Below are positions 1 to 64,000 of a DNA stretch of 64,000 nt, one piece after another. The stretch is taken from assembly GCF_001677435.1 (NCBI RefSeq), contig NZ_CP016268.1:3647001-3711000 (forward strand). The letters run 5' to 3'. Source of the DNA: Woeseia oceani. Lineage in GTDB: Bacteria; Pseudomonadota; Gammaproteobacteria; Steroidobacterales; Woeseiaceae. A program made the position numbers and the translations under genes. Numbering within the stretch: the stretch's first letter is position 1; every line of letters starts with the position of its first letter. The notes beneath the pieces are model-generated. The model did no database searches. It worked only from the letters and a program-made list of their open reading frames with translations, and was not told where the DNA came from.

Positions 1-1353
1 CGCTTCTCCACCGTGCCACAGTATGGCTTCCAGCAGCGTTCGCGCCCGGCCGTCATGCAGGTAATACGCCCGCTCACCGACAGTCCTGGTCAGGCCGATT
101 CCCCACAACGGCGGAGTACGCCATTCGCTGCCACTGGCCTCGAATTCAGGACGGTTATCTGCCAGACCTTCGCCCATGTCATGCAGCAACAGATCCGTGT
201 ACGGCGCTATTTGTTGATTGGCAAGCCAGGCGTCGTCCGCCTTACCGGTAGTGAGCCCTGGCACGTGACAAGCACCGCAACCACTGTCGCTGAATACCTC
301 GATGCCACGCCTGACCTCGGGACTGCCGGCGTCGCGGCGGGCCGGTACCGCAAGATTGCGGCTGTAAAACGTTACCTGCCGCAGTATTTCTGCACTGACT
401 TCCGGGTCGCCACCAGACGCTTGTTGCTGGCAATCCTGCTGCGCAGCCGTGCAATTGGCAGCGGTGAACAAACGCGTGGTTATGCCCATGTCGCCATTGA
501 AAGCAGCCGCGTTCTGCTGCTCCAGCGTTGGTTGTCCGGCTTTCCAGCCGAAACGACCGGTGGCCTGGCGTTGCTTAGCCACATCCCACACCGTGTTAAT
601 GCGGCCGGAAATGCCATCGCCATCCCGATCATCCGGGTCAGCCAATGCTTGCAGCGTTTCTTCAGGTATGGCGGCGAGCAAGCCGAGCCCTATCATCGGC
701 GGTGCGATACGGGCCGAGGTCATCACCGCCTCGTGCAGGGGGCCGTAACCCAGCTCTTCAATATGCAGCGTGGGACGACGCAACGTAATCGCCGGCTCGC
801 CGTTCAATTCCACAGTATGTTCTTCGTAGCTGATGCGGACCTGTCCTTCAGCGGCAACGCCGGGAACGGCGAAATCCTGCAACTGGCCGCCGTACACCGG
901 ATCGCCAACACTGCCATCCTGCTGCAGTTGCCGTGCATCCTCGCTGGTTGGCGGAATGCTGAGTCGTATGAGCATGGAAACGGCGTTGTCGCCCGCGCGT
1001 TCCGGTGGATGCCCCCGGCCGTCTTTGATGTGGCAATTCTGACAGGCGTTCGTGTTGTAGAGCGCTCCCAGACCGTCGCGTGCATCAGTACTTGCTGGCG
1101 CGATTACCCAGGCATTGCGGAAGAAGCTGTTGCCGACCGAGAAATCGAGCCGTTCCCGCAACGGCATATTGCCCGATGGCAGCGAGAACGCATTGCGTGT
1201 GGCGTTCCTTACGGAAGCATCACCGCCGCTCGCCTCGAGGAACTCTGGCGTCGATGCCACGGCGGCACCTGCCAGCAGGAGCAGGCCCGCGCTCCACGGA
1301 TTGACTTTAAAAAGTGTGATCGGCGTTGTCCGGAGTGAGGTTGTCGATTCCAA
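1..1353 (-). CDS. Di-haem oxidoreductase (DHOR/DUF1111 family), 3' end off window
   Basis: Reading right to left, this frame stays open to base 1 and covers about 450 residues. It carries two c-type haem sites, CQNCH near residue 104 and CGACH near residue 359, the pattern of the periplasmic di-haem thiol oxidoreductase family related to bacterial cytochrome c peroxidases. An N-terminal hydrophobic stretch (NPWSAGLLLLAGAAVAST) looks like a Sec signal. The start is uncertain: the only start codon in frame before the signal is TTG at 1353, which overlaps the end of the imelysin gene by 47 bases, so translational coupling is likely. Imelysin and DHOR genes commonly neighbour each other in iron-regulated clusters. 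The C-terminus lies outside the window. The exact substrate is unknown. Confidence 0.85.
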   Translation of the reverse strand, partial: MESTTSLRTTPITLFKVNPWSAGLLLLAGAAVASTPEFLEASGGDASVRNATRNAFSLPSGNMPLRERLDFSVGNSFFRNAWVIAPASTDARDGLGALYNTNACQNCHIKDGRGHPPERAGDNAVSMLIRLSIPPTSEDARQLQQDGSVGDPVYGGQLQDFAVPGVAAEGQVRISYEEHTVELNGEPAITLRRPTLHIEELGYGPLHEAVMTSARIAPPMIGLGLLAAIPEETLQALADPDDRDGDGISGRINTVWDVAKQRQATGRFGWKAGQPTLEQQNAAAFNGDMGITTRLFTAANCTAAQQDCQQQASGGDPEVSAEILRQVTFYSRNLAVPARRDAGSPEVRRGIEVFSDSGCGACHVPGLTTGKADDAWLANQQIAPYTDLLLHDMGEGLADNRPEFEASGSEWRTPPLWGIGLTRTVGERAYYLHDGRARTLLEAILWHGGEA

Positions 1354-2554
1354 TCGCGCGCGCCACTCGGGTCAGTGCGTCAGTTTCAACGACGAGCGCA
1401 TCGATTGCGGCGTTGATGATCCGACGCCCCTCGGCATTCGCCGGTGCGATCATCTGGTCGAACTTCATGCCAGCTTCAGCCTTGTCGACCATCGCTTGCA
1501 AGGCCTGCTCGGTGCTTTCCATGGCCTGGCGCGCCTGACGATCAATGGCCGGATCAGCTTCCGCGGCCAGTGCCGCAAGCGACGGGCCAGTCACCCGCTT
1601 ACCGTCAATTCGCCGGTATTCGCCGATATAGACATTGCGAATTCCCAGGGCATTGTGGAAATGTGACCAGTGCGTGTTGTCGCTGAAGCAATCGTGTTCG
1701 TCTTCCGGCGAATTGGCTTCGAGTGCCACCTTCATGCGCTCGCCGGCCAACTCGCCTAATGCGAGGCTGCCCATACCAAATATCATGCGGGTCAAACCGG
1801 CATTGCCTTCGAGAGCAAGCAACTCCTGCCGGTAGTTGTCGTCCTGATCCGGCGCCCACTGGCCAACCATGTATTCGAGATCCGAAACCAGCAGGTCAGT
1901 GACGGTGCGCAAGTATTCCGCGCGACGCTCGCAATGACCGTGCGTGCATCCCTCGCCAGGCAGGAAATCGGTGTACGGTCGCTCGCCAGCACCGGCCGCC
2001 GTGCTGTTCAGATCCTGCCCCCACAGCAAGAACTCTATGGCGTGGTAGCCGGTGGCGACGTTGACTTCGGAACCGCCAAGTTCGTTGAGACTGGCCAACA
2101 ACTGCGGCTCGAGCGTGCTGAGGTCCAGTTTGGTGTTGCCGAGCTGCACCGACTGCGTGGCGATGATATTCAGTTGCCCACCAGGATTGCCTAACTGCGG
2201 CTGATAGCTGTCGGCGACGTAATCAATGAGTCCTTCATCCAGCGGCCAGGCATTCAGTTGCGCCTCCCAGTCATCGACGATGGCATTGCCGAAGCGAAAG
2301 ACTTCACTTTGTTGGTACGGCACACGTGCTGCAATCCACGCCTGCCTCACATCAGCCAGACCAGCTTCGTCCGGCGCCGCCAGAAAACGGTCGATTTTTG
2401 TCTGCAAGGTGCGCGCGGATTTGGCGCTGTCTTCGTAGACCGCGTGTGCAATGTTCGCGTAAGTGGTGAGCACCTGCTCGTGAGTGATCGCGTAAGCCGG
2501 CGTTAGCGCGGAGCCGGCCAGCATAAGAAGTAGGGCGGTTCGCAGGGCATTCAT
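1307..2554 (-). CDS. Imelysin (peptidase M75 / IrpA-like) periplasmic protein
   Basis: 415 residues. ATG at 2554 is chosen over an upstream in-frame start at 2758 because it begins a clean Sec signal peptide (MNALRTALLLMLAGSALTPAYA). The imelysin GxHxxE motif appears as GYHAIE at residues 169-174, followed by FLLWGQD, typical of the family. Imelysins are iron-regulated periplasmic or outer-membrane-associated proteins related to EfeO; they are thought to bind metal and the peptidase activity is doubtful. The gene is first in an operon with the di-haem oxidoreductase. A Fur-like box at 2602-2621 lies about 50 bases upstream, so iron repression is expected. Confidence 0.9.
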   Translation of the reverse strand: MNALRTALLLMLAGSALTPAYAITHEQVLTTYANIAHAVYEDSAKSARTLQTKIDRFLAAPDEAGLADVRQAWIAARVPYQQSEVFRFGNAIVDDWEAQLNAWPLDEGLIDYVADSYQPQLGNPGGQLNIIATQSVQLGNTKLDLSTLEPQLLASLNELGGSEVNVATGYHAIEFLLWGQDLNSTAAGAGERPYTDFLPGEGCTHGHCERRAEYLRTVTDLLVSDLEYMVGQWAPDQDDNYRQELLALEGNAGLTRMIFGMGSLALGELAGERMKVALEANSPEDEHDCFSDNTHWSHFHNALGIRNVYIGEYRRIDGKRVTGPSLAALAAEADPAIDRQARQAMESTEQALQAMVDKAEAGMKFDQMIAPANAEGRRIINAAIDALVVETDALTRVARAIGIDNLTPDNADHTF

Positions 2555-2601
2555 GGTTCGAGGTTCCGCCGGGCGGAGGCTTAAGGGACGACAAGAGTAG
2601 G

Positions 2602-2621
2602 TGAAATAAGAATCATTATCA
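2602..2621 (-). promoter_or_regulatory. Fur-box-like site before imelysin
   Basis: On the minus strand this reads GATAATGATTCTTATTTCA, matching 13 of 19 positions of the Escherichia coli Fur consensus, including the first nine in a row. It lies about 50 bases upstream of the imelysin start. Binding by Fur is inferred. Confidence 0.65.
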
Positions 2622-2781
2622 ACAAATACATAAGCAACTGATATGTATATAGAAGATAGCGAGTTCCGGCCGCTCCCGCCGCCCGTCCGGGCTATATCTG
2701 CGGGCCAGTCAGCGCCCCGGCGCCAGATCTTGCTTCGACTGTACGGCCTTGCCGCCACCGGACCAGGCCGTCATTGCAATT

Positions 2782-2800
2782 GATAATGATTATCATTATT
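2782..2800 (+). promoter_or_regulatory. Strong Fur box before TonB receptor
   Basis: GATAATGATTATCATTATT matches 17 of 19 positions of the classical Fur consensus. It lies 88 bases before the receptor start. Together with the second site at 2602-2621 it makes the whole 1-6.2 kb block a probable Fur regulon. Confidence 0.85.
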
Positions 2801-2887
2801 GATAGCTTTAGCGGCTTAAGGCGCCGCTGACGCCCTTACCCGAATCTGTCCAACAACCGCACCACTGACCCGACTGGGAGTTTCAAC

Positions 2888-4978
2888 ATGCTCTTCCGTG
2901 CAGCACTGATCGTTACCTTTTCGCTGGCCCCGATGGCCGCCACCGCGCAGTTGGCTGAAGCCGAAGAAATAGTGGTCACGGCGAGTCGCGCGGAGAAACC
3001 GCGCAACACGATACCGAACACCGTTACCGTCATCGACGAGACCGACCTGCAACAGCAGCTCAATGTCGGCGGCGATCTGTCGACCGTACTCGGCAATCTG
3101 ATTCCAAGTTTCTCACCAAGCCGGCAGAAACTGACCAGTGCCGGTGAAAGCCTGCGCGGTCGCGATCCGCTCTATCTGGTCGATGGCGTGCCCCAATCCA
3201 ACCCATTACGCGACGGTTCGCGCGATGCCTACACAATTGACCCATTGATGATCGAGCGCGTCGAAGTCATCCATGGTGCCAACGCCATACACGGCCTCGG
3301 TGCGTCGGGTGGAATCATCAATCTGATTACGAAAAGACCCAGCGACACGCTGCAACAAAGCTTGCGCGTGGATACAACCCTGCAAGATGAAAATACTTCA
3401 GACAGTCTCGGCTTTGGCGTGAATTACAGCGTGTCAGGCCGCTTTGATGCCGTTGATGTAATGGCCAGTGTCGCCTACCGGCAGAGCGGCATAGCGTACG
3501 ACCCAGACGGGCGCGTCATCGGCTTCGACAATACCCAGGGCGACACCATGGACGCCGACATGCTTAACGTGTTTGTCAAAGGTGGGTACAACTGGCAGGA
3601 CCAACGCCTGGAACTGACCGTCAATGATTTCGAGCTGGCGGGTAACAATGACTGGCTCGCAATTCCCGGCGATATCGCCAGCGGAATACCCACCACAGCA
3701 GAAGAAGGTACCGTCCCCGGCATAGCACCAACCAATGATGTGCGCATGGTCAGCGCCCTCTATGCGAACGAAGACCTGTTTGGCCAGTCACTGCGCCTGC
3801 AGGTTTTCCGGCAAAGTTTTGCTGGCACGTACGGTGGCGGCATATTTGCAACCTTTCAGGATCCGGCGCTCGGCACGGACATATTTGATCAATCTCAGAA
3901 CGAATCAGAGAAGGCCGGTGCAAAACTGACTCTCGCGACAGGCAACATCGGCGGCGCACCCGTGAGCCTCGTGTACGGCTTCGATTTGCTGCAGGACAAG
4001 ACTACACAAGTCCTCGCTCTGACCGGCCGCGCATGGGTCCCGGAATCGAACTATCGCAACACTTCGTTGTTCGCGCAGGCTGAGTTTTCCGGCATTGAAC
4101 GCCTGACAGTGACGGCGGGTGTGCGCCACGAAATCGCCGACCTTAAGGTGGATGACTTCACGACCCTCGCCTCCTACAACGGCGGCCAGTTCGTTGCCGG
4201 GGGTAAACCGGACTTTTCCGAGACACTGATGAACATCGGCGCGGTTTACAAAGCCACGGAGCGGCTGCGAGTGTTCGCCAATGCATCGGAAGGATTCTCA
4301 ATGCCCGATGTTGGCCGCGTATTGCGGGGCATCAATACGCCCGGAGAAAGTGTTGAATCTTTTCTGAATCTGACACCCATTGTCACCAACAATGCTGAAT
4401 TCGGTATCGAGCACAGCACCGATACGACCTCGATGCAATTCAGTTACTACACTTCCGAGTCCGATTTCGGTCAACGCCTGCAGCTGAACAGCGACGGCAT
4501 CTACATGGTGCAGCGGGAGAAAATGGAGATAGACGGCATTGAACTGCGTCTGCGCTGGCAAGCCAGCGGCACGGACATTATTGACCTGCGCTATGCCCAC
4601 ACCGATGGTGAATACGATTCGAACGATGACGGCCGGGTGGATACTGATCTCGCTGGCGCGAATGCAACGCCTGACCGGGTCAATCTTAGCTGGGAAAGAA
4701 GCTGGACGGACCGCGTAAGTACACGTTTGCAGATCAACCATCTGCTAGACCGGACATTTAGGGATGCTGCCGGCGCAAGCAGTTCAGAATTTGATGGCTA
4801 CACCACACTCGATCTCAGCAGCGACATTCAGTTGGGCAACGGCGTCGTGCAGATTGGTGCTCAGAACCTGACGAACAAGGACTACTTCACTTACTATTCG
4901 CAAACGCTCGGCAATAACGACAGGAATTTCAAAGGTCATGGCCGCACGATTCGGTTTTCCTACCGCGTAGAATTCTGA
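2888..4978 (+). CDS. TonB-dependent siderophore receptor, IutA-like
   Basis: 696 residues with a signal peptide ending near residue 20 (SLAPMAATA) and a TonB box EEIVVTASR at 26-34. A plug domain follows (LYLVDGVPQSNPLR, then ERVEVIHGANAIHGLGASGG), which resembles aerobactin-receptor-like proteins. The beta-barrel ends in the expected terminal Phe (SYRVEF). There is no N-terminal STN signalling domain, so it is not expected to drive a FecR-type relay. It acts in the outer membrane, importing a ferric chelate. The strong Fur box upstream and the PepSY gene 31 bases downstream support an iron role; the actual ligand is not known. Confidence 0.9.
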   Translation: MLFRAALIVTFSLAPMAATAQLAEAEEIVVTASRAEKPRNTIPNTVTVIDETDLQQQLNVGGDLSTVLGNLIPSFSPSRQKLTSAGESLRGRDPLYLVDGVPQSNPLRDGSRDAYTIDPLMIERVEVIHGANAIHGLGASGGIINLITKRPSDTLQQSLRVDTTLQDENTSDSLGFGVNYSVSGRFDAVDVMASVAYRQSGIAYDPDGRVIGFDNTQGDTMDADMLNVFVKGGYNWQDQRLELTVNDFELAGNNDWLAIPGDIASGIPTTAEEGTVPGIAPTNDVRMVSALYANEDLFGQSLRLQVFRQSFAGTYGGGIFATFQDPALGTDIFDQSQNESEKAGAKLTLATGNIGGAPVSLVYGFDLLQDKTTQVLALTGRAWVPESNYRNTSLFAQAEFSGIERLTVTAGVRHEIADLKVDDFTTLASYNGGQFVAGGKPDFSETLMNIGAVYKATERLRVFANASEGFSMPDVGRVLRGINTPGESVESFLNLTPIVTNNAEFGIEHSTDTTSMQFSYYTSESDFGQRLQLNSDGIYMVQREKMEIDGIELRLRWQASGTDIIDLRYAHTDGEYDSNDDGRVDTDLAGANATPDRVNLSWERSWTDRVSTRLQINHLLDRTFRDAAGASSSEFDGYTTLDLSSDIQLGNGVVQIGAQNLTNKDYFTYYSQTLGNNDRNFKGHGRTIRFSYRVEF

Positions 4979-5009
4979 AGCTGGCTGAACCGGATCTCGC
5001 GGAGTTCGC

Positions 5010-6149
5010 ATGCGCAAGCTGATGCTGGTCCTGCACAAATACGCGGGCTTGTCGCTGGGCCTGATGCTGGGAGTTATTGGCATCAGCGGCAGCCTGCTGG
5101 TTTTCGATCATGCCATCGACGAGGCACTGACGCCGGAAATTGTGACAGCCGACAATCCGGCGCAGCGCGCACCGTTGAATGATGTGCTCGCCGCTGCGAA
5201 GAACGCGGTGGACAGTTCGCACAGGGCGGATCGCATTTACATCGCACGGCAAGCCGGGAGTCCCCACGTCGTTCGGTTCCGGCTACCGGCCGGCCAGCCG
5301 GGACCGGTGGAAGTGAGTGTCGCACCCGCGACAGCGGAGGTGCTCGCCGTCAGGACCTGGGGAGAATACCCGGCGAGCTGGCTATACACCTTTCACTACA
5401 CCTTGCTGGCGGGGCCGAATGGCAAGACGACGGTGGGATTGCTGGGAATAGTGCTGCTGTTCTTCTGCGTAAGCGGGGTGATTATCTGGTGGCCGCAACA
5501 ACACCGCTGGCGCCGCGCTCTGACAGTTCGCTGGAATCGTGGCGCGTACCTGCTGAACCTGGACCTGCACAAGACCTCGGGCATTTACCTGCTACCCATA
5601 CTGGCCGTGGTCTCGTTCTCCGGGGTAGCCATTGTGTTTCCCAACGCGATCGAAACGATGGTTAGCAGCGCCTTGCCCATGGACCAGTATCCCAATCCTC
5701 GATCCACAATCGGCGCCGCAATGGTGCCAGTCAGCGATGCAGCAGCAACGGCGGCGACGGCCTTTCCGGATGCCGAGCTCAAACGCGTGCAACTGCCGCG
5801 CAGCGAAGATGGTCCTTACCTGTTCTACTTCAACACGGCAGCCGAACCCTGGTCGAACCTCGGCGGCAGCGCCGTCTGGGTGGATGCCTACTCGAATCGC
5901 ATACTTGCTACGTGGAACGTTACCGAAGTTGCCGCGGGCAGCCAGTTCATGCGCTGGCAGTTCCCCTTGCACAATGGCGATGCCCTCGGCATGACCGGTC
6001 GCTGGCTGGTGTTTATTGTAGGTTTCTTGCCAGCGTTGCTGTTCGGCACGGGTGTTTACATGTGGTGGCGCAAACGGAAAAACCGGACCGGCAGAATCAT
6101 GCTTGGCCGGTACGCGGAACGGAAGCCCGGGCCCGACTCCGTTCCTTGA
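5010..6149 (+). CDS. PepSY-associated TM helix protein (PiuB-like)
   Basis: 379 residues with the usual four-helix layout: helices near 12-34, 140-161, 190-210 and 332-353, with periplasmic PepSY-type segments between them. Histidines at the helix edges (HKYAGL, FHYTLL, LHKTSG) fit haem binding as proposed for inner-membrane ferric-reductase-like PepSY proteins. The start ATG has GGAG six bases upstream. It is 31 bases after the siderophore receptor and almost certainly in its operon. Its probable role is reductive release of iron from the imported chelate; that role is inferred from family context. Confidence 0.88.
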   Translation: MRKLMLVLHKYAGLSLGLMLGVIGISGSLLVFDHAIDEALTPEIVTADNPAQRAPLNDVLAAAKNAVDSSHRADRIYIARQAGSPHVVRFRLPAGQPGPVEVSVAPATAEVLAVRTWGEYPASWLYTFHYTLLAGPNGKTTVGLLGIVLLFFCVSGVIIWWPQQHRWRRALTVRWNRGAYLLNLDLHKTSGIYLLPILAVVSFSGVAIVFPNAIETMVSSALPMDQYPNPRSTIGAAMVPVSDAAATAATAFPDAELKRVQLPRSEDGPYLFYFNTAAEPWSNLGGSAVWVDAYSNRILATWNVTEVAAGSQFMRWQFPLHNGDALGMTGRWLVFIVGFLPALLFGTGVYMWWRKRKNRTGRIMLGRYAERKPGPDSVP

Positions 6150-6239
6150 GCGCTTTGGCTTCCGTCTGCGCTGCTTCCTCGGCTAAACTTGCGGCCATCA
6201 TCTGACCCGCAATGCTCCGTTGCGGAGGCGCTTGTTTCA

Positions 6240-6776
6240 TCACCTGACCAGTCGGGCGCTCCTGCTGGGCCGAACGTTAAGCATATAAAGAGCGCAACGC
6301 TTGATCCCTTGTGCGACATGTTTCTCAACGGTGCTTTCCTTAATGTCCAGCTTCATTGCTATTTCCCGTTGGGACAAGCCGTATACCTTTTTTAGAACAA
6401 ACACGCGGCGGCATTGCAGCGGCAAGTGTTTCACCGCTTTGCAAAATTGCGAATACTCTTCATTGATGACGACTTGCGCGAATGTCTCGTCATGCCGATC
6501 ATCGACTCCACGAAGGAAATCCTGTTCCTGTTCCGCAGAGTCAGCCAGCCGGGATTCCGCACGCTTCGTATAGTCCAACGCGAGATTGCGGGCCGTCCTG
6601 TACAGAAACCGTCGGGGTTCGCGTATCGGTTCCGCATTCGGGTTATGGCAAACCCGAATGTATGTTTCCTGCACAATGTCTTCAATTTCTTTAGGAGGCA
6701 CTATCCCGGCAATGGCACCGGCGAGACCTTCCTTTATAGAGAGAAAGATACTGGTGACGCTCTGATTATCCATCAT
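6240..6776 (-). CDS. ECF sigma factor, FecI family, without FecR
   Basis: 178 residues from the ATG at 6776, which follows AAGGGGG at good spacing; a longer in-frame start at 6791 would place that ribosome site inside the gene. Sigma region 2 is seen around residues 30-80 (EIEDIVQETYIRVC, FLYRTARNLALDY). The region 4 helix-turn-helix lies near the C-terminus (GLSQREIAMKLDIKESTVEK). FecI-type factors normally sit before a fecR anti-sigma gene; none is found here, because the next gene is the convergent PepSY gene. Its target promoters are not evident from the window. Confidence 0.88.
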   Translation of the reverse strand: MMDNQSVTSIFLSIKEGLAGAIAGIVPPKEIEDIVQETYIRVCHNPNAEPIREPRRFLYRTARNLALDYTKRAESRLADSAEQEQDFLRGVDDRHDETFAQVVINEEYSQFCKAVKHLPLQCRRVFVLKKVYGLSQREIAMKLDIKESTVEKHVAQGIKRCALYMLNVRPSRSARLVR

Positions 6777-7043
6777 ATTCCCCCTTGGCATTACACTGTC
6801 CGCCCCTGTTAGAAATGCGACTGATCGACTGCGATTTCACGCTCTGTGCAATCTATGGATCGCACAGAATCAATTTTCCCGCAGGGTTCTTAAACGGAAG
6901 ACAACGGCGCCAGTATTGGCCGCTGTAATTCTTCGAGACCGGTGGTCTACGTAGCTTTGCATCTTCACCACAAGCGTTACGTTGGGCACATGTACAAGCG
7001 CCGTAACTAAAGTTGCGCCTGGACTTGTGCGCTTCGCAAAGAA

Positions 7044-7787
7044 TCACTGATCGCACCAGGCGACCGCCACGATGCCAGCGGCAATTTCCTGAACCGGATC
7101 GATGATGGGAATTGCGACACCAAGCTGGTCCATTGCCTGCTGTGCTTCGGTACAGCCGACGATGATGCATTGCGCGCCATCGGCAACCATGGCATTTACG
7201 ATCGAGTTCAGGGGCGCACTACAATCTTCGGGCGTTGCTCCGGCGCGCAGTCGGGCCAGTACATCCATGAACTCAATGGCTCTCGCGGCATCGGGCTCGA
7301 CGCTGTCGATGCCATGCGCCTCCAGTGCGCTCTGAAACACGCCTGAACGAAGGCAGCCGTCTGTCGCCAGCACCCCTGCGCGGCCACCTTGCGGCATCAG
7401 GGTCGCTGCCCGCTCGACCGCTGCCTCAATCATGCTATCGAACGGGATATTGACTGATGCCTCAATTGCCGGGGCGTAGTAGTGCGCTGCATTGCAAATC
7501 ATGACCAGACGTTGGGCACCGGCTCTTTCCAGCGCCGATGCTGTGGCCACTAACGCATCCTCAGCCCTGGAGTCAGCGGCCAACAGCGAACTGTTGATAT
7601 CAGGGATGCCCGGATTGCAATCGATTATCAGCCGCAGATGCTCGGCTTCGGTAGTGACCGGAGTGAGTTGCAGGACGCGATCGAAAAACCGCAGCGTTGC
7701 GGCCGGCCCCAACCCGCCGATAACACCAACAGCCTGGCGACCGCGGGCAGCCCGCGTGGGTTCACAATTGTCGGCACGCTGCGTCAT
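7044..7787 (-). CDS. Aspartate/glutamate racemase family protein
   Basis: 247 residues. The family signature GVIGGLGPAATLRFFDR lies at 21-37. Both catalytic cysteines are present, C98 in MICNAAHYY and C212 in IIVGCTEAQ. These enzymes are cofactor-independent and interconvert L- and D-aspartate or a related acid in the cytoplasm. The CNAAH motif differs slightly from the usual CNTAH, so specificity could differ. It lies 182 bases downstream of a secreted S12 hydrolase on the same strand and may share its transcript. The neighbourhood has several other D-amino-acid genes. Confidence 0.88.
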   Translation of the reverse strand: MTQRADNCEPTRAARGRQAVGVIGGLGPAATLRFFDRVLQLTPVTTEAEHLRLIIDCNPGIPDINSSLLAADSRAEDALVATASALERAGAQRLVMICNAAHYYAPAIEASVNIPFDSMIEAAVERAATLMPQGGRAGVLATDGCLRSGVFQSALEAHGIDSVEPDAARAIEFMDVLARLRAGATPEDCSAPLNSIVNAMVADGAQCIIVGCTEAQQAMDQLGVAIPIIDPVQEIAAGIVAVAWCDQ

Positions 7788-7969
7788 GAGGTTCTCATTC
7801 CTGTTGATCGTCTATAAACAGCCGAAGCAGGTGCGGGCGCTGGACCAGTCAAGGCAACATTTCGCTATGGGGGTAGCAATCGAACACCCCAGCGCCCGCA
7901 TTTTCCAAGAGCGGTTGCCACTTGCCATCGCAGTGCATAGCAATGGCAGAACCACCCTTTCGCTGTCTG

Positions 7970-9484
7970 CTATCTCTTTTTCAACTCAGTCCAATGTGGC
8001 ACGTAGTAGTGATAACGCTTCGTGCCCGAGGACACCGCGTTTACACCACCGACAAGATTTCGCGCGTCGTCCAGGTGCAGGTTGAGACGCAGCCCATAGG
8101 GACGCCGGTCGTTGAGCTCATCCGTATCGAGTTCGCCGTCCCAGTTGCCGCGCAGCCAGCCGTCCTTGAAGGAAACATCTTCCACGACCGTTGCCGCCTG
8201 ATCCCCTAGGCGCGCTTCGATGGTGTTATTGGCGATTGTCAGTCGCAACGGAATGTCCGACTCGTACGTGCTGACGGTACCGCGCCATTCGCCGTGCATG
8301 GAATCGGGAAGTGCCAACGGTGTCTGCTCTGCCGGGGTGGACTTGCCAAACTGCAGCGGCCAGTCACTAACCAGCGATTTGATGGCACGATTGGCAACTT
8401 GCCAACGCAGCGGCACACCCTTGGTCGGACTGCGATCATCAATACGATTGGTAAGTACCACGACCACCAGGTTCTCCTCGGGAATCATCGCGAGGATGGT
8501 CTTGACTCCAGGCATGCTGCCACCGTGACTGACGATCTCGTAGCCTGACTCCTGGTCGACACGCCAACCAAGGCCGTAACCTTCATGACCGCCCCGGCTG
8601 CACGCTGGGTGCCGCATTTGCTCGATGGTCGCGTTCGACAACACGGCCTTGCCGCCCGGCACCGGACTGCCGATGTGCATCATTCCAAAACGGACCAGGT
8701 CATGTGCACTTGAGTAAATGGCCGACGCGCCAGGATGATCGAAATCGTAGTGAGGCAGTACTTTTCCGTACTTGTCATAGCGCACGGCGGCGTAGGGCTC
8801 CAGTCCGGGCGGCACACCCACGCCACTGTGGGACATGCCGAGGGGACCGAAAACGGCTTCCCGCATGAAGTCCTCGTAGCGCGTACCGGAGACCCGACTG
8901 CCGATGTAACCAAGAATGCCGAAGCCGAGGTTCGAATAAACGTAAGCTTCGCCGGGAACCCCCACGAGCTTGCCATAGCGACCAATGGACTCGTTCACGG
9001 TCGGCAAGACCATCGGCTCATCGGCGTAGTAGAAGTTGACGTGCGTCGGCAAACCCGACGTATGGTTAGCCAATCGGCATACCGTTGCCGCGTCCGCGTC
9101 GCCGCGCCGGCCGGTCAGTTTGCCAGTGCCGAGGTAATCGTTGGCGGGCCGGTCGAGGTCAATTTTGCCGGCTTCAACGAGTGTCATCAGCGCGGTTGCG
9201 GTAATCGGTTTGGAAATTGACGCCAACGAATAGGTCGTGTGTTCCGTTGCGCGGGTGCGATTCTCAACATCCGCCCAGCCGAAACCTTCCTCCCAGAGAA
9301 TTTCACCATCCTTGGCCACAGCTATCGACAGCGACACAGTGCCGGCTTTCTGCGTGGCAACGACTTGTTCTATGTAATGCCGCGCTTCATCAAACCTCTG
9401 ATCCGCGGAAACTGGCTGAACTGCAATAGTGGCCAAAGCCAGCAATGCAAATCCAGCACTGTGCGGAATCTTGTTGCTAAACAT
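7970..9484 (-). CDS. Secreted S12 serine hydrolase (class C beta-lactamase-like)
   Basis: 504 residues with a Sec signal peptide ending near residue 27 (TIAVQPVSA). The S12 catalytic motifs are present: S89-x-x-K92 (SISK), Y183-S-N185 and a late HGG (VSHGGSMPG). A C-terminal beta domain of about 110 residues follows the catalytic core. The family includes D-aminopeptidases, DD-peptidases, esterases and beta-lactamases; the sequence alone does not fix the substrate. The start has GAGGGG upstream. It follows the TonB receptor gene by 71 bases, with a strong hairpin between, so it is likely the periplasmic enzyme for what that receptor imports. Confidence 0.9.
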   Translation of the reverse strand: MFSNKIPHSAGFALLALATIAVQPVSADQRFDEARHYIEQVVATQKAGTVSLSIAVAKDGEILWEEGFGWADVENRTRATEHTTYSLASISKPITATALMTLVEAGKIDLDRPANDYLGTGKLTGRRGDADAATVCRLANHTSGLPTHVNFYYADEPMVLPTVNESIGRYGKLVGVPGEAYVYSNLGFGILGYIGSRVSGTRYEDFMREAVFGPLGMSHSGVGVPPGLEPYAAVRYDKYGKVLPHYDFDHPGASAIYSSAHDLVRFGMMHIGSPVPGGKAVLSNATIEQMRHPACSRGGHEGYGLGWRVDQESGYEIVSHGGSMPGVKTILAMIPEENLVVVVLTNRIDDRSPTKGVPLRWQVANRAIKSLVSDWPLQFGKSTPAEQTPLALPDSMHGEWRGTVSTYESDIPLRLTIANNTIEARLGDQAATVVEDVSFKDGWLRGNWDGELDTDELNDRRPYGLRLNLHLDDARNLVGGVNAVSSGTKRYHYYVPHWTELKKR

Positions 9485-9513
9485 CGTAACTTCCCCTCGT
9501 CAAAGTATCTGGC

Positions 9514-9550
9514 GCCCTGCGAGGTGTCGCGTGGCGACACCTCGCAGGGC
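9514..9550 (-). repeat. 17-bp perfect stem-loop between receptor and hydrolase
   Basis: The arms at 9514-9530 and 9534-9550 are perfect reverse complements with a three-base GTG loop. The structure starts six bases after the stop of the upstream receptor gene and ends 29 bases before the next start. No T-run follows on the minus strand, so it is more likely an mRNA processing or stabilising element or an attenuator than a full intrinsic terminator. Confidence 0.75.
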
Positions 9551-9555
9551 TTCGA

Positions 9556-12363
9556 TCAGAATGCGATTCGCAACCCCACTGCATAAGCTCGCCCGGTACG
9601 GTCGTGCTGGGTACGGGAAGTCGGTTGCGACGACGTTGGTGTGATAGCCGGATCGCGATCGAACAGATTCGCGATTTTGGCGAAGAACTGAACATCACCC
9701 AGCGCCGTGTCGGTCCATGAATAGGAACCGGACAGGTTGAAGGAACTCCACGATTCCACGGTCGGATCGTCGTAGGTGACGCTCGGGTAGCGTATGCCCT
9801 TGTGCACGTATCGACCCTGTAACTGCATGTCCCAGGCGCCCATCGCGTAACCGACACTGGCCAGTGCGCGCCACTTGGGTCCGGCACCGCCGCCTGAAAC
9901 CACATCGGATACTTCGATCTGGCTTATGCCGTTATCCGATGCGTACTTGTCCAGATACGTGGCAAGCAGGCGGTAGTTCATCCTCGCGCCGGACTGCATG
10001 TCCCGAACGTATGAGGCTTCGATGTCAAGGCCGCGGGTTTCGAGTTTGGCCAGGTTGACGCTGGTATTCCGGACTTCCAGCAGCTCACCGCCTGGCCCTC
10101 TCGTAATGACGTCACAGAACTGCTGCAGGCCATCGGCACAGAAGTTGACGATGTTCTGCCCGCCCACTACCGAAATCACGTCCGCCACTTCGATGTCATA
10201 GGCATCGATGGAGAAGCGTGCGCCCTCGATAAAGTCCGGCGTGAGGACCACACCGAACGTTGTGGTATCGGCGATTTCCGGTTTCAGGCCTTCGTTACCG
10301 GTGCGCGGCGTCGGCACTGAAGGTTCCGAGACGCCAGTGACCGGGTTGAAGATCGTCGAGAACGACAGTGACAGTCCTGTGTACAGCTCTGCCAGATTCG
10401 GTGCACGAATATCCCGCGACTGAGTGAAGCGGAAGCGAACCTGCTGATTCGGCTCCCAGCTCGCGCCGAGTTTCCAGGTTGTTTCCGTGCCGCTCAGGTT
10501 GTAGTCGCTAAGCCGGATGGCGGCGTTCAGCTCCAGGGTTTCGGCCCAGGGCTTGTTACTGAGAACCGGCACAACGGTTTCCACGAAATAGTCGGTAACA
10601 TCGAAGTCGCCGCTGTACGGCTTGGAATTGCCAATATTGAAGAGTCCGTCAATAGCTTCCTGATTGACGGTTTGCTCCACCTCGTCCTGACGATGTTCGA
10701 TACCGGCAGCAACAGAAACCGGGCCAGCGCTGGTTGAGAAAGGCTCACCCGATATATCGAAACCGATCGCCGTCTGTGTCAATGCCCGGTCGAGATCGCG
10801 GCGGGAAAGAAAGTAGTCCGCAGCCTCCTGGCTTGGGGAACCGACACCGAAGAGATTGACCGGTACGCAGCCATTGCCAGGATCCGTCAGTGTGGACCGA
10901 CAAACAACATCTCCGCTTACCGGGTGGAAAACGGCATCGATGGATTCCGTATAGCGATCATTAAGACGATTTTCGCCAATATCCGCCTGGCTGGTATTCT
11001 CTCCATACTGCGCATATGCAGACCAGCTCCAGTCATCGAATACTGTCCCGTCAAAGCCCGCTGCAAGACGCAACATGTCATTGCCGTTATGCGTATTCTG
11101 ATAGTCGTAGTCATTGCTGTAACGCCCCATCGTGAACGACGTGACGCCTTCATCCATCATTCGCTGCTGTACAACAGCCGGCAAGTAAGCGTTGTCGTCC
11201 TGAATGGTTATTGCGCGATCCCGGGCAGTGAAGTACGCAATCTTGTAGTCGGTAACGGAATGCGCGTAACCCGCTTCCACGAAACCAGACAGGCTGTCTG
11301 AAAAATCATAGGTTGCGCCGAGGAACAGATTGCTTCTTTCAACAGGCGTGCTCAGTACCCGCAGAGACGGTTCGTACAGACCATCGCCGTTGGTCATGTG
11401 AGCTGAACTCAGGTTGTCTCCGTAGTTGAATTGCCGCACGGCCCCGCCAGGCAAGAATTCGGTACCACGCAACGGACCTGAGGTGATCAGGCCACCCGTT
11501 GTCGCGTTCGCGGCTGTGACATTGGATGCAATCAGGTACTGCGGTTCACCGTTGCCGGCCGCGTAGTTCGGGTTTGCGATTTGCAGGTGATGTCCCTGGA
11601 ACCAGTCCCGATTCTCACCAGAGGGCATACCCTTGTTATCACCGTATTCGCCACCGAAGTAGGCATGACCACGACCGCCGGCAAAGCCGATACCGCCGGC
11701 CAGGGAGAAGCGAAAATCTTCGGCATCGCCGAGTTCGCTTTCACCGTACTGAATCGTGCTCCTCAGACCGGTAATGTCGTCATCCATAATGACGTTGACC
11801 ACGCCTGCGACAGCATCGGAGCCCCAGGCAGCAGACGCGCCGCCGGTAACCATCTCGATTCGCTCGATCAATGCATTGGGTATGACGTTCAGGTCGACCA
11901 TACCTTCGGGCGTCGTCGAAACATGTCGGCGCTTGTTGACCAGAACCAGTGTCCGTTGGTTGCCCAGTCCGCGCAGGTTCATGAAGAACGTGCCGGCATT
12001 CGTTGTGCTGATGCCGGTATTCCCCGGTGTGGTTGAAGGACGTATCGCTGGCAACTCGTTGAGGTATTCGGCGACATTGGTAACGGCAGCACGTTCCAGT
12101 GTTTCGTTATCGATGATCGTTACCGGAGTTGGCGCTTCAAAACCGCTACGAGCAATTCGAGATGCCGTCACAACAACTTCTTCCAGCGTATCGGCACCAC
12201 CGCTGCCCGTCGTCTGTGCAACCGCGCCAGCCGACAACAGGCTCACGCCTATAGCGAGCAATGTTTTGCAATGAAAGTGCTTGCGGAGACAGCCGCGGCT
12301 GTCGACCTGCAGCCGTGCGGCAGTATTCTGTGAACGGTTTTGGTGCAATAGTAAATTTTTCAC
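9556..12363 (-). CDS. TonB-dependent outer-membrane receptor
   Basis: 935 residues from a GTG start preceded by AGGGGG. A long N-terminal region leads to a signal peptide (TLLAIGVSLLSAGAVAQ), then a TonB box EEVVVTASR, a plug (FFMNLRGLGNQRTLVLV, MVTGGASAAWGSDAVAG) and a 22-strand-type barrel ending in LRIAF. The plug type is common in proteobacterial receptors for organic substrates rather than classic siderophores. No Fur box was seen upstream. The downstream gene is a secreted S12 hydrolase, then aspartate racemase, which hints at a peptide or amino-acid-derived ligand; that is inference. Confidence 0.9.
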   Translation of the reverse strand: MKNLLLHQNRSQNTAARLQVDSRGCLRKHFHCKTLLAIGVSLLSAGAVAQTTGSGGADTLEEVVVTASRIARSGFEAPTPVTIIDNETLERAAVTNVAEYLNELPAIRPSTTPGNTGISTTNAGTFFMNLRGLGNQRTLVLVNKRRHVSTTPEGMVDLNVIPNALIERIEMVTGGASAAWGSDAVAGVVNVIMDDDITGLRSTIQYGESELGDAEDFRFSLAGGIGFAGGRGHAYFGGEYGDNKGMPSGENRDWFQGHHLQIANPNYAAGNGEPQYLIASNVTAANATTGGLITSGPLRGTEFLPGGAVRQFNYGDNLSSAHMTNGDGLYEPSLRVLSTPVERSNLFLGATYDFSDSLSGFVEAGYAHSVTDYKIAYFTARDRAITIQDDNAYLPAVVQQRMMDEGVTSFTMGRYSNDYDYQNTHNGNDMLRLAAGFDGTVFDDWSWSAYAQYGENTSQADIGENRLNDRYTESIDAVFHPVSGDVVCRSTLTDPGNGCVPVNLFGVGSPSQEAADYFLSRRDLDRALTQTAIGFDISGEPFSTSAGPVSVAAGIEHRQDEVEQTVNQEAIDGLFNIGNSKPYSGDFDVTDYFVETVVPVLSNKPWAETLELNAAIRLSDYNLSGTETTWKLGASWEPNQQVRFRFTQSRDIRAPNLAELYTGLSLSFSTIFNPVTGVSEPSVPTPRTGNEGLKPEIADTTTFGVVLTPDFIEGARFSIDAYDIEVADVISVVGGQNIVNFCADGLQQFCDVITRGPGGELLEVRNTSVNLAKLETRGLDIEASYVRDMQSGARMNYRLLATYLDKYASDNGISQIEVSDVVSGGGAGPKWRALASVGYAMGAWDMQLQGRYVHKGIRYPSVTYDDPTVESWSSFNLSGSYSWTDTALGDVQFFAKIANLFDRDPAITPTSSQPTSRTQHDRTGRAYAVGLRIAF

Positions 12364-12921
12364 GGATCCCCCTGTGTGGATAGTGGCGTTAGTAATTTTT
12401 CAGCACAGGAATCGCCCTCCCCCGACGCCCGGCAATTGAGTCTTCTGTTCCTTCTACTCAGCCAGCACCTGGCCAGCCCGTAACACGCACCAGCGCATTC
12501 TTGAGTTGAATGCGCAGCTTGATGGCGCGATAAATCTGATGACATTCAGTGTAGGGAGCGCGAAAAATTCTGAAATTTCGCTGGATGCCTCGGATTGACG
12601 CGAGTTGATGCTCTTTTGGTATCAATCGGTGACACACAGACTTGATGCTATCCAGCTGCCATTGCGTAAAGCAGCGCAACACACGCACTGCAAACGATGT
12701 TCGCAGCCGAAGAAGTGGATTGATTCTGGCCGCTACCTGCAGCCGGAAATGACGACCACCGTAAAGCTGTCAACAGCACAGCTTTTTTTGGTCGGAGATG
12801 GGACGAGTCTGGTGGGTACAGGCGATACCTCTGTACCAGCAAGCGGCTAGACGTAATTGGAGCGAAAGTGGCGGGGCCGCGCCGGCAGAGCCCGGCACGC
12901 GGGAAATACGAATGTCAGCGA
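12364..12921. other. 558-base intergenic region with an orphan terminator
   Basis: This gap lies between the receptor start and the SDR stop, both on the minus strand. Short open frames exist on both strands, but none has a convincing ribosome site or recognisable product. It is notably AT-richer around 12520-12660, which probably holds the receptor promoter. A plus-strand terminator near 12763 has no known gene ahead of it. Confidence 0.5.
12763..12789 (+). terminator. Rho-independent terminator on the plus strand
   Basis: AAAGCTGT at 12763-12770, a seven-base loop, and ACAGCTTT at 12778-12785 pair perfectly, and the T-run continues to 12789. The T-tail orients it to the plus strand, although both flanking genes are on the minus strand. 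It may end an unannotated small RNA starting between about 12400 and 12700. Confidence 0.6.
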
Positions 12922-13716
12922 TCAGATCCGGCAGGTCTGCGCGCCATCGACAATGACAGCGGCACCGGTAATGTACTTGGCTTCATCGGAGGCGAGGAAC
13001 AAGGCCAGATTTGCCACGTCCCATCCTTCACCCTGTTTTCCCGTTGGACACAAAGCATCGCGTTGACTGGTCATGGCACTGATATCACCGCCATAAGCTT
13101 CCGTTAAGGACGTTACAACGAACGGCGTCTGCATCATTCCCGGCAATATCGAGTTAGCCCGGATCCCGGTCGCTGCAAACTCCACGGCGACTTCACGGGT
13201 AAACGCGATAACCCCGGCCTTCGATACACCGTACGCCAGTGAGATGGCGGGTAAGGTCCGGATCGCATTGATGGAAGAAATGTTCACTATGGCGCCGCTG
13301 CGCTGTGCTTTCATTGGTCCCGCCGCGGCCCTGCACATCAGAAACATGCTCTTGAGATTGACCGCCAGCGTTCGGTCCCAGGATTCTTCACTCGTATCCT
13401 CGAGTCCACCCGCTTCCTCAATGCCTACATTGTTGTGCAGAATATCGACAGTGCCGAATGCCTTCGTTGTCGTGGCAACGATAGCGTCGCAAGCGCGGGC
13501 CGAACTCACATCCGCAACACAGACGATGCTTTCACCGCCCTCAGCACTAATGATTGCCTGAGTTTCCTCTGCAGCATTTCGGTTCAGATCCACCAGAACG
13601 ACTTTCGCACCCTCACGCGCCAGGAGAATGGCGGCGGCTTTCCCGTTGCCAATACCGGCTCCGCCAGAACCTGCGCCTGTGACTATTGCAACTTTTCCCT
13701 GTACCCGTCCTGCCAT
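12922..13716 (-). CDS. Short-chain dehydrogenase/reductase (SDR)
   Basis: 264 residues, the usual length of classical SDRs. The N-terminal nucleotide-binding motif is TGAGSGGAGIG at about residues 14-24, a slightly expanded TGxxxGxG. HNNVGIEEAGG follows, and the catalytic Ser-Tyr-Lys set ends in YGVSK. The start has AAGGAG upstream. It should act in the cytoplasm with NAD(H) or NADP(H) on an alcohol or ketone; the substrate is not recognisable. It stands alone, divergent from the XRE regulator gene at 14182, and could be under its control. Confidence 0.9.
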   Translation of the reverse strand: MAGRVQGKVAIVTGAGSGGAGIGNGKAAAILLAREGAKVVLVDLNRNAAEETQAIISAEGGESIVCVADVSSARACDAIVATTTKAFGTVDILHNNVGIEEAGGLEDTSEESWDRTLAVNLKSMFLMCRAAAGPMKAQRSGAIVNISSINAIRTLPAISLAYGVSKAGVIAFTREVAVEFAATGIRANSILPGMMQTPFVVTSLTEAYGGDISAMTSQRDALCPTGKQGEGWDVANLALFLASDEAKYITGAAVIVDGAQTCRI

Positions 13717-14181
13717 TCCCTAACTCCTTACATTCTAGTGTCGTGCCCGTGCCTTCACCGGCGATCATCTCGCCGCAATCCATTACGACTTGCCGGATCA
13801 CCCCAATCCTGTGCGCCTCGCAGCCTTGCCGATGCCGCTATCCGGCTGCATGTGGATCTTCGATAGAAAACTGCCATCAGCTCCGCTGTTCATTGTCCAA
13901 AGTGAAGCAAGCATCGCGCTCGCCTGACTGATCGGCAGTGCAACTGGCAACGACTGGCTATAGCAGGATCACTGCGGTCGCTTCGTTTTGGAATTCGCTG
14001 CCGTTTCTTGTTTGCCAGCTGGGTAGCAGACGCTCTGTAGTTCGAGAAGATCTTACAAAGTGCAGAGGTATGCCGGAATTTCGCAGCATGCCTCTCATTG
14101 GCGCTTGTTGATGCTAAAGTCCCTCAAACTGGTATAAGGTTGTCCACCTGCAAATGACGTAATCGAGGATGACTCGGAATT
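13717..14181. other. Divergent intergenic region, SDR and XRE regulator
   Basis: 465 bases between two divergent starts. A short AT-rich stretch near 14110-14150 (containing TATAAG) could be the regulator promoter. No coding sequence, clear operator or RNA gene was recognised. Confidence 0.4.
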
Positions 14182-15045
14182 ATGGGAAACCAACGATTGA
14201 ATGAATTGCGCTCGACTGACTTGAACGATGAATTAAGTAACTTCGCAACCAACCTGAAACTGTTGTGCGGCTTCTACCGGTCAATTTCTGAGGTGTGCCG
14301 CAGAATCGATGTCAATCGATCCCAGTTTAATAAATACCTGTCCGGCAGTACGAGACCGTCTCTGTACACCATGCGAAAAATCGCGGCGTTCTTTGGCGTC
14401 GAGGACTATGAACTGCAACTGCCGCCGCGGCAGTTCGCGACCATCCTTGAACTACGGCCTGTCCGGGTTGAATCAGAAAACAAGAATTCATTCGAGAAGC
14501 ACGTTCGCAACTTGCAGCACTTTTCCAGCAGGGAGATCCAGAAATACCAGGGGTACTACTTCGAGTACTACATGTCCCTGACCTACCCCGGCCATATCCT
14601 TCGTTCGCTCGTTCACCTGAATTGCGACGACTCCGTCGGCTACTACAAGAGAATTGAACGACTCTCACCAGTGCATCGCGGCGAGAGAAAGTTTCGCTGC
14701 GTTTACAAAGGAATGGCCTTCTACCTTGCGGACAGACTCTTTCTCATCGACTACGAATCCCTCACCTGCGGCGAAATCTCACAAACTTCGCTGTTCCCAA
14801 GCCACAAGAGCCGAACCACCTTTTTGCACGGCCTGAAGCTCGGGGTATCAGCCGATCACCGGCACACACCTGCTGCGACCCGGGTTGTCTTCGAATTTTT
14901 GGGCACTGACATAAACAAGCGTAAAGCACTCGGCAACTGCGGTCTGTACACTGATGAATCCGACGAAATCAGCCCGGAGATCCGGTGGCACATCGACAAT
15001 GCTGATCGCAATGAAGACGTGCACCTGGTGCCAGCCAACCTCTAG
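14182..15045 (+). CDS. XRE/HTH transcriptional regulator with large C-terminal domain
   Basis: 287 residues. An XRE-type helix-turn-helix is seen at about residues 35-75 (SISEVCRRIDVNRSQFNKYL, then PSLYTMRKIAAFFGV). The remaining 200 residues are unlike a simple phage repressor and probably form a ligand-sensing domain with beta-strand character (RGERKFRCVYKGMAFYL). The start has only a weak upstream purine stretch. It is divergent from the SDR gene and convergent with the transporter gene at 15067. The effector and target are unknown. Confidence 0.82.
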   Translation: MGNQRLNELRSTDLNDELSNFATNLKLLCGFYRSISEVCRRIDVNRSQFNKYLSGSTRPSLYTMRKIAAFFGVEDYELQLPPRQFATILELRPVRVESENKNSFEKHVRNLQHFSSREIQKYQGYYFEYYMSLTYPGHILRSLVHLNCDDSVGYYKRIERLSPVHRGERKFRCVYKGMAFYLADRLFLIDYESLTCGEISQTSLFPSHKSRTTFLHGLKLGVSADHRHTPAATRVVFEFLGTDINKRKALGNCGLYTDESDEISPEIRWHIDNADRNEDVHLVPANL

Positions 15046-15066
15046 CATTGCAGCACACCTGCCTTG

Positions 15067-16194
15067 CTATGCCGGGTCTGGCGTGGACGCTTTCGCATTT
15101 GCGTACATGCGGTAGATGCCGAAGGTCAGCAGCGGCACGATATACACGAACAGGAAACCCCAGGCCATGGTTCCGTACCCTTTGGCGATCAGGCTGCTGA
15201 TCCCCCACAGAGACAGACCTGAACTCAGCAAGATTGCCAGGACTGACAGCAATGCATGTTGCTTCCCGCCCAGCGGAACACCGCGCTTCTCAATCATGTA
15301 AGCATCGAGGCGCTCATTGATGCCTTGCAGCATGCCGGCTCCAGTCTCGATAAACGTTCCGAAAAGCATGATGCTGTAGATGATGACAAGCACCGACATC
15401 CCGGACTCTGACATCATCCAGTACACAGGAATAGGCTGCGCGACAATGGCAGGGTACGAGGCCATGAATGCCAGGTGAAAGAAGCACGCTGGCACAATCG
15501 CAATAGCTGAGGCAACGATTCCGGAGCAAACCGCCTCCTTTCGCGTTTTGAAATTACGCGCCACGAACAACAGCAGTGGCAATACGGCAAGGTTGTACAT
15601 GGCGTACTTCAGACCGCTTTGCCACCAACCCGGAGACACCTCCAGCACAGCCATCTCGGCCGATATTTCCGACCAACTGGTGGTAAATACCGCGTAGAAG
15701 ATCGCGATGAACACGATGTACAGAAAAAGCGACCAGAGGGTCAGAACTTTGGCAATGAAATCGCGGCCGTAGTAGGTCAGAAGGCCGACGGTAACCAGCA
15801 TGACCACTAGCCCGACGCCGTAGGGAATACCGAAATGATCCCGCAAAATATTGCCTGCGGCGGATGCCAGAACTCCAAGAATTAGCAGGAACTGCAGCAC
15901 AATGAGAATTTCAAACAAGAACCAGCCTTTGCCCAGCAATGTCTTGAAGAAATTCCGGTAGTCGAATACGGCGAAGTAACGAGAGAACTCGAAACTGGCT
16001 GCAAGCACCGCTGCCATCATGACAAAGGACATTGCGATTCCGGTCAGGCCACCGAGAGAACCGTAGGAAGTGAAGTATTCAACAATCTCGCGGCCGGTTC
16101 CGTAACCACCGCCGATCATGACGGACTGGAAAACAGCGCCGGGGATAATGTAGACCGAGATGAATCTTGAACCCAAAAACTTCTTCACAGGCAA
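15067..16194 (-). CDS. YkvI-like polytopic membrane transporter
   Basis: 375 residues with roughly ten hydrophobic segments spread over the whole length. It starts VYIIPGAVFQSVMIGGGYGTGREIVEYF, with the Gly-rich unwound first helix typical of the YkvI family, which is distantly related to APC/LeuT-fold transporters. It should sit in the inner membrane. The gene begins 24 bases after the D-aminoacylase-like gene ends, so the two are probably one transcript; the simplest guess is that it moves the substrate or product of that enzyme. There is no direct evidence for the substrate. Confidence 0.78.
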   Translation of the reverse strand: MPVKKFLGSRFISVYIIPGAVFQSVMIGGGYGTGREIVEYFTSYGSLGGLTGIAMSFVMMAAVLAASFEFSRYFAVFDYRNFFKTLLGKGWFLFEILIVLQFLLILGVLASAAGNILRDHFGIPYGVGLVVMLVTVGLLTYYGRDFIAKVLTLWSLFLYIVFIAIFYAVFTTSWSEISAEMAVLEVSPGWWQSGLKYAMYNLAVLPLLLFVARNFKTRKEAVCSGIVASAIAIVPACFFHLAFMASYPAIVAQPIPVYWMMSESGMSVLVIIYSIMLFGTFIETGAGMLQGINERLDAYMIEKRGVPLGGKQHALLSVLAILLSSGLSLWGISSLIAKGYGTMAWGFLFVYIVPLLTFGIYRMYANAKASTPDPA

Positions 16195-16218
16195 TTGCTC
16201 CGTCGTGGCCAGATACCG

Positions 16219-17967
16219 TTAGTTGCCGATCCGAGGTCTCAGTACCTGGCCGGGTCTCGCACCTGTATTGCGACCATCGTCGATCACCAGCTCGCCATTC
16301 ACCAGCAGGTAGTCGATACCTTTCGCGTACTGCATAGGCTTGGCGAAAGTCGCCGTATCGGTAATGCGGTTCTCGTCAAAAACCACAATATCCGCTGCCA
16401 TGCCAAGCTCAATCAAACCGCGATCCCTGATCCCCACGGATTGCGCCGGCAACGAAGTCATGCGGCGCACGGCATCCTCGAGTGACAACCACTGGTTCTC
16501 CCGAACATACCTGGCCAGCACACGCGGAAAGGCGCCGAACGCACGCGGATGGGTGCTTTTCGACGTTGCCGGATTGGCCGGAGCGGTGTCTGTTTCGACC
16601 GAGACCCAGGGCTGATTCAGTGCTGCGCGTTTCTGGCCATCGTTCATGCTTTGCGGCGCAACTGAAGTGCCGGCTTTGACCAACTCGAAGAACGTATCCC
16701 AGACATCCATGCCCAGAATATTTGCAGACTCCGCTATGGAATGCCCGACAATACTCGAGTCGATGTTGTCTGCCGTTTGCGTGACAACCACCTTGCCCCA
16801 GTCACTGCCGACGTTCTGATACCAGTTCTCCCAGACATTGCCTGGCGCTTCAATTTCAGCACGCAGGAAATCGCGGAACTGTTTATCGTCCAGCCTGGCG
16901 AGCAGAGCGGCACGACCACTTGCGTAATGCTGTGGCGCGATGAATGACCCAAGGCCGATGCCGTTGTTGATGTACGGATAGATATCAGCCGTCACGTTCA
17001 TGCCGGAAGCTCGGGCGGCATTGATTTTGTCGATGGCTTTGTCAAACAGCGGCCAGTTGCCATTGCCAGCCGCTTTCAGATGGTAGATATGCACTGATAC
17101 ACCGGCGCGCCGACCAATTTCCAGCGCTTCGTCGATGGCACCGAGCAAATCGTGACTTTCGTTGCGCATGTGCGTGAAATAGGTTCCGCCGAATGGCGCG
17201 ATCTCTTTGGCCAACTCAACAAGTTCGTCGGTACTCGCGTAGTTGCCGGGAGGATAGATCAGCGAACTGGCCAAGCCGGTTGCACCATCTTCCATCGCTT
17301 GCCGGACCAGCGCTTTCATGGCCGCCATATCCCTGGCACTGGGATCCACATCGTTATCGCCCAGCACCACACGGCGTACTTGCGCCGCACCAACCTTGTG
17401 CACAACATTCAATGGCAGTTTGCGCTCTTCGAGGATGTCGAAATACTCGGAGAATCGCGTCCATCGGTAGGAGCGGCCATCCGCCACTTCCGGATCAGGC
17501 TGCGTGAACCGGTTCTGCGGCGCATGCGACCAGCCCTCACCACTCGCGTGAGTGGTTATGCCCTGTCGCAACCTGGATTCCGCGGTCGGTCGGTCGGCAA
17601 CGTACGCGAACGACGACTGCCCCATCAGGTCGACGAAACCCGGCGATACAATTCGGTTGCCAGCGTTAATCGTTCGGGCAGCACTGGCGTTCTGCAGACT
17701 GCCAATGGCGACGATCTTTCCCTGTGCTATGCCGATATCCGCCTTGTACCACGGGTTTCCGGTGCCATCGACGATACGTCCGTTCGTTATCAGCACGTCG
17801 TACTTCGGGCCGCTTGTGGCCGAATCCGTCGATGCTGAGGACGCGCTACCTTGCTGATCGGCAGTCGCACATGCACCCAGCAGGAGCGCTGCAACGGTTA
17901 GACTTACTCGCGTGGCCCATTGTTTCAATGCCACACGCCCTGCAATGCCTTGCGTTCTGTTCCGCAT
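16219..17967 (-). CDS. D-aminoacylase-like amidohydrolase lipoprotein, HxH motif missing
   Basis: 582 residues from ATG at 17967, chosen because it begins a lipoprotein signal with lipobox LLGAC (Cys33); a longer in-frame start at 18093 adds unlikely sequence. The N-acyl-D-amino-acid deacylase fold is clear: ITNGRIVDGTGNPW, YFTHMRNESHD, VHIYHLKAAG, DIYPYINNG and HPRAFGAFPRVLARYVRE. The usual metal-binding PGFIDxHxH is PGFVDLMGQ at 109-117, so both histidines are absent, which sets it apart from textbook D-aminoacylases. It is exported and membrane-anchored, and lies between S12 hydrolases and a transporter. A role in cleaving acylated or D-amino-acid amides outside the cytoplasm is inferred. 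Confidence 0.85.
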   Translation of the reverse strand: MRNRTQGIAGRVALKQWATRVSLTVAALLLGACATADQQGSASSASTDSATSGPKYDVLITNGRIVDGTGNPWYKADIGIAQGKIVAIGSLQNASAARTINAGNRIVSPGFVDLMGQSSFAYVADRPTAESRLRQGITTHASGEGWSHAPQNRFTQPDPEVADGRSYRWTRFSEYFDILEERKLPLNVVHKVGAAQVRRVVLGDNDVDPSARDMAAMKALVRQAMEDGATGLASSLIYPPGNYASTDELVELAKEIAPFGGTYFTHMRNESHDLLGAIDEALEIGRRAGVSVHIYHLKAAGNGNWPLFDKAIDKINAARASGMNVTADIYPYINNGIGLGSFIAPQHYASGRAALLARLDDKQFRDFLRAEIEAPGNVWENWYQNVGSDWGKVVVTQTADNIDSSIVGHSIAESANILGMDVWDTFFELVKAGTSVAPQSMNDGQKRAALNQPWVSVETDTAPANPATSKSTHPRAFGAFPRVLARYVRENQWLSLEDAVRRMTSLPAQSVGIRDRGLIELGMAADIVVFDENRITDTATFAKPMQYAKGIDYLLVNGELVIDDGRNTGARPGQVLRPRIGN

Positions 17968-18091
17968 ACGTATCGATTCCCGTTCGTGGATCGTGGTGAT
18001 TTCAATTCTGTTCTGATCATATTGGTTTTTGCCTGGTGGATGGATTACGCATCCTGTTGCTACCTGGCGGCACTTGACCCTGGTCAGCAAC

Positions 18092-18117
18092 AAGCTCCGC
18101 GCTGACTAGCGGAGCTT
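18092..18117 (-). repeat. 9-bp stem-loop between S12 hydrolase and D-aminoacylase-like genes
   Basis: AAGCTCCGC and GCGGAGCTT pair around an eight-base loop, about 70 bases after the S12 stop and about 125 bases before the next start. No strong T-run follows, so it is a weak terminator or attenuator candidate. Confidence 0.45.
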
Positions 18118-18187
18118 CGCGATTGCTTAGCGACGTCGGGGGATACAACTACGAACAAAGTGCCGGTCCAGAGTCGCAGCGAATTCA

Positions 18188-19498
18188 TCAGCAGTCAGGA
18201 CACGCCAGCGCAATGGCGGCATCCATGAATCGTCCGTCTCCGGAGACAACGGAACCGGCGCCGACACCAGGTCCCGCGTGCATTGTTCCGGCATTGGTCA
18301 GGATCGCCAGCGCGACGCCCGACTTTGGTTCGTAGTACAACCAGCCTGAATAGCCGAGAACATCCCCGCCATGCCCAAGCACCCGATGCTCGCCGAGGTA
18401 ACGGCGAAAAACGCCGTAGCCCGTCTCAGCGACAGGCGCTGTATCCTCGGGACGTGCGTCCCGGACTGGCCGGAACGTGGCCAGATCGGCGATAGCTTGC
18501 TCGGATAACAAGGTGCCATCGAAAACGGCCACGCCGTAGCGCGCCAGATCGCCAGCGGCGGCGACCATGCCACCTGCGGCCCATTCAACTGAGAGGTTGG
18601 TTGCCGCCACATTGATAAGCTGGTCATCGACTGGCACGAAGGCTGCGTTCAGGCCGGCATCGCGGCGAAAATCCGGCGTGTTGAAATGGTAGCGGGTCGC
18701 ATGACGGTTTGCAGGAATCGGTTCGAAGCCCTCAAGGAATATGCTGTCAATGCCGACCGGCCTGCGAATTCGCGCTTCAATAACCGCGACGAGATCCTTG
18801 CCGGTAACCACTTCTACAACCCGGCCGAGCAAGGTGAAGTTGCTGTTTGAATAGCTGTATTGCGCACCCGGCGCGAACAAAGCAGGCTGACCTTGTATAT
18901 AACGCAATGTTTCGGTCTTGCCCCACACGTGACCAGGATCCAGCTCTGCGCCGCGACCTTCCCGCTTCCACGTCGCATCGTCTTCCCAGCTCGGAATGCC
19001 GCTGGTGTGATTCATTAGTTGGCGGACAGTAGCCGTATTCGCATTCGCGATACCGTTCACTTCATCGCCCAATAGGGAGGCAAGGGGCGCATCGAGATCA
19101 AGCTGACCTTCGTCTGCGAGTTGCTGCAGGATCACCGAGGTGAATGTCTTGGTGATGCTGCCGATCCCAAACAGCTGCTCCGGTGTTACCGCTTGCCGGT
19201 TTTCGATATCGGACCAACCCGCCGTTCCCGACCAGATCACGCCGTTCGTGGTGGCCACGGCTGCCGAAACTCCGGGCGCAATTCCGGCAAGCTCCTCGAG
19301 CAGCGCTTGCATTCTGTCACCGGCATTGACCGACTCGTTGCTGGCTGGATTCGCCAACGCTGTTGCCTCTGCAGAAACATCAGCATTGGCGGAAATGCGA
19401 TCAGCCTCTCCACTGCAAGCAGCGGCCACCGTCAGGCAGACCAGCAGCCAGGCATGGTGCCAGCCAACTGCATTCGTTCTTTTCCGCGTACTCGGCAT
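18188..19498 (-). CDS. S12 serine hydrolase, probable lipoprotein
   Basis: 436 residues from the ATG at 19498, which follows GGAGAG at good spacing; the frame is open further upstream. The N-terminal signal ends in a Cys28 site (TVAAACSGE) that may be lipidated, though the lipobox is imperfect. The S12 motifs are S114-x-x-K117 (SITK), YSYSNSNF and a late HGG (LGHGGDVLGYSG). It belongs to the beta-lactamase/D-aminopeptidase family and should act in the periplasm. It starts 31 bases after another S12 gene, so the two are one operon with the TonB receptor upstream. Confidence 0.9.
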   Translation of the reverse strand: MPSTRKRTNAVGWHHAWLLVCLTVAAACSGEADRISANADVSAEATALANPASNESVNAGDRMQALLEELAGIAPGVSAAVATTNGVIWSGTAGWSDIENRQAVTPEQLFGIGSITKTFTSVILQQLADEGQLDLDAPLASLLGDEVNGIANANTATVRQLMNHTSGIPSWEDDATWKREGRGAELDPGHVWGKTETLRYIQGQPALFAPGAQYSYSNSNFTLLGRVVEVVTGKDLVAVIEARIRRPVGIDSIFLEGFEPIPANRHATRYHFNTPDFRRDAGLNAAFVPVDDQLINVAATNLSVEWAAGGMVAAAGDLARYGVAVFDGTLLSEQAIADLATFRPVRDARPEDTAPVAETGYGVFRRYLGEHRVLGHGGDVLGYSGWLYYEPKSGVALAILTNAGTMHAGPGVGAGSVVSGDGRFMDAAIALACPDC

Positions 19499-19529
19499 GG
19501 GTCTCTCCATTGCGTGCGTAACATTTGCG

Positions 19530-21230
19530 CTAGTCAATACGGTCCAGGCGCACTCGTCGCGCACGTTCCGAGGAAATGTACAAGGCGGATGGGCGGCCAT
19601 CAGCGCCACGCTGCACAATGACTTCGTGCATTGGCCACTCACCTTCGAACTTGTCTGCTACTGTCGCGTGCAGAGTGACAGGTGCTGTCCACAGGCTCTC
19701 GATAATCAGCTCGTCGCCCTTGACCGACAGTGTATAGGTGACGTCCAGCTCCTGACTTCTGTAGTTGCCGGCGAGAGCCTCAAGATCCGCAAGTGGGGGT
19801 TGCGCACGTTCAATTTTCCGATAGACGAAATGCTGACCATTGACCGGGCTTCCGCCGCGCATCGCGATACCAGTGATTTCGCCACGCGCATTTCGCACTG
19901 CACGGTAGTTCGTTCCGTACAAGCGCGACTCGTCACCGAAATCGAAACTGCCATCGTCGCGGAAGACCACGGGTTTCGCTTCGTCGTCGAGTGCACGGTA
20001 AGTCAATGCGCCATCGTCCACTTCCAGGACCAGAACGGGACGATTGTCATGAATATATTGCCCCCGCAGCTTGGCAACCAATGCTTCATCGGGATTTATC
20101 GCCGCCGGCAGTGACTTTTTCCAGGCACCAGGCTGGTAGTCGGCATTCAGGTAGATCGCGGCGATTTCTTCGAGCGGCTTCAGCAGGTTCGTTGGTGAAT
20201 TTGCCAGAATGGTGACGGCGAAGTCATCGTCCGGAAATACCGCAATGATCGAGCGAAAGCCGGCGTCAGAGCCCGAGTGAGAAATCGCGCCATGGCCGGC
20301 GATCTCCCGCTTTTGCAGTGCGAAGCCATAGTTCAGATGCGTGCCATCGGCCAGCTGACCGGATTCATGCATACGGGTCAGAGCTTGACCGGAACCCACT
20401 GTCGGGTGCAGGAAATTGCCGGCCCAGGCCAGCAGGTCATCAACACTCGTGTGCAAACTGGTAGCGCCGACATTGTCGAAGTTGAGCGGCGAACGGTGCC
20501 ACGTGCCGTCTTCATTCTTCTCGTAGGATTGCGCACGATTCGGCAAGACCTCGGTGACGTCGTCATAGAAAACGGTATTGATCATGCCGAGCGGCTCGAA
20601 AATTCGCGCCGCGGTAAATTCGCGCAGCGACTGACCCGATACGGCTCCGACCAGCTCGGCCAGTACGGTATAACCGGCGTTGGAATACGCGTAGTCGCTG
20701 CCCGGCGCAAAATTCAGCGCCTGTTGTCGCTTCATCATCGACACGACCTGGCGCTGCCGCAGCCGGCTGTCCATTTCGAGACCACCCAGCACGAACAATG
20801 TCCATTGATCGCGCAGGCCGCTCGTGTGGTAGATGAGCTGGCGCGGACTGATCTCTTGACCGAAGTCCGGAACCCAGGGCAGGTTCTCGCGGACATCACT
20901 GTCCAGATCCAGCTTGCCTTCTGCCTCCAGCAATGCCGCAGAAAACGCGACAAACTGTTTGGAAACGCTGGCTACATGAAAGACGGTCGTTGGGGAAATC
21001 GCAATATCGTGCTCCAGGTGAGCGCGTCCATAGCCGGCTGTCTTGACCGCTTGTCCCTGATAATAAACACCGACTGCAAGGCCTGGCGAGCCGGGCTGCT
21101 GGTATTCCGCGAACAGCGCATCGACAGCCGCAGACTGATCTTCCATCCTGTCTGCGGCCGGCAAAAAACCAGCTGGCAGCGTTACCGCTGCCAGCAGAAC
21201 CAGAATCGAACGCGATTTAGCCATGTGCAT
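19530..21230 (-). CDS. S12 serine hydrolase with C-terminal extension
   Basis: 566 residues with a signal peptide (SILVLLAAVTLPAGFLPA). The motifs are S88-x-x-K91 (SVSK), YAYSNAGY and HSG (ISHSGSDAGF). After the catalytic core of about 350 residues there is a further 200-residue beta-rich region like the DUF3471-type tails of related esterases and peptidases. It starts 32 bases after the TonB receptor stop and is followed 31 bases later by a second S12 gene. The receptor plus two paralogous hydrolases suggests import of a substrate that needs two related cleavages. Confidence 0.9.
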   Translation of the reverse strand: MHMAKSRSILVLLAAVTLPAGFLPAADRMEDQSAAVDALFAEYQQPGSPGLAVGVYYQGQAVKTAGYGRAHLEHDIAISPTTVFHVASVSKQFVAFSAALLEAEGKLDLDSDVRENLPWVPDFGQEISPRQLIYHTSGLRDQWTLFVLGGLEMDSRLRQRQVVSMMKRQQALNFAPGSDYAYSNAGYTVLAELVGAVSGQSLREFTAARIFEPLGMINTVFYDDVTEVLPNRAQSYEKNEDGTWHRSPLNFDNVGATSLHTSVDDLLAWAGNFLHPTVGSGQALTRMHESGQLADGTHLNYGFALQKREIAGHGAISHSGSDAGFRSIIAVFPDDDFAVTILANSPTNLLKPLEEIAAIYLNADYQPGAWKKSLPAAINPDEALVAKLRGQYIHDNRPVLVLEVDDGALTYRALDDEAKPVVFRDDGSFDFGDESRLYGTNYRAVRNARGEITGIAMRGGSPVNGQHFVYRKIERAQPPLADLEALAGNYRSQELDVTYTLSVKGDELIIESLWTAPVTLHATVADKFEGEWPMHEVIVQRGADGRPSALYISSERARRVRLDRID

Positions 21231-21262
21231 AGGCGTTGTTTATCTCGCTGGTCGTTTGGTAA

Positions 21263-23500
21263 TCAGAAATGTCTCGTGAGTTTGAGTCCGTATGTCCGTG
21301 GCGGCAGGAAATCGCCGAGATCAGGGTAACCAAATTCATCCGAACTTGATTTGGACCGCCCGGTAAGGGCAACTTCGTCCAGCACGTTTTTGACGTACAG
21401 GTCTGCACGCCATGCCTGATCCTGACTCTCCCAGACCAGTCGTGCATTCATCCACTGGTACGACGGCACCGTACTGAAGTCATAGTTGTGAATACCGCCT
21501 TCACGTTCGCCCATGTAGGACATATCAGCACGCCATTGCAACGTGCCACGACTGTCGAGATCGGTCTCGTATTGCAGACCGATGTGAGCCTGCCATTCGG
21601 CAGAGTTCGGTAGCTTGTTTCCTGTAATGTCCTGCAGACCGTCGACGCCGAGCGAATCCTGAATAATCAGGCCGTCGTATTCGGAATCCTGCCAGGTCAG
21701 GGAGGCATCAATCGAGAATCGGTCGCTGACCAGTGCCTGCCCTTCCATCTCAACACCGCGGATGACGGTATTGGGTACGTTCTGAATCATGCCACCAGGT
21801 GTGAGTACGCCCTCGTCCAGCAAACGAATACGCTCCTGCTTGTCTTCGTAGTCGCTGTGGAACGCGGCAACGTTCAGGCGCATCCGACCATCGAGAAGGT
21901 CACTCTTCAACCCGAGTTCGAAAGCGTTGACGTATTCGGGGTCGTAAGCGCTAAGAATAAAGATGCCGCCTGCCTTATAACCGGTCGCGTAGGACGCATA
22001 GAGCATGGCGTCATCGCTGGCCTGATAGTTCAGGGCCGCACGGTAGGTGAACTGCTCCCAACTGCGATCGACAACCACCGTCTCGAGATCAAGAGTGCCG
22101 CCAAAGTTACCGCCGGAAATCGACAGCTGATCCTTACTGTCTTTCGTGTAACGGCCGCCAATAGCCAGTTCCAGCTTGTCGGAGAATGCGTACTCGATCT
22201 GCCCATAGACGCCCAGCGACTTGACTTCCCAGGAGTAAGTCTCCTGAAACAGTGACTTCGGCGTGGTCTGGTCGTACAGGTTGGCCACCGTGTTGTCATT
22301 GGCAAACTCGGTGAATAGCGGGCTGTCCTGATAATAGTAGAAAAGCCCGGCCTGCCCGGATACTGCACCGTCATTCTGGAACAGGAACTGCAATTCCTGC
22401 GTGAACGTTTCCATCGGCAAGTCGGTGTAGGTCGTGACACTCAACACATCCGACGCATCGAGATCGGCCCAACGAGTCGTCTGCGAATCGTTGTAGCTGG
22501 TCATCGACCGTATCTCCATATCACCCAGCTCCCAGATGACGTCCATGGAAAGGCCGACAGCCTCGTCTTGCGTCTCACCGGGATTGTTCAACTTGACCGT
22601 GTGCCGGTCCGAAACGGTGGGATTGGTTCCGGCACCATTGATGACGTAGAAATCGGCACTGAAACTTTCGCCCAGTGGCGGGTACTCGTTAAAACGCCGG
22701 AACGAAATGCTGTTCGCAAAACTGTCGTAGTAATAGGCACTGAACTGAACGGTAACGTCATCGGTCAGGTCGTAATCGAGCGCCGCGCGTATCGTCGTGT
22801 AGTCGGCATTGACGTAGCTGGACGCGCCTCGATTGGACAAATTGCGAACGTAGCCGTCGCGCTTTTCGTCGGAAACGCTGAGCCGGCCGCGCAATCTGTC
22901 GCTGAGCGGCCCACTGATGACGGCCTGCACAGCGCGTTTGTCAAAACTGCCAAGATCCACCGAAAAGGCTCCTTCGAGACTCTCACTCGGACGCTTCGTA
23001 ATCACGTTGATCGAGCCACCGATGGCGTTACGTCCGTACAGTGTGCCTTGCGGTCCGCGCAGCACTTCAACGCGTTCTACATCGAGGAAGTTTCGTGCGA
23101 GGATCGCCGTGGATTGCATGTAATGGCCATCAACGTGCATGGGCACGCCTGGGTCCAGAAGAGCGTTTACAGTGCCAACGCCGCGAATTGTTGCGACGAT
23201 ATTGGTCCAGCCGTTGCCCGCCTGCTGGCCGAGATTAAGATTCGGTACGGAGAACTGCAGGCCCTCCGGACTGTCAATGCCACGCAGCTCCAGCGACTCG
23301 GAAGACAAAGCCGAAATTGCGATAGGCACCGTTTGCATGCTTTCCGCGCGCTTCTGCGCGGTAACGATGACTTCCTCCAGCGCCGCTGAACTGTTGTCGC
23401 TCTGTTGTGCCTGTACGCTGCCTGTGCCAGCAACGACAAGCAACGCAACGGCCGGCAATGTTGCCGCCACGCGCGGAATATCGGATAGCCGATTGAACAT
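21263..23500 (-). CDS. TonB-dependent receptor of the LysR-linked operon
   Basis: 745 residues from ATG at 23500, preceded by AGGGGG; the longer frame from 23584 would run into the regulatory palindrome. A signal peptide ends in SVQAQ, then come the TonB box EEVIVTAQKR, a plug (RVEVLRGPQGTLYGRNAIGG) and a barrel ending in GLKLTRHF. This plug type is abundant in receptors for diverse organic molecules. It leads an operon with two S12 hydrolases and is transcribed away from a LysR gene 100 bases off. Its ligand is probably a peptide, lactam or acyl amino acid, by inference from its neighbours. Confidence 0.9.
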   Translation of the reverse strand: MFNRLSDIPRVAATLPAVALLVVAGTGSVQAQQSDNSSAALEEVIVTAQKRAESMQTVPIAISALSSESLELRGIDSPEGLQFSVPNLNLGQQAGNGWTNIVATIRGVGTVNALLDPGVPMHVDGHYMQSTAILARNFLDVERVEVLRGPQGTLYGRNAIGGSINVITKRPSESLEGAFSVDLGSFDKRAVQAVISGPLSDRLRGRLSVSDEKRDGYVRNLSNRGASSYVNADYTTIRAALDYDLTDDVTVQFSAYYYDSFANSISFRRFNEYPPLGESFSADFYVINGAGTNPTVSDRHTVKLNNPGETQDEAVGLSMDVIWELGDMEIRSMTSYNDSQTTRWADLDASDVLSVTTYTDLPMETFTQELQFLFQNDGAVSGQAGLFYYYQDSPLFTEFANDNTVANLYDQTTPKSLFQETYSWEVKSLGVYGQIEYAFSDKLELAIGGRYTKDSKDQLSISGGNFGGTLDLETVVVDRSWEQFTYRAALNYQASDDAMLYASYATGYKAGGIFILSAYDPEYVNAFELGLKSDLLDGRMRLNVAAFHSDYEDKQERIRLLDEGVLTPGGMIQNVPNTVIRGVEMEGQALVSDRFSIDASLTWQDSEYDGLIIQDSLGVDGLQDITGNKLPNSAEWQAHIGLQYETDLDSRGTLQWRADMSYMGEREGGIHNYDFSTVPSYQWMNARLVWESQDQAWRADLYVKNVLDEVALTGRSKSSSDEFGYPDLGDFLPPRTYGLKLTRHF

Positions 23501-23582
23501 GATGTCTGCCCCCTGAAATGTTAGCGCATCCATTTCATGTGCTGGAGGCTCCAGTGACAAACGACTTGTACTCACAAGTACC

Positions 23583-23597
23583 ATTAGCTAGGCTAAT
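23583..23597. promoter_or_regulatory. LysR-type palindrome beside the regulator gene
   Basis: ATTAGCTAGGCTAAT is a perfect 6+3+6 inverted repeat and contains the T-N11-A core typical of LysR-type sites. It ends three bases before the LysR start and lies in the divergent gap to the TonB receptor. A near copy occurs at 24647-24661. Confidence 0.75.
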
Positions 23598-23600
23598 GCC

Positions 23601-24548
23601 ATGCATTTGAGCCCTTCCCTGATCACCTGGTTACGCTGCTTCGAAGCCGCCGCCCGCCTTAACAGTTTCACGCGCGCGGCCAACGACCTGCACCTGACCC
23701 AAAGCGCCGTGAGTCAGCAAGTACGCCACCTTGAGCAACATCTCGACGCCCGTTTGTTTCACCGACTGCCCGGTCGCCTGGAACTCTCGCACAGCGGCCA
23801 CCGCCTGTATGCCGAGATTGCCCCGGCTCTGCGGCGGATCGAACAGGCAGTGGAGGAAATACGCACGCCCGAGGCGCCGTTTCACCTCAGCTGCTCGCCA
23901 TCATTCGCCAATCGCTGGTTGATGCCGAGGCTGGGTCGATTCCTGCGCCAGCACCCGGAAATTGACCTGCACCTGCGCGCGGAATTTCACGCGCTCAGCC
24001 GGGATAATTTTGTCCGTGAAGGCCTGCACGCAGCCATACGTTATGACCCGTTCAGCTACAGTGACCTCGCCACGCATGACCTGATGAGCGAGCATCTCAT
24101 TCCGGTCGCGTCCCCCGAATTCCTTGAGAAACAAGGTGCAAAGCCCGGCACGCTCGAACTCGCCGATGCCACACTGTTGCATGACTCCGCCCCCTGGGAC
24201 GGTGCGCCCAACAATGTCGAGTGGCAAACGATCCTGAGTGCGCTCGATTTCCCGGAAAACACCCCGTACAAGAGTTGCTACTTCAACATGGCCGAACTGG
24301 CACTGGCCTCTGCCCGTTCCGGCGAGGGAATTGCGGCAGCACGACTCACGCTCGCTATCGACGACCTCGAATCGAAGCGTTTGATTCTGGTGGTTGCAGA
24401 TCCGATCCCCGCCAGTTCCCGTTACGTATTCGTGTCCGTGGATAACGATGATCCGCGCGTTGAATCGGTATTGGCCTGGCTAAAAACCGAATGCGAGCAA
24501 TTCATAATCCGCCGTGATGCCCTTCTGAGCGGAGTTGCACCGACTTAG
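23601..24548 (+). CDS. LysR-family regulator, GcvA-like
   Basis: 315 residues. The N-terminal winged helix-turn-helix is clear (FEAAARLNSFTRAANDLHLT, then QSAVSQQVRHLE), followed by the periplasmic-binding-protein-like effector domain from about residue 90. The start aligns with GcvA-type proteins, yet no ribosome site is visible and a palindrome ends three bases upstream, so the mRNA may be leaderless or autorepressed. It is divergent from the receptor-S12-S12 operon and is followed by dsdA. The shared palindrome suggests it controls both; the inducer may be a D-amino acid. Confidence 0.9.
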   Translation: MHLSPSLITWLRCFEAAARLNSFTRAANDLHLTQSAVSQQVRHLEQHLDARLFHRLPGRLELSHSGHRLYAEIAPALRRIEQAVEEIRTPEAPFHLSCSPSFANRWLMPRLGRFLRQHPEIDLHLRAEFHALSRDNFVREGLHAAIRYDPFSYSDLATHDLMSEHLIPVASPEFLEKQGAKPGTLELADATLLHDSAPWDGAPNNVEWQTILSALDFPENTPYKSCYFNMAELALASARSGEGIAAARLTLAIDDLESKRLILVVADPIPASSRYVFVSVDNDDPRVESVLAWLKTECEQFIIRRDALLSGVAPT

Positions 24549-24646
24549 TCAGTGACTTGCTGGTTCGAAACGCTGTCTCAATTGCGCAAGAAAACCGCTG
24601 CGGCGACCTGCTGCGGCACCGGGCCCGCCACTGGGTCAAATGTATC

Positions 24647-24661
24647 ATTAGTTTGACTAAT
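24647..24661. promoter_or_regulatory. LysR-type palindrome upstream of dsdA
   Basis: ATTAGTTTGACTAAT is a perfect 6+3+6 inverted repeat with a T-N11-A core. It matches the site at 23583-23597 in every outer position, the sixth base pair being T-A instead of C-G. It lies about 80 bases before the dsdA start. Confidence 0.75.
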
Positions 24662-24742
24662 TCAGGAAAGAAGTAGAAGTCGTTTGTATCTCCGGGCCTG
24701 AACCGCCCAAAGTGCGTGAATCTGTAAACGTATGCGACCGCA

Positions 24743-26041
24743 ATGCCCCGAGTAGGAGTGCATTCCGTCAGTCGCACCACTGGATTTGGAATGCACGAAA
24801 AACTCCTGACCAAATTGCGGGGCGGGGAAACAGCCGTCTGGCTTAAATCCGCCAAAGCGGACTTTTTTGACGCCGAGGCTGCTCGCGCTGACGTTGCTGC
24901 CGCCGAGATACGCTGGCAACGGTTTGCGCCCGCACTGGCACGACTGTTCGATACTCCAGGCGGCCTTGGCCGAATCAACTCACCACTGTCCGAATACCCG
25001 GCGTCGTTGCCAGCCCCTGCCCCCGTCTACGTCAAGGCGGACCATTCGCTGCCCATTACGGCGTGCGTCAAAGCGCGCGGTGGAATCTTCGGACTGCTCT
25101 GTGTGATTGAGAAAATCGCCCAGGATGCCGGACTGTTAAAAGAGCAGGAAACGTATGCAATCCTTGCCGATGAACCGGCACGAAGAATTCTGGCAGAACA
25201 TACTGTCGTGGTCGCGAGCACAGGGAACCTGGGATACAGCATCGGTGTTGCGGCCATCGGCTTTGGCATGCAGGCTGAAGTGCACATGTCGGACGACGCC
25301 AAAGAATGGAAAAAGGCGCGTTTGCGTGAACTCGGTGCGACCGTGGTGGAACACGTCGGCGATTACACCAGCACCGTGAGTTCGGCCCGAACCAGCGTTG
25401 CCGAACGGGACAAGACTCACTTCATTGACGATGAAAATTCCTGGGATTTGTTTGTCGGTTATGCCGGCGCCGGGGAAGAACTTGCCCAGCAGCTTAAACA
25501 GGCGAACGTCGACGTTTCTGTGGAGCACCCGCTCGTCGTGTATTTGCCCTGCGGTGTTGGCGGTGCACCCGGCGGCATTACCTACGGCCTGAAGTCCATT
25601 TTCGGCGATGCCGTTGTCTGTGTTTTCGTCGAGCCCGTTAACTCTGCCTGCGTGTTCGTAGCGCTGGCCTGCGACGGTGCACTCAAATCGGTCTATGACG
25701 TAGGACTGTCCAACAATACAGAAGCCGACGGTCTTGCGGTCAGTCGTGCATCGGAACTGGTGCTGAATAAAGTAGGCAAGCAGATCGATGCTGTCGTCGC
25801 CGTGCCAGACAAGTCGATGACCGACTGGGTTGGCAAAGCGTGGAGCAATGCCGCCTTGAGGCTCGAGCCATCGGCAACAGCGGGATTCGCGGCACTTGAA
25901 CCGTTCTTGCAGGCAATTGACGCCGACGTGACGAGCAACGGCACACGACCCGCGCTAAAGAACATCGCGCAAGGCACTCACGTGGTCTGGACCACCGGCG
26001 GCGACCTCATGCCGGAAGATATCTTCCAGCAGTTTCTGTAA
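24743..26041 (+). CDS. dsdA: D-serine ammonia-lyase (D-serine dehydratase)
   Basis: 432 residues, close to the 442 of the Escherichia coli enzyme. The PLP lysine lies in PITACVKARGGIFGLL (K110), the phosphate-binding and substrate loops are seen as STGNLGYSIGV and PCGVGGAPGG, and DGLAVSRAS near the C-terminus is also family-typical. It deaminates D-serine to pyruvate and ammonia in the cytoplasm. The start is uncertain: ATG at 24743 or in-frame ATG at 24791, with an in-frame stop at 24725. The LysR-type palindrome upstream ties it to the receptor operon. Confidence 0.92.
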   Translation: MPRVGVHSVSRTTGFGMHEKLLTKLRGGETAVWLKSAKADFFDAEAARADVAAAEIRWQRFAPALARLFDTPGGLGRINSPLSEYPASLPAPAPVYVKADHSLPITACVKARGGIFGLLCVIEKIAQDAGLLKEQETYAILADEPARRILAEHTVVVASTGNLGYSIGVAAIGFGMQAEVHMSDDAKEWKKARLRELGATVVEHVGDYTSTVSSARTSVAERDKTHFIDDENSWDLFVGYAGAGEELAQQLKQANVDVSVEHPLVVYLPCGVGGAPGGITYGLKSIFGDAVVCVFVEPVNSACVFVALACDGALKSVYDVGLSNNTEADGLAVSRASELVLNKVGKQIDAVVAVPDKSMTDWVGKAWSNAALRLEPSATAGFAALEPFLQAIDADVTSNGTRPALKNIAQGTHVVWTTGGDLMPEDIFQQFL

Positions 26042-26063
26042 AGAGGCCGCCGCCAGCGACGCG

Positions 26064-28511
26064 TTAGCGTATACCAGCCGCTATTCCTTGCAGCGTATCC
26101 GCCAGAGCAGCCCGGCGTTCTTGCGTGGCAGCATTGCCGTCGCCCCTGACAACTAACTTGGCCAGGTCGTTAAGCGTTCGTGCGAGACGGCGATCGCTGT
26201 CGCCACGTTCTTGCACGGCGTTGGCAGTCATTAATGCTGATTGCAATTCGTCGGCCAACCCGGCTGGCAGCGAAGCACTCCGCTGCAACTGATCCATGTA
26301 CGCCATAGCCACTACCGGGCTGGCGGGCCAGCTTACCGGGAACTGTTGTTGCGGATTGAAGCGTTCGCCCTGATCAGCGAGTGTCGCCGCCGCAATCTCG
26401 TTGGCCGACAGGTAGTCACTGGGGCTGAGCGCGAGTACGTCCAGGCCGCGAGCAATCTCGGTTCCGTAAATCAAACCCTGATACCAGTAGGTCGACCAGA
26501 AGCCGGCTAGGATCAAATGCTCTTCGTGTACGGGGCCACGGTCGAAGTACGCGATTTCGACCGGGTTACTCGAATCAGTGAAATCGATCACCGAAAGACC
26601 GCCCTGGTACCAGGCCTGCACGAATATGTCGCGACCCGGGACCGGCACGATGGAACCGTTGTGTGCCACGCAGTTTTCCTGCTCAACCTGCGGTGCCGGC
26701 AACTTGTAATGACTGCGGTAAACAAGCTTGCCATCGACGATGTCATAGAACGCATCGGCACCCCAGTCCAGCGGATCGTAAGCGCGGCAACGCGGCCGGC
26801 TGCCGCCGCCCCACTCGTCCGTGAACAACACTTTCGTGCCGTCATTGTTGAATGTCGCGGAATGCCAGTACGCAAAGCCCTTGTCGATAACCACGTCCAT
26901 ACGCTTCGGTTTCAGCGGATCGGAAATGTCGAACAGGATGCCGTTACCGGAACAGGCTCCGGCGGCGATCCCGCGCGAAGGGAAAACGGTTATATCGTGA
27001 CAATGATCAGTCACGCGGGTTTCCTGCGAATCGTCACCGTGATCACCGCCGCGCCACAGGCCCGCGAGCACACCGCCCTCTTCGTCCGCGAACACCGCCG
27101 GGCTGTCAACGATGCGGGACCTGGAGGGGTCATCGACAGGGATTTCGATCACATCGACGCGGAACAACGCCGTACGATCGTCACCGGCAATCTCGCCGAT
27201 GCAACCCTCCATCTCTTTTTCATCACGTACCGATGAGGTGCCGGAGTTGTAAACAATGATCTTGCCGTCTTTGCCGGGACCGGACACAACCGAATGCGTG
27301 TGCGATCCGCGGCAAGTCTGTACGGCACCCACTTGCACGGGACGCCGCAGATTGCTGATATCGAAAATACGCAGCCCACGGAAGCGCTCGTCGCTGACGT
27401 CTTCGCTAACGCCTTGCAACCCACAATCCATGCGGCCGCGCGTTTGTTCCACCGACATGATCAGCAGGTCACCGACGATGGAGACATCGCCCTGCCCGCC
27501 AGGGCAAACGATGGAACTGTAGAGTTTCGGCACACCGTCTTCGCCAAGTCGATAAATGTTATAGCCGTGGTAATTGCCCGCGACCAACACATCGCCCGCA
27601 AAGGCCATATCCGTATTGGAGAAGCTCAGCAGCGGTGAGCGGTCACTCCACTCATTGTCTTTGTTGCTCTGGCCATCGTCGTCGGTATCTGTGGCGACAT
27701 CACCGTTCTTCTTGGGCTTCGGCAGAGGCAAGCCTGCCGGGTTATTGGGGTCGAAAAAGCCAGCAGGCCGCGGCAAAGAAGCAACAAGCTCCATGTGCAT
27801 GATGGCCTCACCCGCATTGTCAAAACCAGCGGAGAGACCGGAACGCGGATCGGGAGACAGGCCGACCAGCAGCGCGTTCATGCGTTCGATCTCGGCGTTC
27901 TGATCATTGGTTACGTCAGTCGTGAAGTCGAACAGCACAGGGTCGTAAGCAGCACCGGGTTGCAGCAGCAACTCCTCGACCATTTTCACCGCGCCTTCGT
28001 GATGCGCAATCATCAGGGTCAGGAACAAACGATCGAACTCCGTACCCTTCGCAGCAGCCAGCTCGGCCATTTGCTGCGGCGATGCCATGCCTGCCATCTT
28101 GTGGCTGGTGTGCATCGCATGATGAGCGCTCGGCTCCGGCACTTCTTCGCCGCGTTCACGCAACCAGTCCTGCATGAACGACATTTCATCTTCTTGTGAT
28201 GCGTTAATACGCCCAGCAACATCAACCAGTGTCGGATTGTTGGTTCGATCCGCCACCAGTGCGGCCATCTGCGTCGCCTGATGGTGATGCGGGATCATGT
28301 CCTGCATGAACTTCGTATCGGCCGGCGAGTGACTGGTGTTGGCAATCTTGATAGCTTCATCAGCCGTCAGCTCGCGGGCATTTTGGCCCGGTGCACCCGG
28401 CTGAAAAATCGGCACTTCCTGTGCAAGACTTGCCGTGGCAAGGGCAAGCAAAGACACACTTGCTACAACACGAACGGACTGCCTGATCAGGTCTGCGGAG
28501 AGTACATTCAA
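26064..28511 (-). CDS. Secreted DUF305 plus LVIVD-repeat fusion protein
   Basis: 815 residues from a TTG start that follows AGGAG by eight bases; the frame is open upstream but lacks a ribosome site. A Sec signal (SLLALATASLAQ) comes first. A DUF305 domain follows, with MIPHHHQATQM (H75-77) and MIAHHEGAVKM (H170-171), His-rich motifs thought to bind metal. From about residue 280 onward there is a propeller-like region with LVIVD-type repeats (VAGNYHGYNIYRL, LRIFDISNLRRPVQVG, LSVIDFTDSSNPVEI). The fusion implies an extracytoplasmic binding protein. The function is unknown. Confidence 0.82.
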   Translation of the reverse strand: MNVLSADLIRQSVRVVASVSLLALATASLAQEVPIFQPGAPGQNARELTADEAIKIANTSHSPADTKFMQDMIPHHHQATQMAALVADRTNNPTLVDVAGRINASQEDEMSFMQDWLRERGEEVPEPSAHHAMHTSHKMAGMASPQQMAELAAAKGTEFDRLFLTLMIAHHEGAVKMVEELLLQPGAAYDPVLFDFTTDVTNDQNAEIERMNALLVGLSPDPRSGLSAGFDNAGEAIMHMELVASLPRPAGFFDPNNPAGLPLPKPKKNGDVATDTDDDGQSNKDNEWSDRSPLLSFSNTDMAFAGDVLVAGNYHGYNIYRLGEDGVPKLYSSIVCPGGQGDVSIVGDLLIMSVEQTRGRMDCGLQGVSEDVSDERFRGLRIFDISNLRRPVQVGAVQTCRGSHTHSVVSGPGKDGKIIVYNSGTSSVRDEKEMEGCIGEIAGDDRTALFRVDVIEIPVDDPSRSRIVDSPAVFADEEGGVLAGLWRGGDHGDDSQETRVTDHCHDITVFPSRGIAAGACSGNGILFDISDPLKPKRMDVVIDKGFAYWHSATFNNDGTKVLFTDEWGGGSRPRCRAYDPLDWGADAFYDIVDGKLVYRSHYKLPAPQVEQENCVAHNGSIVPVPGRDIFVQAWYQGGLSVIDFTDSSNPVEIAYFDRGPVHEEHLILAGFWSTYWYQGLIYGTEIARGLDVLALSPSDYLSANEIAAATLADQGERFNPQQQFPVSWPASPVVAMAYMDQLQRSASLPAGLADELQSALMTANAVQERGDSDRRLARTLNDLAKLVVRGDGNAATQERRAALADTLQGIAAGIR

Positions 28512-28761
28512 TGGATTTACTCCTGTTAAAGGTTTTTGTTTCAGGGCCGCGGCGACGCGTAATCGAGAGAGCTTACCAGACCCATCCGGTCGGTTCAGAC
28601 CGCTTTTGTTTTCCTTGTCAGATAACCTGCAGACTGCGTGCCTGCCGCGTTTACTACCTGGTATCAGAGGCAAACAAGCTACCATTCGAGACGGTCTTCG
28701 CGGCCCGGGAAAGGCGCGCTAGACTGAGGTAACGACAACTGGCTGCAACTGAGGCATGTGC

Positions 28762-29706
28762 ATGGACCGAAACCGACACGACCGACTGTCGCAAATGTTT
28801 GCTGACAATCGACCGATCATTCTGGACGGGGGTCTGGCGACAGAACTCGAGGCGCAAGGTCATGACATTGGCTCCGCCCTCTGGTCCGCGGCCCTGCTCA
28901 GCACCCGACCAGACGCTATCGTTGCCGCTCACCGTGCCTTTCTTGATGCCGGCGCGGAGATCATCATCAGTGCCAGCTACCAGGCGAGCATCGAAGGGTT
29001 CATTGCACAGGGCTATTCGGATCTCGAGGCGGGTGAGCTGATCGTTCGCTCGGTAGAGTTGGCCTGCACGGCCCGGCAGCACTATTGCACAGCAAACCCG
29101 GAAACCGCTCACCTGCCATTGGTCGCAGCCAGCATTGGCCCCTATGGAGCCGCCATGCATGATGGCTCGGAGTACACGGGCGTATACAACGTAAGTGCAA
29201 ACGAATTGCGCTCGTTTCACAGGCAGCGCCTTGTGATTCTGGAGCGCACGAACGCCGATCTGCTTGCCTGCGAAACTATCCCGACCATGCTCGAAGCGGA
29301 AACGTTGGCCAGCCTGCTTCGTGACAGCCCGTTACCGGCGTGGGTCAGCTTCTGCTGCCGGGACGGGCTGCGCATCAGTGATGGCACACCACTGCGCGAG
29401 GTTTGCGCCTTGTTTCGCGAGCACCCACGCGTACTTGCACTGGGCGTGAACTGCACGGCACCACAGCATGTCGCCTCGTTGATCGCAGAGATCAAACAGG
29501 CCGCACCGGACAAGGCAGTGATCGTGTACCCGAATTCAGGTGAAACCTATCACGTGGAAACCAACTCCTGGTCCGGCGACAATGGTGCCGAAGCCAGTGC
29601 CGACTACGCCAAGCGGTGGCGGCAGGCAGGCGCAACAGCTATTGGCGGCTGCTGCCGGATAGGACCCCGGCACATTGCTGCCATCCATGACGCCATTGCC
29701 ACCTGA
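28762..29706 (+). CDS. Homocysteine S-methyltransferase family protein (MmuM-like)
   Basis: 314 residues from the ATG at 28762, which is seven bases after GAGG; an ATG at 28756 sits too close to that site. The N-terminal LDGGLATELEAQG is typical of the family. The three zinc-binding cysteines are present at C231 (GVNCTAP) and C297-C298 (GGCCRIGP). The enzyme transfers a methyl group, usually from S-methylmethionine, to homocysteine to give methionine. No mmuP-type permease gene is adjacent. It precedes a cupin gene on the same strand by 78 bases. Confidence 0.9.
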   Translation: MDRNRHDRLSQMFADNRPIILDGGLATELEAQGHDIGSALWSAALLSTRPDAIVAAHRAFLDAGAEIIISASYQASIEGFIAQGYSDLEAGELIVRSVELACTARQHYCTANPETAHLPLVAASIGPYGAAMHDGSEYTGVYNVSANELRSFHRQRLVILERTNADLLACETIPTMLEAETLASLLRDSPLPAWVSFCCRDGLRISDGTPLREVCALFREHPRVLALGVNCTAPQHVASLIAEIKQAAPDKAVIVYPNSGETYHVETNSWSGDNGAEASADYAKRWRQAGATAIGGCCRIGPRHIAAIHDAIAT

Positions 29707-29784
29707 GCCCGGCAACGACAGCTGCCACACACGGCGAAGCAGCAATCCGGTCTTCCAACTTTTTTCGCAGAGAGCACCCGAATA

Positions 29785-30150
29785 ATGACGCATGAATCCT
29801 CAGCCAAACCGGTCTTTTTCAACGACAACACTGCCGAATTCAGCGAATACGAGACGCCCGCAGAAAAATGCGTGAGCGGCCAACCACTGCAGCGAACCTG
29901 GAACCACTTCACCAGCAAAGATGACAAATTTTTTGCCGGCGTCTGGGAAGCGGAACCGGGGCGCTGGACGATCAGCTATTCGGAAAACGAGCTCTGTCAG
30001 ATTCTGAGTGGCCGCTCAGTCCTGCACGACCGGCAAGGCAATGCCTACCCACTTAAGGCCGGCGATAATTTTGTCATTCCCGCCGGCTTTGAAGGTGAAT
30101 GGGAAGTACAGACAACCACGCGCAAGATTTACGCCATCTATCAGGCCTGA
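29785..30150 (+). CDS. Small cupin (DUF861/EutQ-like)
   Basis: 121 residues, a single cupin barrel of the DUF861 type. The conserved core is seen as WEAEPGRWTISYSENELCQI, then LSGRSVLHD, GDNFVIPAGFEGEWEV and IYAIYQ. Such proteins bind a small ligand or metal in the cytoplasm; some relate to ureidoglycine aminohydrolase or EutQ. The usual metal-binding histidines are mostly replaced here, so a catalytic role is uncertain. It follows the homocysteine methyltransferase gene on the same strand. Confidence 0.82.
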   Translation: MTHESSAKPVFFNDNTAEFSEYETPAEKCVSGQPLQRTWNHFTSKDDKFFAGVWEAEPGRWTISYSENELCQILSGRSVLHDRQGNAYPLKAGDNFVIPAGFEGEWEVQTTTRKIYAIYQA

Positions 30151-30179
30151 GATGCTCGTGTCAGCCCTGCGGCAAGGCA

Positions 30180-31361
30180 TTACCTACGCACTGCACCATC
30201 GACCTGAGCCAACATCTGCAATGCAATAGTGGCCACGGTATTGCCGCGCTCCGGCGCGCTCACGTCGGTGGAGTTACAAAAGGTCACGACCGACAGTGCT
30301 TTCTCAGGAAAACGCAGGTAGACACTTGAAAAGCCAACCCAGCCACCGGAGTGACCGATCAATTTCACACCGTCACGCTCGGAGACAAACAAGCCGAATG
30401 CGTAAGCAGGGTGTTCGCCAAAAATCTCGCTGCTTTCTGTTTCGAAACCGGGCAAAGGCGTGGTCGCGAGCTCAATGAGCGCTGGCTCGCCCTTACCCAG
30501 GGTGTTGTTTGTCCAGTTTCGATCCCATGCGATGAAATCGTCGAGTGACGTGTAGACCCCGCCATCGCCGACCCAGCTCAGATTGGTCATGTACAGCTCG
30601 TACCGGCCATCATCCGTCTTGCTATAGCCGTCGGCGCGGTTCTTTACCAGTTCGTTGACGTTGTCGTAGAACATTGAGTGCGACATGCCGAGCGGTTCGA
30701 AAATTGTGTTCTCGGCATAGCGGCGCAGGCTCAGGCCACTCACTCGCTCTACCACCTGCGATAGCAGAAAATAGCCGAGGTTGGAGTATTCCCAGCGAGT
30801 TCCCGGCTCCAAACGCAACGGCACGTCGCGTACCGCCGCGTAGAACTCCGCAATAGTCCAGTAGTCTTCGTTACCGAAACGAAACTCGCTGCCGTCCGCC
30901 TTGCGGAACAGGTCGGGGTCGTAATCACCCATGCCGGCTACGTGATGGACCATCTGCCGTATCGTCACCGGTTTGCCGTAGTCCCGCAGCTCGGGCAAGT
31001 AACGGCGCACGTCGGCATCCAGGTCCAGCCGCCCTTCCTCTGCCAGCAAGGCAATGGCCATCGCTGTGAACTGCTTGGACACCGAACCCGTTCGGAAAAC
31101 CGTCTGCGACGTCACGGGCAGGCCGTACTCCAGGTTGGCGAGTCCGTAGCCTTTCTGCAGAATGTATTCGCCGTGCCGAATTACCCCTACCGCGCAACCC
31201 GGCCGCATGTCGTCCTCGATATCGGCAAACACTTTGTCGACCGCCTGTACCAGGCTGCCCTCGCTGGCATGTGCCATCAAGGGTAACGGCAGCAAAGCAA
31301 CAGCAACTACCACAACACTGATCCGATGACAGGTATTCAAACCGGCACCCCGTTTGTTCAT
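30180..31361 (-). CDS. Secreted S12 serine hydrolase
   Basis: 393 residues from ATG at 31361, chosen because it starts a signal peptide (ISVVVVAVALLPLPLMAHA); the frame is open to 31433. The S12 motifs are S93-x-x-K96 (SVSK), WEYSNLGYF and HSG (IGHSGGWVGF). There is no C-terminal extension, unlike the paralogue at 19530. It is the fourth S12 gene in 24 kb and stands alone, convergent with the cupin gene. The substrate cannot be read from sequence; D-aminopeptidase, esterase or beta-lactamase-like activity are all possible. Confidence 0.9.
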   Translation of the reverse strand: MNKRGAGLNTCHRISVVVVAVALLPLPLMAHASEGSLVQAVDKVFADIEDDMRPGCAVGVIRHGEYILQKGYGLANLEYGLPVTSQTVFRTGSVSKQFTAMAIALLAEEGRLDLDADVRRYLPELRDYGKPVTIRQMVHHVAGMGDYDPDLFRKADGSEFRFGNEDYWTIAEFYAAVRDVPLRLEPGTRWEYSNLGYFLLSQVVERVSGLSLRRYAENTIFEPLGMSHSMFYDNVNELVKNRADGYSKTDDGRYELYMTNLSWVGDGGVYTSLDDFIAWDRNWTNNTLGKGEPALIELATTPLPGFETESSEIFGEHPAYAFGLFVSERDGVKLIGHSGGWVGFSSVYLRFPEKALSVVTFCNSTDVSAPERGNTVATIALQMLAQVDGAVRR

Positions 31362-31523
31362 GCAAACCGAGCGACAATCGTAACCGGTTTGGCCGTGGAT
31401 GTGGCCTTCTGGCTTGCGGTCACCACTGGCCACTGGCGGAGGTTGTGCAGCGCGGCCGCCCCGCAGCGCTGCACAAGCCCGCCAGAAGACTCGACAACGG
31501 TATCGCCCGCTGCGCCTCTGCCA

Positions 31524-32270
31524 TCACTCAGTCAGTACTCGCACGCGCCCGAGCGTTGTGCCATCGCTCGGATGCTGCAGTTCGTACTCCAGCACGTTGA
31601 CCATCAAGGTCCCGCCACTCATGCCGGGCTGCACACCGGTCAGTCGCAACAGCACTTCCAGCTGCACACTCGCGGTGAAGGGACCTATCCGGTCACTGAT
31701 CAGCTGCGCCTCGGCGGCCGGGACTTGCCAGGTTTGTGCCTCGCGGCCGTTGGCAAAGCGCAACTCCACCTGTTGGCGAAACGCGGTATAGGAGATCATT
31801 GAACTAGGTGACAATGCCCGCACCGTGAACTCACCGTAGGTTGGGTCGTAATCCGATAGTTTCGCGCTGCCCAGGGACAAGCGAATCAGGCCGACATCCG
31901 CGACTGACGCCGCGCCGACTGCCAGTTCCTGCCGGATAGTGGTGCGTAGCGCCGCTTTGTCGGCTGCAGGGGCGGCCATTAATCGCCGGTCGAGCTCGAC
32001 CCATGACTCGATGGGCGGTGTGATACCTGCGAGGTCGTAATAAAGGAATACCATAGTCGCATCGTCGGGACTCACGAGTTCGCGTCCACGTTGTGTAAGC
32101 GCCCGACCGGCCCCTTTCGCGGCGGATACTCCGGCGGACTTACCCTCGTTGCCAGTGGCTCGCGCCAGAGACGCCTGGCCGGCCGATGTCTGCCCCTGGG
32201 CGGCAGGTGAGTCGCCACCGCCGCACGCGGCAAGCAACAAGATACAGCCAGCTACAATTAGTTTCGTCAT
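31524..32270 (-). CDS. Unknown lipoprotein, 248 residues
   Basis: A lipoprotein signal with lipobox LLAAC (Cys16) is followed by a low-complexity Ala/Gly/Ser-rich linker to about residue 65. The folded part begins VSPDDATMVFLYYDLAGITP and ends with beta-strand-rich sequence (VNVLEYELQHP). I do not recognise the family. It begins nine bases after the preceding lipoprotein gene, so the pair is almost certainly co-transcribed and may act together in the envelope. Confidence 0.75.
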   Translation of the reverse strand: MTKLIVAGCILLLAACGGGDSPAAQGQTSAGQASLARATGNEGKSAGVSAAKGAGRALTQRGRELVSPDDATMVFLYYDLAGITPPIESWVELDRRLMAAPAADKAALRTTIRQELAVGAASVADVGLIRLSLGSAKLSDYDPTYGEFTVRALSPSSMISYTAFRQQVELRFANGREAQTWQVPAAEAQLISDRIGPFTASVQLEVLLRLTGVQPGMSGGTLMVNVLEYELQHPSDGTTLGRVRVLTE

Positions 32271-32279
32271 GACCGACTC

Positions 32280-33272
32280 CTACATGGTGGGCTTGTCAGC
32301 ATTCTTGGTTGCCGCGTCCAGCTCGGCCGCGCGGCGTTCTTGCTCCGCACGCTCAAGTTGCTGCTCGGTTGCCATCAACAAGTCGTAGCCTTGTGCCTGG
32401 TGGACGACCCCGATCTCAAGGGTATGGGCGATCAGCGGATTGTCGCGCTTGGGTCGAATGACGGCAGACAAGGCAAGCCCGCAATCCGGCGATAGATTAA
32501 CGCCGGACTCAGGCCTCGACGGCGCGCTGCAGCCGTAGTACATCGGTGACGTTTCAGTAACCGGCCGGTCCCGCAGGTCATAGGCCCAGTCCAGAAACCA
32601 GCCCTGCGCGTCCTCTCGCTTGCGCATGGGTGGCCCGTACTTGTCTTCAAGTGCGGCGGCAACTCCCGAGATCGATGGCGCCTTGCCATCGACATAGGCT
32701 TCTATGCGAGACGCGGCAATCACCCGTTCTTCATTGGGCAGGCCCATTGTGGTTACGTACCAGCGCGAGGTCCCGCCCAACATATCGGCAGCCCGCTTGT
32801 TCATGCTCCTGGCCATGGCGTTGTTTTGCATCTCGGCCATGATTTCTTTCGACGTCTTGTTTATTCGATCCTCTGCGAACACAGCGCCGAACCCCTGGCG
32901 CAAGGTTTGCCCGTAGGTATTGATCTTGAAGCCACCACGCGGACTGTTATCGACGATAAGCAATTCGTGACTGCACAAGACCACGTTGACAGCATCGTCA
33001 TAACTCATTCCGGGTCGAACCCCCACTATGTCGTCTACCGGTGCGTTGGCTGCACGCGGCGCGCTTTTGGGTCGGGCAGGACAGCGCAGCTTGCCGCGCG
33101 CCTCTTTGGCAATTTCGGCGGCGGTGGCCGCTACCCGCGAATTGCTGCTGCTGGCCGCAGACGGGGCCCGGGCTGCGGCTTGCGCCGGGCCGGCCGCAGA
33201 CTCGTCTGACGAACCACAAGCGGTGCTCACGGCCGCGACTAACATCAGAGTTAACAGCTTCATTGTTGGCAT
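32280..33272 (-). CDS. Unknown lipoprotein, 330 residues
   Basis: The start ATG has GAGGA eight bases upstream. A lipoprotein signal (LLTLMLVAAVSTACGSS) precedes an Ala/Ser-rich linker. The main domain includes VRPGMSYDDAVNVVLCSH, a turn motif also seen in small outer-membrane-associated lipoproteins, and several cysteines (MYYGCSAPSRPE, LSPDCGLAL) that could form disulphides. The C-terminus is a charged helix (LERAEQERRAAELDAATK) likely to be coiled coil. It is the first gene of a two-lipoprotein operon. The function is unknown. Confidence 0.75.
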   Translation of the reverse strand: MPTMKLLTLMLVAAVSTACGSSDESAAGPAQAAARAPSAASSSNSRVAATAAEIAKEARGKLRCPARPKSAPRAANAPVDDIVGVRPGMSYDDAVNVVLCSHELLIVDNSPRGGFKINTYGQTLRQGFGAVFAEDRINKTSKEIMAEMQNNAMARSMNKRAADMLGGTSRWYVTTMGLPNEERVIAASRIEAYVDGKAPSISGVAAALEDKYGPPMRKREDAQGWFLDWAYDLRDRPVTETSPMYYGCSAPSRPESGVNLSPDCGLALSAVIRPKRDNPLIAHTLEIGVVHQAQGYDLLMATEQQLERAEQERRAAELDAATKNADKPTM

Positions 33273-33723
33273 GATTTCATCCTCGCCATTCCGCGCGGCC
33301 GGTCAGTCACGGCACATCGGTGTGCTGCACACGTACCGCTATTTCTGTGTTGCGAAGTCCGGTCCGCCTGTAATAGCCGGCGTCGACACTCCGCCCCCTT
33401 CGACTTCATCAATCAGCCAACCTGTTTGACGAGTGCTCACAGGCACTATCGGTCATTGGCGCTACGCCAACGGCTGGCGCGATCGAATCCGTTGTCTGCA
33501 ACCACTGTGATGTTGGGCCGCACGCCCGGCAACGGCAGTTAACGGCAGCTAACGGTGTTTAGGCGGTCCTAAGTGAAATCCTGCGAAAGTTCGCAAGGTA
33601 AAACCGCTTGCGGCCGTTGATGCACCAATGCGATGCGCATTGCTGACAGTTCCTGCGGACTCCTTGACGTTTCTTGCCAGTCCGCTGGTCAACGGCCGGT
33701 ACTCAATGCCGTTTTAAGGGCAG
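33273..33723. other. Intergenic region with a short TAACGGCAG direct repeat
   Basis: 451 bases between divergent frames. At about 33530-33557 the words AACGGCAGTT, AACGGCAGCT and AACGGTG follow one another in a row. Nothing else was recognised. The region probably holds the promoter of the two-lipoprotein operon. Confidence 0.35.
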
Positions 33724-34284
33724 GTGTTGCACACGACTGGTGACGAGTTCGCCGATCCACTGTTTTCCGGGCTGGAGTTCGGTACCCACAGCGGGGAAGT
33801 GTCAATGCAGCCTGACGAGATCAATCTGAACATCACACCGGCAGGCAATCCCGGCTCATTTCTCGCCGAGGAAACGGTGCAGCTCAGCGACTCACAGCGC
33901 TACACGCTTTACCTCAGTGGCCTGCCGGGGCAGCTTGACGGCGTACTCGCCACTGCCGGCAGCCGCCGCCTGGCGACCCACGCGAAGTTTCGCTATTACC
34001 AGGGCGCGGCTCGTTTCAGCGCGGTCGATCTGTACGTCGTACCCGCGGCAAGTGACATCAGCCTGCTAAGCCCGCTGCTAAGCAGTGTTCCGTACACCGG
34101 AATGAGCGGCTACCTGTCACTTGAACCTGATATGTACGACATCGTGCTGACCTGGCCCGGCACGAAAACGGTAGTCGCGGGACCGCTGCGTGTTGATCTT
34201 GCCGCGCGCGGCGTCTACGAGACCATCAGTGCTGACAGTCAGCAAACCGACGTGGCGCAGTTGCTGTATTTCGAGATTGACTAG
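33724..34284 (+). pseudogene. DUF4397-like protein, probably N-terminally truncated
   Basis: 186 codons from a GTG with an in-frame TAA six bases before it. The sequence resembles DUF4397 domains: YTLYLSGLPGQLDG, then a second domain with FSAVDLYVVPAASD, LEPDMYDIVLTWPGTKTVVA and RGVYETISAD. Full-length members are secreted or lipid-anchored, with a signal peptide and the opening VxVxHASP-like strand; both are missing here and no continuation was found in other frames upstream. It is therefore likely a remnant, although a short expressed protein from the GTG cannot be excluded. Confidence 0.5.
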
Positions 34285-34322
34285 ATGGCTGCAACAGGCG
34301 CGCGACCTTCAGCGCGCTTTTT

Positions 34323-34375
34323 GCCAGCTGGTCGGTGAGGCTCGGTCGGGAACCATGTCCGACCGAGCCGCTGGC
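34323..34375. terminator. Hairpin between convergent genes
   Basis: An inner 11-bp perfect stem (34339-34349 with 34359-34369) is enclosed by GCCAGC/GCTGGC. There is no strong T-run on either side. It lies between the DUF4397-like frame and the convergent rhodanese gene and may serve both. Confidence 0.5.
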
Positions 34376-34488
34376 TAGATGGCCGGGAGAGTGTGTGTAC
34401 CGGTTGGCACAGAAACCGCCCGGATCGGGTGTTCACCGGCATAGCAGCATATCGACACCCGCTGTCGACTCTGTGAAGAGCAACAGTG

Positions 34489-35418
34489 CTACTCGGTCTC
34501 CATTGGCCTGGCCGGGTCTGCGGCCCATTCCTGCAACGATGCCGTATAGACAGCAACGTCCTTGTAGCCGAGGCGGATCATCGTGAACGCATTGGCAGAT
34601 GCGGCGATACCGCCACCGCAGTAGGTAATCGCGCGGCCTTCGTAATCACCGTCGAACAACGTCGCCAGTTCATCGACGGTTTTGAAGTGGCCATCGTCAT
34701 TTGTCAGCGACATAACCGACACATTACTGGCACCGGGAATGTGTCCGGGTCGTTCATACATCGAGAACTCTCCCCGGTAATGCGCGGCTGGGAGCGAGTC
34801 GATGATAGTGACGCTGTCGTCGCCGATGGCGGCATGCACTTCATCGCTTGCCACTATCAACTCCGGTCGCAGGTTCACTGTCAGCGATCCTTTAACAACG
34901 GCAACGGACTCCGTTGACAACGATTGCCCGGCATCCGTCCACGCCTGCAAACCGCCGTCCAGCAATGCCGCGTTGTCGAAGCCAATCCAGCGCAACATCC
35001 ACCAGACCCGTGCCGCCCAGGCAGATCCGTTCGCGTCATAGATAACGACGCGCGAGTTATCACCGACACCCAGACGCTCCATAGCCGCCGCGAATTCGCC
35101 GGGTTCCGGCACGGCGTAGTGCAAGGGACTGTCGCTGTCCACCAGCTCGCCCATGAGGTCCGCAAAACGGGCACCGGGTATGTGGCCCTTGTTGAAATTC
35201 TCACGGCCATTGACTGTGCGCATGCCGCCATCGTCCGTCCGCTCGATCATGACCGTCGCGTCCAGTATCACGAGGTCGCTGTCCTGATAGTGCTGACTGA
35301 GCCACCCGGCACTGACAAGTGTATCCATGGGCGGCGTCATTTCGTTGGGCACCGGGCCATTGCAGCCGGTCAGCAGAAAAGTAACGGCGAGTGTGCAATA
35401 CATGTGCAAAGGATTCAT
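34489..35418 (-). CDS. Lipoprotein rhodanese (two-domain sulfurtransferase)
   Basis: 309 residues from ATG at 35418, chosen because it starts a lipoprotein signal with lipobox LLTGC (Cys19). Two rhodanese domains follow: the first lacks an active cysteine (VVIYDANGSAWAARVWW) and the second has Cys267 in YCGGGIAASA. The active loop resembles thiosulfate/3-mercaptopyruvate sulfurtransferases, but the Gly-Gly-Gly loop is unusual, so substrate choice is open. It is anchored in the envelope, unlike the cytoplasmic enzymes of central metabolism. It is divergent from the gene at 35741. Confidence 0.85.
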   Translation of the reverse strand: MNPLHMYCTLAVTFLLTGCNGPVPNEMTPPMDTLVSAGWLSQHYQDSDLVILDATVMIERTDDGGMRTVNGRENFNKGHIPGARFADLMGELVDSDSPLHYAVPEPGEFAAAMERLGVGDNSRVVIYDANGSAWAARVWWMLRWIGFDNAALLDGGLQAWTDAGQSLSTESVAVVKGSLTVNLRPELIVASDEVHAAIGDDSVTIIDSLPAAHYRGEFSMYERPGHIPGASNVSVMSLTNDDGHFKTVDELATLFDGDYEGRAITYCGGGIAASANAFTMIRLGYKDVAVYTASLQEWAADPARPMETE

Positions 35419-35740
35419 GGTGTTTTCCCGGCCGGGGCACGCCCGTTCCAATCAGTTGGCGGAGAAGCAGTATACGAGAAAACTGTCAGCTCCGGCCCAC
35501 CACAGCCAGGCCAGGCAGAACGCTGGCTCGTACGGCGTGGCCCTATTGCCTCTGCATTGCTCACGCCGGCGCGATCGCAGCACGACTGCTACCGGTTTCG
35601 CCGGATTGCAAAGTACCTGCATTCAAATCATCACCATCGCGTGGCACACTTCGGGCCTCCCTATGAATACCGTCCGCCAATGCGCAAGCCAAGGAGTGTG
35701 CGCGCCGGCAGGCCGGCTTACGATCGCAAGGAACCCGAAG

Positions 35741-37102
35741 ATGCCCGCACGCTTGATGACAGATTATGCGAACGGACAGGAACTGTTTGTTGGCCGACCA
35801 GTCGCCAGAATTCTGCTCTGCCTAATAGGGATGCTGACGCTGGTGGCCGTAGCACCGGCTCATGCTCAGGACATCAAACGCTCGGATCTGTGCAATCAAG
35901 GTACAGCAACCCTGTATTTCACGACGGTGGGCGAAAACACCGGCCTGCTCAGCGCCGGAGCGATGACCCAGGGCTTTTCAGCCGTACCGCCGGACAGCTG
36001 CGTCGAGATAGTCCCCTACGGCATGAGCCGCGTCATTCTCACATTTTTCAAGAAAGACAGTCGCGGCCTGATGACCAACCTCAGAATCCAGCCGCAGAAC
36101 ACGGACGGTGAGTCAGCCGATTACCAGCTCGTTTGCGTGAACCCGACCAAACCGTGGCGAATATTCGGCACGACCGGCGACATTTTTTCGCGTTTCGTCA
36201 ATGCGGACTGCCCGGCCGGTTTTTCGCCAGCCATACCCTCATGGATACACACACCGGGCGGCCTCAGTACTTACAATATTTCCGTCGACTCGAATTCCGC
36301 CGCTGTCGCCTGGCAAGACCGACAGCAAAGGACCTACCAACAGCTGCCTGCGATTCGGCAAAGTCAGATGCAGACCGATAACGTCCTGGTACAGACGAAT
36401 CCCTATGCCGAACGCAGCCACGAGCAAGCCAAGGTCCTATTCGGCGCCATTGACGACTGGTTGCAGCGTTCACAGGCGGAAGCGCAACAGCGCCGGGCGC
36501 AGGCATGGGAACAACAACGCCGTCGCCGGCAACAGTTCGAGAATGAAGTCGACAAGGCGGAGCAGTCCCTGGAAACGCCGGACGATGCCGCCTGCGCACC
36601 GTACATGGAAAAAGACCGTTATACCCGGGACGAAGACGTCGCGCTCTCCGGGGTGAAGTTGAAGATGGCGCTGATGGATGCGCACAGAGCGCTGGTTTGC
36701 AACGGGTTCAGTGCTGACCCACAGGCGATCGCAAAAGCCGGCGGTGTGGAAAGATTCTGGGCCAACACGCGCGAGAAAGTGTTTCGGAAGCAGCTTGAGA
36801 ACGGTGCCACGCTGTTCACAGACGTGGAAACGCGCCCGCCGCGCGGAGCGCCGAAGGGCGCGGACTACGTAGTCCTGACTGTACGGATTCGCTATCGGCC
36901 TCCGCAGTTGATCAGCGACGATGAGTGGTCAGCAATACGCGCGGATTTCAAACGCAAGTACGACGTGGGTCGCAAGCGCGCGGAAAACCAGCTGGCGATA
37001 CACCGCCGGATCAAGATCGACGGTGAACAGCATGCACTGAAGCTCGATGCGCAAGCCTACCGGCCCGGTCAAAGGACGTCTTACAGCATTACGATGCTCT
37101 GA
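35741..37102 (+). CDS. Secreted protein with DUF1036-like N-terminus and coiled coil
   Basis: 453 residues from ATG at 35741 (AAGGA upstream); the frame is open further upstream without a ribosome site. A signal peptide ends in VAPAHAQ. The next 100 residues (SDLCNQGTATLYFTT, CVEIVPYGMSRVILTFF) resemble DUF1036 domains. Residues about 190-260 are a Gln/Arg/Ala-rich coiled coil (QAEAQQRRAQAWEQQRRRR). The C-terminal 150 residues are unrecognised. The protein is likely periplasmic. No neighbour points to a function. Confidence 0.72.
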   Translation: MPARLMTDYANGQELFVGRPVARILLCLIGMLTLVAVAPAHAQDIKRSDLCNQGTATLYFTTVGENTGLLSAGAMTQGFSAVPPDSCVEIVPYGMSRVILTFFKKDSRGLMTNLRIQPQNTDGESADYQLVCVNPTKPWRIFGTTGDIFSRFVNADCPAGFSPAIPSWIHTPGGLSTYNISVDSNSAAVAWQDRQQRTYQQLPAIRQSQMQTDNVLVQTNPYAERSHEQAKVLFGAIDDWLQRSQAEAQQRRAQAWEQQRRRRQQFENEVDKAEQSLETPDDAACAPYMEKDRYTRDEDVALSGVKLKMALMDAHRALVCNGFSADPQAIAKAGGVERFWANTREKVFRKQLENGATLFTDVETRPPRGAPKGADYVVLTVRIRYRPPQLISDDEWSAIRADFKRKYDVGRKRAENQLAIHRRIKIDGEQHALKLDAQAYRPGQRTSYSITML

Positions 37103-37270
37103 CCGCAGGCTGACAGTCGGCATGTTCTGCACTGATTCCCGGTCACTGCAATAGCGAAATGCCGGCCATGGCGTGGCCAGCGCACAACCCGGCTGTCAGG
37201 CAGGCTGTGCAGACCCTGTCAATGCCGCTGGCGCGGTTCTCCGGGATCAGCAGGGCAAACTACAAAAACA

Positions 37271-37300
37271 CGACCAGCGCTGCGGCCGCAGCGCTGGTCG
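37271..37300 (-). terminator. 30-bp perfect palindrome followed by T-run
   Basis: The two 15-base halves (CGACCAGCGCTGCGG and its reverse complement) are perfectly complementary with no spacer. On the minus strand TGTTTTTGT follows at once, the form of an intrinsic terminator. It lies about 100 bases beyond the stop of the small secreted-protein gene at 37399-37566. Confidence 0.75.
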
Positions 37301-37398
37301 CACACCGTGTCGCCGTGCAGAGAGTCGGGTTGGAGTCTGCCGCTGATCGCGCCGCTTGCAACAGGGGAGAGCAATCTCGACGCGCGGCAGCCGACACT

Positions 37399-37566
37399 CT
37401 ACTCGACGACGTCGATGTCGTGCTCGATACTCTGTGCAGCGGCTTGCGCGTAACCGGCAGCCGCACTGCCGTCAGTTTCTCCCGGAGACTCAGCCGCCAA
37501 CGACCAAAGCGCCCAGATCAACATGACGCAAGCGAAGGTAAACAGGCGGGGCGAGATGGAGCGCAT
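37399..37566 (-). CDS. Small secreted protein, 55 residues
   Basis: ATG at 37566 has GAGGA seven bases upstream. The first 29 residues form a signal peptide (MRSISPRLF, then TFACVMLIWALWSLAAESPG), and the short mature part is Ala-rich then acidic, ending IEHDIDVVE. A clear ribosome site, signal peptide and downstream terminator support a real gene despite its size. No homologue is recalled. It stands alone. A larger open frame on the other strand across the same bases lacks these marks. Confidence 0.6.
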   Translation of the reverse strand: MRSISPRLFTFACVMLIWALWSLAAESPGETDGSAAAGYAQAAAQSIEHDIDVVE

Positions 37567-37723
37567 GTGTGGATCCTCGTGTGAATGAGTTCAAGTTCAG
37601 GCGTTTCACATAAGGTAAAGCGGCGGGCAATGTCGGATTCCCTCACCATCTGGCAATAAATTTTCGGCACGGCGCCAAGGCGGCAGTGAGCAGCGCATTA
37701 CCGCCCGGTCGGCACTGACTGCT

Positions 37724-37761
<38 letters not shown>

Positions 37762-37854
37762 AAGTGTGAACTTTGCCTGAGCAGGCGTCGCTGTCTCACG
37801 GCGGGAAGCACCTCAGTCTCTTTGGTACCGCTGACCGGATCCGGACAACGGACA

Positions 37855-37892
37855 GGCGCGGTGTGATCAAGGACGCTCGATCACACCGCGCC
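37855..37892 (-). terminator. 14-bp perfect stem-loop after the VPS10/BNR gene
   Basis: GGCGCGGTGTGATC at 37855-37868 and its exact reverse complement at 37879-37892 flank a ten-base loop. The structure starts eight bases after the stop codon. It lacks a T-run on the minus strand, so it may mark a Rho-assisted stop or protect the 3' end. Confidence 0.65.
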
Positions 37893-37900
37893 GTTCGGGC

Positions 37901-40900
37901 TTAGCTGCCAGGCCGCACGACGTGCCCGAGCTCCATGTTGCCCGCCCAGCGGTTGATCGGCGTGATGTAGTTTTCGGTAATGTCGTTCAGTTCCAGCTGA
38001 CGCTGCTGCCACTCCCGGGACAAATCGGCATGCCTGGTTTTTGCGCCATCCGTAACTGGCGCACCGGAATCATCGATCACGTCCATCAGGTAGCGCAGTT
38101 GACCGTCCAGCATCGTGGCCCATGCGTCCTCGTCTTCGTAGGTCTCGAACTTGAGCTGGGTAATCTGCTGTTCCCAGGTATCCAGATCAGCAATCGCCGC
38201 CTCACCCAGGCGCTGCAGTTCCTCGTCGTCGTGGTTAGCCATCAGCGACTTGATCTGCGACCGTGCTTTCCTGGCGGTATCCAGTGCGATCAATACGTCA
38301 TCCAGAGTGCCCTTGACCTCCTCAATACTACTGGCCCATTCGCGAATCTGGCGGTCGGACGCAATCGAACGTGGGTCTTTCACCACTTCGAACGTTGCCT
38401 CGTCCGTAGCAGCACCTATGGTAATCCGCGCCGTGTACCTGCCCGGTGCGACACTGGGACCGGCGTAGCCTGCCTGCAGCACGATATTGTCGATGCATTT
38501 CACCTCGTCACTGCTCATATCCCAGGACCACTTGTTCATGCCCTCTTCGGTCTTCGGGTAGGTGATCTCGAAAGGACGGCGCGGGTCCATGTTGCCGATG
38601 CGGCAGCGATCCTGGTCCGATTCCTTGTTCGACATCCTGCGCACAATTCGTCCGCTGGCATCCAGAATGTCTATCGTCAGTTCCGTGTCCTCACTTACCT
38701 CGTCGTTGATTACGTAATACAGCGGCACATCTTTCGACGGGTTTTTGCCCTCGTAACTGCGCACCCGGCTGCCCGGCTTGCCCATTTGCCAGGTTGGCGG
38801 CGTGTAAAGATGAACGGCCTTGTTCGTTGGTGCATTGCGCGCCTGCCGCACGACCCAGATATCGTCGAGCACCCAGAACGCCCGGCCCTGAGTCGCAACG
38901 GCGAGACTGTCTTCTCTGGCCCGCAGATCTGTTATCGGCACCGGTGGCAGATTGAGGTCCAGTGATTGCCATTCTCCACCGTCATTGTAGGAAACGAACA
39001 TGCCCTCCTCGGTACCGGCATACAGCAACCCTTTCACGACCGGGTCTTCTCGCACCACGCGGACAAACTCGCCTTTCGGTACGCCGTCATCGATACGCTT
39101 CCAGCTCTTGCCGTAGTTGCTGGTCTTGTAAATGTACGGGTCGAAGTCGTTGAGTTTGTAGCCGGTTACCGCGAGGTATGCCGTGCCTTCGGCATGCGGA
39201 CTTAGCTCGATCGTGTTGATCATCGCTTCGCCCTTGTGCGGCGGCGAAATATCGCTCCAGCTCCTGCCGCCATTGCGGGTCAGGTGCAGCAGACCGTCAT
39301 CGGCGCCAACCCAGATCGTGCCCTTGTCCTTCTCGCTTTCCACGATCGCGTAGATCGTGTGATAGAACTCCGCACCCACGTTTTCCGGCGTCAGCGGTCC
39401 GCCGTTGCGGCCCATGTGCTCGGGGTTGTTGCGCGTCAGGTCCGGGCTCACCTCTTCCCAGTTCAGGCCGCGGTCGGTGCTCTTCAGCAGCATCTGCGTG
39501 CCGTAGTAAATCGTCTCGTGATCGTGCGGACTGGTGATCACTGGCGGATTCCAGTTCGCCCGGTACTTCAGATCCTTGGAGTCCTGCCCGTACACATGCT
39601 CCGGATACGGAATGATGTAACGGGTCTTTTTGTTGTCGTGATTGTACTCAGTGAGTGTTCCGTTGATCGTCGTTGCATAGACCAGCGTCGGATCGTCAGG
39701 ATCGAACGCAATGTGCGCGCTCTCGCCACCACCTACCGCGTAGAAATCGTCCTCGCCGATAGCACCATCCCATGCATAACTAGCAATCGAGACGGTCGAG
39801 TTGTCCTGTTGCCCGGCGTACAGGCGGTACGGGTCCTGATTGTCCGTCACCAATCGATAGAACTGCGCTGTCGGCTGGTTGTAGATCGAACTCCAGGTCT
39901 TGCCGCCGTCGAAGGTGACGGTGGCACCACCGTCATTGCCATTGATCATGTTCAGGCTGTTCGCCGGGTTGATCCAGTGATCGTGATGATCACCGTGCGG
40001 TGTCTTGACCTGCTCCCAGTCCTTGCCGCCATCGACTGACTTGTAAAGCCCGGTATTCAGCACCCACACGGTGTCGGCATCCGAAGGATCGGCAGCGAGA
40101 TGGATGTAATACCACGCCCGCGAATGCAAGACGCGATGATTGTTGATCAGCTTCCATGTTTTGCCGTAGTCGTCGGAACGCCACAAGCCGCCCTTCTCCG
40201 GCTCCGCTTCGATAATGGCGTAGACACGGGACGGGTCAGCCGCCGGCACGTCTATGCCAACCTTGCCGATCAGACCGGGCAGACCGCCTTCGAGCTTGTC
40301 CCAGCTGTCGCCGGCATCCGACGATTTGTAAATGCCGCCGCCCTCACCGCCGGACATGATGTACCAGGGCTTGCGGCCGTGGTGCCACATGCCCGCGTAC
40401 AGAATGCGCGGATTCGTCGGGTCCATCGTTATATCGGTTGCACCCGTATCCGGGTTGACCTTCAGCACGTGGTCCCAGGTCTTGCCGCCGTCGGTTGTGC
40501 GGTACACGCCGCGTTCTTCGTTCGGCGCCCAGATCTGGCCCTGCGCCGCAACATAGGCGATGTCCGGGTTCGTCGGATGAATTTCGATCTTGGCGATCTG
40601 GCCCGCTTTCGGCAGGCCCATGAAGGTGAAGGTTTGACCCGCGTCAGTGGATTTCCACAAGCCCTTGCCCTGCGATGTGGTTACGCCGCGTATCGGCGCC
40701 TCACCGGTGCCGACGTAAATGACATTCGGGTCGGAGGCGGCAACCGCGACCGCACCGATCGTGCCGACCGGAATCTGGCCATCCGAGATATTGCTCCAGG
40801 TCACACCGGCATTGTTGGTTTTCCAGAGGCCGCCGCCCGTCGCGCCCATGTAATAAAGCTGCGGATTACCGACGACACCACTGACTGCGGTCACCCGACC

Positions 40901-41035
40901 GCCACGCCAGGGGCCAATGAGGCGGTACTCAAGACCGTCGATCAGCGATTCCTCAACCGCGTGAGCAGGTGCACTTAGAATGCTTAGTGCGCTAACGGCC
41001 AGTAATAGAGTTGCACGGTACAAAGGCTTGAGCAT
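37901..41035 (-). CDS. Large secreted VPS10/BNR-repeat protein
   Basis: 1044 residues from ATG at 41035, where a signal peptide begins (ATLLLAVSALSILSAPAHA); the frame is open upstream to 41443. Two propeller domains follow, built of sortilin/BNR-type repeats with Asp-boxes such as NNAGVTWSNISDG, TDGGKTWDHV, SDAGDSWDKLEG, SDDYGKTWKLI and DRGLNWEEVS. A C-terminal part with FnIII-like strands and a helical region ends the protein (KARSQIKSLMANHDDEELQ). Members are often named glycosyl hydrolases, but catalysis is not established. A paralogue is cut by the right edge at 62470-64000. Confidence 0.88.
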   Translation of the reverse strand: MLKPLYRATLLLAVSALSILSAPAHAVEESLIDGLEYRLIGPWRGGRVTAVSGVVGNPQLYYMGATGGGLWKTNNAGVTWSNISDGQIPVGTIGAVAVAASDPNVIYVGTGEAPIRGVTTSQGKGLWKSTDAGQTFTFMGLPKAGQIAKIEIHPTNPDIAYVAAQGQIWAPNEERGVYRTTDGGKTWDHVLKVNPDTGATDITMDPTNPRILYAGMWHHGRKPWYIMSGGEGGGIYKSSDAGDSWDKLEGGLPGLIGKVGIDVPAADPSRVYAIIEAEPEKGGLWRSDDYGKTWKLINNHRVLHSRAWYYIHLAADPSDADTVWVLNTGLYKSVDGGKDWEQVKTPHGDHHDHWINPANSLNMINGNDGGATVTFDGGKTWSSIYNQPTAQFYRLVTDNQDPYRLYAGQQDNSTVSIASYAWDGAIGEDDFYAVGGGESAHIAFDPDDPTLVYATTINGTLTEYNHDNKKTRYIIPYPEHVYGQDSKDLKYRANWNPPVITSPHDHETIYYGTQMLLKSTDRGLNWEEVSPDLTRNNPEHMGRNGGPLTPENVGAEFYHTIYAIVESEKDKGTIWVGADDGLLHLTRNGGRSWSDISPPHKGEAMINTIELSPHAEGTAYLAVTGYKLNDFDPYIYKTSNYGKSWKRIDDGVPKGEFVRVVREDPVVKGLLYAGTEEGMFVSYNDGGEWQSLDLNLPPVPITDLRAREDSLAVATQGRAFWVLDDIWVVRQARNAPTNKAVHLYTPPTWQMGKPGSRVRSYEGKNPSKDVPLYYVINDEVSEDTELTIDILDASGRIVRRMSNKESDQDRCRIGNMDPRRPFEITYPKTEEGMNKWSWDMSSDEVKCIDNIVLQAGYAGPSVAPGRYTARITIGAATDEATFEVVKDPRSIASDRQIREWASSIEEVKGTLDDVLIALDTARKARSQIKSLMANHDDEELQRLGEAAIADLDTWEQQITQLKFETYEDEDAWATMLDGQLRYLMDVIDDSGAPVTDGAKTRHADLSREWQQRQLELNDITENYITPINRWAGNMELGHVVRPGS

Positions 41036-41331
41036 TTGGTACGTCCCCCGGTCTTCGCTAAGGAATAATAGAGTGCGAGCCAGCCAGTTCAGGGTTACTG
41101 CCGATTGAGTTTGCGGGCGCCGATACACGTGTATGCTGCAATTCACAAACCCAACCGTTTCCCGAAATACCTGGTGGAACTTCTGGACATTGTTTGTACG
41201 ACGACAAGTCGCATCGTTTGTAGATGTTTGCACCCAACCGTAACGCCGTTGAGCAGTCGAAACAAGGTGCATTCCGGCATGTGTAAACGAGCCGCGACGC
41301 GGTGCATTGCTACCGCAATAAAGGAGCCCCT

Positions 41332-41772
41332 GTGAAAAAGTTGATGCCGCTGGTCCTTGCCTTGCTCGGTTACGCCGTATACGAGTGGCAAGGCACGGAC
41401 CTGACGACGCCAACGCCGTCATCGACCAACTCCGCTGCAGCAACGCAAGCGACAGTTACAAGAGAGACGGCGTTACGCGCCGGCGCACAAATACGCGGCA
41501 GCGGTATCGTCAGCCGGGTATTGTCCGACGACAACGATGGCAGCCGGCATCAACGGTTTATCCTCGAACTGCCCTCGGGCCGTACGCTGCTGGTGGCACA
41601 CAATATTGACGTGGCGCCGCGCATCCCGTCTCTGCAGCGCGGTGATACTGTGGAATTCTACGGCGTCTATGAAAGCAACGACCGCGGCGGTGTCATACAC
41701 TGGACCCACCACGATCCACAGGGGCGACATACCGACGGCTGGCTGCAGCACAATGGTCGCCGCTACGAATAG
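41332..41772 (+). CDS. DUF3465 protein with N-terminal signal
   Basis: 146 residues from a GTG start with AAGGAG upstream; the frame continues upstream without a better start. The N-terminus (KKLMPLVLALLGYAVYEW) is a signal or anchor, then a Thr/Ser/Ala-rich linker. The DUF3465 domain follows, an OB-like fold: GSGIVSRVLSDDNDGSRHQR, then RTLLVAHNIDVAPRIPSLQ and FYGVYESN, ending in HTDGWLQHNGRRYE. The domain probably binds nucleic acid or a polymer in the envelope, but its role is unknown. It is divergent from the large BNR gene. Confidence 0.85.
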   Translation: MKKLMPLVLALLGYAVYEWQGTDLTTPTPSSTNSAAATQATVTRETALRAGAQIRGSGIVSRVLSDDNDGSRHQRFILELPSGRTLLVAHNIDVAPRIPSLQRGDTVEFYGVYESNDRGGVIHWTHHDPQGRHTDGWLQHNGRRYE

Positions 41773-41902
41773 CGACTCGCGCGTCCCCCGGCCTGATCCA
41801 GCCGAACGTGACCTGCAGTAGTCCAGGCATCGCCGCCGGATAGCCAAGGGCTTGACCCGCGCCGTATACTGCAGCGACATCCACAACCGATCGTGCACTG
41901 TC

Positions 41903-42076
41903 ATGCGAAAACAAACCCGAAACAAACGCGCCTCCTGTGCCATGTGCAAGCCGCACAAACGTGGCTGGGCGAATCGTTGGCGCGCGGCAGATCGCGGGCT
42001 TGCAGCCGCCCATGCCGCTGACATGCAGCAGGCCCTGGGATCAAAATCGTCCCGACGTAACACCGTCAGTCACTGA
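41903..42076 (+). CDS. Small CxxC basic protein, 57 residues
   Basis: From ATG at 41903 the product starts MRKQTRNKRASCAMCKPHKR and continues GWANRWRAADRGLAAA. A CAMC pair close to KPHKRGW recalls a widespread family of small basic proteins with a single CxxCKPHK motif that may bind zinc or nucleic acid. It sits eight bases before the MBL-fold gene on the same strand. The longer frame starting at 41852 adds an unlikely N-terminus. Not certain, but more convincing than the other short frames here. Confidence 0.5.
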   Translation: MRKQTRNKRASCAMCKPHKRGWANRWRAADRGLAAAHAADMQQALGSKSSRRNTVSH

Positions 42077-42084
42077 CGACTGAC

Positions 42085-42801
42085 ATGCCGCATTCCGCAC
42101 TTGCACTGCACATCCTCGGTGCCGGACAGGGCGCCAGCCAGGTTTACGATGGCCAGTGCAGCTCAGCGGCTGTTGTCACCCTGCACGACAAGCCCGTTTG
42201 CCTGATGGATATCGGCTTTGGTGTTACCCGTGCGTGCTTGCAACGGTTTTCCGGGCTGCCCGACAATATCGTTGTTACCCACAATCACAGCGATCACTCT
42301 GCCGAATTGCCGGTGGTATTGCGTGTTGAACAGGCACAGGGCCGCACGCTGTCGGTGTTCGCCGAGCAGGAAGTGTGCCGGCGGCTGCAAGTGCACCGTC
42401 TGGCCGAGCATGCCGAGGTAATGGCGGCCACCAGTCTTGCCAACTGGCATGCGCCCGCCGCGAATGAGCGGATTGCACTGACAACAGACCTCGGCATCGA
42501 ATTCGTGAGCGCTGCGCACTCTGAACATGCCTGCGGAGTACTGCTGTATCACGCCGGCAAGCTGGTCATGGGTTACACCGGTGACAGCCTTGCGAGCGAG
42601 CCTTTGTACAGCCGGATCGCCGCGGCACCCACTCGTATTTACGACGCCCGCCCCGCGCCGTCCCGCTGGCACGCCACGTTCGATGATCTCGCGGGACGCC
42701 TTGATGAGCGTGCATGGATCGTCGGCCATGGCTACAGCCGCGACAGTGCCCCACCGAACCTGCCATTCTTGTTTGGCGGCGAATGCCTGTCGCTCGATTG
42801 A
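42085..42801 (+). CDS. Metallo-beta-lactamase-fold hydrolase
   Basis: 238 residues. The metal site is HNHSDH at residues 66-71, with later ligands in AAHSEHACG, GYTGDS and IVGHGYS, giving a full two-metal set. There is no signal peptide, so it should be cytoplasmic. The family covers RNase Z-like, phosphodiesterase and other hydrolases; the sequence resembles small MBL proteins that act on RNA or cyclic nucleotide-like compounds, but this is only a broad guess. It is followed 19 bases later by the membrane protein gene at 42821. Confidence 0.85.
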   Translation: MPHSALALHILGAGQGASQVYDGQCSSAAVVTLHDKPVCLMDIGFGVTRACLQRFSGLPDNIVVTHNHSDHSAELPVVLRVEQAQGRTLSVFAEQEVCRRLQVHRLAEHAEVMAATSLANWHAPAANERIALTTDLGIEFVSAAHSEHACGVLLYHAGKLVMGYTGDSLASEPLYSRIAAAPTRIYDARPAPSRWHATFDDLAGRLDERAWIVGHGYSRDSAPPNLPFLFGGECLSLD

Positions 42802-42820
42802 ACATGCCGGTAACAGCATC

Positions 42821-43453
42821 GTGAAAATCGCACAAACAGCAAAACTGGTTATTCAGGGCGTGTACTTTCTATCGCCGTATGCGTGGCTGGACCGTTACCT
42901 GAAAAAGCGTGAGGCGCAATACGCCGTCGGCTCGGAAGAGCAGAAAGCACTACGAAACCGGCGACTGGTCCTTTCCGAGCGCTACATCGGCTACTGGTTT
43001 TTCACTGCTGTACTGCTTTATCTGTTGAGCACCCTGCTGCCGGCGTGGCTTGCCATCCTGTTCATCATCCGGGCAATCGGCATCCTGAACAAGGAAATGG
43101 GCGTCGTGCTGTTCGGTATCTGCAAGATCACCGAGGGAACCGCTGTTTCTGCTACCGGTCGCGTGATAGTGCTCGCACTGGTGAATTATCTGACCGCGTT
43201 GTTCCTGTTCGCTGCAACGTATTCTGTCGTCGGCGGACTCGACGACGTCCCGGCATTCGCACTGGACAGTGAACGACTGACCGGCCTGCTGCACGCTGCG
43301 CAAATTCATTTCAGTCTGGCAAGCAGTTACACACCCGCCACAGCACTGGTGGCTATCCTGTCCATCTTTCACAGCGCCTATTGCTTCCTGTTCGGCACGC
43401 TCGTGATCTCGCTGTTCGTGTCGCTGCTGAGCGTCAAACCGCTGCAATCGTAG
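42821..43453 (+). CDS. Unknown polytopic membrane protein
   Basis: 210 residues from a GTG at 42821, 19 bases after the MBL gene; the frame is open upstream inside that gene. Hydrophobic segments occur near residues 58-85 (FFTAVLLYLLSTLLPAWLAI), 115-140 (VIVLALVNYLTALFLFAATY) and 180-205 (ATALVAILSIFHSAYCFLFG), with a short cytoplasmic N-terminus that is basic (LDRYLKKREAQY). It probably has three or four transmembrane helices. No family is recognised. It is likely co-transcribed with the MBL gene. Confidence 0.7.
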   Translation: MKIAQTAKLVIQGVYFLSPYAWLDRYLKKREAQYAVGSEEQKALRNRRLVLSERYIGYWFFTAVLLYLLSTLLPAWLAILFIIRAIGILNKEMGVVLFGICKITEGTAVSATGRVIVLALVNYLTALFLFAATYSVVGGLDDVPAFALDSERLTGLLHAAQIHFSLASSYTPATALVAILSIFHSAYCFLFGTLVISLFVSLLSVKPLQS

Positions 43454-43672
43454 CGGGTCGACAAGCGGCGGACCCTGGATACGTCGTCTGGTGGGTGCGC
43501 GATCCCGCACTCAGCTGCGCCGGGATCGTGACCGACAAGCACGACACAAGTAGCAGCGAGCGGGACGCACTCATGTATGTACCGGGTGCAGCGCCCATGC
43601 AAGCAATAGTGCGAACCAAGAATACGCCGGACCCGCAGCGCATCGTGTACCCCGGCAAGATATCCGCGCAGT

Positions 43673-43722
43673 AACAGCGACAGGCATCGCAGCCACCAAT
43701 GGCGACCGCGATACCTGCCGTT
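43673..43722. terminator. Imperfect long hairpin between convergent genes
   Basis: The left arm AACAGCGACAGGCATCGCAG and the right arm ending in ATACCTGCCGTT pair with a few mismatches around a short loop. It lies between the membrane protein gene and the convergent TonB receptor gene and may end both transcripts. The rest of 43454-43753 has no convincing gene. Confidence 0.5.
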
Positions 43723-43753
43723 CACTCACATTTTCACGCCATTCCTGGTGCGC

Positions 43754-46549
43754 TCAGAACGCGTAACTTGCACCGAACAACGCGGTCCACGAGTAAATTT
43801 CATCGGCATACAGTCGGCTGGGACGACCCTGATACTCGCGACGTGATGCGTCGTTGATGTTTTGCAATTCACCGAACAGCGAGAACCGTTCAGTCGCGTC
43901 GAAGCTGACTTTGAGATCGACCTGAGTCCGTTCGTCGAAATACACATCTTCGCTGCTGTCGCCACCTATGCCCTGCAAATAGGCATCACGGTAGGACACG
44001 GCAACACGCGCTTCGAACCGGCCCAACGCGTAGAACAACGCAACGTTGCCGATCGTATCCGGCTGGCGGAAGAACGGCAGGTTGTCTTCCTCACGGCCGA
44101 ACACATCCACTTCGGAGTCGATGAAGGTGAGGTTCAGTGACGCGCCCAAACCATCGAATGGTTGTGGGAGATTGACGAACTGCTGCTCGATATTCAACTC
44201 GAGACCCAGCAACGTGCCCTTGTCAGCATTCTCCGGTCGGGAAAGAACCGTCAGCGGAATGCCGCGATAGACCACATCCTCAGTTCGCCGGGTAAATATC
44301 GGGTTCTTGATCTCTTTGTAGAACACACCGATCGAAGCAATACCCGCCGTCTCAAAGTAGTACTCGAATGACAGGTCCAGGCCCATTGACTCGAACGGAT
44401 CCAGGTCTTCATTACCGGCAGCACCCTCGTCGTCTTCCACTTCCAGCGCCGGTGCTACGTCCTGGAAATTCGGGCGACCGATGGTGTTGGTCCAGGCACC
44501 GCGTACCACCACTTTGTCATTGGGGCGATACGTCAGGTGGAGACTGGGCAGCACATCCGTGTACTCGGTCGTACCCGTGAACGGGCTGGCCGGGTTCAGC
44601 GGGTCCACTGCCGGCAAGCTTACGAAGTAAGCGGTGTAATCGGCCTCGGTACGCTCGATGCGGGCGCCACCCAGAATCGTCAGATTGTTGATATCCACAC
44701 TTGCCATGGCGTAGCCAGCAAGCAGGGTCTCGTCGATCTGGTAGTCCGAAGAGATCGAGTCCAATGCCGAACTCTCCGCATCAAACTCAAACATTTCCGG
44801 ATTTGATTGCGCCAAAGCCTGATGTGCAGCGAAATCCAGCACAGGGCCCAACTCGGCGTGGCCATCCAGAAAATCAGCCGGGCCGGAGTGGAACAGGCCG
44901 GTATCCGCGAGCGTGAACGACGATGCGCCCGTGTAGTTCAGGTTGGTACGATCCCGGTACTTGTCGCGTGCGGCGTATTTGACGCCGAACTTCAGGTAGC
45001 CCGCATGTTGACCGAACTCGGTGTCTATGCGCAGATCGCCTTTCAGAGAATGAATGTCCTCTTCAATGGAATCGCTGCGGTTGCGCACCCGCCGGAAGTC
45101 ATAGTTGGCAGGATCATTAATTGCCGCGCCGGCATCGAGGTCGAAGTAGGTATTGGCGACATCGATCGTGTTCGGAAACGCATCTGCGCCCGAACGGTAC
45201 TCCCAGTCCACCCGCAACGGCGTTATTTCCTCGGCATGCGAGAACGTATAGCTCATTTCCCACAGCTTGTTGTCGCGGCTCAACTCGCCGCCCAGGGAAA
45301 TGTTGGTCAGCTGTTGAGTCTGGTTGTTCTGGCGGTACTCGCGAGTGGCACGACCTTCGGAGTTCTGCACGACGGTACTTGAAACAGCCGTTTGCGTACC
45401 GCGTGCCGCATCCAGGTCCATCTGGTCGCGAGCTTCCTCGTCGGTGAACTCATTGAAAATTGTCCGCATATACCAAAGCGAGGTATCGGTCGGCCGGTAT
45501 TCGAGATTGGCGTTCAGGCCGATGCGCTCACGCTCAATATCGTAGTTGAAATAGCGCACACCCTCAGGGGCGTAAGCATCCGGTGCAAACTCTGTCCAGC
45601 CATCGCCCTCGAACAGGTTGGTATCGTAGCGGCGGATGTAGTAACTGGAGGCCAGCACGAGTCCGAACTTTTCTTCCGCGCCCAGCCGGGAACCCCAAAC
45701 TGCGCTGGCGCCGTAAGGTACTCGCTCGCTCTTGTCGTTGTAGCCGATGCGGCCACCGACAAAGGCAAATCGATCCGGCGAATCGAAAGCGCTGCGGGTA
45801 ATGATATTGATATTGCCACCGACGGCATTGCCGTCCAGGTCCGGCGTCACGGCTTTGACGACCTCAACCACGGAGATCAGGTCTGACGGAATAACGTCGA
45901 GAGCAACACGTCGACCTTCACCTTCCGGCGCACCGACCAGGTTGTTGTCGATGGTCACGTTGTTCAGGTTGGAATCGATACCGCGCACAATCGGATAACG
46001 TCCCTCACCCTGATCCAGCTCAACTGACAACCCGGGCAAACGTTGCACGGCTTCAGCCGCATTAAAGTCGGGCAGCTTGCCAACGGTGTCCGCGGAGACG
46101 GCGTCGATAATGCTTTCCGCCGAACGCTTGCGTTGCAAAGCAAGTAGCTGTGATACCCGTGCGCTGGTGACGACAATTTCTTCAATCTCGTCGTACGTCG
46201 TATTGAGACTGACGTCGGCACTGACATTGCCGGTCTCCGGCACCTGCACAGTAGTGGACGATGCCTGGAAACCACCGGCGCTCACTACGATCGTGTACTC
46301 ACCGGCGGCCAGGTTCCGTAGCGTGTAGCGTCCCCAACGGTCGGTAGTCGCTTTCTTGTTGCTGTCGACGACAGTAACCGTCGCGCCCTCGACGAAACGC
46401 TGCAGGTCCGGGTCGTTGACCACACCGACGATATCGCCAGCCTGCGCGAGCGCAGAAAATAATCCGAAGATAAGCAAAGAAACCGCGCGTGATGCAGTAA
46501 GTATCCGCGCCGGCCCGCTCTGTATTGTTGCCTGTTGCTGGTATTTCAT
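43754..46549 (-). CDS. TonB-dependent receptor with carboxypeptidase-regulatory N-domain
   Basis: 931 residues from ATG at 46549, where a signal peptide begins (RAVSLLIFGLFSALAQA); the frame is open to 46750. Residues 38-120 form a CarboxypepD-regulatory beta-sandwich (VEGATVTVVDSNKKATTDR, GEYTIVVSAGGF), followed by the TonB box EEIVVTSAR, a plug (FNAAEAVQRLPGLSVELDQG, PDLDGNAVGGNINI) and a barrel ending ALFGASYAF. This layout is typical of receptors for sugars and sugar derivatives. The divergent glycerate kinase/phosphatase operon, with GntR-type sites between, suggests a phosphorylated sugar acid as ligand. Confidence 0.9.
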   Translation of the reverse strand: MKYQQQATIQSGPARILTASRAVSLLIFGLFSALAQAGDIVGVVNDPDLQRFVEGATVTVVDSNKKATTDRWGRYTLRNLAAGEYTIVVSAGGFQASSTTVQVPETGNVSADVSLNTTYDEIEEIVVTSARVSQLLALQRKRSAESIIDAVSADTVGKLPDFNAAEAVQRLPGLSVELDQGEGRYPIVRGIDSNLNNVTIDNNLVGAPEGEGRRVALDVIPSDLISVVEVVKAVTPDLDGNAVGGNINIITRSAFDSPDRFAFVGGRIGYNDKSERVPYGASAVWGSRLGAEEKFGLVLASSYYIRRYDTNLFEGDGWTEFAPDAYAPEGVRYFNYDIERERIGLNANLEYRPTDTSLWYMRTIFNEFTDEEARDQMDLDAARGTQTAVSSTVVQNSEGRATREYRQNNQTQQLTNISLGGELSRDNKLWEMSYTFSHAEEITPLRVDWEYRSGADAFPNTIDVANTYFDLDAGAAINDPANYDFRRVRNRSDSIEEDIHSLKGDLRIDTEFGQHAGYLKFGVKYAARDKYRDRTNLNYTGASSFTLADTGLFHSGPADFLDGHAELGPVLDFAAHQALAQSNPEMFEFDAESSALDSISSDYQIDETLLAGYAMASVDINNLTILGGARIERTEADYTAYFVSLPAVDPLNPASPFTGTTEYTDVLPSLHLTYRPNDKVVVRGAWTNTIGRPNFQDVAPALEVEDDEGAAGNEDLDPFESMGLDLSFEYYFETAGIASIGVFYKEIKNPIFTRRTEDVVYRGIPLTVLSRPENADKGTLLGLELNIEQQFVNLPQPFDGLGASLNLTFIDSEVDVFGREEDNLPFFRQPDTIGNVALFYALGRFEARVAVSYRDAYLQGIGGDSSEDVYFDERTQVDLKVSFDATERFSLFGELQNINDASRREYQGRPSRLYADEIYSWTALFGASYAF

Positions 46550-46618
46550 AGCCGCCCCCCATGGACGTGCGTGCAGAAATGGCACAGTCCGCTTGTTTGA
46601 TGCTGTGACTAAGAGTCT

Positions 46619-46636
46619 AAATTGGTCAGACCTTTT
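46619..46636. promoter_or_regulatory. GntR/FCD-type operator candidate
   Basis: AAATTGGTCAGACCTTTT contains TTGGTC-A-GACC, the palindromic pattern recognised by FCD-class GntR regulators such as PdhR and FadR. It lies 70-87 bases upstream of the receptor start. Binding by the GntR protein encoded at 52985 is inferred. Confidence 0.5.
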
Positions 46637-46644
46637 ATTGCTTC

Positions 46645-46659
46645 GTTGGTCCTTCCAAC
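46645..46659. promoter_or_regulatory. Second operator-like palindrome
   Basis: GTTGGTCCTTCCAAC is a perfect 5+5 inverted repeat lying nine bases from the site at 46619-46636. It may form a second half of the regulatory region between the receptor and kinase genes. Confidence 0.4.
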
Positions 46660-46785
46660 TTTTGAGAAGGTAGTGTACTACTGAATTTTGTTCAAGCATT
46701 TGTTCATTTCCGTTAAATCCGTGTCTATAATCCGCCAAACTATTTAGCAAATAGGTATGACCATTTTGTTACAAGACTTTCTGCA

Positions 46786-48102
46786 ATGAGCGTGCCCGCG
46801 GCTTGCACCGAGGCAGCAGGTGGCGATCGGGAACGGGTGTTGCTGCGCGAGCTCTTCGATGTCGCGATCAGCGCCGTGTCGGCCGAACTCACGCTACCGC
46901 CACACCTCCCGGACGAACCCTCGGGCCGCACCGTCTTGCTCGCGGTGGGTAAAGCCGCAGCCGCAATGGCGGATACTGTCGCGCAACGTTGGCACGGCCC
47001 GATGTCGGGATTGGCTGTCACGCGTTATGGACACGGCATCGACCATCCAGTCTGCAACCCGGCAATTGAAATCATTGAAGCCGGTCATCCGATACCGGAT
47101 GAGAACAGCATGCTTGGGGCTCGTCGGGCGCTTGAGCTGGTGCAAGGACTTAGTGCTGACGATCTTGTACTGGTACTGGTTTCCGGCGGCGGCTCATCCC
47201 TCTGGTCGCTGCCTCTCGACAGCGTTGGTATGGCAATGAAGCGCGACATTACCGCGCAATTGTTACAGTCCAGCGCCTCCATCAATGAGCTCAACACGGT
47301 CCGCAAGTGGCTGTCACGCATCAAGGGCGGTCAGCTCGCGGCCGCCGCCGCGCCAGCCCGGGTCGAGACGCTCATAATTTCGGATGTGGTGAATAACGAC
47401 CCGTCACTTATCGCCTCCGGCCCGACCGTCCCGCGCAAGGAAAGCTTCGACGATTTCCTGCGCGTCCTGACCCGCTACAAGCTGCAACTGCCCAGGTCAG
47501 TGCTCGATGACATTGAACGCAATGGCATGGCCGCCAGCAGAGGCGGCAATCACGCCGGGCAATGCAAAATCATCGCCGAACCCAGCAATGCGCTGGCCGC
47601 GGCAGCTGACCGAGCCGCAGCGCTCGGTTACCAGGTACACGACCTGGGGGATGCCATTGAAGGCGAGGCGCGGCTGGCCGCCGTCGAACACGCGAAGCTT
47701 GCGAAAACACTGGCACAAACCGGCCGCCCCGCAATAATTCTGTCAGGTGGCGAAGTTACAGTGAACGTTGTCAACAAAGCCGGTGTCGGCGGCCCGAACA
47801 CGGAATTCCTGCTTGCGCTCGCCATTGAGCTGCATGGCGCGGCGGATATTTACGCGCTGGCTTGCGATACCGACGGCTATGATGGTGTCGGTAACAATGC
47901 CGGCGCGATCATCACACCAAGCACATTGCAGCGTGCAAAGCGGCTGAACCTTGATGCTGGCAAGGCGCTGGCCGGCAATGACTCGGGCACATTTTTCGAT
48001 GCACTCGGTGACCTGGTGATCACTGGTGCAACACGAACCAATGTCAGCGATTTCCGGGCGATCGTCGTATGCCCGATACAGCAGGAGCAAAAGGCAAAGT
48101 GA
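46786..48102 (+). CDS. Glycerate kinase (DUF4147/MOFRL family)
   Basis: 438 residues. The N-terminal DUF4147 domain has GRTVLLAVGKAAAAMADTV and LVLVLVSGGGSSLWSLPL. The C-terminal MOFRL domain has ILSGGEVTVNVVNKAGVGGP and ALACDTDGYDGVGNNAGA. These are the family's ATP- and glycerate-binding regions. The enzyme phosphorylates glycerate, feeding glycolysis. It is the first gene of an operon with PhoX, GntP and PhoD, and its stop overlaps the PhoX start by four bases (GTGA). Confidence 0.9.
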   Translation: MSVPAACTEAAGGDRERVLLRELFDVAISAVSAELTLPPHLPDEPSGRTVLLAVGKAAAAMADTVAQRWHGPMSGLAVTRYGHGIDHPVCNPAIEIIEAGHPIPDENSMLGARRALELVQGLSADDLVLVLVSGGGSSLWSLPLDSVGMAMKRDITAQLLQSSASINELNTVRKWLSRIKGGQLAAAAAPARVETLIISDVVNNDPSLIASGPTVPRKESFDDFLRVLTRYKLQLPRSVLDDIERNGMAASRGGNHAGQCKIIAEPSNALAAAADRAAALGYQVHDLGDAIEGEARLAAVEHAKLAKTLAQTGRPAIILSGGEVTVNVVNKAGVGGPNTEFLLALAIELHGAADIYALACDTDGYDGVGNNAGAIITPSTLQRAKRLNLDAGKALAGNDSGTFFDALGDLVITGATRTNVSDFRAIVVCPIQQEQKAK

Positions 48103-50042
48103 GTAACGACAAGACGGGCAACGACTTCTCCTCTATCTGCACGCGCTGGATGACCCGCCGCGAGGCCATGAAAGGGCTGCTGGCGGCCGGTGCCACTGCC
48201 GCTACAGTCAGCACACTGACGGCGGCCTGCGCCACGTCAGACATCGTTGTTGATGACGCCTCTGCGCCACCACGACTGAGCTTTGCAGAAATTCCACGCA
48301 TGCTCGATGGCAATCACCACGTCGCGGCCGGCTACAACGCTGAAGTACTGTTGTCATGGGGCGATCCTGTTCTGCCAGGTGGCCGCGCGTTCGATGCCGC
48401 GGCACAAACAGCCGCCGCGCAAAGCCGGCAGTTCGGCTACAACAACGACTTTCTCGCCTACTTTCCGCTACCGGCCGGCAAGCGCTCCGGGAGCGAGGAA
48501 GATCAGCACGGCTTGCTGTGCGTCAATCACGAGTACACCAACGCCTATCTGATGTTTCCCGGCTACAGCAATTGGCGTGACAGCGCGGCAGGCATAAACC
48601 GGGAGCAGGTCGATATCGAAATGGCGGCGCATGGCCACAGTGTTATCGAGGTTCGCAAGCAAAACGGTCACTGGTCATTTGTCGAGAACTCGCGGTTTAA
48701 TCGTCGAATCACGATGGACACGCCGATGCGGATGTCCGGCCCTGCCGCCGGGCACCAGCGATTGCGCACCAGCGCAGACCCCGGCGGTACCCGCGTGCTT
48801 GGCACGATGGGCAACTGCGCCGGCGGTGTGACGCCGTGGGGAACTGTGCTCATTGCCGAGGAAAACTTCCGATACAACTTCGGTGGACACCCGGAGGAAC
48901 TGGCCGAGAGCCATCCGCGAGAAGTCCGCAATTACGCCCGCTTCCGCTTCGGCAATCACGAACGCCGTCAGTGGTACCGCTTTCACGAACGCTTTCACAT
49001 CGCGAACGAAGCGCACGAGGCCAACCGCTTCGGCTGGATGGTCGAGTTCGATCCCTACGACCCGCAATCGGAGCCGGTCAAACACACGGCACTCGGCCGC
49101 TGCCAGCATGAAGGTTGCTCGGTAGTGGCGGAGGAAGGCCGCCCGCTCGTTGCCTATACCGGCGACGACGGCATCAACGAGTACATTTACAAGTTCGTCA
49201 GTAACGGCACTTACCGAAAGGACAAAGGCAAGCGCAACAGCGCGCTGTTCGACGACGGCATTTTGTACGCTGCCCGCTTTAATGACGACGGCACGGGCCG
49301 CTGGTTGCCGCTGATCTTTGGCCAGGGACCGTTGACGCCCGAGAATGGTTTTAATGATCAGGGTGATGTGCTGATCGACTGTCGCATCGCCGCGGACCTG
49401 CTCGGCGCGACACCCATGGACCGGCCTGAAGACATCGACACCAACCCGCTGACCGGCCGGACCTACGTCATGCTCACCAAGAACACGGTGCGCGAGCGCA
49501 CCGATGCCGTCAACCCACGGCAGAAGAACGCCTGGGGCCAGGTGGTCGAAATACTCGCTCCCGGTGCCGATGGCCAGCGCGATCACGCGGCACTGGAATT
49601 TGGCTGGGACATCTTCATCCTCGCCGGCGATCCGGGCAAAGACAGCACGGCGCGCGGGCAATACGGCGCCGGCACCAGCGACGACGGCTGGTTTTGCAAT
49701 CCGGACAATATTGCGTTTGATCCCTTCGGTCGCATCTGGATGGCGACGGACAGCAGCAATCAATGCGGTTTCCACGACGGACTTTGGGCGGCCCAAACCG
49801 CCGGGCCGGAGCGCGCGCTTAGCCGGCATTTTTTCGGCTGCCCACGTGGCGCCGAACTGTGTGGCCCCTGCTTTACGCCGGACGGCAAAACGCTGTTCGT
49901 CGCGATTCAACACCCGGCAGACGAAAAGGGCTCGACCTATCTCAACCCCAGCACGCGCTGGCCCGATTTCAATGATTCGGTGCCACCGCGGCCATCGGTC
50001 GTGGCGATAACCCGGGCCGATGGCAAGGTGATCGGCAGCTAG
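48099..50042 (+). CDS. PhoX-family alkaline phosphatase (DUF839)
   Basis: 647 residues from GTG at 48099, which overlaps the glycerate kinase stop (GTGA), so translation is probably coupled. A Tat signal is seen at residues 17-45 with the twin arginine at 20-21 (MTRREAMKGLLAAGATAAT) and a following Cys (LTAACATSD) that may be lipidated. The PhoX core has LLCVNHEYTNAYLMF, GNCAGGVTPWGTVLIAEE and a late DNIAFDPFGRIWMATDSS. PhoX enzymes are calcium/iron-dependent periplasmic phosphomonoesterases. It would act on a phosphorylated compound before permease uptake. Confidence 0.9.
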   Translation: MSNDKTGNDFSSICTRWMTRREAMKGLLAAGATAATVSTLTAACATSDIVVDDASAPPRLSFAEIPRMLDGNHHVAAGYNAEVLLSWGDPVLPGGRAFDAAAQTAAAQSRQFGYNNDFLAYFPLPAGKRSGSEEDQHGLLCVNHEYTNAYLMFPGYSNWRDSAAGINREQVDIEMAAHGHSVIEVRKQNGHWSFVENSRFNRRITMDTPMRMSGPAAGHQRLRTSADPGGTRVLGTMGNCAGGVTPWGTVLIAEENFRYNFGGHPEELAESHPREVRNYARFRFGNHERRQWYRFHERFHIANEAHEANRFGWMVEFDPYDPQSEPVKHTALGRCQHEGCSVVAEEGRPLVAYTGDDGINEYIYKFVSNGTYRKDKGKRNSALFDDGILYAARFNDDGTGRWLPLIFGQGPLTPENGFNDQGDVLIDCRIAADLLGATPMDRPEDIDTNPLTGRTYVMLTKNTVRERTDAVNPRQKNAWGQVVEILAPGADGQRDHAALEFGWDIFILAGDPGKDSTARGQYGAGTSDDGWFCNPDNIAFDPFGRIWMATDSSNQCGFHDGLWAAQTAGPERALSRHFFGCPRGAELCGPCFTPDGKTLFVAIQHPADEKGSTYLNPSTRWPDFNDSVPPRPSVVAITRADGKVIGS

Positions 50043-50118
50043 CACATTGCCAAAACAAGAATAATGAACAGCGCAGCGGCGCGCACAAGAAGCATGGCTG
50101 AAATGGAAAGGACCTGAT

Positions 50119-51477
50119 ATGGCTTACACTCTCCTGCTGATACTTGCATCAGTCGTCTTCATCGTCCTTGCCACCACGCGTCTGCAGCTGCACCCGTTCC
50201 TCGCACTGATTCTTGCCGCACTCGGTTTTGGCCTGGGTTCGGGCATGTCCGGTACGGCTGTGATCGATGCCATCAGCGCCGGCTTTGGTGGCACTGTCGG
50301 TGCGATCGGCATCGTCATTTTGGCCGGCTCGATCATCGGCGTGTTTCTCGAAAAATCCGGCGGCGCATTGCGCCTTGCCGAAAGCATCATCAAGCGCTGT
50401 GGCGACAAACACATTCCGGCGGCGATGGGTGGCGTTGGTTACGTCGTCTCGATGCCGGTCTATTGCGACACCGCGTTCGTCATCCTGTCACCCCTTAACA
50501 AAGCCTTGTCCCGCAAAGCGGGCGTCGGCGTTGCGGCGGGTGCTGTTGCGCTCAGCCTGGGCCTGTACGCGACCCATACGATGGTGCCGCCGACACCCGG
50601 ACCGGTTGCTGCTGCCGGCATCCTCGATGCGGACCTCGGGCTGGTCATACTGTGGGGCGTTGTCGCCTCGCTGGTTGCCCTGTTCGCCGGCTGGCTGTTC
50701 GCGACCCGGGTCGCGGCAAAGGTGGATATCGAGCCGTCAACGACGAACGAATCAGCGCAACCGACCGCAGACGAAATTCCGCTGAGCGCCGCCGATGCAC
50801 CCGGCGTACTCGCGTCAGTCGCTCCAATTCTGTTGCCGATCGTGTTGATCTTGCTGCGGTCCGTTGCCCAGCTGCCATCCGCACCGTTCGGTGCTAACCG
50901 TTTGTTCGCTACTCTCGACTTCATCGGCCACCCGGTATTGGCCTTGCTGCTCGGCGTCGGCCTCGCTTTCACACTACCGTCACGTTTCGACCGCAAGATG
51001 CTCTCGGCCGGCGGCTGGCTCGGTGATGCCGTCGCCGCTGCTGCACCGATCATCATCATTACCGCGGCCGGCGGCGCGTTCGGCAAGGTTCTGCAAAACG
51101 CGGATATCGGTGCGGCGCTGGGACCTTACATTGAAACGATTGGTCTCGGCGTCGTGATCCCGTTTCTCCTCGCCGCGGTCCTGAAGACCGCGCAAGGATC
51201 ATCAACCGTCGCCATCATTACGACGGCCAGCCTGATGGCACCGTTCATGGTCGCGCTTGGGCTCGACAGCGAAAGTGGCCGCGCATTGACGGTGATCGCG
51301 ATCGGCGCGGGCTCCATGGTGGTTAGCCACGCGAATGACAGCTACTTCTGGGTCGTGACCCAGTTTTCGGGAATGGATGTGAAGACCGGCTACAAATTAC
51401 AAACACTCGGTACGCTCGTCGAAGGCACAGCCGCGGCTGCCGTGGTTTGGGTGCTCAGCCTGTTTCTGCTTCCCTAA
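50119..51477 (+). CDS. GntP-family permease
   Basis: 452 residues with about twelve hydrophobic segments. The GntP signatures are present: GAIGIVILAGSIIGVFLEKS, then LYATHTMVPPTPGP and the late SHANDSYFWVVTQFSGM. Family members import gluconate and other sugar acids with protons across the inner membrane. A gap of 76 bases follows PhoX, with AAGGA near the start, and PhoD begins 14 bases after the stop. With a glycerate kinase in the operon, glycerate or a related hydroxy acid is the likely cargo. Confidence 0.9.
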   Translation: MAYTLLLILASVVFIVLATTRLQLHPFLALILAALGFGLGSGMSGTAVIDAISAGFGGTVGAIGIVILAGSIIGVFLEKSGGALRLAESIIKRCGDKHIPAAMGGVGYVVSMPVYCDTAFVILSPLNKALSRKAGVGVAAGAVALSLGLYATHTMVPPTPGPVAAAGILDADLGLVILWGVVASLVALFAGWLFATRVAAKVDIEPSTTNESAQPTADEIPLSAADAPGVLASVAPILLPIVLILLRSVAQLPSAPFGANRLFATLDFIGHPVLALLLGVGLAFTLPSRFDRKMLSAGGWLGDAVAAAAPIIIITAAGGAFGKVLQNADIGAALGPYIETIGLGVVIPFLLAAVLKTAQGSSTVAIITTASLMAPFMVALGLDSESGRALTVIAIGAGSMVVSHANDSYFWVVTQFSGMDVKTGYKLQTLGTLVEGTAAAAVVWVLSLFLLP

Positions 51478-51491
51478 CGGAGTTGCCAGCG

Positions 51492-52934
51492 ATGAACTAC
51501 CGACTGACCAAACGCGAATTCCTCTCTTTACTGGGCGCAGGCAGCGGGTTATTAACGCAGAGTCTGGTCGTCGCTCCCGCTGCATTGGCCGCCGGCGAAG
51601 TACGCGGGAAGGGACGCTTGCTGCAGGGTCCTGTCGCCGGTGCAAGCACGCCAACGAGCATGAAACTCTGGTGCCGGGCCAGCGACGCGGTACCGCTCTC
51701 CATTGCATACGGCCCGGCCGCCGATCCTGGTGATGCGCACGTGACGGAAGTCATTCAGCCGAGCGCCGATACGCTTTTTTCCTGCGTGTTTACGCTCACC
51801 GGTCTCCGGCCCGGTACGCTGTACGATTACCGGATTTTGATCAATGGCAATCCGGACCCTTACACCGGCCATCGCCACTTGCCGCAGTTTCGTACGCCCG
51901 CACTGGCAGCCGACATGCAGCGATTCAGTGTTGGCTTCGGTTCCTGCGCACGCTATGCGCAGGACCATGAACAGCTCATCTGGAAAGCCCTGCTACGACA
52001 TCGTCCGGATTGGTTTTTCTGGACCGGGGACAATATTTACAACGACAGTGCCGACCTCGAGACGATGGCGGACGAATACCTGCGCCAGCGTGCGGTTGCC
52101 AACTATCAGGATGTTGCTGCGTCGATACCTCAACTTGCGATCTGGGATGATCATGACTTTGGCTTCAATAATTCCGATGGCCGCAACCCGATCAAGCAAG
52201 ATGCATTGCGCATATTCAAGAACGTGTGGGCCAACCCGGCTTACGGTCTGCCGGATGCTGACGGCGTGTTTTTCGAATACAACTACGGCGGTGTGGATTT
52301 TTTCTTTCTTGATGGCCGCTACTACCGGGACCCCAACAAAGCCCCGGACCAGCCGCAAAAGACCATGCTTGGCAGGCGCCAGAAAGATTGGCTGAAAGAG
52401 CGGCTCGTCCGCAGTACCGCGCCCTTCAAAGTGCTGGTCAGTGGCAGCGGTTGGTCGGCGGCGAAAGGTGCTGGCGGTGACAGCTGGGCATCCTACCTGC
52501 ACGAACGCAACGAGTTGTTCGAGTTTATACGCCGCGAGAACATTGGCGGCGTTGTGCTGGTCTCAGGCGACACTCACGTTGCCGAACTGAACGCAATACC
52601 CTGGTCGGAACACGGCGGCTATGACATGTACGATCTCGTCTCTTCTCCGCTCGCGCAGGTCACGACCACAACCTGGCTCGATCGACGTCCGGAGCGGCGT
52701 ATTCGCCAGGCCTTTGCGGGCAGCACGAACTTTGGATTGTTGAATTTCGAGCTGACAGCAGAGCCAACACTGACCTTTAACGCCGTCGACTATATGGGCG
52801 CTACGGCCTGGGAACCCTTCACCGTGCGTGCCTCGGAATTGCAGAACGGCGTATCGACCTGGCTGGAAAAAATGGATGAACTGTCGCGGCGAAGGTACGA
52901 GCGCGCGCAAAAAGGCGAGCCTTACTACCAATGA
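51492..52934 (+). CDS. PhoD-like alkaline phosphatase
   Basis: 480 residues from ATG at 51492, 14 bases after the permease; the frame continues back into it. The N-terminus (RLTKREFLSLLGAGSG) is Tat-like with Lys-Arg in place of Arg-Arg. A PhoD N-terminal Fn3-like domain is followed by the metallophosphatase: GSCAR at 150-154, WTGDNIY at 177-183, WDDHD at 218-222 and SGDTHVAEL near 350. It should be a periplasmic phosphodiesterase or phosphomonoesterase. Two unrelated phosphatases, PhoX and PhoD, in one operon suggest a substrate with more than one phosphate bond. Confidence 0.9.
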   Translation: MNYRLTKREFLSLLGAGSGLLTQSLVVAPAALAAGEVRGKGRLLQGPVAGASTPTSMKLWCRASDAVPLSIAYGPAADPGDAHVTEVIQPSADTLFSCVFTLTGLRPGTLYDYRILINGNPDPYTGHRHLPQFRTPALAADMQRFSVGFGSCARYAQDHEQLIWKALLRHRPDWFFWTGDNIYNDSADLETMADEYLRQRAVANYQDVAASIPQLAIWDDHDFGFNNSDGRNPIKQDALRIFKNVWANPAYGLPDADGVFFEYNYGGVDFFFLDGRYYRDPNKAPDQPQKTMLGRRQKDWLKERLVRSTAPFKVLVSGSGWSAAKGAGGDSWASYLHERNELFEFIRRENIGGVVLVSGDTHVAELNAIPWSEHGGYDMYDLVSSPLAQVTTTTWLDRRPERRIRQAFAGSTNFGLLNFELTAEPTLTFNAVDYMGATAWEPFTVRASELQNGVSTWLEKMDELSRRRYERAQKGEPYYQ

Positions 52935-52984
52935 ACCCAGACCGATGAAGAATTGCGGTTCAGCAAAAACGACCCGCCCACCAT

Positions 52985-53698
52985 TCAGTCGTCGTCGGCT
53001 GCATGATGATCCTGCAAGCGATCCGCGGCTGTCATCAAAGTCTCCCGGGCACGCTGCAGGTGCTCGTGCATCGCACGTCGCGCATCGTCGGGATTGCGGC
53101 GCTGCAACGCGTCGTAGATGGCGCGATGCTCATCCAACCGATCGCCGTGCAATTTCTGGCTGGGGATAAAACGGTGCAACTGACTCCACAGCTGACCACG
53201 CGTGTGCAGCGCCCACAAGCTGTCGATCACGGCAGTAAGCGCGGTATTCCGCGCTGCTTTCGCAATCTGGACGTGAAATTGCCGGTCGTATTGCTCGTAT
53301 TTTTCAAGCTGATTGAAACTGTCTTTCATTTTCTGGATCAGCTGTTCCAGCGCGAGCAGTTCGCGATCCGTGATGATCGCGGCAGCCGCAGCGACAAGTT
53401 CGCCCTCGATCATGCGGCGTGCATCGAGCAACTCGAAGGGACTGACACCACGGTCGAATATATTCACCCGCAGCGGCTGGTTCTGCCAGGCTTGCACGTA
53501 AATGCCTGCGCCCTGCCGCACCGAAATCAAACCGTAGAGTTCCAGGGCAATGAGCGCCTCGCGAATCATCGGCCGGCTGGTTTCGAATTGCTCGGCCAGC
53601 TCGCGTTCGGTCGGCAAGCGCTGACCAATGCGGTACTCGCCCGAGTAGATCTTCTCGGCGATAGCGTCGGCGACTATTTTGTATCGTCTGGTGGTCAA
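52985..53698 (-). CDS. GntR/FCD transcriptional regulator
   Basis: 237 residues. The winged helix-turn-helix is at about 1-75 (GQRLPTERELAEQFETSRPM, then IREALIALELYGLI) and the FCD effector domain at 90-215, with a probable metal/ligand site. Such regulators respond to sugar acids or carboxylates. It converges with the PhoD gene at the end of the glycerate/phosphatase operon and probably controls it and the receptor gene; the operator candidates at 46619-46659 support this. Confidence 0.9.
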   Translation of the reverse strand: MTTRRYKIVADAIAEKIYSGEYRIGQRLPTERELAEQFETSRPMIREALIALELYGLISVRQGAGIYVQAWQNQPLRVNIFDRGVSPFELLDARRMIEGELVAAAAAIITDRELLALEQLIQKMKDSFNQLEKYEQYDRQFHVQIAKAARNTALTAVIDSLWALHTRGQLWSQLHRFIPSQKLHGDRLDEHRAIYDALQRRNPDDARRAMHEHLQRARETLMTAADRLQDHHAADDD

Positions 53699-53933
53699 CT
53701 CACGGTCCGCGGTAGTGGAATGCCCGAGGTACTGGCTTCGGGCCTGTTGCTGGTAGTCAGGAATACCGTGAATTGTACGGCTGCCGTCACCGCATACCTA
53801 GCAGGGAATACTCTGTGCACGCAGTAACAGCAGGATATCGGCTTTGGCTGCACAATAGCCAGTCGAGCGTCTGGCCTGCGGACAGGGCTATTCAGTATGG
53901 ACCGACCGCCGTTGCGGTCAGCAGGAGAAAAAG

Positions 53934-54779
53934 ATGAAACGCCAGGCAGGAATGTTCGTTTTGTGTATGTTCGCGGCTGTTGCTGCTCCGCTGGCAGGAG
54001 AGGTACCGGTGTATCAGGCGGAGTTGCTCGCCCGCTTCGACGCAGCGGATGCGCGGCAAGGCGTTGCCGCTGACGCCGGACATTTTTACGCAACCAACAA
54101 CTACAGTATCACCAAGCACTCGAAGCTTGATGGCAGCGAAGTAATGCGCTGGACCGGCCGCGCGGAAGGCGAGCCACTGATCCATCTGGACAGTCTGGCC
54201 GAATACCAGGGCCGCCTCTACGCTGCGCATTCAAATTACCCGATCTGGCCGATGACCAGTTCCGTGGAAGTGTGGGATGCCGTCACGCTGGAACACGTGG
54301 CCACCCACAGTTTCGGCATCTATCGCGGGTCTTTCACCTGGTTAGACCGACATGACGGTTACTGGTGGGGCGCATTTGCCAACTACGACAAAATTCAGGA
54401 CGGGCAAACCGAGCCGTACGGCCACACCCGGCGCACCCAGGTCGTGCAGATGGATGATCACTTTGCGGTGCTGCAATCGTGGGTCATCCCGGACGGCATA
54501 CTCGAACGCATCAGCCCGATGAGCAACTCCGGCGGCTCCTGGGGGCCGGACGGCCTACTCTACCTCACCGGACATGATCACGGTGAAACCTACGTCATGC
54601 GAATACCGGAAGCCGGTTCCGTTTTGCAATGGATAGCGACGGTGGAAATCCCGCTCATGGAAGGTCAGGGCATTGCCTGGGATCGCTCATCGAACGACCG
54701 GATACTTTGGGCGATTCAAAAGAAAGGACGAATCGTTGTGCAAATAGCGATGCCGGAAATTCCGCACGCGAGGCCCTAG
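53934..54779 (+). CDS. Secreted propeller-like protein of unknown function
   Basis: 281 residues with AGGAG upstream and a signal peptide (VLCMFAAVAAPLAG). The sequence is rich in short beta repeats with Trp/Tyr and Gly, such as HFYATNNYSITKHSKLDGSE, HRSFTW-like segments and GLLYLTGHDHGETYVMRI. This looks like a small beta-propeller related to lyase/NHL-type proteins. No catalytic residues were recognised. It is divergent from the GntR gene and might be part of that regulon, but this is not shown. Confidence 0.7.
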   Translation: MKRQAGMFVLCMFAAVAAPLAGEVPVYQAELLARFDAADARQGVAADAGHFYATNNYSITKHSKLDGSEVMRWTGRAEGEPLIHLDSLAEYQGRLYAAHSNYPIWPMTSSVEVWDAVTLEHVATHSFGIYRGSFTWLDRHDGYWWGAFANYDKIQDGQTEPYGHTRRTQVVQMDDHFAVLQSWVIPDGILERISPMSNSGGSWGPDGLLYLTGHDHGETYVMRIPEAGSVLQWIATVEIPLMEGQGIAWDRSSNDRILWAIQKKGRIVVQIAMPEIPHARP

Positions 54780-54962
54780 ATCGGCACCGGCTTACGTCTC
54801 GACAACGTTCTCGCGAGTGACTCCCGATACAGCTGCCGACAGCGGCTGATCGCGCATTCAGCCGCCTCTCCCGCACGTTCCGGCCGGGAGCGAGTTCGCC
54901 TTTTTTCCCGTCCGGACGGTAAACTTTGCCCCGGACTGATTATCAGCAACGGGAGCTGCGGA

Positions 54963-55418
54963 ATGTTGTCGAACAAACCCTTCTGGATATTGCTGATCAT
55001 GGCCGACCTCGTTTTCTTTGCCGCGCCGGTCGTCTTCATCCTGGCAGCACTCGCCAACGACATGAGTATGAGCACCACAGTCGAAGCACTGGTTGCTCAG
55101 TATTCCGCCGACCGCACCAACCTGCTGGTGGTCAGCCTGATGGCGCTCGCGCCCATGCTCTTGCTTACGCTGATCATCTGGATCGGGCGGCGATTCGGCA
55201 AATTCGCACACTCAGGAGGCACCATTGCGCTCGGTGGCTCATTGGCCATCCTGATCGTCACGGTATTCGTGAACCTCGAGTACTGGCCGAAATTCCTGCC
55301 CGCGCGGACCTTTCTCGGTTGGCCACACGGTATCGAGTTTCTGCTGGGCCCGGCTATCGCGGCGCCGGTCGCGATGCTGATCGGCATGGTCATCGGCATG
55401 CTGGCAGCGCGCCGATGA
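54963..55418 (+). CDS. Four-helix membrane protein
   Basis: 151 residues with four strong hydrophobic segments near 8-30 (WILLIMADLVFFAAPVVFIL), 58-80 (LMALAPMLLLTLIIWIG), 88-108 and 128-148. No conserved polar motif was recognised. Its stop overlaps the next start by four bases (ATGA), so the two genes are translationally coupled. The TIMP-like partner is exported, so this protein may anchor or export it; that is only inference. Confidence 0.75.
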   Translation: MLSNKPFWILLIMADLVFFAAPVVFILAALANDMSMSTTVEALVAQYSADRTNLLVVSLMALAPMLLLTLIIWIGRRFGKFAHSGGTIALGGSLAILIVTVFVNLEYWPKFLPARTFLGWPHGIEFLLGPAIAAPVAMLIGMVIGMLAARR

Positions 55419-56479
55419 GGCGTGTGATCCCGGCGCTCGCCGTCCTGCTGCTGTACGCGACACCGGCTGACGCGTGCCGCTGCGCGCAACGCAACCTCGC
55501 CGAGTACTTCAATGATGCCAACACCGTAGCGGTCGGCGCATTGGTCGAAACAGAAGTGCGCGATGGGCTCCGCTATCTCCACTTCGACCTCGCCGGGCCG
55601 AGCTACAAGGGCACACCGCTGCGAGCGGCTGGCAGCCGACTGACTGTCACCACGAATACTGATTCGGCAAGCTGCGGCATTCACCCGGAGATATCCGCTA
55701 TTTACGTGCTGTTCGCCTATCCCAGCGACGACAAGCAGGGCAGCCAGTTGCACGTTGATAGCTGTAACGGCACGCGTGTACACCTGCCCGCCCATGGCGA
55801 AGAGCCGATAGGCTATCAGGACGTTCCGGCCCGTTTTGTCGCGCGACAATTGAACGGACTGGCCGGAATGAATGTATTGCGCGAAGTGTCCGCCAATGCA
55901 CCACGGCCACATTCGGCGGACAACGAACGGCTGATCGGGCTGCTGGACCTCGCTCCGCTCGCGCACGGCGGGCATGTCGATGTTTACCCGGCGCCCGATG
56001 CAACGCTGCAACCACTCGCACGTATCGCAGACTACGCCGCGCTGGAAAGCCGCGAATACAGCTACGAACAACCCGGCACCGTGGTGTACGCCGCCATACC
56101 CGACTGGTACCGATTGAAGCTGGCCGACGGCTGCTTTGTCTGGGTAAAGGCCGCCGAGACCGGCACGTTTTTCAGCTACCCGGAGCTGGCCATCAACCGC
56201 CTGAACTATTTGACCGACGCCTGGGCTGGCTTTGTCTGGCCGGAACCGGGCGCCGGCCTGCCGTACCGGGATCCGCGCGTGGCCGTCAATGACGCTGCGG
56301 AGTACCCGGTCGAAGTTCATGAGATGGTGCTGGTCGGAGGAATGCCGTTCCTGCGTGTCACCGTCCTGAAGGGCGACGTTTGCAGCGGCAATGAACCGGG
56401 CGTACGCGCGACCGGCTGGATTCCGGCCTTTGGCGTTGATGGCGAAGCAACCACCTGGTTCTGGTCACGCGGTTGTTAA
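55415..56479 (+). CDS. TIMP/netrin-like secreted protein with C-terminal SH3-like part
   Basis: 354 residues from ATG at 55415, which overlaps the membrane protein stop. A signal peptide ends ADA, so the mature protein begins Cys-Arg-Cys (C21, C23), the layout of tissue-inhibitor-of-metalloproteinase (NTR) domains, where the first Cys coordinates the target metal. Further cysteines (SASCGIHPE, VDSCNGTRV) fit the disulphide pattern. The C-terminal 180 residues, with YRLKLADGCFVWVKA, recall SH3-like wall-binding folds. The function in bacteria is unknown; a protease-inhibitor role is possible. Confidence 0.75.
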   Translation: MRRVIPALAVLLLYATPADACRCAQRNLAEYFNDANTVAVGALVETEVRDGLRYLHFDLAGPSYKGTPLRAAGSRLTVTTNTDSASCGIHPEISAIYVLFAYPSDDKQGSQLHVDSCNGTRVHLPAHGEEPIGYQDVPARFVARQLNGLAGMNVLREVSANAPRPHSADNERLIGLLDLAPLAHGGHVDVYPAPDATLQPLARIADYAALESREYSYEQPGTVVYAAIPDWYRLKLADGCFVWVKAAETGTFFSYPELAINRLNYLTDAWAGFVWPEPGAGLPYRDPRVAVNDAAEYPVEVHEMVLVGGMPFLRVTVLKGDVCSGNEPGVRATGWIPAFGVDGEATTWFWSRGC

Positions 56480-56527
56480 CCGCGTAGCTTGCCTGGCCTC
56501 ATATCACTGGTGTTGCGGCGGCTCGTT

Positions 56528-56980
56528 CTAGTCATCGAACTCCATCGCAAAATGAAAACAATTGATGTGGAAACCAGAGGCAAAATAAAACTGGTGCGCG
56601 CGATCCCGCTGTACGCCGGAGTCCAGGTGCAACATCTGGCAACCCTCGTCGATGGCGAACTCTCTTAACCACGCAACCAGTGCCTGCCCGTACCCGCGTG
56701 AGCGCAGCGACGGATCAGTGACCAGATCATCGACGTAGATCGTATCGCCAGCGAACAAGGTATGCATGAAACGGTAGCCCGCGACAGCAACCACTTTCCG
56801 GTTCTCTTCGATATAGGCGAGGTTGAAGCCATTCCCTTCCATCTCGCGAACGGTCTCGACGAACGTTTCTGCCTCAAGGTGCGGACGCAGGTATTTCAAG
56901 CAATCCAGACACGCCATGATTTCGGCATCAGTCTCTGCTATTCGCACCTGCAAGTGTGCCTTTCCGGCTTTGTTGGTCAT
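56528..56980 (-). CDS. GNAT N-acetyltransferase
   Basis: 150 residues, the usual length. The acetyl-CoA motif A is present in RSRGYGQALVAWLREFA, after the beta-strand IYVDDLVTDPS, and the C-terminus has HQFYFASGF. It is cytoplasmic and transfers an acetyl group to an unknown amine. It converges with the TIMP-like gene and is divergent from the E1-like gene at 57203, with 222 bases between. Confidence 0.88.
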   Translation of the reverse strand: MTNKAGKAHLQVRIAETDAEIMACLDCLKYLRPHLEAETFVETVREMEGNGFNLAYIEENRKVVAVAGYRFMHTLFAGDTIYVDDLVTDPSLRSRGYGQALVAWLREFAIDEGCQMLHLDSGVQRDRAHQFYFASGFHINCFHFAMEFDD

Positions 56981-57202
56981 TCGCGGTCATTTCCTGTTCG
57001 AGTGGGCTGTGGTCCGGCAGATACGCGCCCGGGCAGCGGCATTGTGCCACCGATTGTACCGCTGTCAGCCTGACCCGCGGCCACATCAGGACTGAGCAAT
57101 ACCAAGCAATCCAGTAGAATGTCGGCTGCGCGTCGAATCCGGTCACTCTGCAACGACTTATGGTGACCCGATACAACTGATCTCCGCCTACCGGAAGCCC
57201 TG

Positions 57203-58294
57203 ATGACAGAAGAACTCGCCCGCTATCACCGGCAAATGCTGTTACCCGGCATCGGCGACAGCGGTCAGCGCCGCCTGTCAGGTTCGACCGCCCTGATTCT
57301 GGGTTGCGGCGCACTAGGCACCGTGTCCGCAGACATGCTGGCACGCGCCGGCGTCGGTCACCTGGTCATCGTGGACCGGGATTTCATCGAACTCACCAAC
57401 CTGCAACGCCAGGTGTTGTTCGACGAGCAGGATGTAGCCGACGCACTGCCAAAAGCCGCAGCCGCACGGCGCAAGCTCGCGAAGATAAATTCGCAGGTCA
57501 AAGTCACGGCCATCGTTGACGACATCAATCACACGAACATCGAGCGTTTTGCCACCGGCGCCGACATCATTGTCGATGGTCTCGATAACTTTGAAACCCG
57601 TTACCTCGCCAACGACTGCGCGGTCAAACACGGCATACCCTATATGTACGGCGGTGCCGTTGGCACCACGGGCATGAGCCTGGCCGTGCTGCCGCACACG
57701 GCGAACGGCAACAGCGCCTGGGAGCAGGCAACGGCGGGTAACCTCGCGAGCCCCTGTTTTCGCTGCCTGTTTGAAGAAGCGCCGGCACCCGGCACGAGCC
57801 CTACCTGCGACACGATCGGCGTGCTCGGGCCCATCGTCTCGGTGATCGCCAATTTCCAGAGCGCCGAAGCCATCAAAGTCCTGACCGGCAACTTTGCTGC
57901 CGTCTCGCGGACCATGTTGAACATCGACATCTGGAGCAACACGATCACCCAGCTGAAGGTCGACAAAGCGCGCGACAACGGCAACTGTCCCGCCTGCCGG
58001 CAACGGTCGTTTGAGTTTCTTGCGGGCAAGGCCGGCTCGCGCAGTACGTCCTTGTGCGGTCGCAATGCCGTACAGCTTACCCACCGGCAGAACGAAGGTC
58101 GGGTGAATCTTGAGGAAATGGCCCGCCGTCTGGCAGCGCACGGCACCGTGACGGTCAATGAATTCATGCTACGGGTCGCGGTTAATGACAATGCGTACGA
58201 GCTGACGGTATTTGCCGATGGCCGCGCTATAGTTAAAGGCACTGACGACGCCAGCATGGCGCGCAGTGTGTACGCGAAATTCGTGGGCAATTAG
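57203..58294 (+). CDS. E1-like adenylyltransferase (ThiF/MoeB/HesA family)
   Basis: 363 residues. The ATP site is GCGALGT at 34-40 with DRDFIELTNLQRQ at 58-70; two zinc CxxC pairs are at C185/C188 and C262/C265, and a candidate catalytic C202 in PTCDTIGVLGP. The last 90 residues form the C-terminal domain seen in Bacillus-type ThiF/MoeB, with VYAKFVGN at the end. It should activate the C-terminal Gly of a ubiquitin-like protein; the MoaD-like protein at 59681 ends in Gly-Gly and is the obvious partner. No sulfurtransferase gene is adjacent. Confidence 0.9.
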   Translation: MTEELARYHRQMLLPGIGDSGQRRLSGSTALILGCGALGTVSADMLARAGVGHLVIVDRDFIELTNLQRQVLFDEQDVADALPKAAAARRKLAKINSQVKVTAIVDDINHTNIERFATGADIIVDGLDNFETRYLANDCAVKHGIPYMYGGAVGTTGMSLAVLPHTANGNSAWEQATAGNLASPCFRCLFEEAPAPGTSPTCDTIGVLGPIVSVIANFQSAEAIKVLTGNFAAVSRTMLNIDIWSNTITQLKVDKARDNGNCPACRQRSFEFLAGKAGSRSTSLCGRNAVQLTHRQNEGRVNLEEMARRLAAHGTVTVNEFMLRVAVNDNAYELTVFADGRAIVKGTDDASMARSVYAKFVGN

Positions 58295-58496
58295 TCGCCG
58301 GCACTGCAGAATCGTGGCCCTGGGCGGACTGCTTGATGCCGCGCGACGTATCCGGGACGGCCTGACGGTAAGCGCACGGCGCCATTTCGGATCAAGGTAT
58401 GGGTGCGACATTGCGCTGATTTTCTGGCGTCCATGTCGATTCTGACCGTCGACAAACGACAACGTCTGTAACGTTGCAAAGACAGGGGGAACTATC

Positions 58497-59684
58497 GTGA
58501 CTGCAATCCGGGTTTTAGTAGGTACGAGAAAAGGCGCTTTTATCCTCACCTCCGATGCCGCACGCAAAAAATGGTCCGTCGATGGTCCTCATTTTGCCGG
58601 CTGGGAGATCTATCACATGAAGGGGTCACCGCTTGATCCCAATCGACTGTTCGCCTCGCAATCGTCGAGCTGGTTCGGTCAGATCATTCAGCGCTCGGAC
58701 GATGGCGGCAAGACCTGGGTCCAACCCGGCAGCGAAAGCGGCGATGCAAAAACCGACGACAACGGTATGCCAAAAGGCGAGAGCAACAAATTTGTTTATG
58801 ACACGTCCAAAGAAACCGGCAAGCCGTTGACGACCCACCAATGGTACGACGGCACTCAGCACCCATGGGAGTTTGCCCGTGTCTGGCACCTCGAACCGGC
58901 GCTCGACGATGTTGATACCTGCTATGCCGGCGTTGAAGATGCCGCCTTGTTTAAGACAACCAACGCCGGCAAAACCTGGCATGAACTCGCCGGACTGCGT
59001 GGTCACGACACCGGTGCCGGCTGGAGCCCCGGTGCGGGCGGCATGTGCCTGCACACGATCGTGCTTGATCCGGCCAACAAACAACGCATTTTCTGCGCGA
59101 TCTCTGCCGCCGGCGCTTTCCGTTCCGACGACGGCGGCAAGACCTGGAAAGCGATCAATCAGGGCCTGCATTCCGAATACATTCCGGATCCGACGGCGGA
59201 AGTCGGGCATTGCGTGCACCGTGTTGCGATAAACCCCAACAACCCGAACGTGCTCTTCATGCAAAAGCACTGGGACGTCATGCGCAGTGACGACGCGGGC
59301 GATACCTGGCGCGAGGTCAGTGGCAACCTGCCCAGCGACTTCGGCTTTCCCATCGTTGTGCATTCGCACGAACCGGAAACGATTTACGTCGTGCCCATCG
59401 AGAGTGACTCGTTGCATTATCCGCCCGAGGGCAAACTGCGCGTGTACCGCAGCCGTTCCGGCGGCGAGAACTGGGAGGCACTGACAAAGGGCCTGCCGCA
59501 AGAGCATTGCTACGTGAACGTCCTGCGCGATGCGATGGCGGTGGACACTGCCACGCCGTGCGGCGTTTATTTCGGCACCACCGGCGGTCAGGTGTATGCC
59601 TCTGCCGATGACGGAGACAGCTGGGCACCGATCGTACGCGACCTGCCAGCCGTACTGTCTGTCGAAGTGCAAACCATTCCATGA
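58497..59684 (+). CDS. BNR-repeat protein with six Asp-boxes
   Basis: 395 residues, no signal peptide seen, so it is probably cytoplasmic, unlike the VPS10 proteins. Asp-box repeats occur six times: [50 protein letters not shown] and [10 protein letters not shown]. The fold is a sialidase-like propeller, but the catalytic Arg triad is not evident, so it is unlikely to be an active sialidase. Its stop overlaps the MoaD-like gene by four bases (ATGA). That coupling, and the nearby E1-like gene, suggest a link to the ubiquitin-like pathway. Confidence 0.85.
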
Positions 59685-59977
59685 TTCGTGTGAGCATGCC
59701 GCTGCACCTGCGGACCCTGGCCAACGTGGACGGCGAGGTGCTACTGGAGGTCGCCGTCCCCGTTACCACCAACAGCATTCTGGACGCGCTGGAAGCGAAG
59801 TTTCCAATGCTGTGCGGCACCGTTCGCGATCACGTCACTCGTGAGCGGCGCCCGCGCGTGCGGTTCTTTGCGGTTCAGGAAGACATCACGCACGACTCAC
59901 CGGATGCACCGTTGCCAGCGGCGATTGCCAATGGCGACACGCCGTTCATGATTGTTGGCGCGATCTCCGGAGGCTAG
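59681..59977 (+). CDS. MoaD/ThiS-like ubiquitin-fold protein ending in Gly-Gly
   Basis: 98 residues in a ThiS/MoaD beta-grasp layout: [20 protein letters not shown], a helix [13 protein letters not shown], then [11 protein letters not shown]. The C-terminal Gly-Gly is free and needs no processing, as required for adenylation by an E1 enzyme. It is coupled to the BNR gene by a four-base overlap. It may carry sulfur for a cofactor or be attached to a protein target. The only E1-like gene in the window is at 57203. Confidence 0.85.
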
Positions 59978-59997
59978 TGCGGGCGACACCGCGCCGC

Positions 59998-60579
59998 TTA
60001 GCGTCGCAGTGCTTTGACCACCTCACGCGCCAGTCGCGGCTGCAGCTCAGACAGGAACCACGGGTTTTTCTTGAGCCAGATGTTGTTGCGCGGACTGGGG
60101 TGCGGCAGCGGAATGACAGCAGGTGCATAGTCGCGCCAGTGCCTGACTGTTTCTGTCAGGTTCTTCTGCGTTTTATCGAGATGCCAGGCCTGCGCGTACT
60201 GGCCAATAACCAGCGTCAGGCGAATATGACTCAGTGCCTGCAGCAACGGCTTGCGCCAGGCTGGCGCGCACTCGGGCCGCGGCGGCAAATCACCGGACTT
60301 GCCAGTACCGGGAAAGCAAAAGCCCATCGGCAAAATGGCAATCTTGCGCTCGTCATAAAACGTATCGCGGTCGATACCCATCCACTCGCGCAAGCGATCG
60401 CCGCTGGCATCGTCGAAAGGTACCCCTGATTCGTGCACGCGCTTGCCCGGTGCCTGCCCCGCGATCAGTATGCGCGCCGCTTTGCCGGCCTGCAGCACCG
60501 GACGCGGTCCGTGCGGCAGATGCGCTTGGCAGATTGTGCACGCGCGGACTTCTTTCAATAATGTCCCGATACCCGGCAT
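59998..60579 (-). CDS. Uracil-DNA glycosylase family protein
   Basis: 193 residues of the COG1573-type family. The N-terminus has a CxxC pair (ACTICQAH, C14 and C17). The first active-site motif is GQAPGKRVHESGVPFDDASG, and PLPHPSPRN near the C-terminus is the second. Such enzymes remove uracil from DNA; family members vary in having an iron-sulfur cluster, and only two of the four cysteines are obvious here. It begins exactly after the deacetylase stop (TGAATG), so the two are co-transcribed. Confidence 0.87.
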   Translation of the reverse strand: MPGIGTLLKEVRACTICQAHLPHGPRPVLQAGKAARILIAGQAPGKRVHESGVPFDDASGDRLREWMGIDRDTFYDERKIAILPMGFCFPGTGKSGDLPPRPECAPAWRKPLLQALSHIRLTLVIGQYAQAWHLDKTQKNLTETVRHWRDYAPAVIPLPHPSPRNNIWLKKNPWFLSELQPRLAREVVKALRR

Positions 60580-61659
60580 TCAGTCGCTACCTTCAGCACC
60601 CCGAATCCACAAATGGCTGTACCAGCCGTACACGCCTTTTTTCGACACGTGTGGCGCCGTACAGGTGTACTTGCTGCGCCCCGGCGGCAACGGCGCAGCG
60701 GCTCGCACCTCCACGCTGTGCTGACCGAGGCGTTGCATGGACAATCGCTCGCCGCTGTTATTGAAACAACTCAGTTGCTCGATACTGAAACGGGGATCGT
60801 CCAGGAACAACTGCAGCGACGGCGGCGCGCTACTCTCTCTCAGTCGCGGCGGCGGATTTCGCACCTTGACCGGCAGCGGTTCCGAGTTGATCCGTTCCGC
60901 GAATGCCGCCATACCCGCGTGCGCCATCGACATCGGAAAACGCGGTACGGCCGTCAGCGATGAGAGCTGCCCCGCCGCCCCCGATTGCTGCCCAAGTCCG
61001 TACCAACCCAGATCGGCGAGACCCTGCTCGAGCTCGTCATTGAATTCGCCGTAAGGCCAGGCATAGACGCGCGGTGCAACGCCTACCTCGGCGCGTATGC
61101 GTTCTTCCGCCCGCTTGGCATCCAGCAAAAAGTACTCCCGCCTGTCGTCCGCGGAGCCGCCGCGCGGTAACGCGAGCGCCGACCGATGGACGACACCGTG
61201 GTTCGCAATCTGCGCGCCACTGTCCGCCAGGGTCCGCAACTGTGTCCAGTCCATGTACGCGGAATAGTCGCGATCAATGTAGTCGGTACTAACAAACACC
61301 GTGAACGGATAATCGTACTTGCGCAGCATTGGCCACGCTTCCTCGAAGACCGACACGTAAGCATCATCGAAGGTTATCGCCACACTGTTGTTCGGGAACG
61401 GTTTGCCTTTGGTCAAACGCCAGAGCACATCGTCCAATGGCAACACAGTGTAGCCTTCGTCGCGGAGAAAGCGCAGATGAGCGGCAAACAATTCCGGAGT
61501 AACGCTGGTACTCGCGGGCGTAGCGGTCGCGACGTGGTGGTACAGGAGAATGACCACGTGATCATCGACCAGACCTTGGTCCTCGCTTTGCGGCAATGCA
61601 ATGCCTGTGCAAAGCACCAGGCTTAAGAACAGGCAGGCGGCCATGTTCAGTGGGGACAC
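60580..61659 (-). CDS. Polysaccharide deacetylase, secreted
   Basis: 359 residues from GTG at 61659, which has GGAG six bases upstream and does not overlap the glucosaminidase gene; an ATG at 61734 does. A signal peptide follows (AACLFLSLVLCTGIA). The NodB domain shows VAITFDDAYVSV (metal-binding Asp) and NHGVVHRS (HxxxH), and a C-terminal beta domain follows. It probably removes acetyl groups from a cell-wall or surface polysaccharide. The neighbouring Bax-like glucosaminidase strengthens the cell-wall link. Confidence 0.85.
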   Translation of the reverse strand: MSPLNMAACLFLSLVLCTGIALPQSEDQGLVDDHVVILLYHHVATATPASTSVTPELFAAHLRFLRDEGYTVLPLDDVLWRLTKGKPFPNNSVAITFDDAYVSVFEEAWPMLRKYDYPFTVFVSTDYIDRDYSAYMDWTQLRTLADSGAQIANHGVVHRSALALPRGGSADDRREYFLLDAKRAEERIRAEVGVAPRVYAWPYGEFNDELEQGLADLGWYGLGQQSGAAGQLSSLTAVPRFPMSMAHAGMAAFAERINSEPLPVKVRNPPPRLRESSAPPSLQLFLDDPRFSIEQLSCFNNSGERLSMQRLGQHSVEVRAAAPLPPGRSKYTCTAPHVSKKGVYGWYSHLWIRGAEGSD

Positions 61660-61690
61660 GATGCGCTCCGTATTCACAACGACGCAACCG

Positions 61691-62473
61691 TCAACGGTCG
61701 GTCGTCGTATCAGGTTGCTCGGGTTCCAGATCATTCTGCCGAATCATGGCCTTCACTTCACGCACGTATTCTTCGCGACGCTCTGAATATTCGGTCAAAT
61801 GCTCGGCAAGGCGTAGCGCTGACAGTTTTTCGCCGTTTCTGCGCATAGCCTCGCGCGCTACCCGCAACTCCAGGTAACTGCGATGGCTGTTCAGATTATC
61901 CATGTAGCTCGCCACCGCGTCGTGGACACTCTCGAAGCGCCGGACCTCGTGATTGCGACCGCTCGCACGGTTGGAGGGCACCATTCCGCAACCGCGCGAG
62001 AAACACCATTCGCCGAACAATGCATTGCCGTTGCGAGCAAAGCGCGAACGACCCCAGCCGGACTCCTTTGCCGCCTGTACCAGCACCAGTGCTTCCGGGA
62101 TGACATCAACGCGGCGTAGCAGCAGTTGCCGGGCCTCGTCCGCCGGCAATTCTTGCAGGTCAACGCCGTGGCGCTCGGCCAGCGCGGCGTAACGGCGGCG
62201 CTCGAAAAAACTCAATGAGCTTGTGTCACCAAGCGCGACCAGCCAAGCGCGATCATTGCGAATGCGACTGTTGTGGTGGCGAACGATGGGTTTCAAGAAC
62301 CCGAAAAAAGCCGCTTTGCGCGCAGCGATGTCATCCACCGGCAGCGCGGGCAATGACTGTTCACCAACGTGCGGAACCTCCACGCGGAGCAACAGTAAAC
62401 CGCCGGCGATAAAAACGGCGAGCGCCGATATGAACGCGTAGCGTGGCCGTATCTGAATTTGTTCGGTGTTCAT
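61691..62473 (-). CDS. Bax-like glucosaminidase
   Basis: 260 residues. An N-terminal membrane anchor (FISALAVFIAGGLLLL) is followed by the glucosaminidase domain with AAKESGWGRSRFARNGNALF, where the Glu in AAKES is catalytic, then MDNLNSHRSYLELR. It should cleave peptidoglycan glycan chains in the periplasm. Its start overlaps the VPS10/BNR stop by four bases (ATGA), so it is translationally coupled to that gene. Confidence 0.88.
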   Translation of the reverse strand: MNTEQIQIRPRYAFISALAVFIAGGLLLLRVEVPHVGEQSLPALPVDDIAARKAAFFGFLKPIVRHHNSRIRNDRAWLVALGDTSSLSFFERRRYAALAERHGVDLQELPADEARQLLLRRVDVIPEALVLVQAAKESGWGRSRFARNGNALFGEWCFSRGCGMVPSNRASGRNHEVRRFESVHDAVASYMDNLNSHRSYLELRVAREAMRRNGEKLSALRLAEHLTEYSERREEYVREVKAMIRQNDLEPEQPDTTTDR

Positions 62474-64000
62474 TCCGCAAGCGCCGAACGTACGACGCTC
62501 ATCTCATTCAGTAGCTGACTGTGACGTTCCCTGGCGTCAGTGCCTGGCTGCTGATCCGCGTCATCCAGCATGCCGTACAAATACGCAACCTGATCAACCA
62601 GCTTTGGCTGCATGTAGATACCCTCTTCGGTCCTGAGCAAGGCAAGTGCCATCTGCACGCGCTGCAAGCGAGCCTCATCCGCTTCGCTGATCGCGTCATT
62701 GTCGCGTCGGGTCGTCAGCGCGTCTGACTCTGCACTGAGCCGTGCTTCCAGGCGACGCGCGTCATCCAGCAGCGCCTGAATCTGCAGCTGCAGCGCGACC
62801 TGTTCACGGATATTGGCCAGGCTTGTACCGAACTCGAGCACGCGCGGATCAGCCAGCAGTTCAAACGCGTGTTCGGTAGTTGCCGAACCAACGGTGAGCC
62901 GCAACCGGTAACGGCCCGGCGCTGCCATCGGTCCGTTGCGGTAGCGGCGTTTCACGTCTTTGTGCCAGGCACCACGGTACGTCATGTCCCAGCGAAAGCG
63001 GTTCATTCCCTTGCTCGTCGACAAGGTCTCGTCCACCACGTAGTCAATTTCATTACTGGCCATGTCACGCGACTCGCTGGCCTCCTCAGCTTCCTCTCCG
63101 TCCGCAGCACGATACGAGTTCACGACCTGACCATTCATGTCGAGAATTTCAAGGCGCACATCATCGTCCGCCGCTGGCAGGTAATAGTCGATCACTACTG
63201 CCGGTCGTGGGTACTCGGGAACGCCGGAGTCGTCACTGTAGGAATGCCGGTATCGGTAAGTGTCTTTCGGCTGAAACAGGACGACTGCATCGTCAGTCAT
63301 CTCGAAGTCTGCCTGCCGCAAGGTCGTTACGTTGTCGAGTAACCAGAAACCGCGGCCCATGGTGGACAGCACCAGGTCGCCGCGATGCACCTTGATGTCC
63401 GTCACCGGCGTTACCGGCAGGTTCTGCTGGAATGGCTGCCAGCTTTCGCCGTCGTCCAGAGAAATGAACATGCCGAACTCAGTGCCCGCATACAACAGAC
63501 CGGGGCGCACCGGGTCTTCGCGGACCACGCGGACCGGATGATCCGCGGGAATACCGTTCTTGCCGTCGGTCAACAACGTCCAGCGCTGCCCGAAATTATT
63601 GGTCTTGTAGATATAAGGTTGCCAGTCGCCCAACTGATAACGCAGCACCGCAACGTACGCCGTCGTGGCATCGTGCGGCGAAGGTTCGACAGAATCGACC
63701 CGCCCTCCTTTTGGCATGCGCGGCGTAACGTTCTGCCAGTTCTCGCCGTTATCGCGGCTCACAAAGACCGGTCCGTCATTGGCGCCGGTCCAGATCACAC
63801 CCGCCTGCAACGGTGACTCGCGCAGCGAATACAGCGTGCTGTAGAACTCTTCGCCGGTAATGTCACGCGTAATCGGACTGCCGGAAATGACCTGCTTGTC
63901 CGCTTCGTTGGCGGTCAGGTCCGGGGAGATCGTCTCCCAGGTAACGCCATCGTCCGTCGTGCGATGCACGAATTGCGAGCCGTGATACACCACGTCCGGA
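62470..64000 (-). CDS. VPS10/BNR-repeat protein, 5' end off window
   Basis: The frame is open to the right edge, so about 510 C-terminal residues are visible. It has Asp-boxes (TDDGVTWETI, DNGENWQNV, DDGESWQPF) and the same tail as the protein at 37901-41035, including VRVVREDPVRPGLLYAGTEF and GRGFWLLDNVTTLRQ, so the two are paralogues. The final part is helical (LQIQALLDDARRLEARLSAE). Most of the N-terminal propeller and any signal peptide are missing from the window. It is the first visible gene of a four-gene operon. Confidence 0.85.
   Translation of the reverse strand, partial: PDVVYHGSQFVHRTTDDGVTWETISPDLTANEADKQVISGSPITRDITGEEFYSTLYSLRESPLQAGVIWTGANDGPVFVSRDNGENWQNVTPRMPKGGRVDSVEPSPHDATTAYVAVLRYQLGDWQPYIYKTNNFGQRWTLLTDGKNGIPADHPVRVVREDPVRPGLLYAGTEFGMFISLDDGESWQPFQQNLPVTPVTDIKVHRGDLVLSTMGRGFWLLDNVTTLRQADFEMTDDAVVLFQPKDTYRYRHSYSDDSGVPEYPRPAVVIDYYLPAADDDVRLEILDMNGQVVNSYRAADGEEAEEASESRDMASNEIDYVVDETLSTSKGMNRFRWDMTYRGAWHKDVKRRYRNGPMAAPGRYRLRLTVGSATTEHAFELLADPRVLEFGTSLANIREQVALQLQIQALLDDARRLEARLSAESDALTTRRDNDAISEADEARLQRVQMALALLRTEEGIYMQPKLVDQVAYLYGMLDDADQQPGTDARERHSQLLNEMSVVRSALAE

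Follow-up and report, generated by a model that had tools for sequence, protein, structure and literature searches.

A conserved variant of the D-aminoacylase active site that lacks the HxH motif, in Woeseia oceani and related sequences

The window analyzed here, a stretch of 64,000 nucleotides from the genome of Woeseia oceani, encodes a D-aminoacylase-like amidohydrolase in which the HxH motif is absent and a glutamate, Glu144, aligns with the zinc-binding cysteine of the known enzymes. The results of our analysis indicate that this departure from the usual D-aminoacylase active site is genuine and conserved, and a search for HxH-less D-aminoacylases found no earlier description among the literature matches listed (CC-licensed articles in PMC). 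The amidohydrolase superfamily is commonly recognized by HxH, and proteins without it thus run the risk of being called inactive. We consider it probable, on the contrary, that the window protein is an active and presumably exported amidohydrolase of the D-aminoacylase family, which would work with one metal held by Glu144, His266 and His296 and act on an N-acyl-(D-)amino acid. The features on which this reading is built are collected in table 1.

Table 1. Features of the amidohydrolase gene and its surroundings (positions in the window; AfDAA, D-aminoacylase used as reference)
Feature	Position	Strand	Remarks
HxH-less D-aminoacylase-like amidohydrolase	16219..17967	-	582 aa from ATG at 17967
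PGFVDLMGQ replacing PGFIDxHxH	17617..17643	-	Residues 109-117; translation and alignment
Glu144 in GEG at zinc-Cys position of D-aminoacylase	17536..17538	-	Placed by sequence alignment only; loop one residue shorter
Predicted metal ligand His266 (matches His220 of AfDAA)	17170..17172	-	His in every row of all four groups
Predicted metal ligand His296 (matches His250 of AfDAA)	17080..17082	-	His in every row of all four groups
Predicted carboxylate anchor Lys298 (matches Lys252 of AfDAA), together with Tyr238, Tyr330 and Arg475	17074..17076	-	Alignment, with roles from excerpts of PMC12017989
WEN motif	16825..16833	-	Residues 379-381
Predicted catalytic acid/base Asp460 (matches Asp366 of AfDAA)	16588..16590	-	Asp invariant across the four groups
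Hydrophobic, probably polytopic membrane protein, possible transporter	15067..16194	-	Membrane character assigned by eye
PF00144 (S12, beta-lactamase fold) serine hydrolase	18188..19642	-	SITK, YSN, HGG; frame from GTG, ATG at 19510
Second PF00144 (S12) serine hydrolase	19530..21230	-	SVSK, YSN, HSG motifs
TonB-dependent receptor	21263..23584	-	First gene of same-strand run
LysR-type regulator	23601..24548	+	Divergent from TonB gene
D-serine ammonia-lyase	24743..26041	+	NF002823, 443 bits (cut-off 246)

The altered motif and the predicted fold

The original prediction had pointed to PGFVDLMGQ in place of PGFIDxHxH at residues 109-117, which our translation confirms (the 30 bases quoted at the time, 17614-17643, span residues 109-118). 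In the alignment with characterized D-aminoacylases of solved structure, Met115 and Gln117 occupy the columns of both HxH histidines, which we take to be His67 and His69 in the Alcaligenes enzyme, and Glu144 falls, across a gap of one residue, at the position of the zinc cysteine. The accompanying claim that the other family motifs were intact does not hold for this cysteine, since GNCG is replaced by GEG; His266, His296, Asp460, Tyr238, Lys298, Tyr330 and Arg475 are still present. A species-genome scan with the window protein retained 80 loci, and GEG is carried by all of the 76 nearest ones (L050 to L125), whereas HxH is absent from every one of the 75 that cover the stretch, where MxQ, MxG, MxA or MxT are found instead. 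The change is therefore neither chance nor a sequencing slip, and an error or pseudogene peculiar to the W. oceani genome is hardly conceivable given that the frame is open without internal stops and the same motif class recurs in independent genomes. The 4.06 Mb genome itself contains 14 clear members of the family (for example L002 to L018; split matches merged, three weaker matches excluded), four of which lack HxH. A second HxH-less group, formed by sequences of this genome and their relatives, reads PGFINMLSWA or similar and has GEG or close forms of it.

An alternative TTG start at 18093 would lengthen the protein to 624 residues. Its residues 30-33, LGAC, look like a lipobox when read by eye and constitute a putative lipoprotein signal. 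(A crude pattern finds a lipobox-like cysteine, within the stretch to which it was applied, in 33 of 76 frames of the nearest relatives, group A below; lipoprotein nature was dropped as a family-wide trait.)

Structure modeling with AlphaFold2 on an alignment of 40 rows gave a confident D-aminoacylase-like fold (pLDDT 92.1), in which a predicted strand, residues 137-142, stops right before Gly143-Glu144. The best structural matches of the model are D-aminoacylases, with Z scores of 55-56 over 462-469 residues and 32-34% identity: 3gip (Z 56.1, rmsd 2.4, 463 residues, 34% identity), 9g5m (Z 56.0), 1m7j (Z 55.2) and PpOngB, 9kb3 (Z 55.1), after which the next family drops to Z 34.0. Homology to D-aminoacylases extends over the full length (phmmer E 1e-69 to 1RJP), which places the protein in the family, and the Pfam gathering scores are passed for Amidohydro_3 (65.9 bits, cut-off 29.7) and Amidohydro_1 (33.9 bits, cut-off 25). 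The score with PRK09061 (NF006560), 198.6 bits, lies below the curated cut-off of 340, and no NagA (CE9) model occurs among the 25 of 55 NCBIfam models listed as matching the protein. With MxQ it departs from the HxH criterion of the amidohydrolase superfamily, which is not absolute, E. coli NagA being a member with QxN (excerpts of PMC6016474). Regarding the metal-site subtypes described in PMC12017989, the two histidines and the catalytic Asp of subtype V (Cys/His/His) have aligned counterparts in His266, His296 and Asp460, but its Cys ligand is replaced by Glu144; the candidate residues for a subtype IV (Glu/His/His) site are, by the same alignment, all present and invariant.

Distribution and history of the glutamate and HxH changes

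To see how tightly the two changes are coupled, we aligned 141 rows, including two solved reference enzymes; the sample was gathered with the window protein as query and leans toward its kin. HxH is absent and Glu present in 100 rows, which belong to groups A (that of the window protein) and B, and one more Glu row ends at the HxH stretch; the first HxH position is Met in 77 of the 78 rows of group A and a gap in the remaining one. The 39 rows with HxH have Cys, Asp or Ser at the Glu144 position in 35 cases, the two solved enzymes included, and Glu in four. Both HxH and Glu are missing only from L087:2332-3831, which belongs to another subfamily. (This protein reads PGFIDPLTQ, with Asn at the Cys position, and its gene lies between those of a further amidohydrolase, with HxH, at 220-1713 and of a group A member at 5785-7614.) A later sample covered genomes at class level (369, with four matching at E 1e-90 or better) and at phylum level (398, with 19 matching at E 1e-60 or better); 24 frames were found and, once two noise frames had been dropped, 22 previously unsampled members were counted. 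Among these, Glu is found in 7/7 members without HxH and Cys or Asp in 15/15 members with it.

The pairing of HxH loss with the change from Cys to Glu supports, at the level of sequence, the earlier suggestion of a different metal arrangement, and the well-populated group marked by both features does the same for its companion, a distinct subfamily. It is this accompanying change, overlooked in the original prediction, that renders the loss of HxH intelligible. Glu does not force the loss, since four rows hold both. In these four close relatives (L166, L167, L169 and L170) HxH is kept, the shorter loop contains Glu, and Asn stands at the position of the carboxylate-binding Lys298; they could possibly represent an intermediate, or else a third chemistry.

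Phylogenetic trees were constructed with 69 rows (quick tree) and, after removal of the motif columns, with 64 rows (careful tree); two L087 amidohydrolases were left out, rows at least 72% alike were thinned, the rows with HxH and Glu were restored, and five long-branch rows were left out of the careful tree. In both trees the 44 Glu rows lie on one side of a branch, the support of which is 90 in the quick tree and 88/77, with 89% of 200 bootstrap trees, in the careful tree, below the program's star level. The distribution of HxH needs two changes on the tree; as the data do not reject a topology with all HxH-less rows in one clade (p-AU 0.268), two losses are a reading of the tree rather than a result. 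An order in which Glu came first and HxH was lost afterwards, perhaps twice, fits this topology but is not proven by it.

Conserved residues of the site and the substrate pocket

Conservation was compared in four groups, of which A comprises 78 rows and B 23. His266, His296, Asp460, Tyr238, Lys298, Tyr330 and Arg475 are invariant in 78/78 and 23/23 rows, respectively, and the positions matching them serve zinc binding, catalysis and the anchoring of the substrate amide and alpha-carboxylate, according to the excerpts of PMC12017989. The invariance of these seven residues argues for catalysis, and that of Tyr238, Lys298, Tyr330 and Arg475 favors a substrate of the N-acyl amino acid type.

In the mechanism that we propose, a single divalent metal, probably zinc, would be bound at the beta site by Glu144, His266 and His296, whereas the alpha site would be lost because HxH is gone. 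Asp460 would activate the metal-bound water and protonate the leaving amine, the acyl carbonyl would be polarized by Tyr238 together with the metal, and Lys298, Tyr330 and Arg475 would grip the alpha-carboxylate of the N-acyl-(D-)amino acid. The Glu that replaces Cys has probably assumed the role of HxH around the catalytic Asp, so that HxH could drift, to MxQ or MxG here and mostly to LxW in the second group, as it may have done to QxN in E. coli-type NagA.

The protein might instead be a pseudoenzyme that has kept the fold and lost the chemistry, given that it lacks HxH as well as the Cys ligand and that CRMPs, which share the amidohydrolase fold and are not known to have enzymatic activity, are among the structural neighbors of the model. 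We regard this as very improbable, for none of the two His, the Asp, Lys and Arg or the new Glu varies in the 101 rows that make up the two groups, unlike what is expected of a decaying site, and group A alone spans records of six phyla.

The WEN motif bears on the number of metals. Its W, E and N are found in 77, 78 and 78 of the 78 group A rows and in 23, 22 and 23 of the 23 group B rows; the motif is missing from all four rows with HxH and Glu and, among the 33 other HxH rows taken from loci (the two reference enzymes left out), W and E occur in one and N in two. Such near invariance in the HxH-less groups would suit a site that still binds two metals, the alpha site being rebuilt, for example, by Glu380 or Asn381 of WEN, by His293, which is present in 78/78 group A rows, or by a bridging Glu144, in the way that a Glu bridges the two metals of M. 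smegmatis NagA, where the second metal has Glu/His/His ligands (excerpts of PMC6016474). However, group B has Glu or Lys in place of His293, and one zinc on Cys/His/His, at the beta site, suffices for full activity of PpOngB (excerpts of PMC12017989). Moreover, WEN is not tied to HxH loss, since the archaeal record L127 (Culexarchaeota) has kept HxH and Cys, yet possesses the whole motif of the HxH-less groups. Two bound metals thus appear unlikely to us, and a single beta-site metal remains our preferred reading.

The substrate pocket differs from that of AfDAA at four positions: Phe191 is replaced by Ile237, Met254 by Ala300, Met346 by Ser440 and Leu368 by Ala462. Leu368 touches the acetyl methyl in AfDAA, and its counterpart is variable in group A, group B and HxH rows alike; among the other anchors given in PMC12017989, Leu114 aligned poorly and the comparison did not span Ser289. 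These replacements, together with the shift of the same scaffold to GlcNAc1A in PpOngB (PMC12017989, in part), give some weight to a change of substrate class or reaction, of which Glu and the loss of HxH would be part; a different reaction had been suggested in the original prediction as well, and amino sugar acids, lactams and further amides are examples of what might then be hydrolyzed. Considering that the four anchors of amide and carboxylate are invariant and that a D-serine ammonia-lyase is encoded in the same region, we hold such a shift to be conceivable but rather doubtful, and retain an N-acyl-(D-)amino acid as the favored substrate.

Gene neighborhood and comparison with known enzymes

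The minus-strand run consists of the TonB receptor, the two S12 hydrolases, the amidohydrolase and the membrane protein, with gaps of 32 bases between the TonB and S12 genes, 220 between S12 and amidohydrolase and 24 between amidohydrolase and membrane protein; the choice of start codon decides whether the S12 frames overlap or adjoin. The S12 hydrolase next to the TonB gene resembles the D-aminopeptidase model NF009622 (159.5 bits, under the cut-off of 443), and the membrane protein has no Pfam or NCBIfam match at E 0.001. The D-serine ammonia-lyase, which scores 363.5 bits with TIGR02035, just below the cut-off of 368.25, lies behind the LysR gene, 6.8 kb from the amidohydrolase and divergent from it, and in outline the region looks like one of D-amino acid catabolism. 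(Of note, a second pair of TonB receptor and S12 hydrolase is found a few kilobases away, at 7970-12363 on the minus strand.) At this locus the amidohydrolase may deacylate D-amino acids that the neighboring S12 hydrolases free once their substrates have entered through the TonB receptor, and D-serine is a candidate for one of its products. None of the other loci was found to have a D-serine lyase nearby; this is a weak test, the flanks being mostly 5-8 kb against the distance of 6.8 kb, and with a match in the window alone the lyase is not supported as a family-wide partner.

Counting as linked an S12 domain that is fused, or encoded within 400 bases on the same strand, we found the link in 22 of the 78 group A rows, 13 fused and 9 adjacent (the window included). 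Fusion at the C-terminus occurs in 12 relatives from Planctomycetota and Verrucomicrobiota (L100, L104, L106, L107, L110, L111, L114, L117, L118, L119, L123 and L125, the HxH stretch being cut off in the latter), and L112 has the reversed order with S12 at the N-terminus. When unfused, the S12 gene lies downstream in seven cases and upstream in two, one of which is the window; the other eight, seven downstream and one upstream, come from Gemmatimonadota and Acidobacteriota. Elsewhere the link is seen in 1/23 group B rows, in 0/33 rows with HxH and Cys, Asp or Ser (one of them has S12 on the opposite strand) and in 0/4 rows with HxH and Glu; flanks shorter than 1.5 kb on one side affect 11/56 of the negatives in group A and 3/32 in the HxH group. 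The Fisher p of the association, 0.0002, ignores kinship and is not relied on here. Since 56/78 group A and 22/23 group B rows are without the link, S12 neighborhood as a family constant was rejected. (In L131, a weak S12 match with E 1.2e-7 that immediately adjoins the paralogue of group B stayed under the count threshold, and 10 proteins surrounding two Gemmatimonadota members, L072 and L055, show no common theme.) The fusions provide a functional lead for a little-studied group of enzymes.

Compared with the D-aminoacylase of Alcaligenes (1M7J/1RJP) and the N-acyl-D-glutamate deacylase of Bordetella (3GIP), the window protein has the same fold, metal His pair, catalytic Asp and four substrate anchors, but lacks HxH, has Glu for the zinc Cys in a shorter loop and carries a probable lipoprotein signal. 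The N-acyl-D-amino-acid deacylase of Klebsiella (9G5M, 9GV8), for which our literature search found no describing paper, is alike in fold, matching the model over 469 residues. PpOngB, a GlcNAc1A deacetylase (9KB1), has the D-aminoacylase fold and the Tyr/Lys/Tyr/Arg anchors in common with the window protein; the single beta-site metal demonstrated in PpOngB is what we infer for the window protein, which has neither the HxH nor the Cys97 that PpOngB retains (excerpts of PMC12017989). HxH is essential in PpOngB, where H68A or H70A abolishes activity though neither His binds zinc (PMC12017989, in part), and MMNagA retains some activity with QxN but none with AxA (PMC6016474, in part). The loss of HxH is thus not harmless by itself, and the group must have compensated for it, the coupled Glu being the obvious candidate.

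More tentatively, and without giving it an even chance, we suggest that these proteins form a large, little-studied branch, with records from Gemmatimonadota, Acidobacteriota, Planctomycetota, Verrucomicrobiota, Pseudomonadota and Bacteroidota, in which the zinc Cys became Glu once and HxH was shed at least twice, echoing the difference between binuclear and E. coli-type NagA. Part of the branch would pair with S12 hydrolases, even within one fused chain, and process N-acyl-D-amino acids or peptides containing D-amino acids in two steps. The coupling of Glu and HxH, the possible intermediates and the parallel with NagA open to mutational testing the question of which ligand change makes HxH dispensable.

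The closest likeness in working is that with E. coli-type NagA, in which HxH is replaced (E. coli and V. cholerae both have QxN) and one metal is bound (excerpts of PMC6016474), the metal site of the NagA (CE9) family being Glu/His/His (excerpts of PMC12017989). In K. pneumoniae NagA, E131, H143, H195 and H216 are reported as metal coordinating and D273 among the substrate residues (PMC12409433, in part). E. coli-type NagA is a sugar phosphate deacetylase of another family, CE9, to which the window protein probably does not belong; the latter is most likely comparable to it in being a functional deacylase that uses one metal in a Glu/His/His site.
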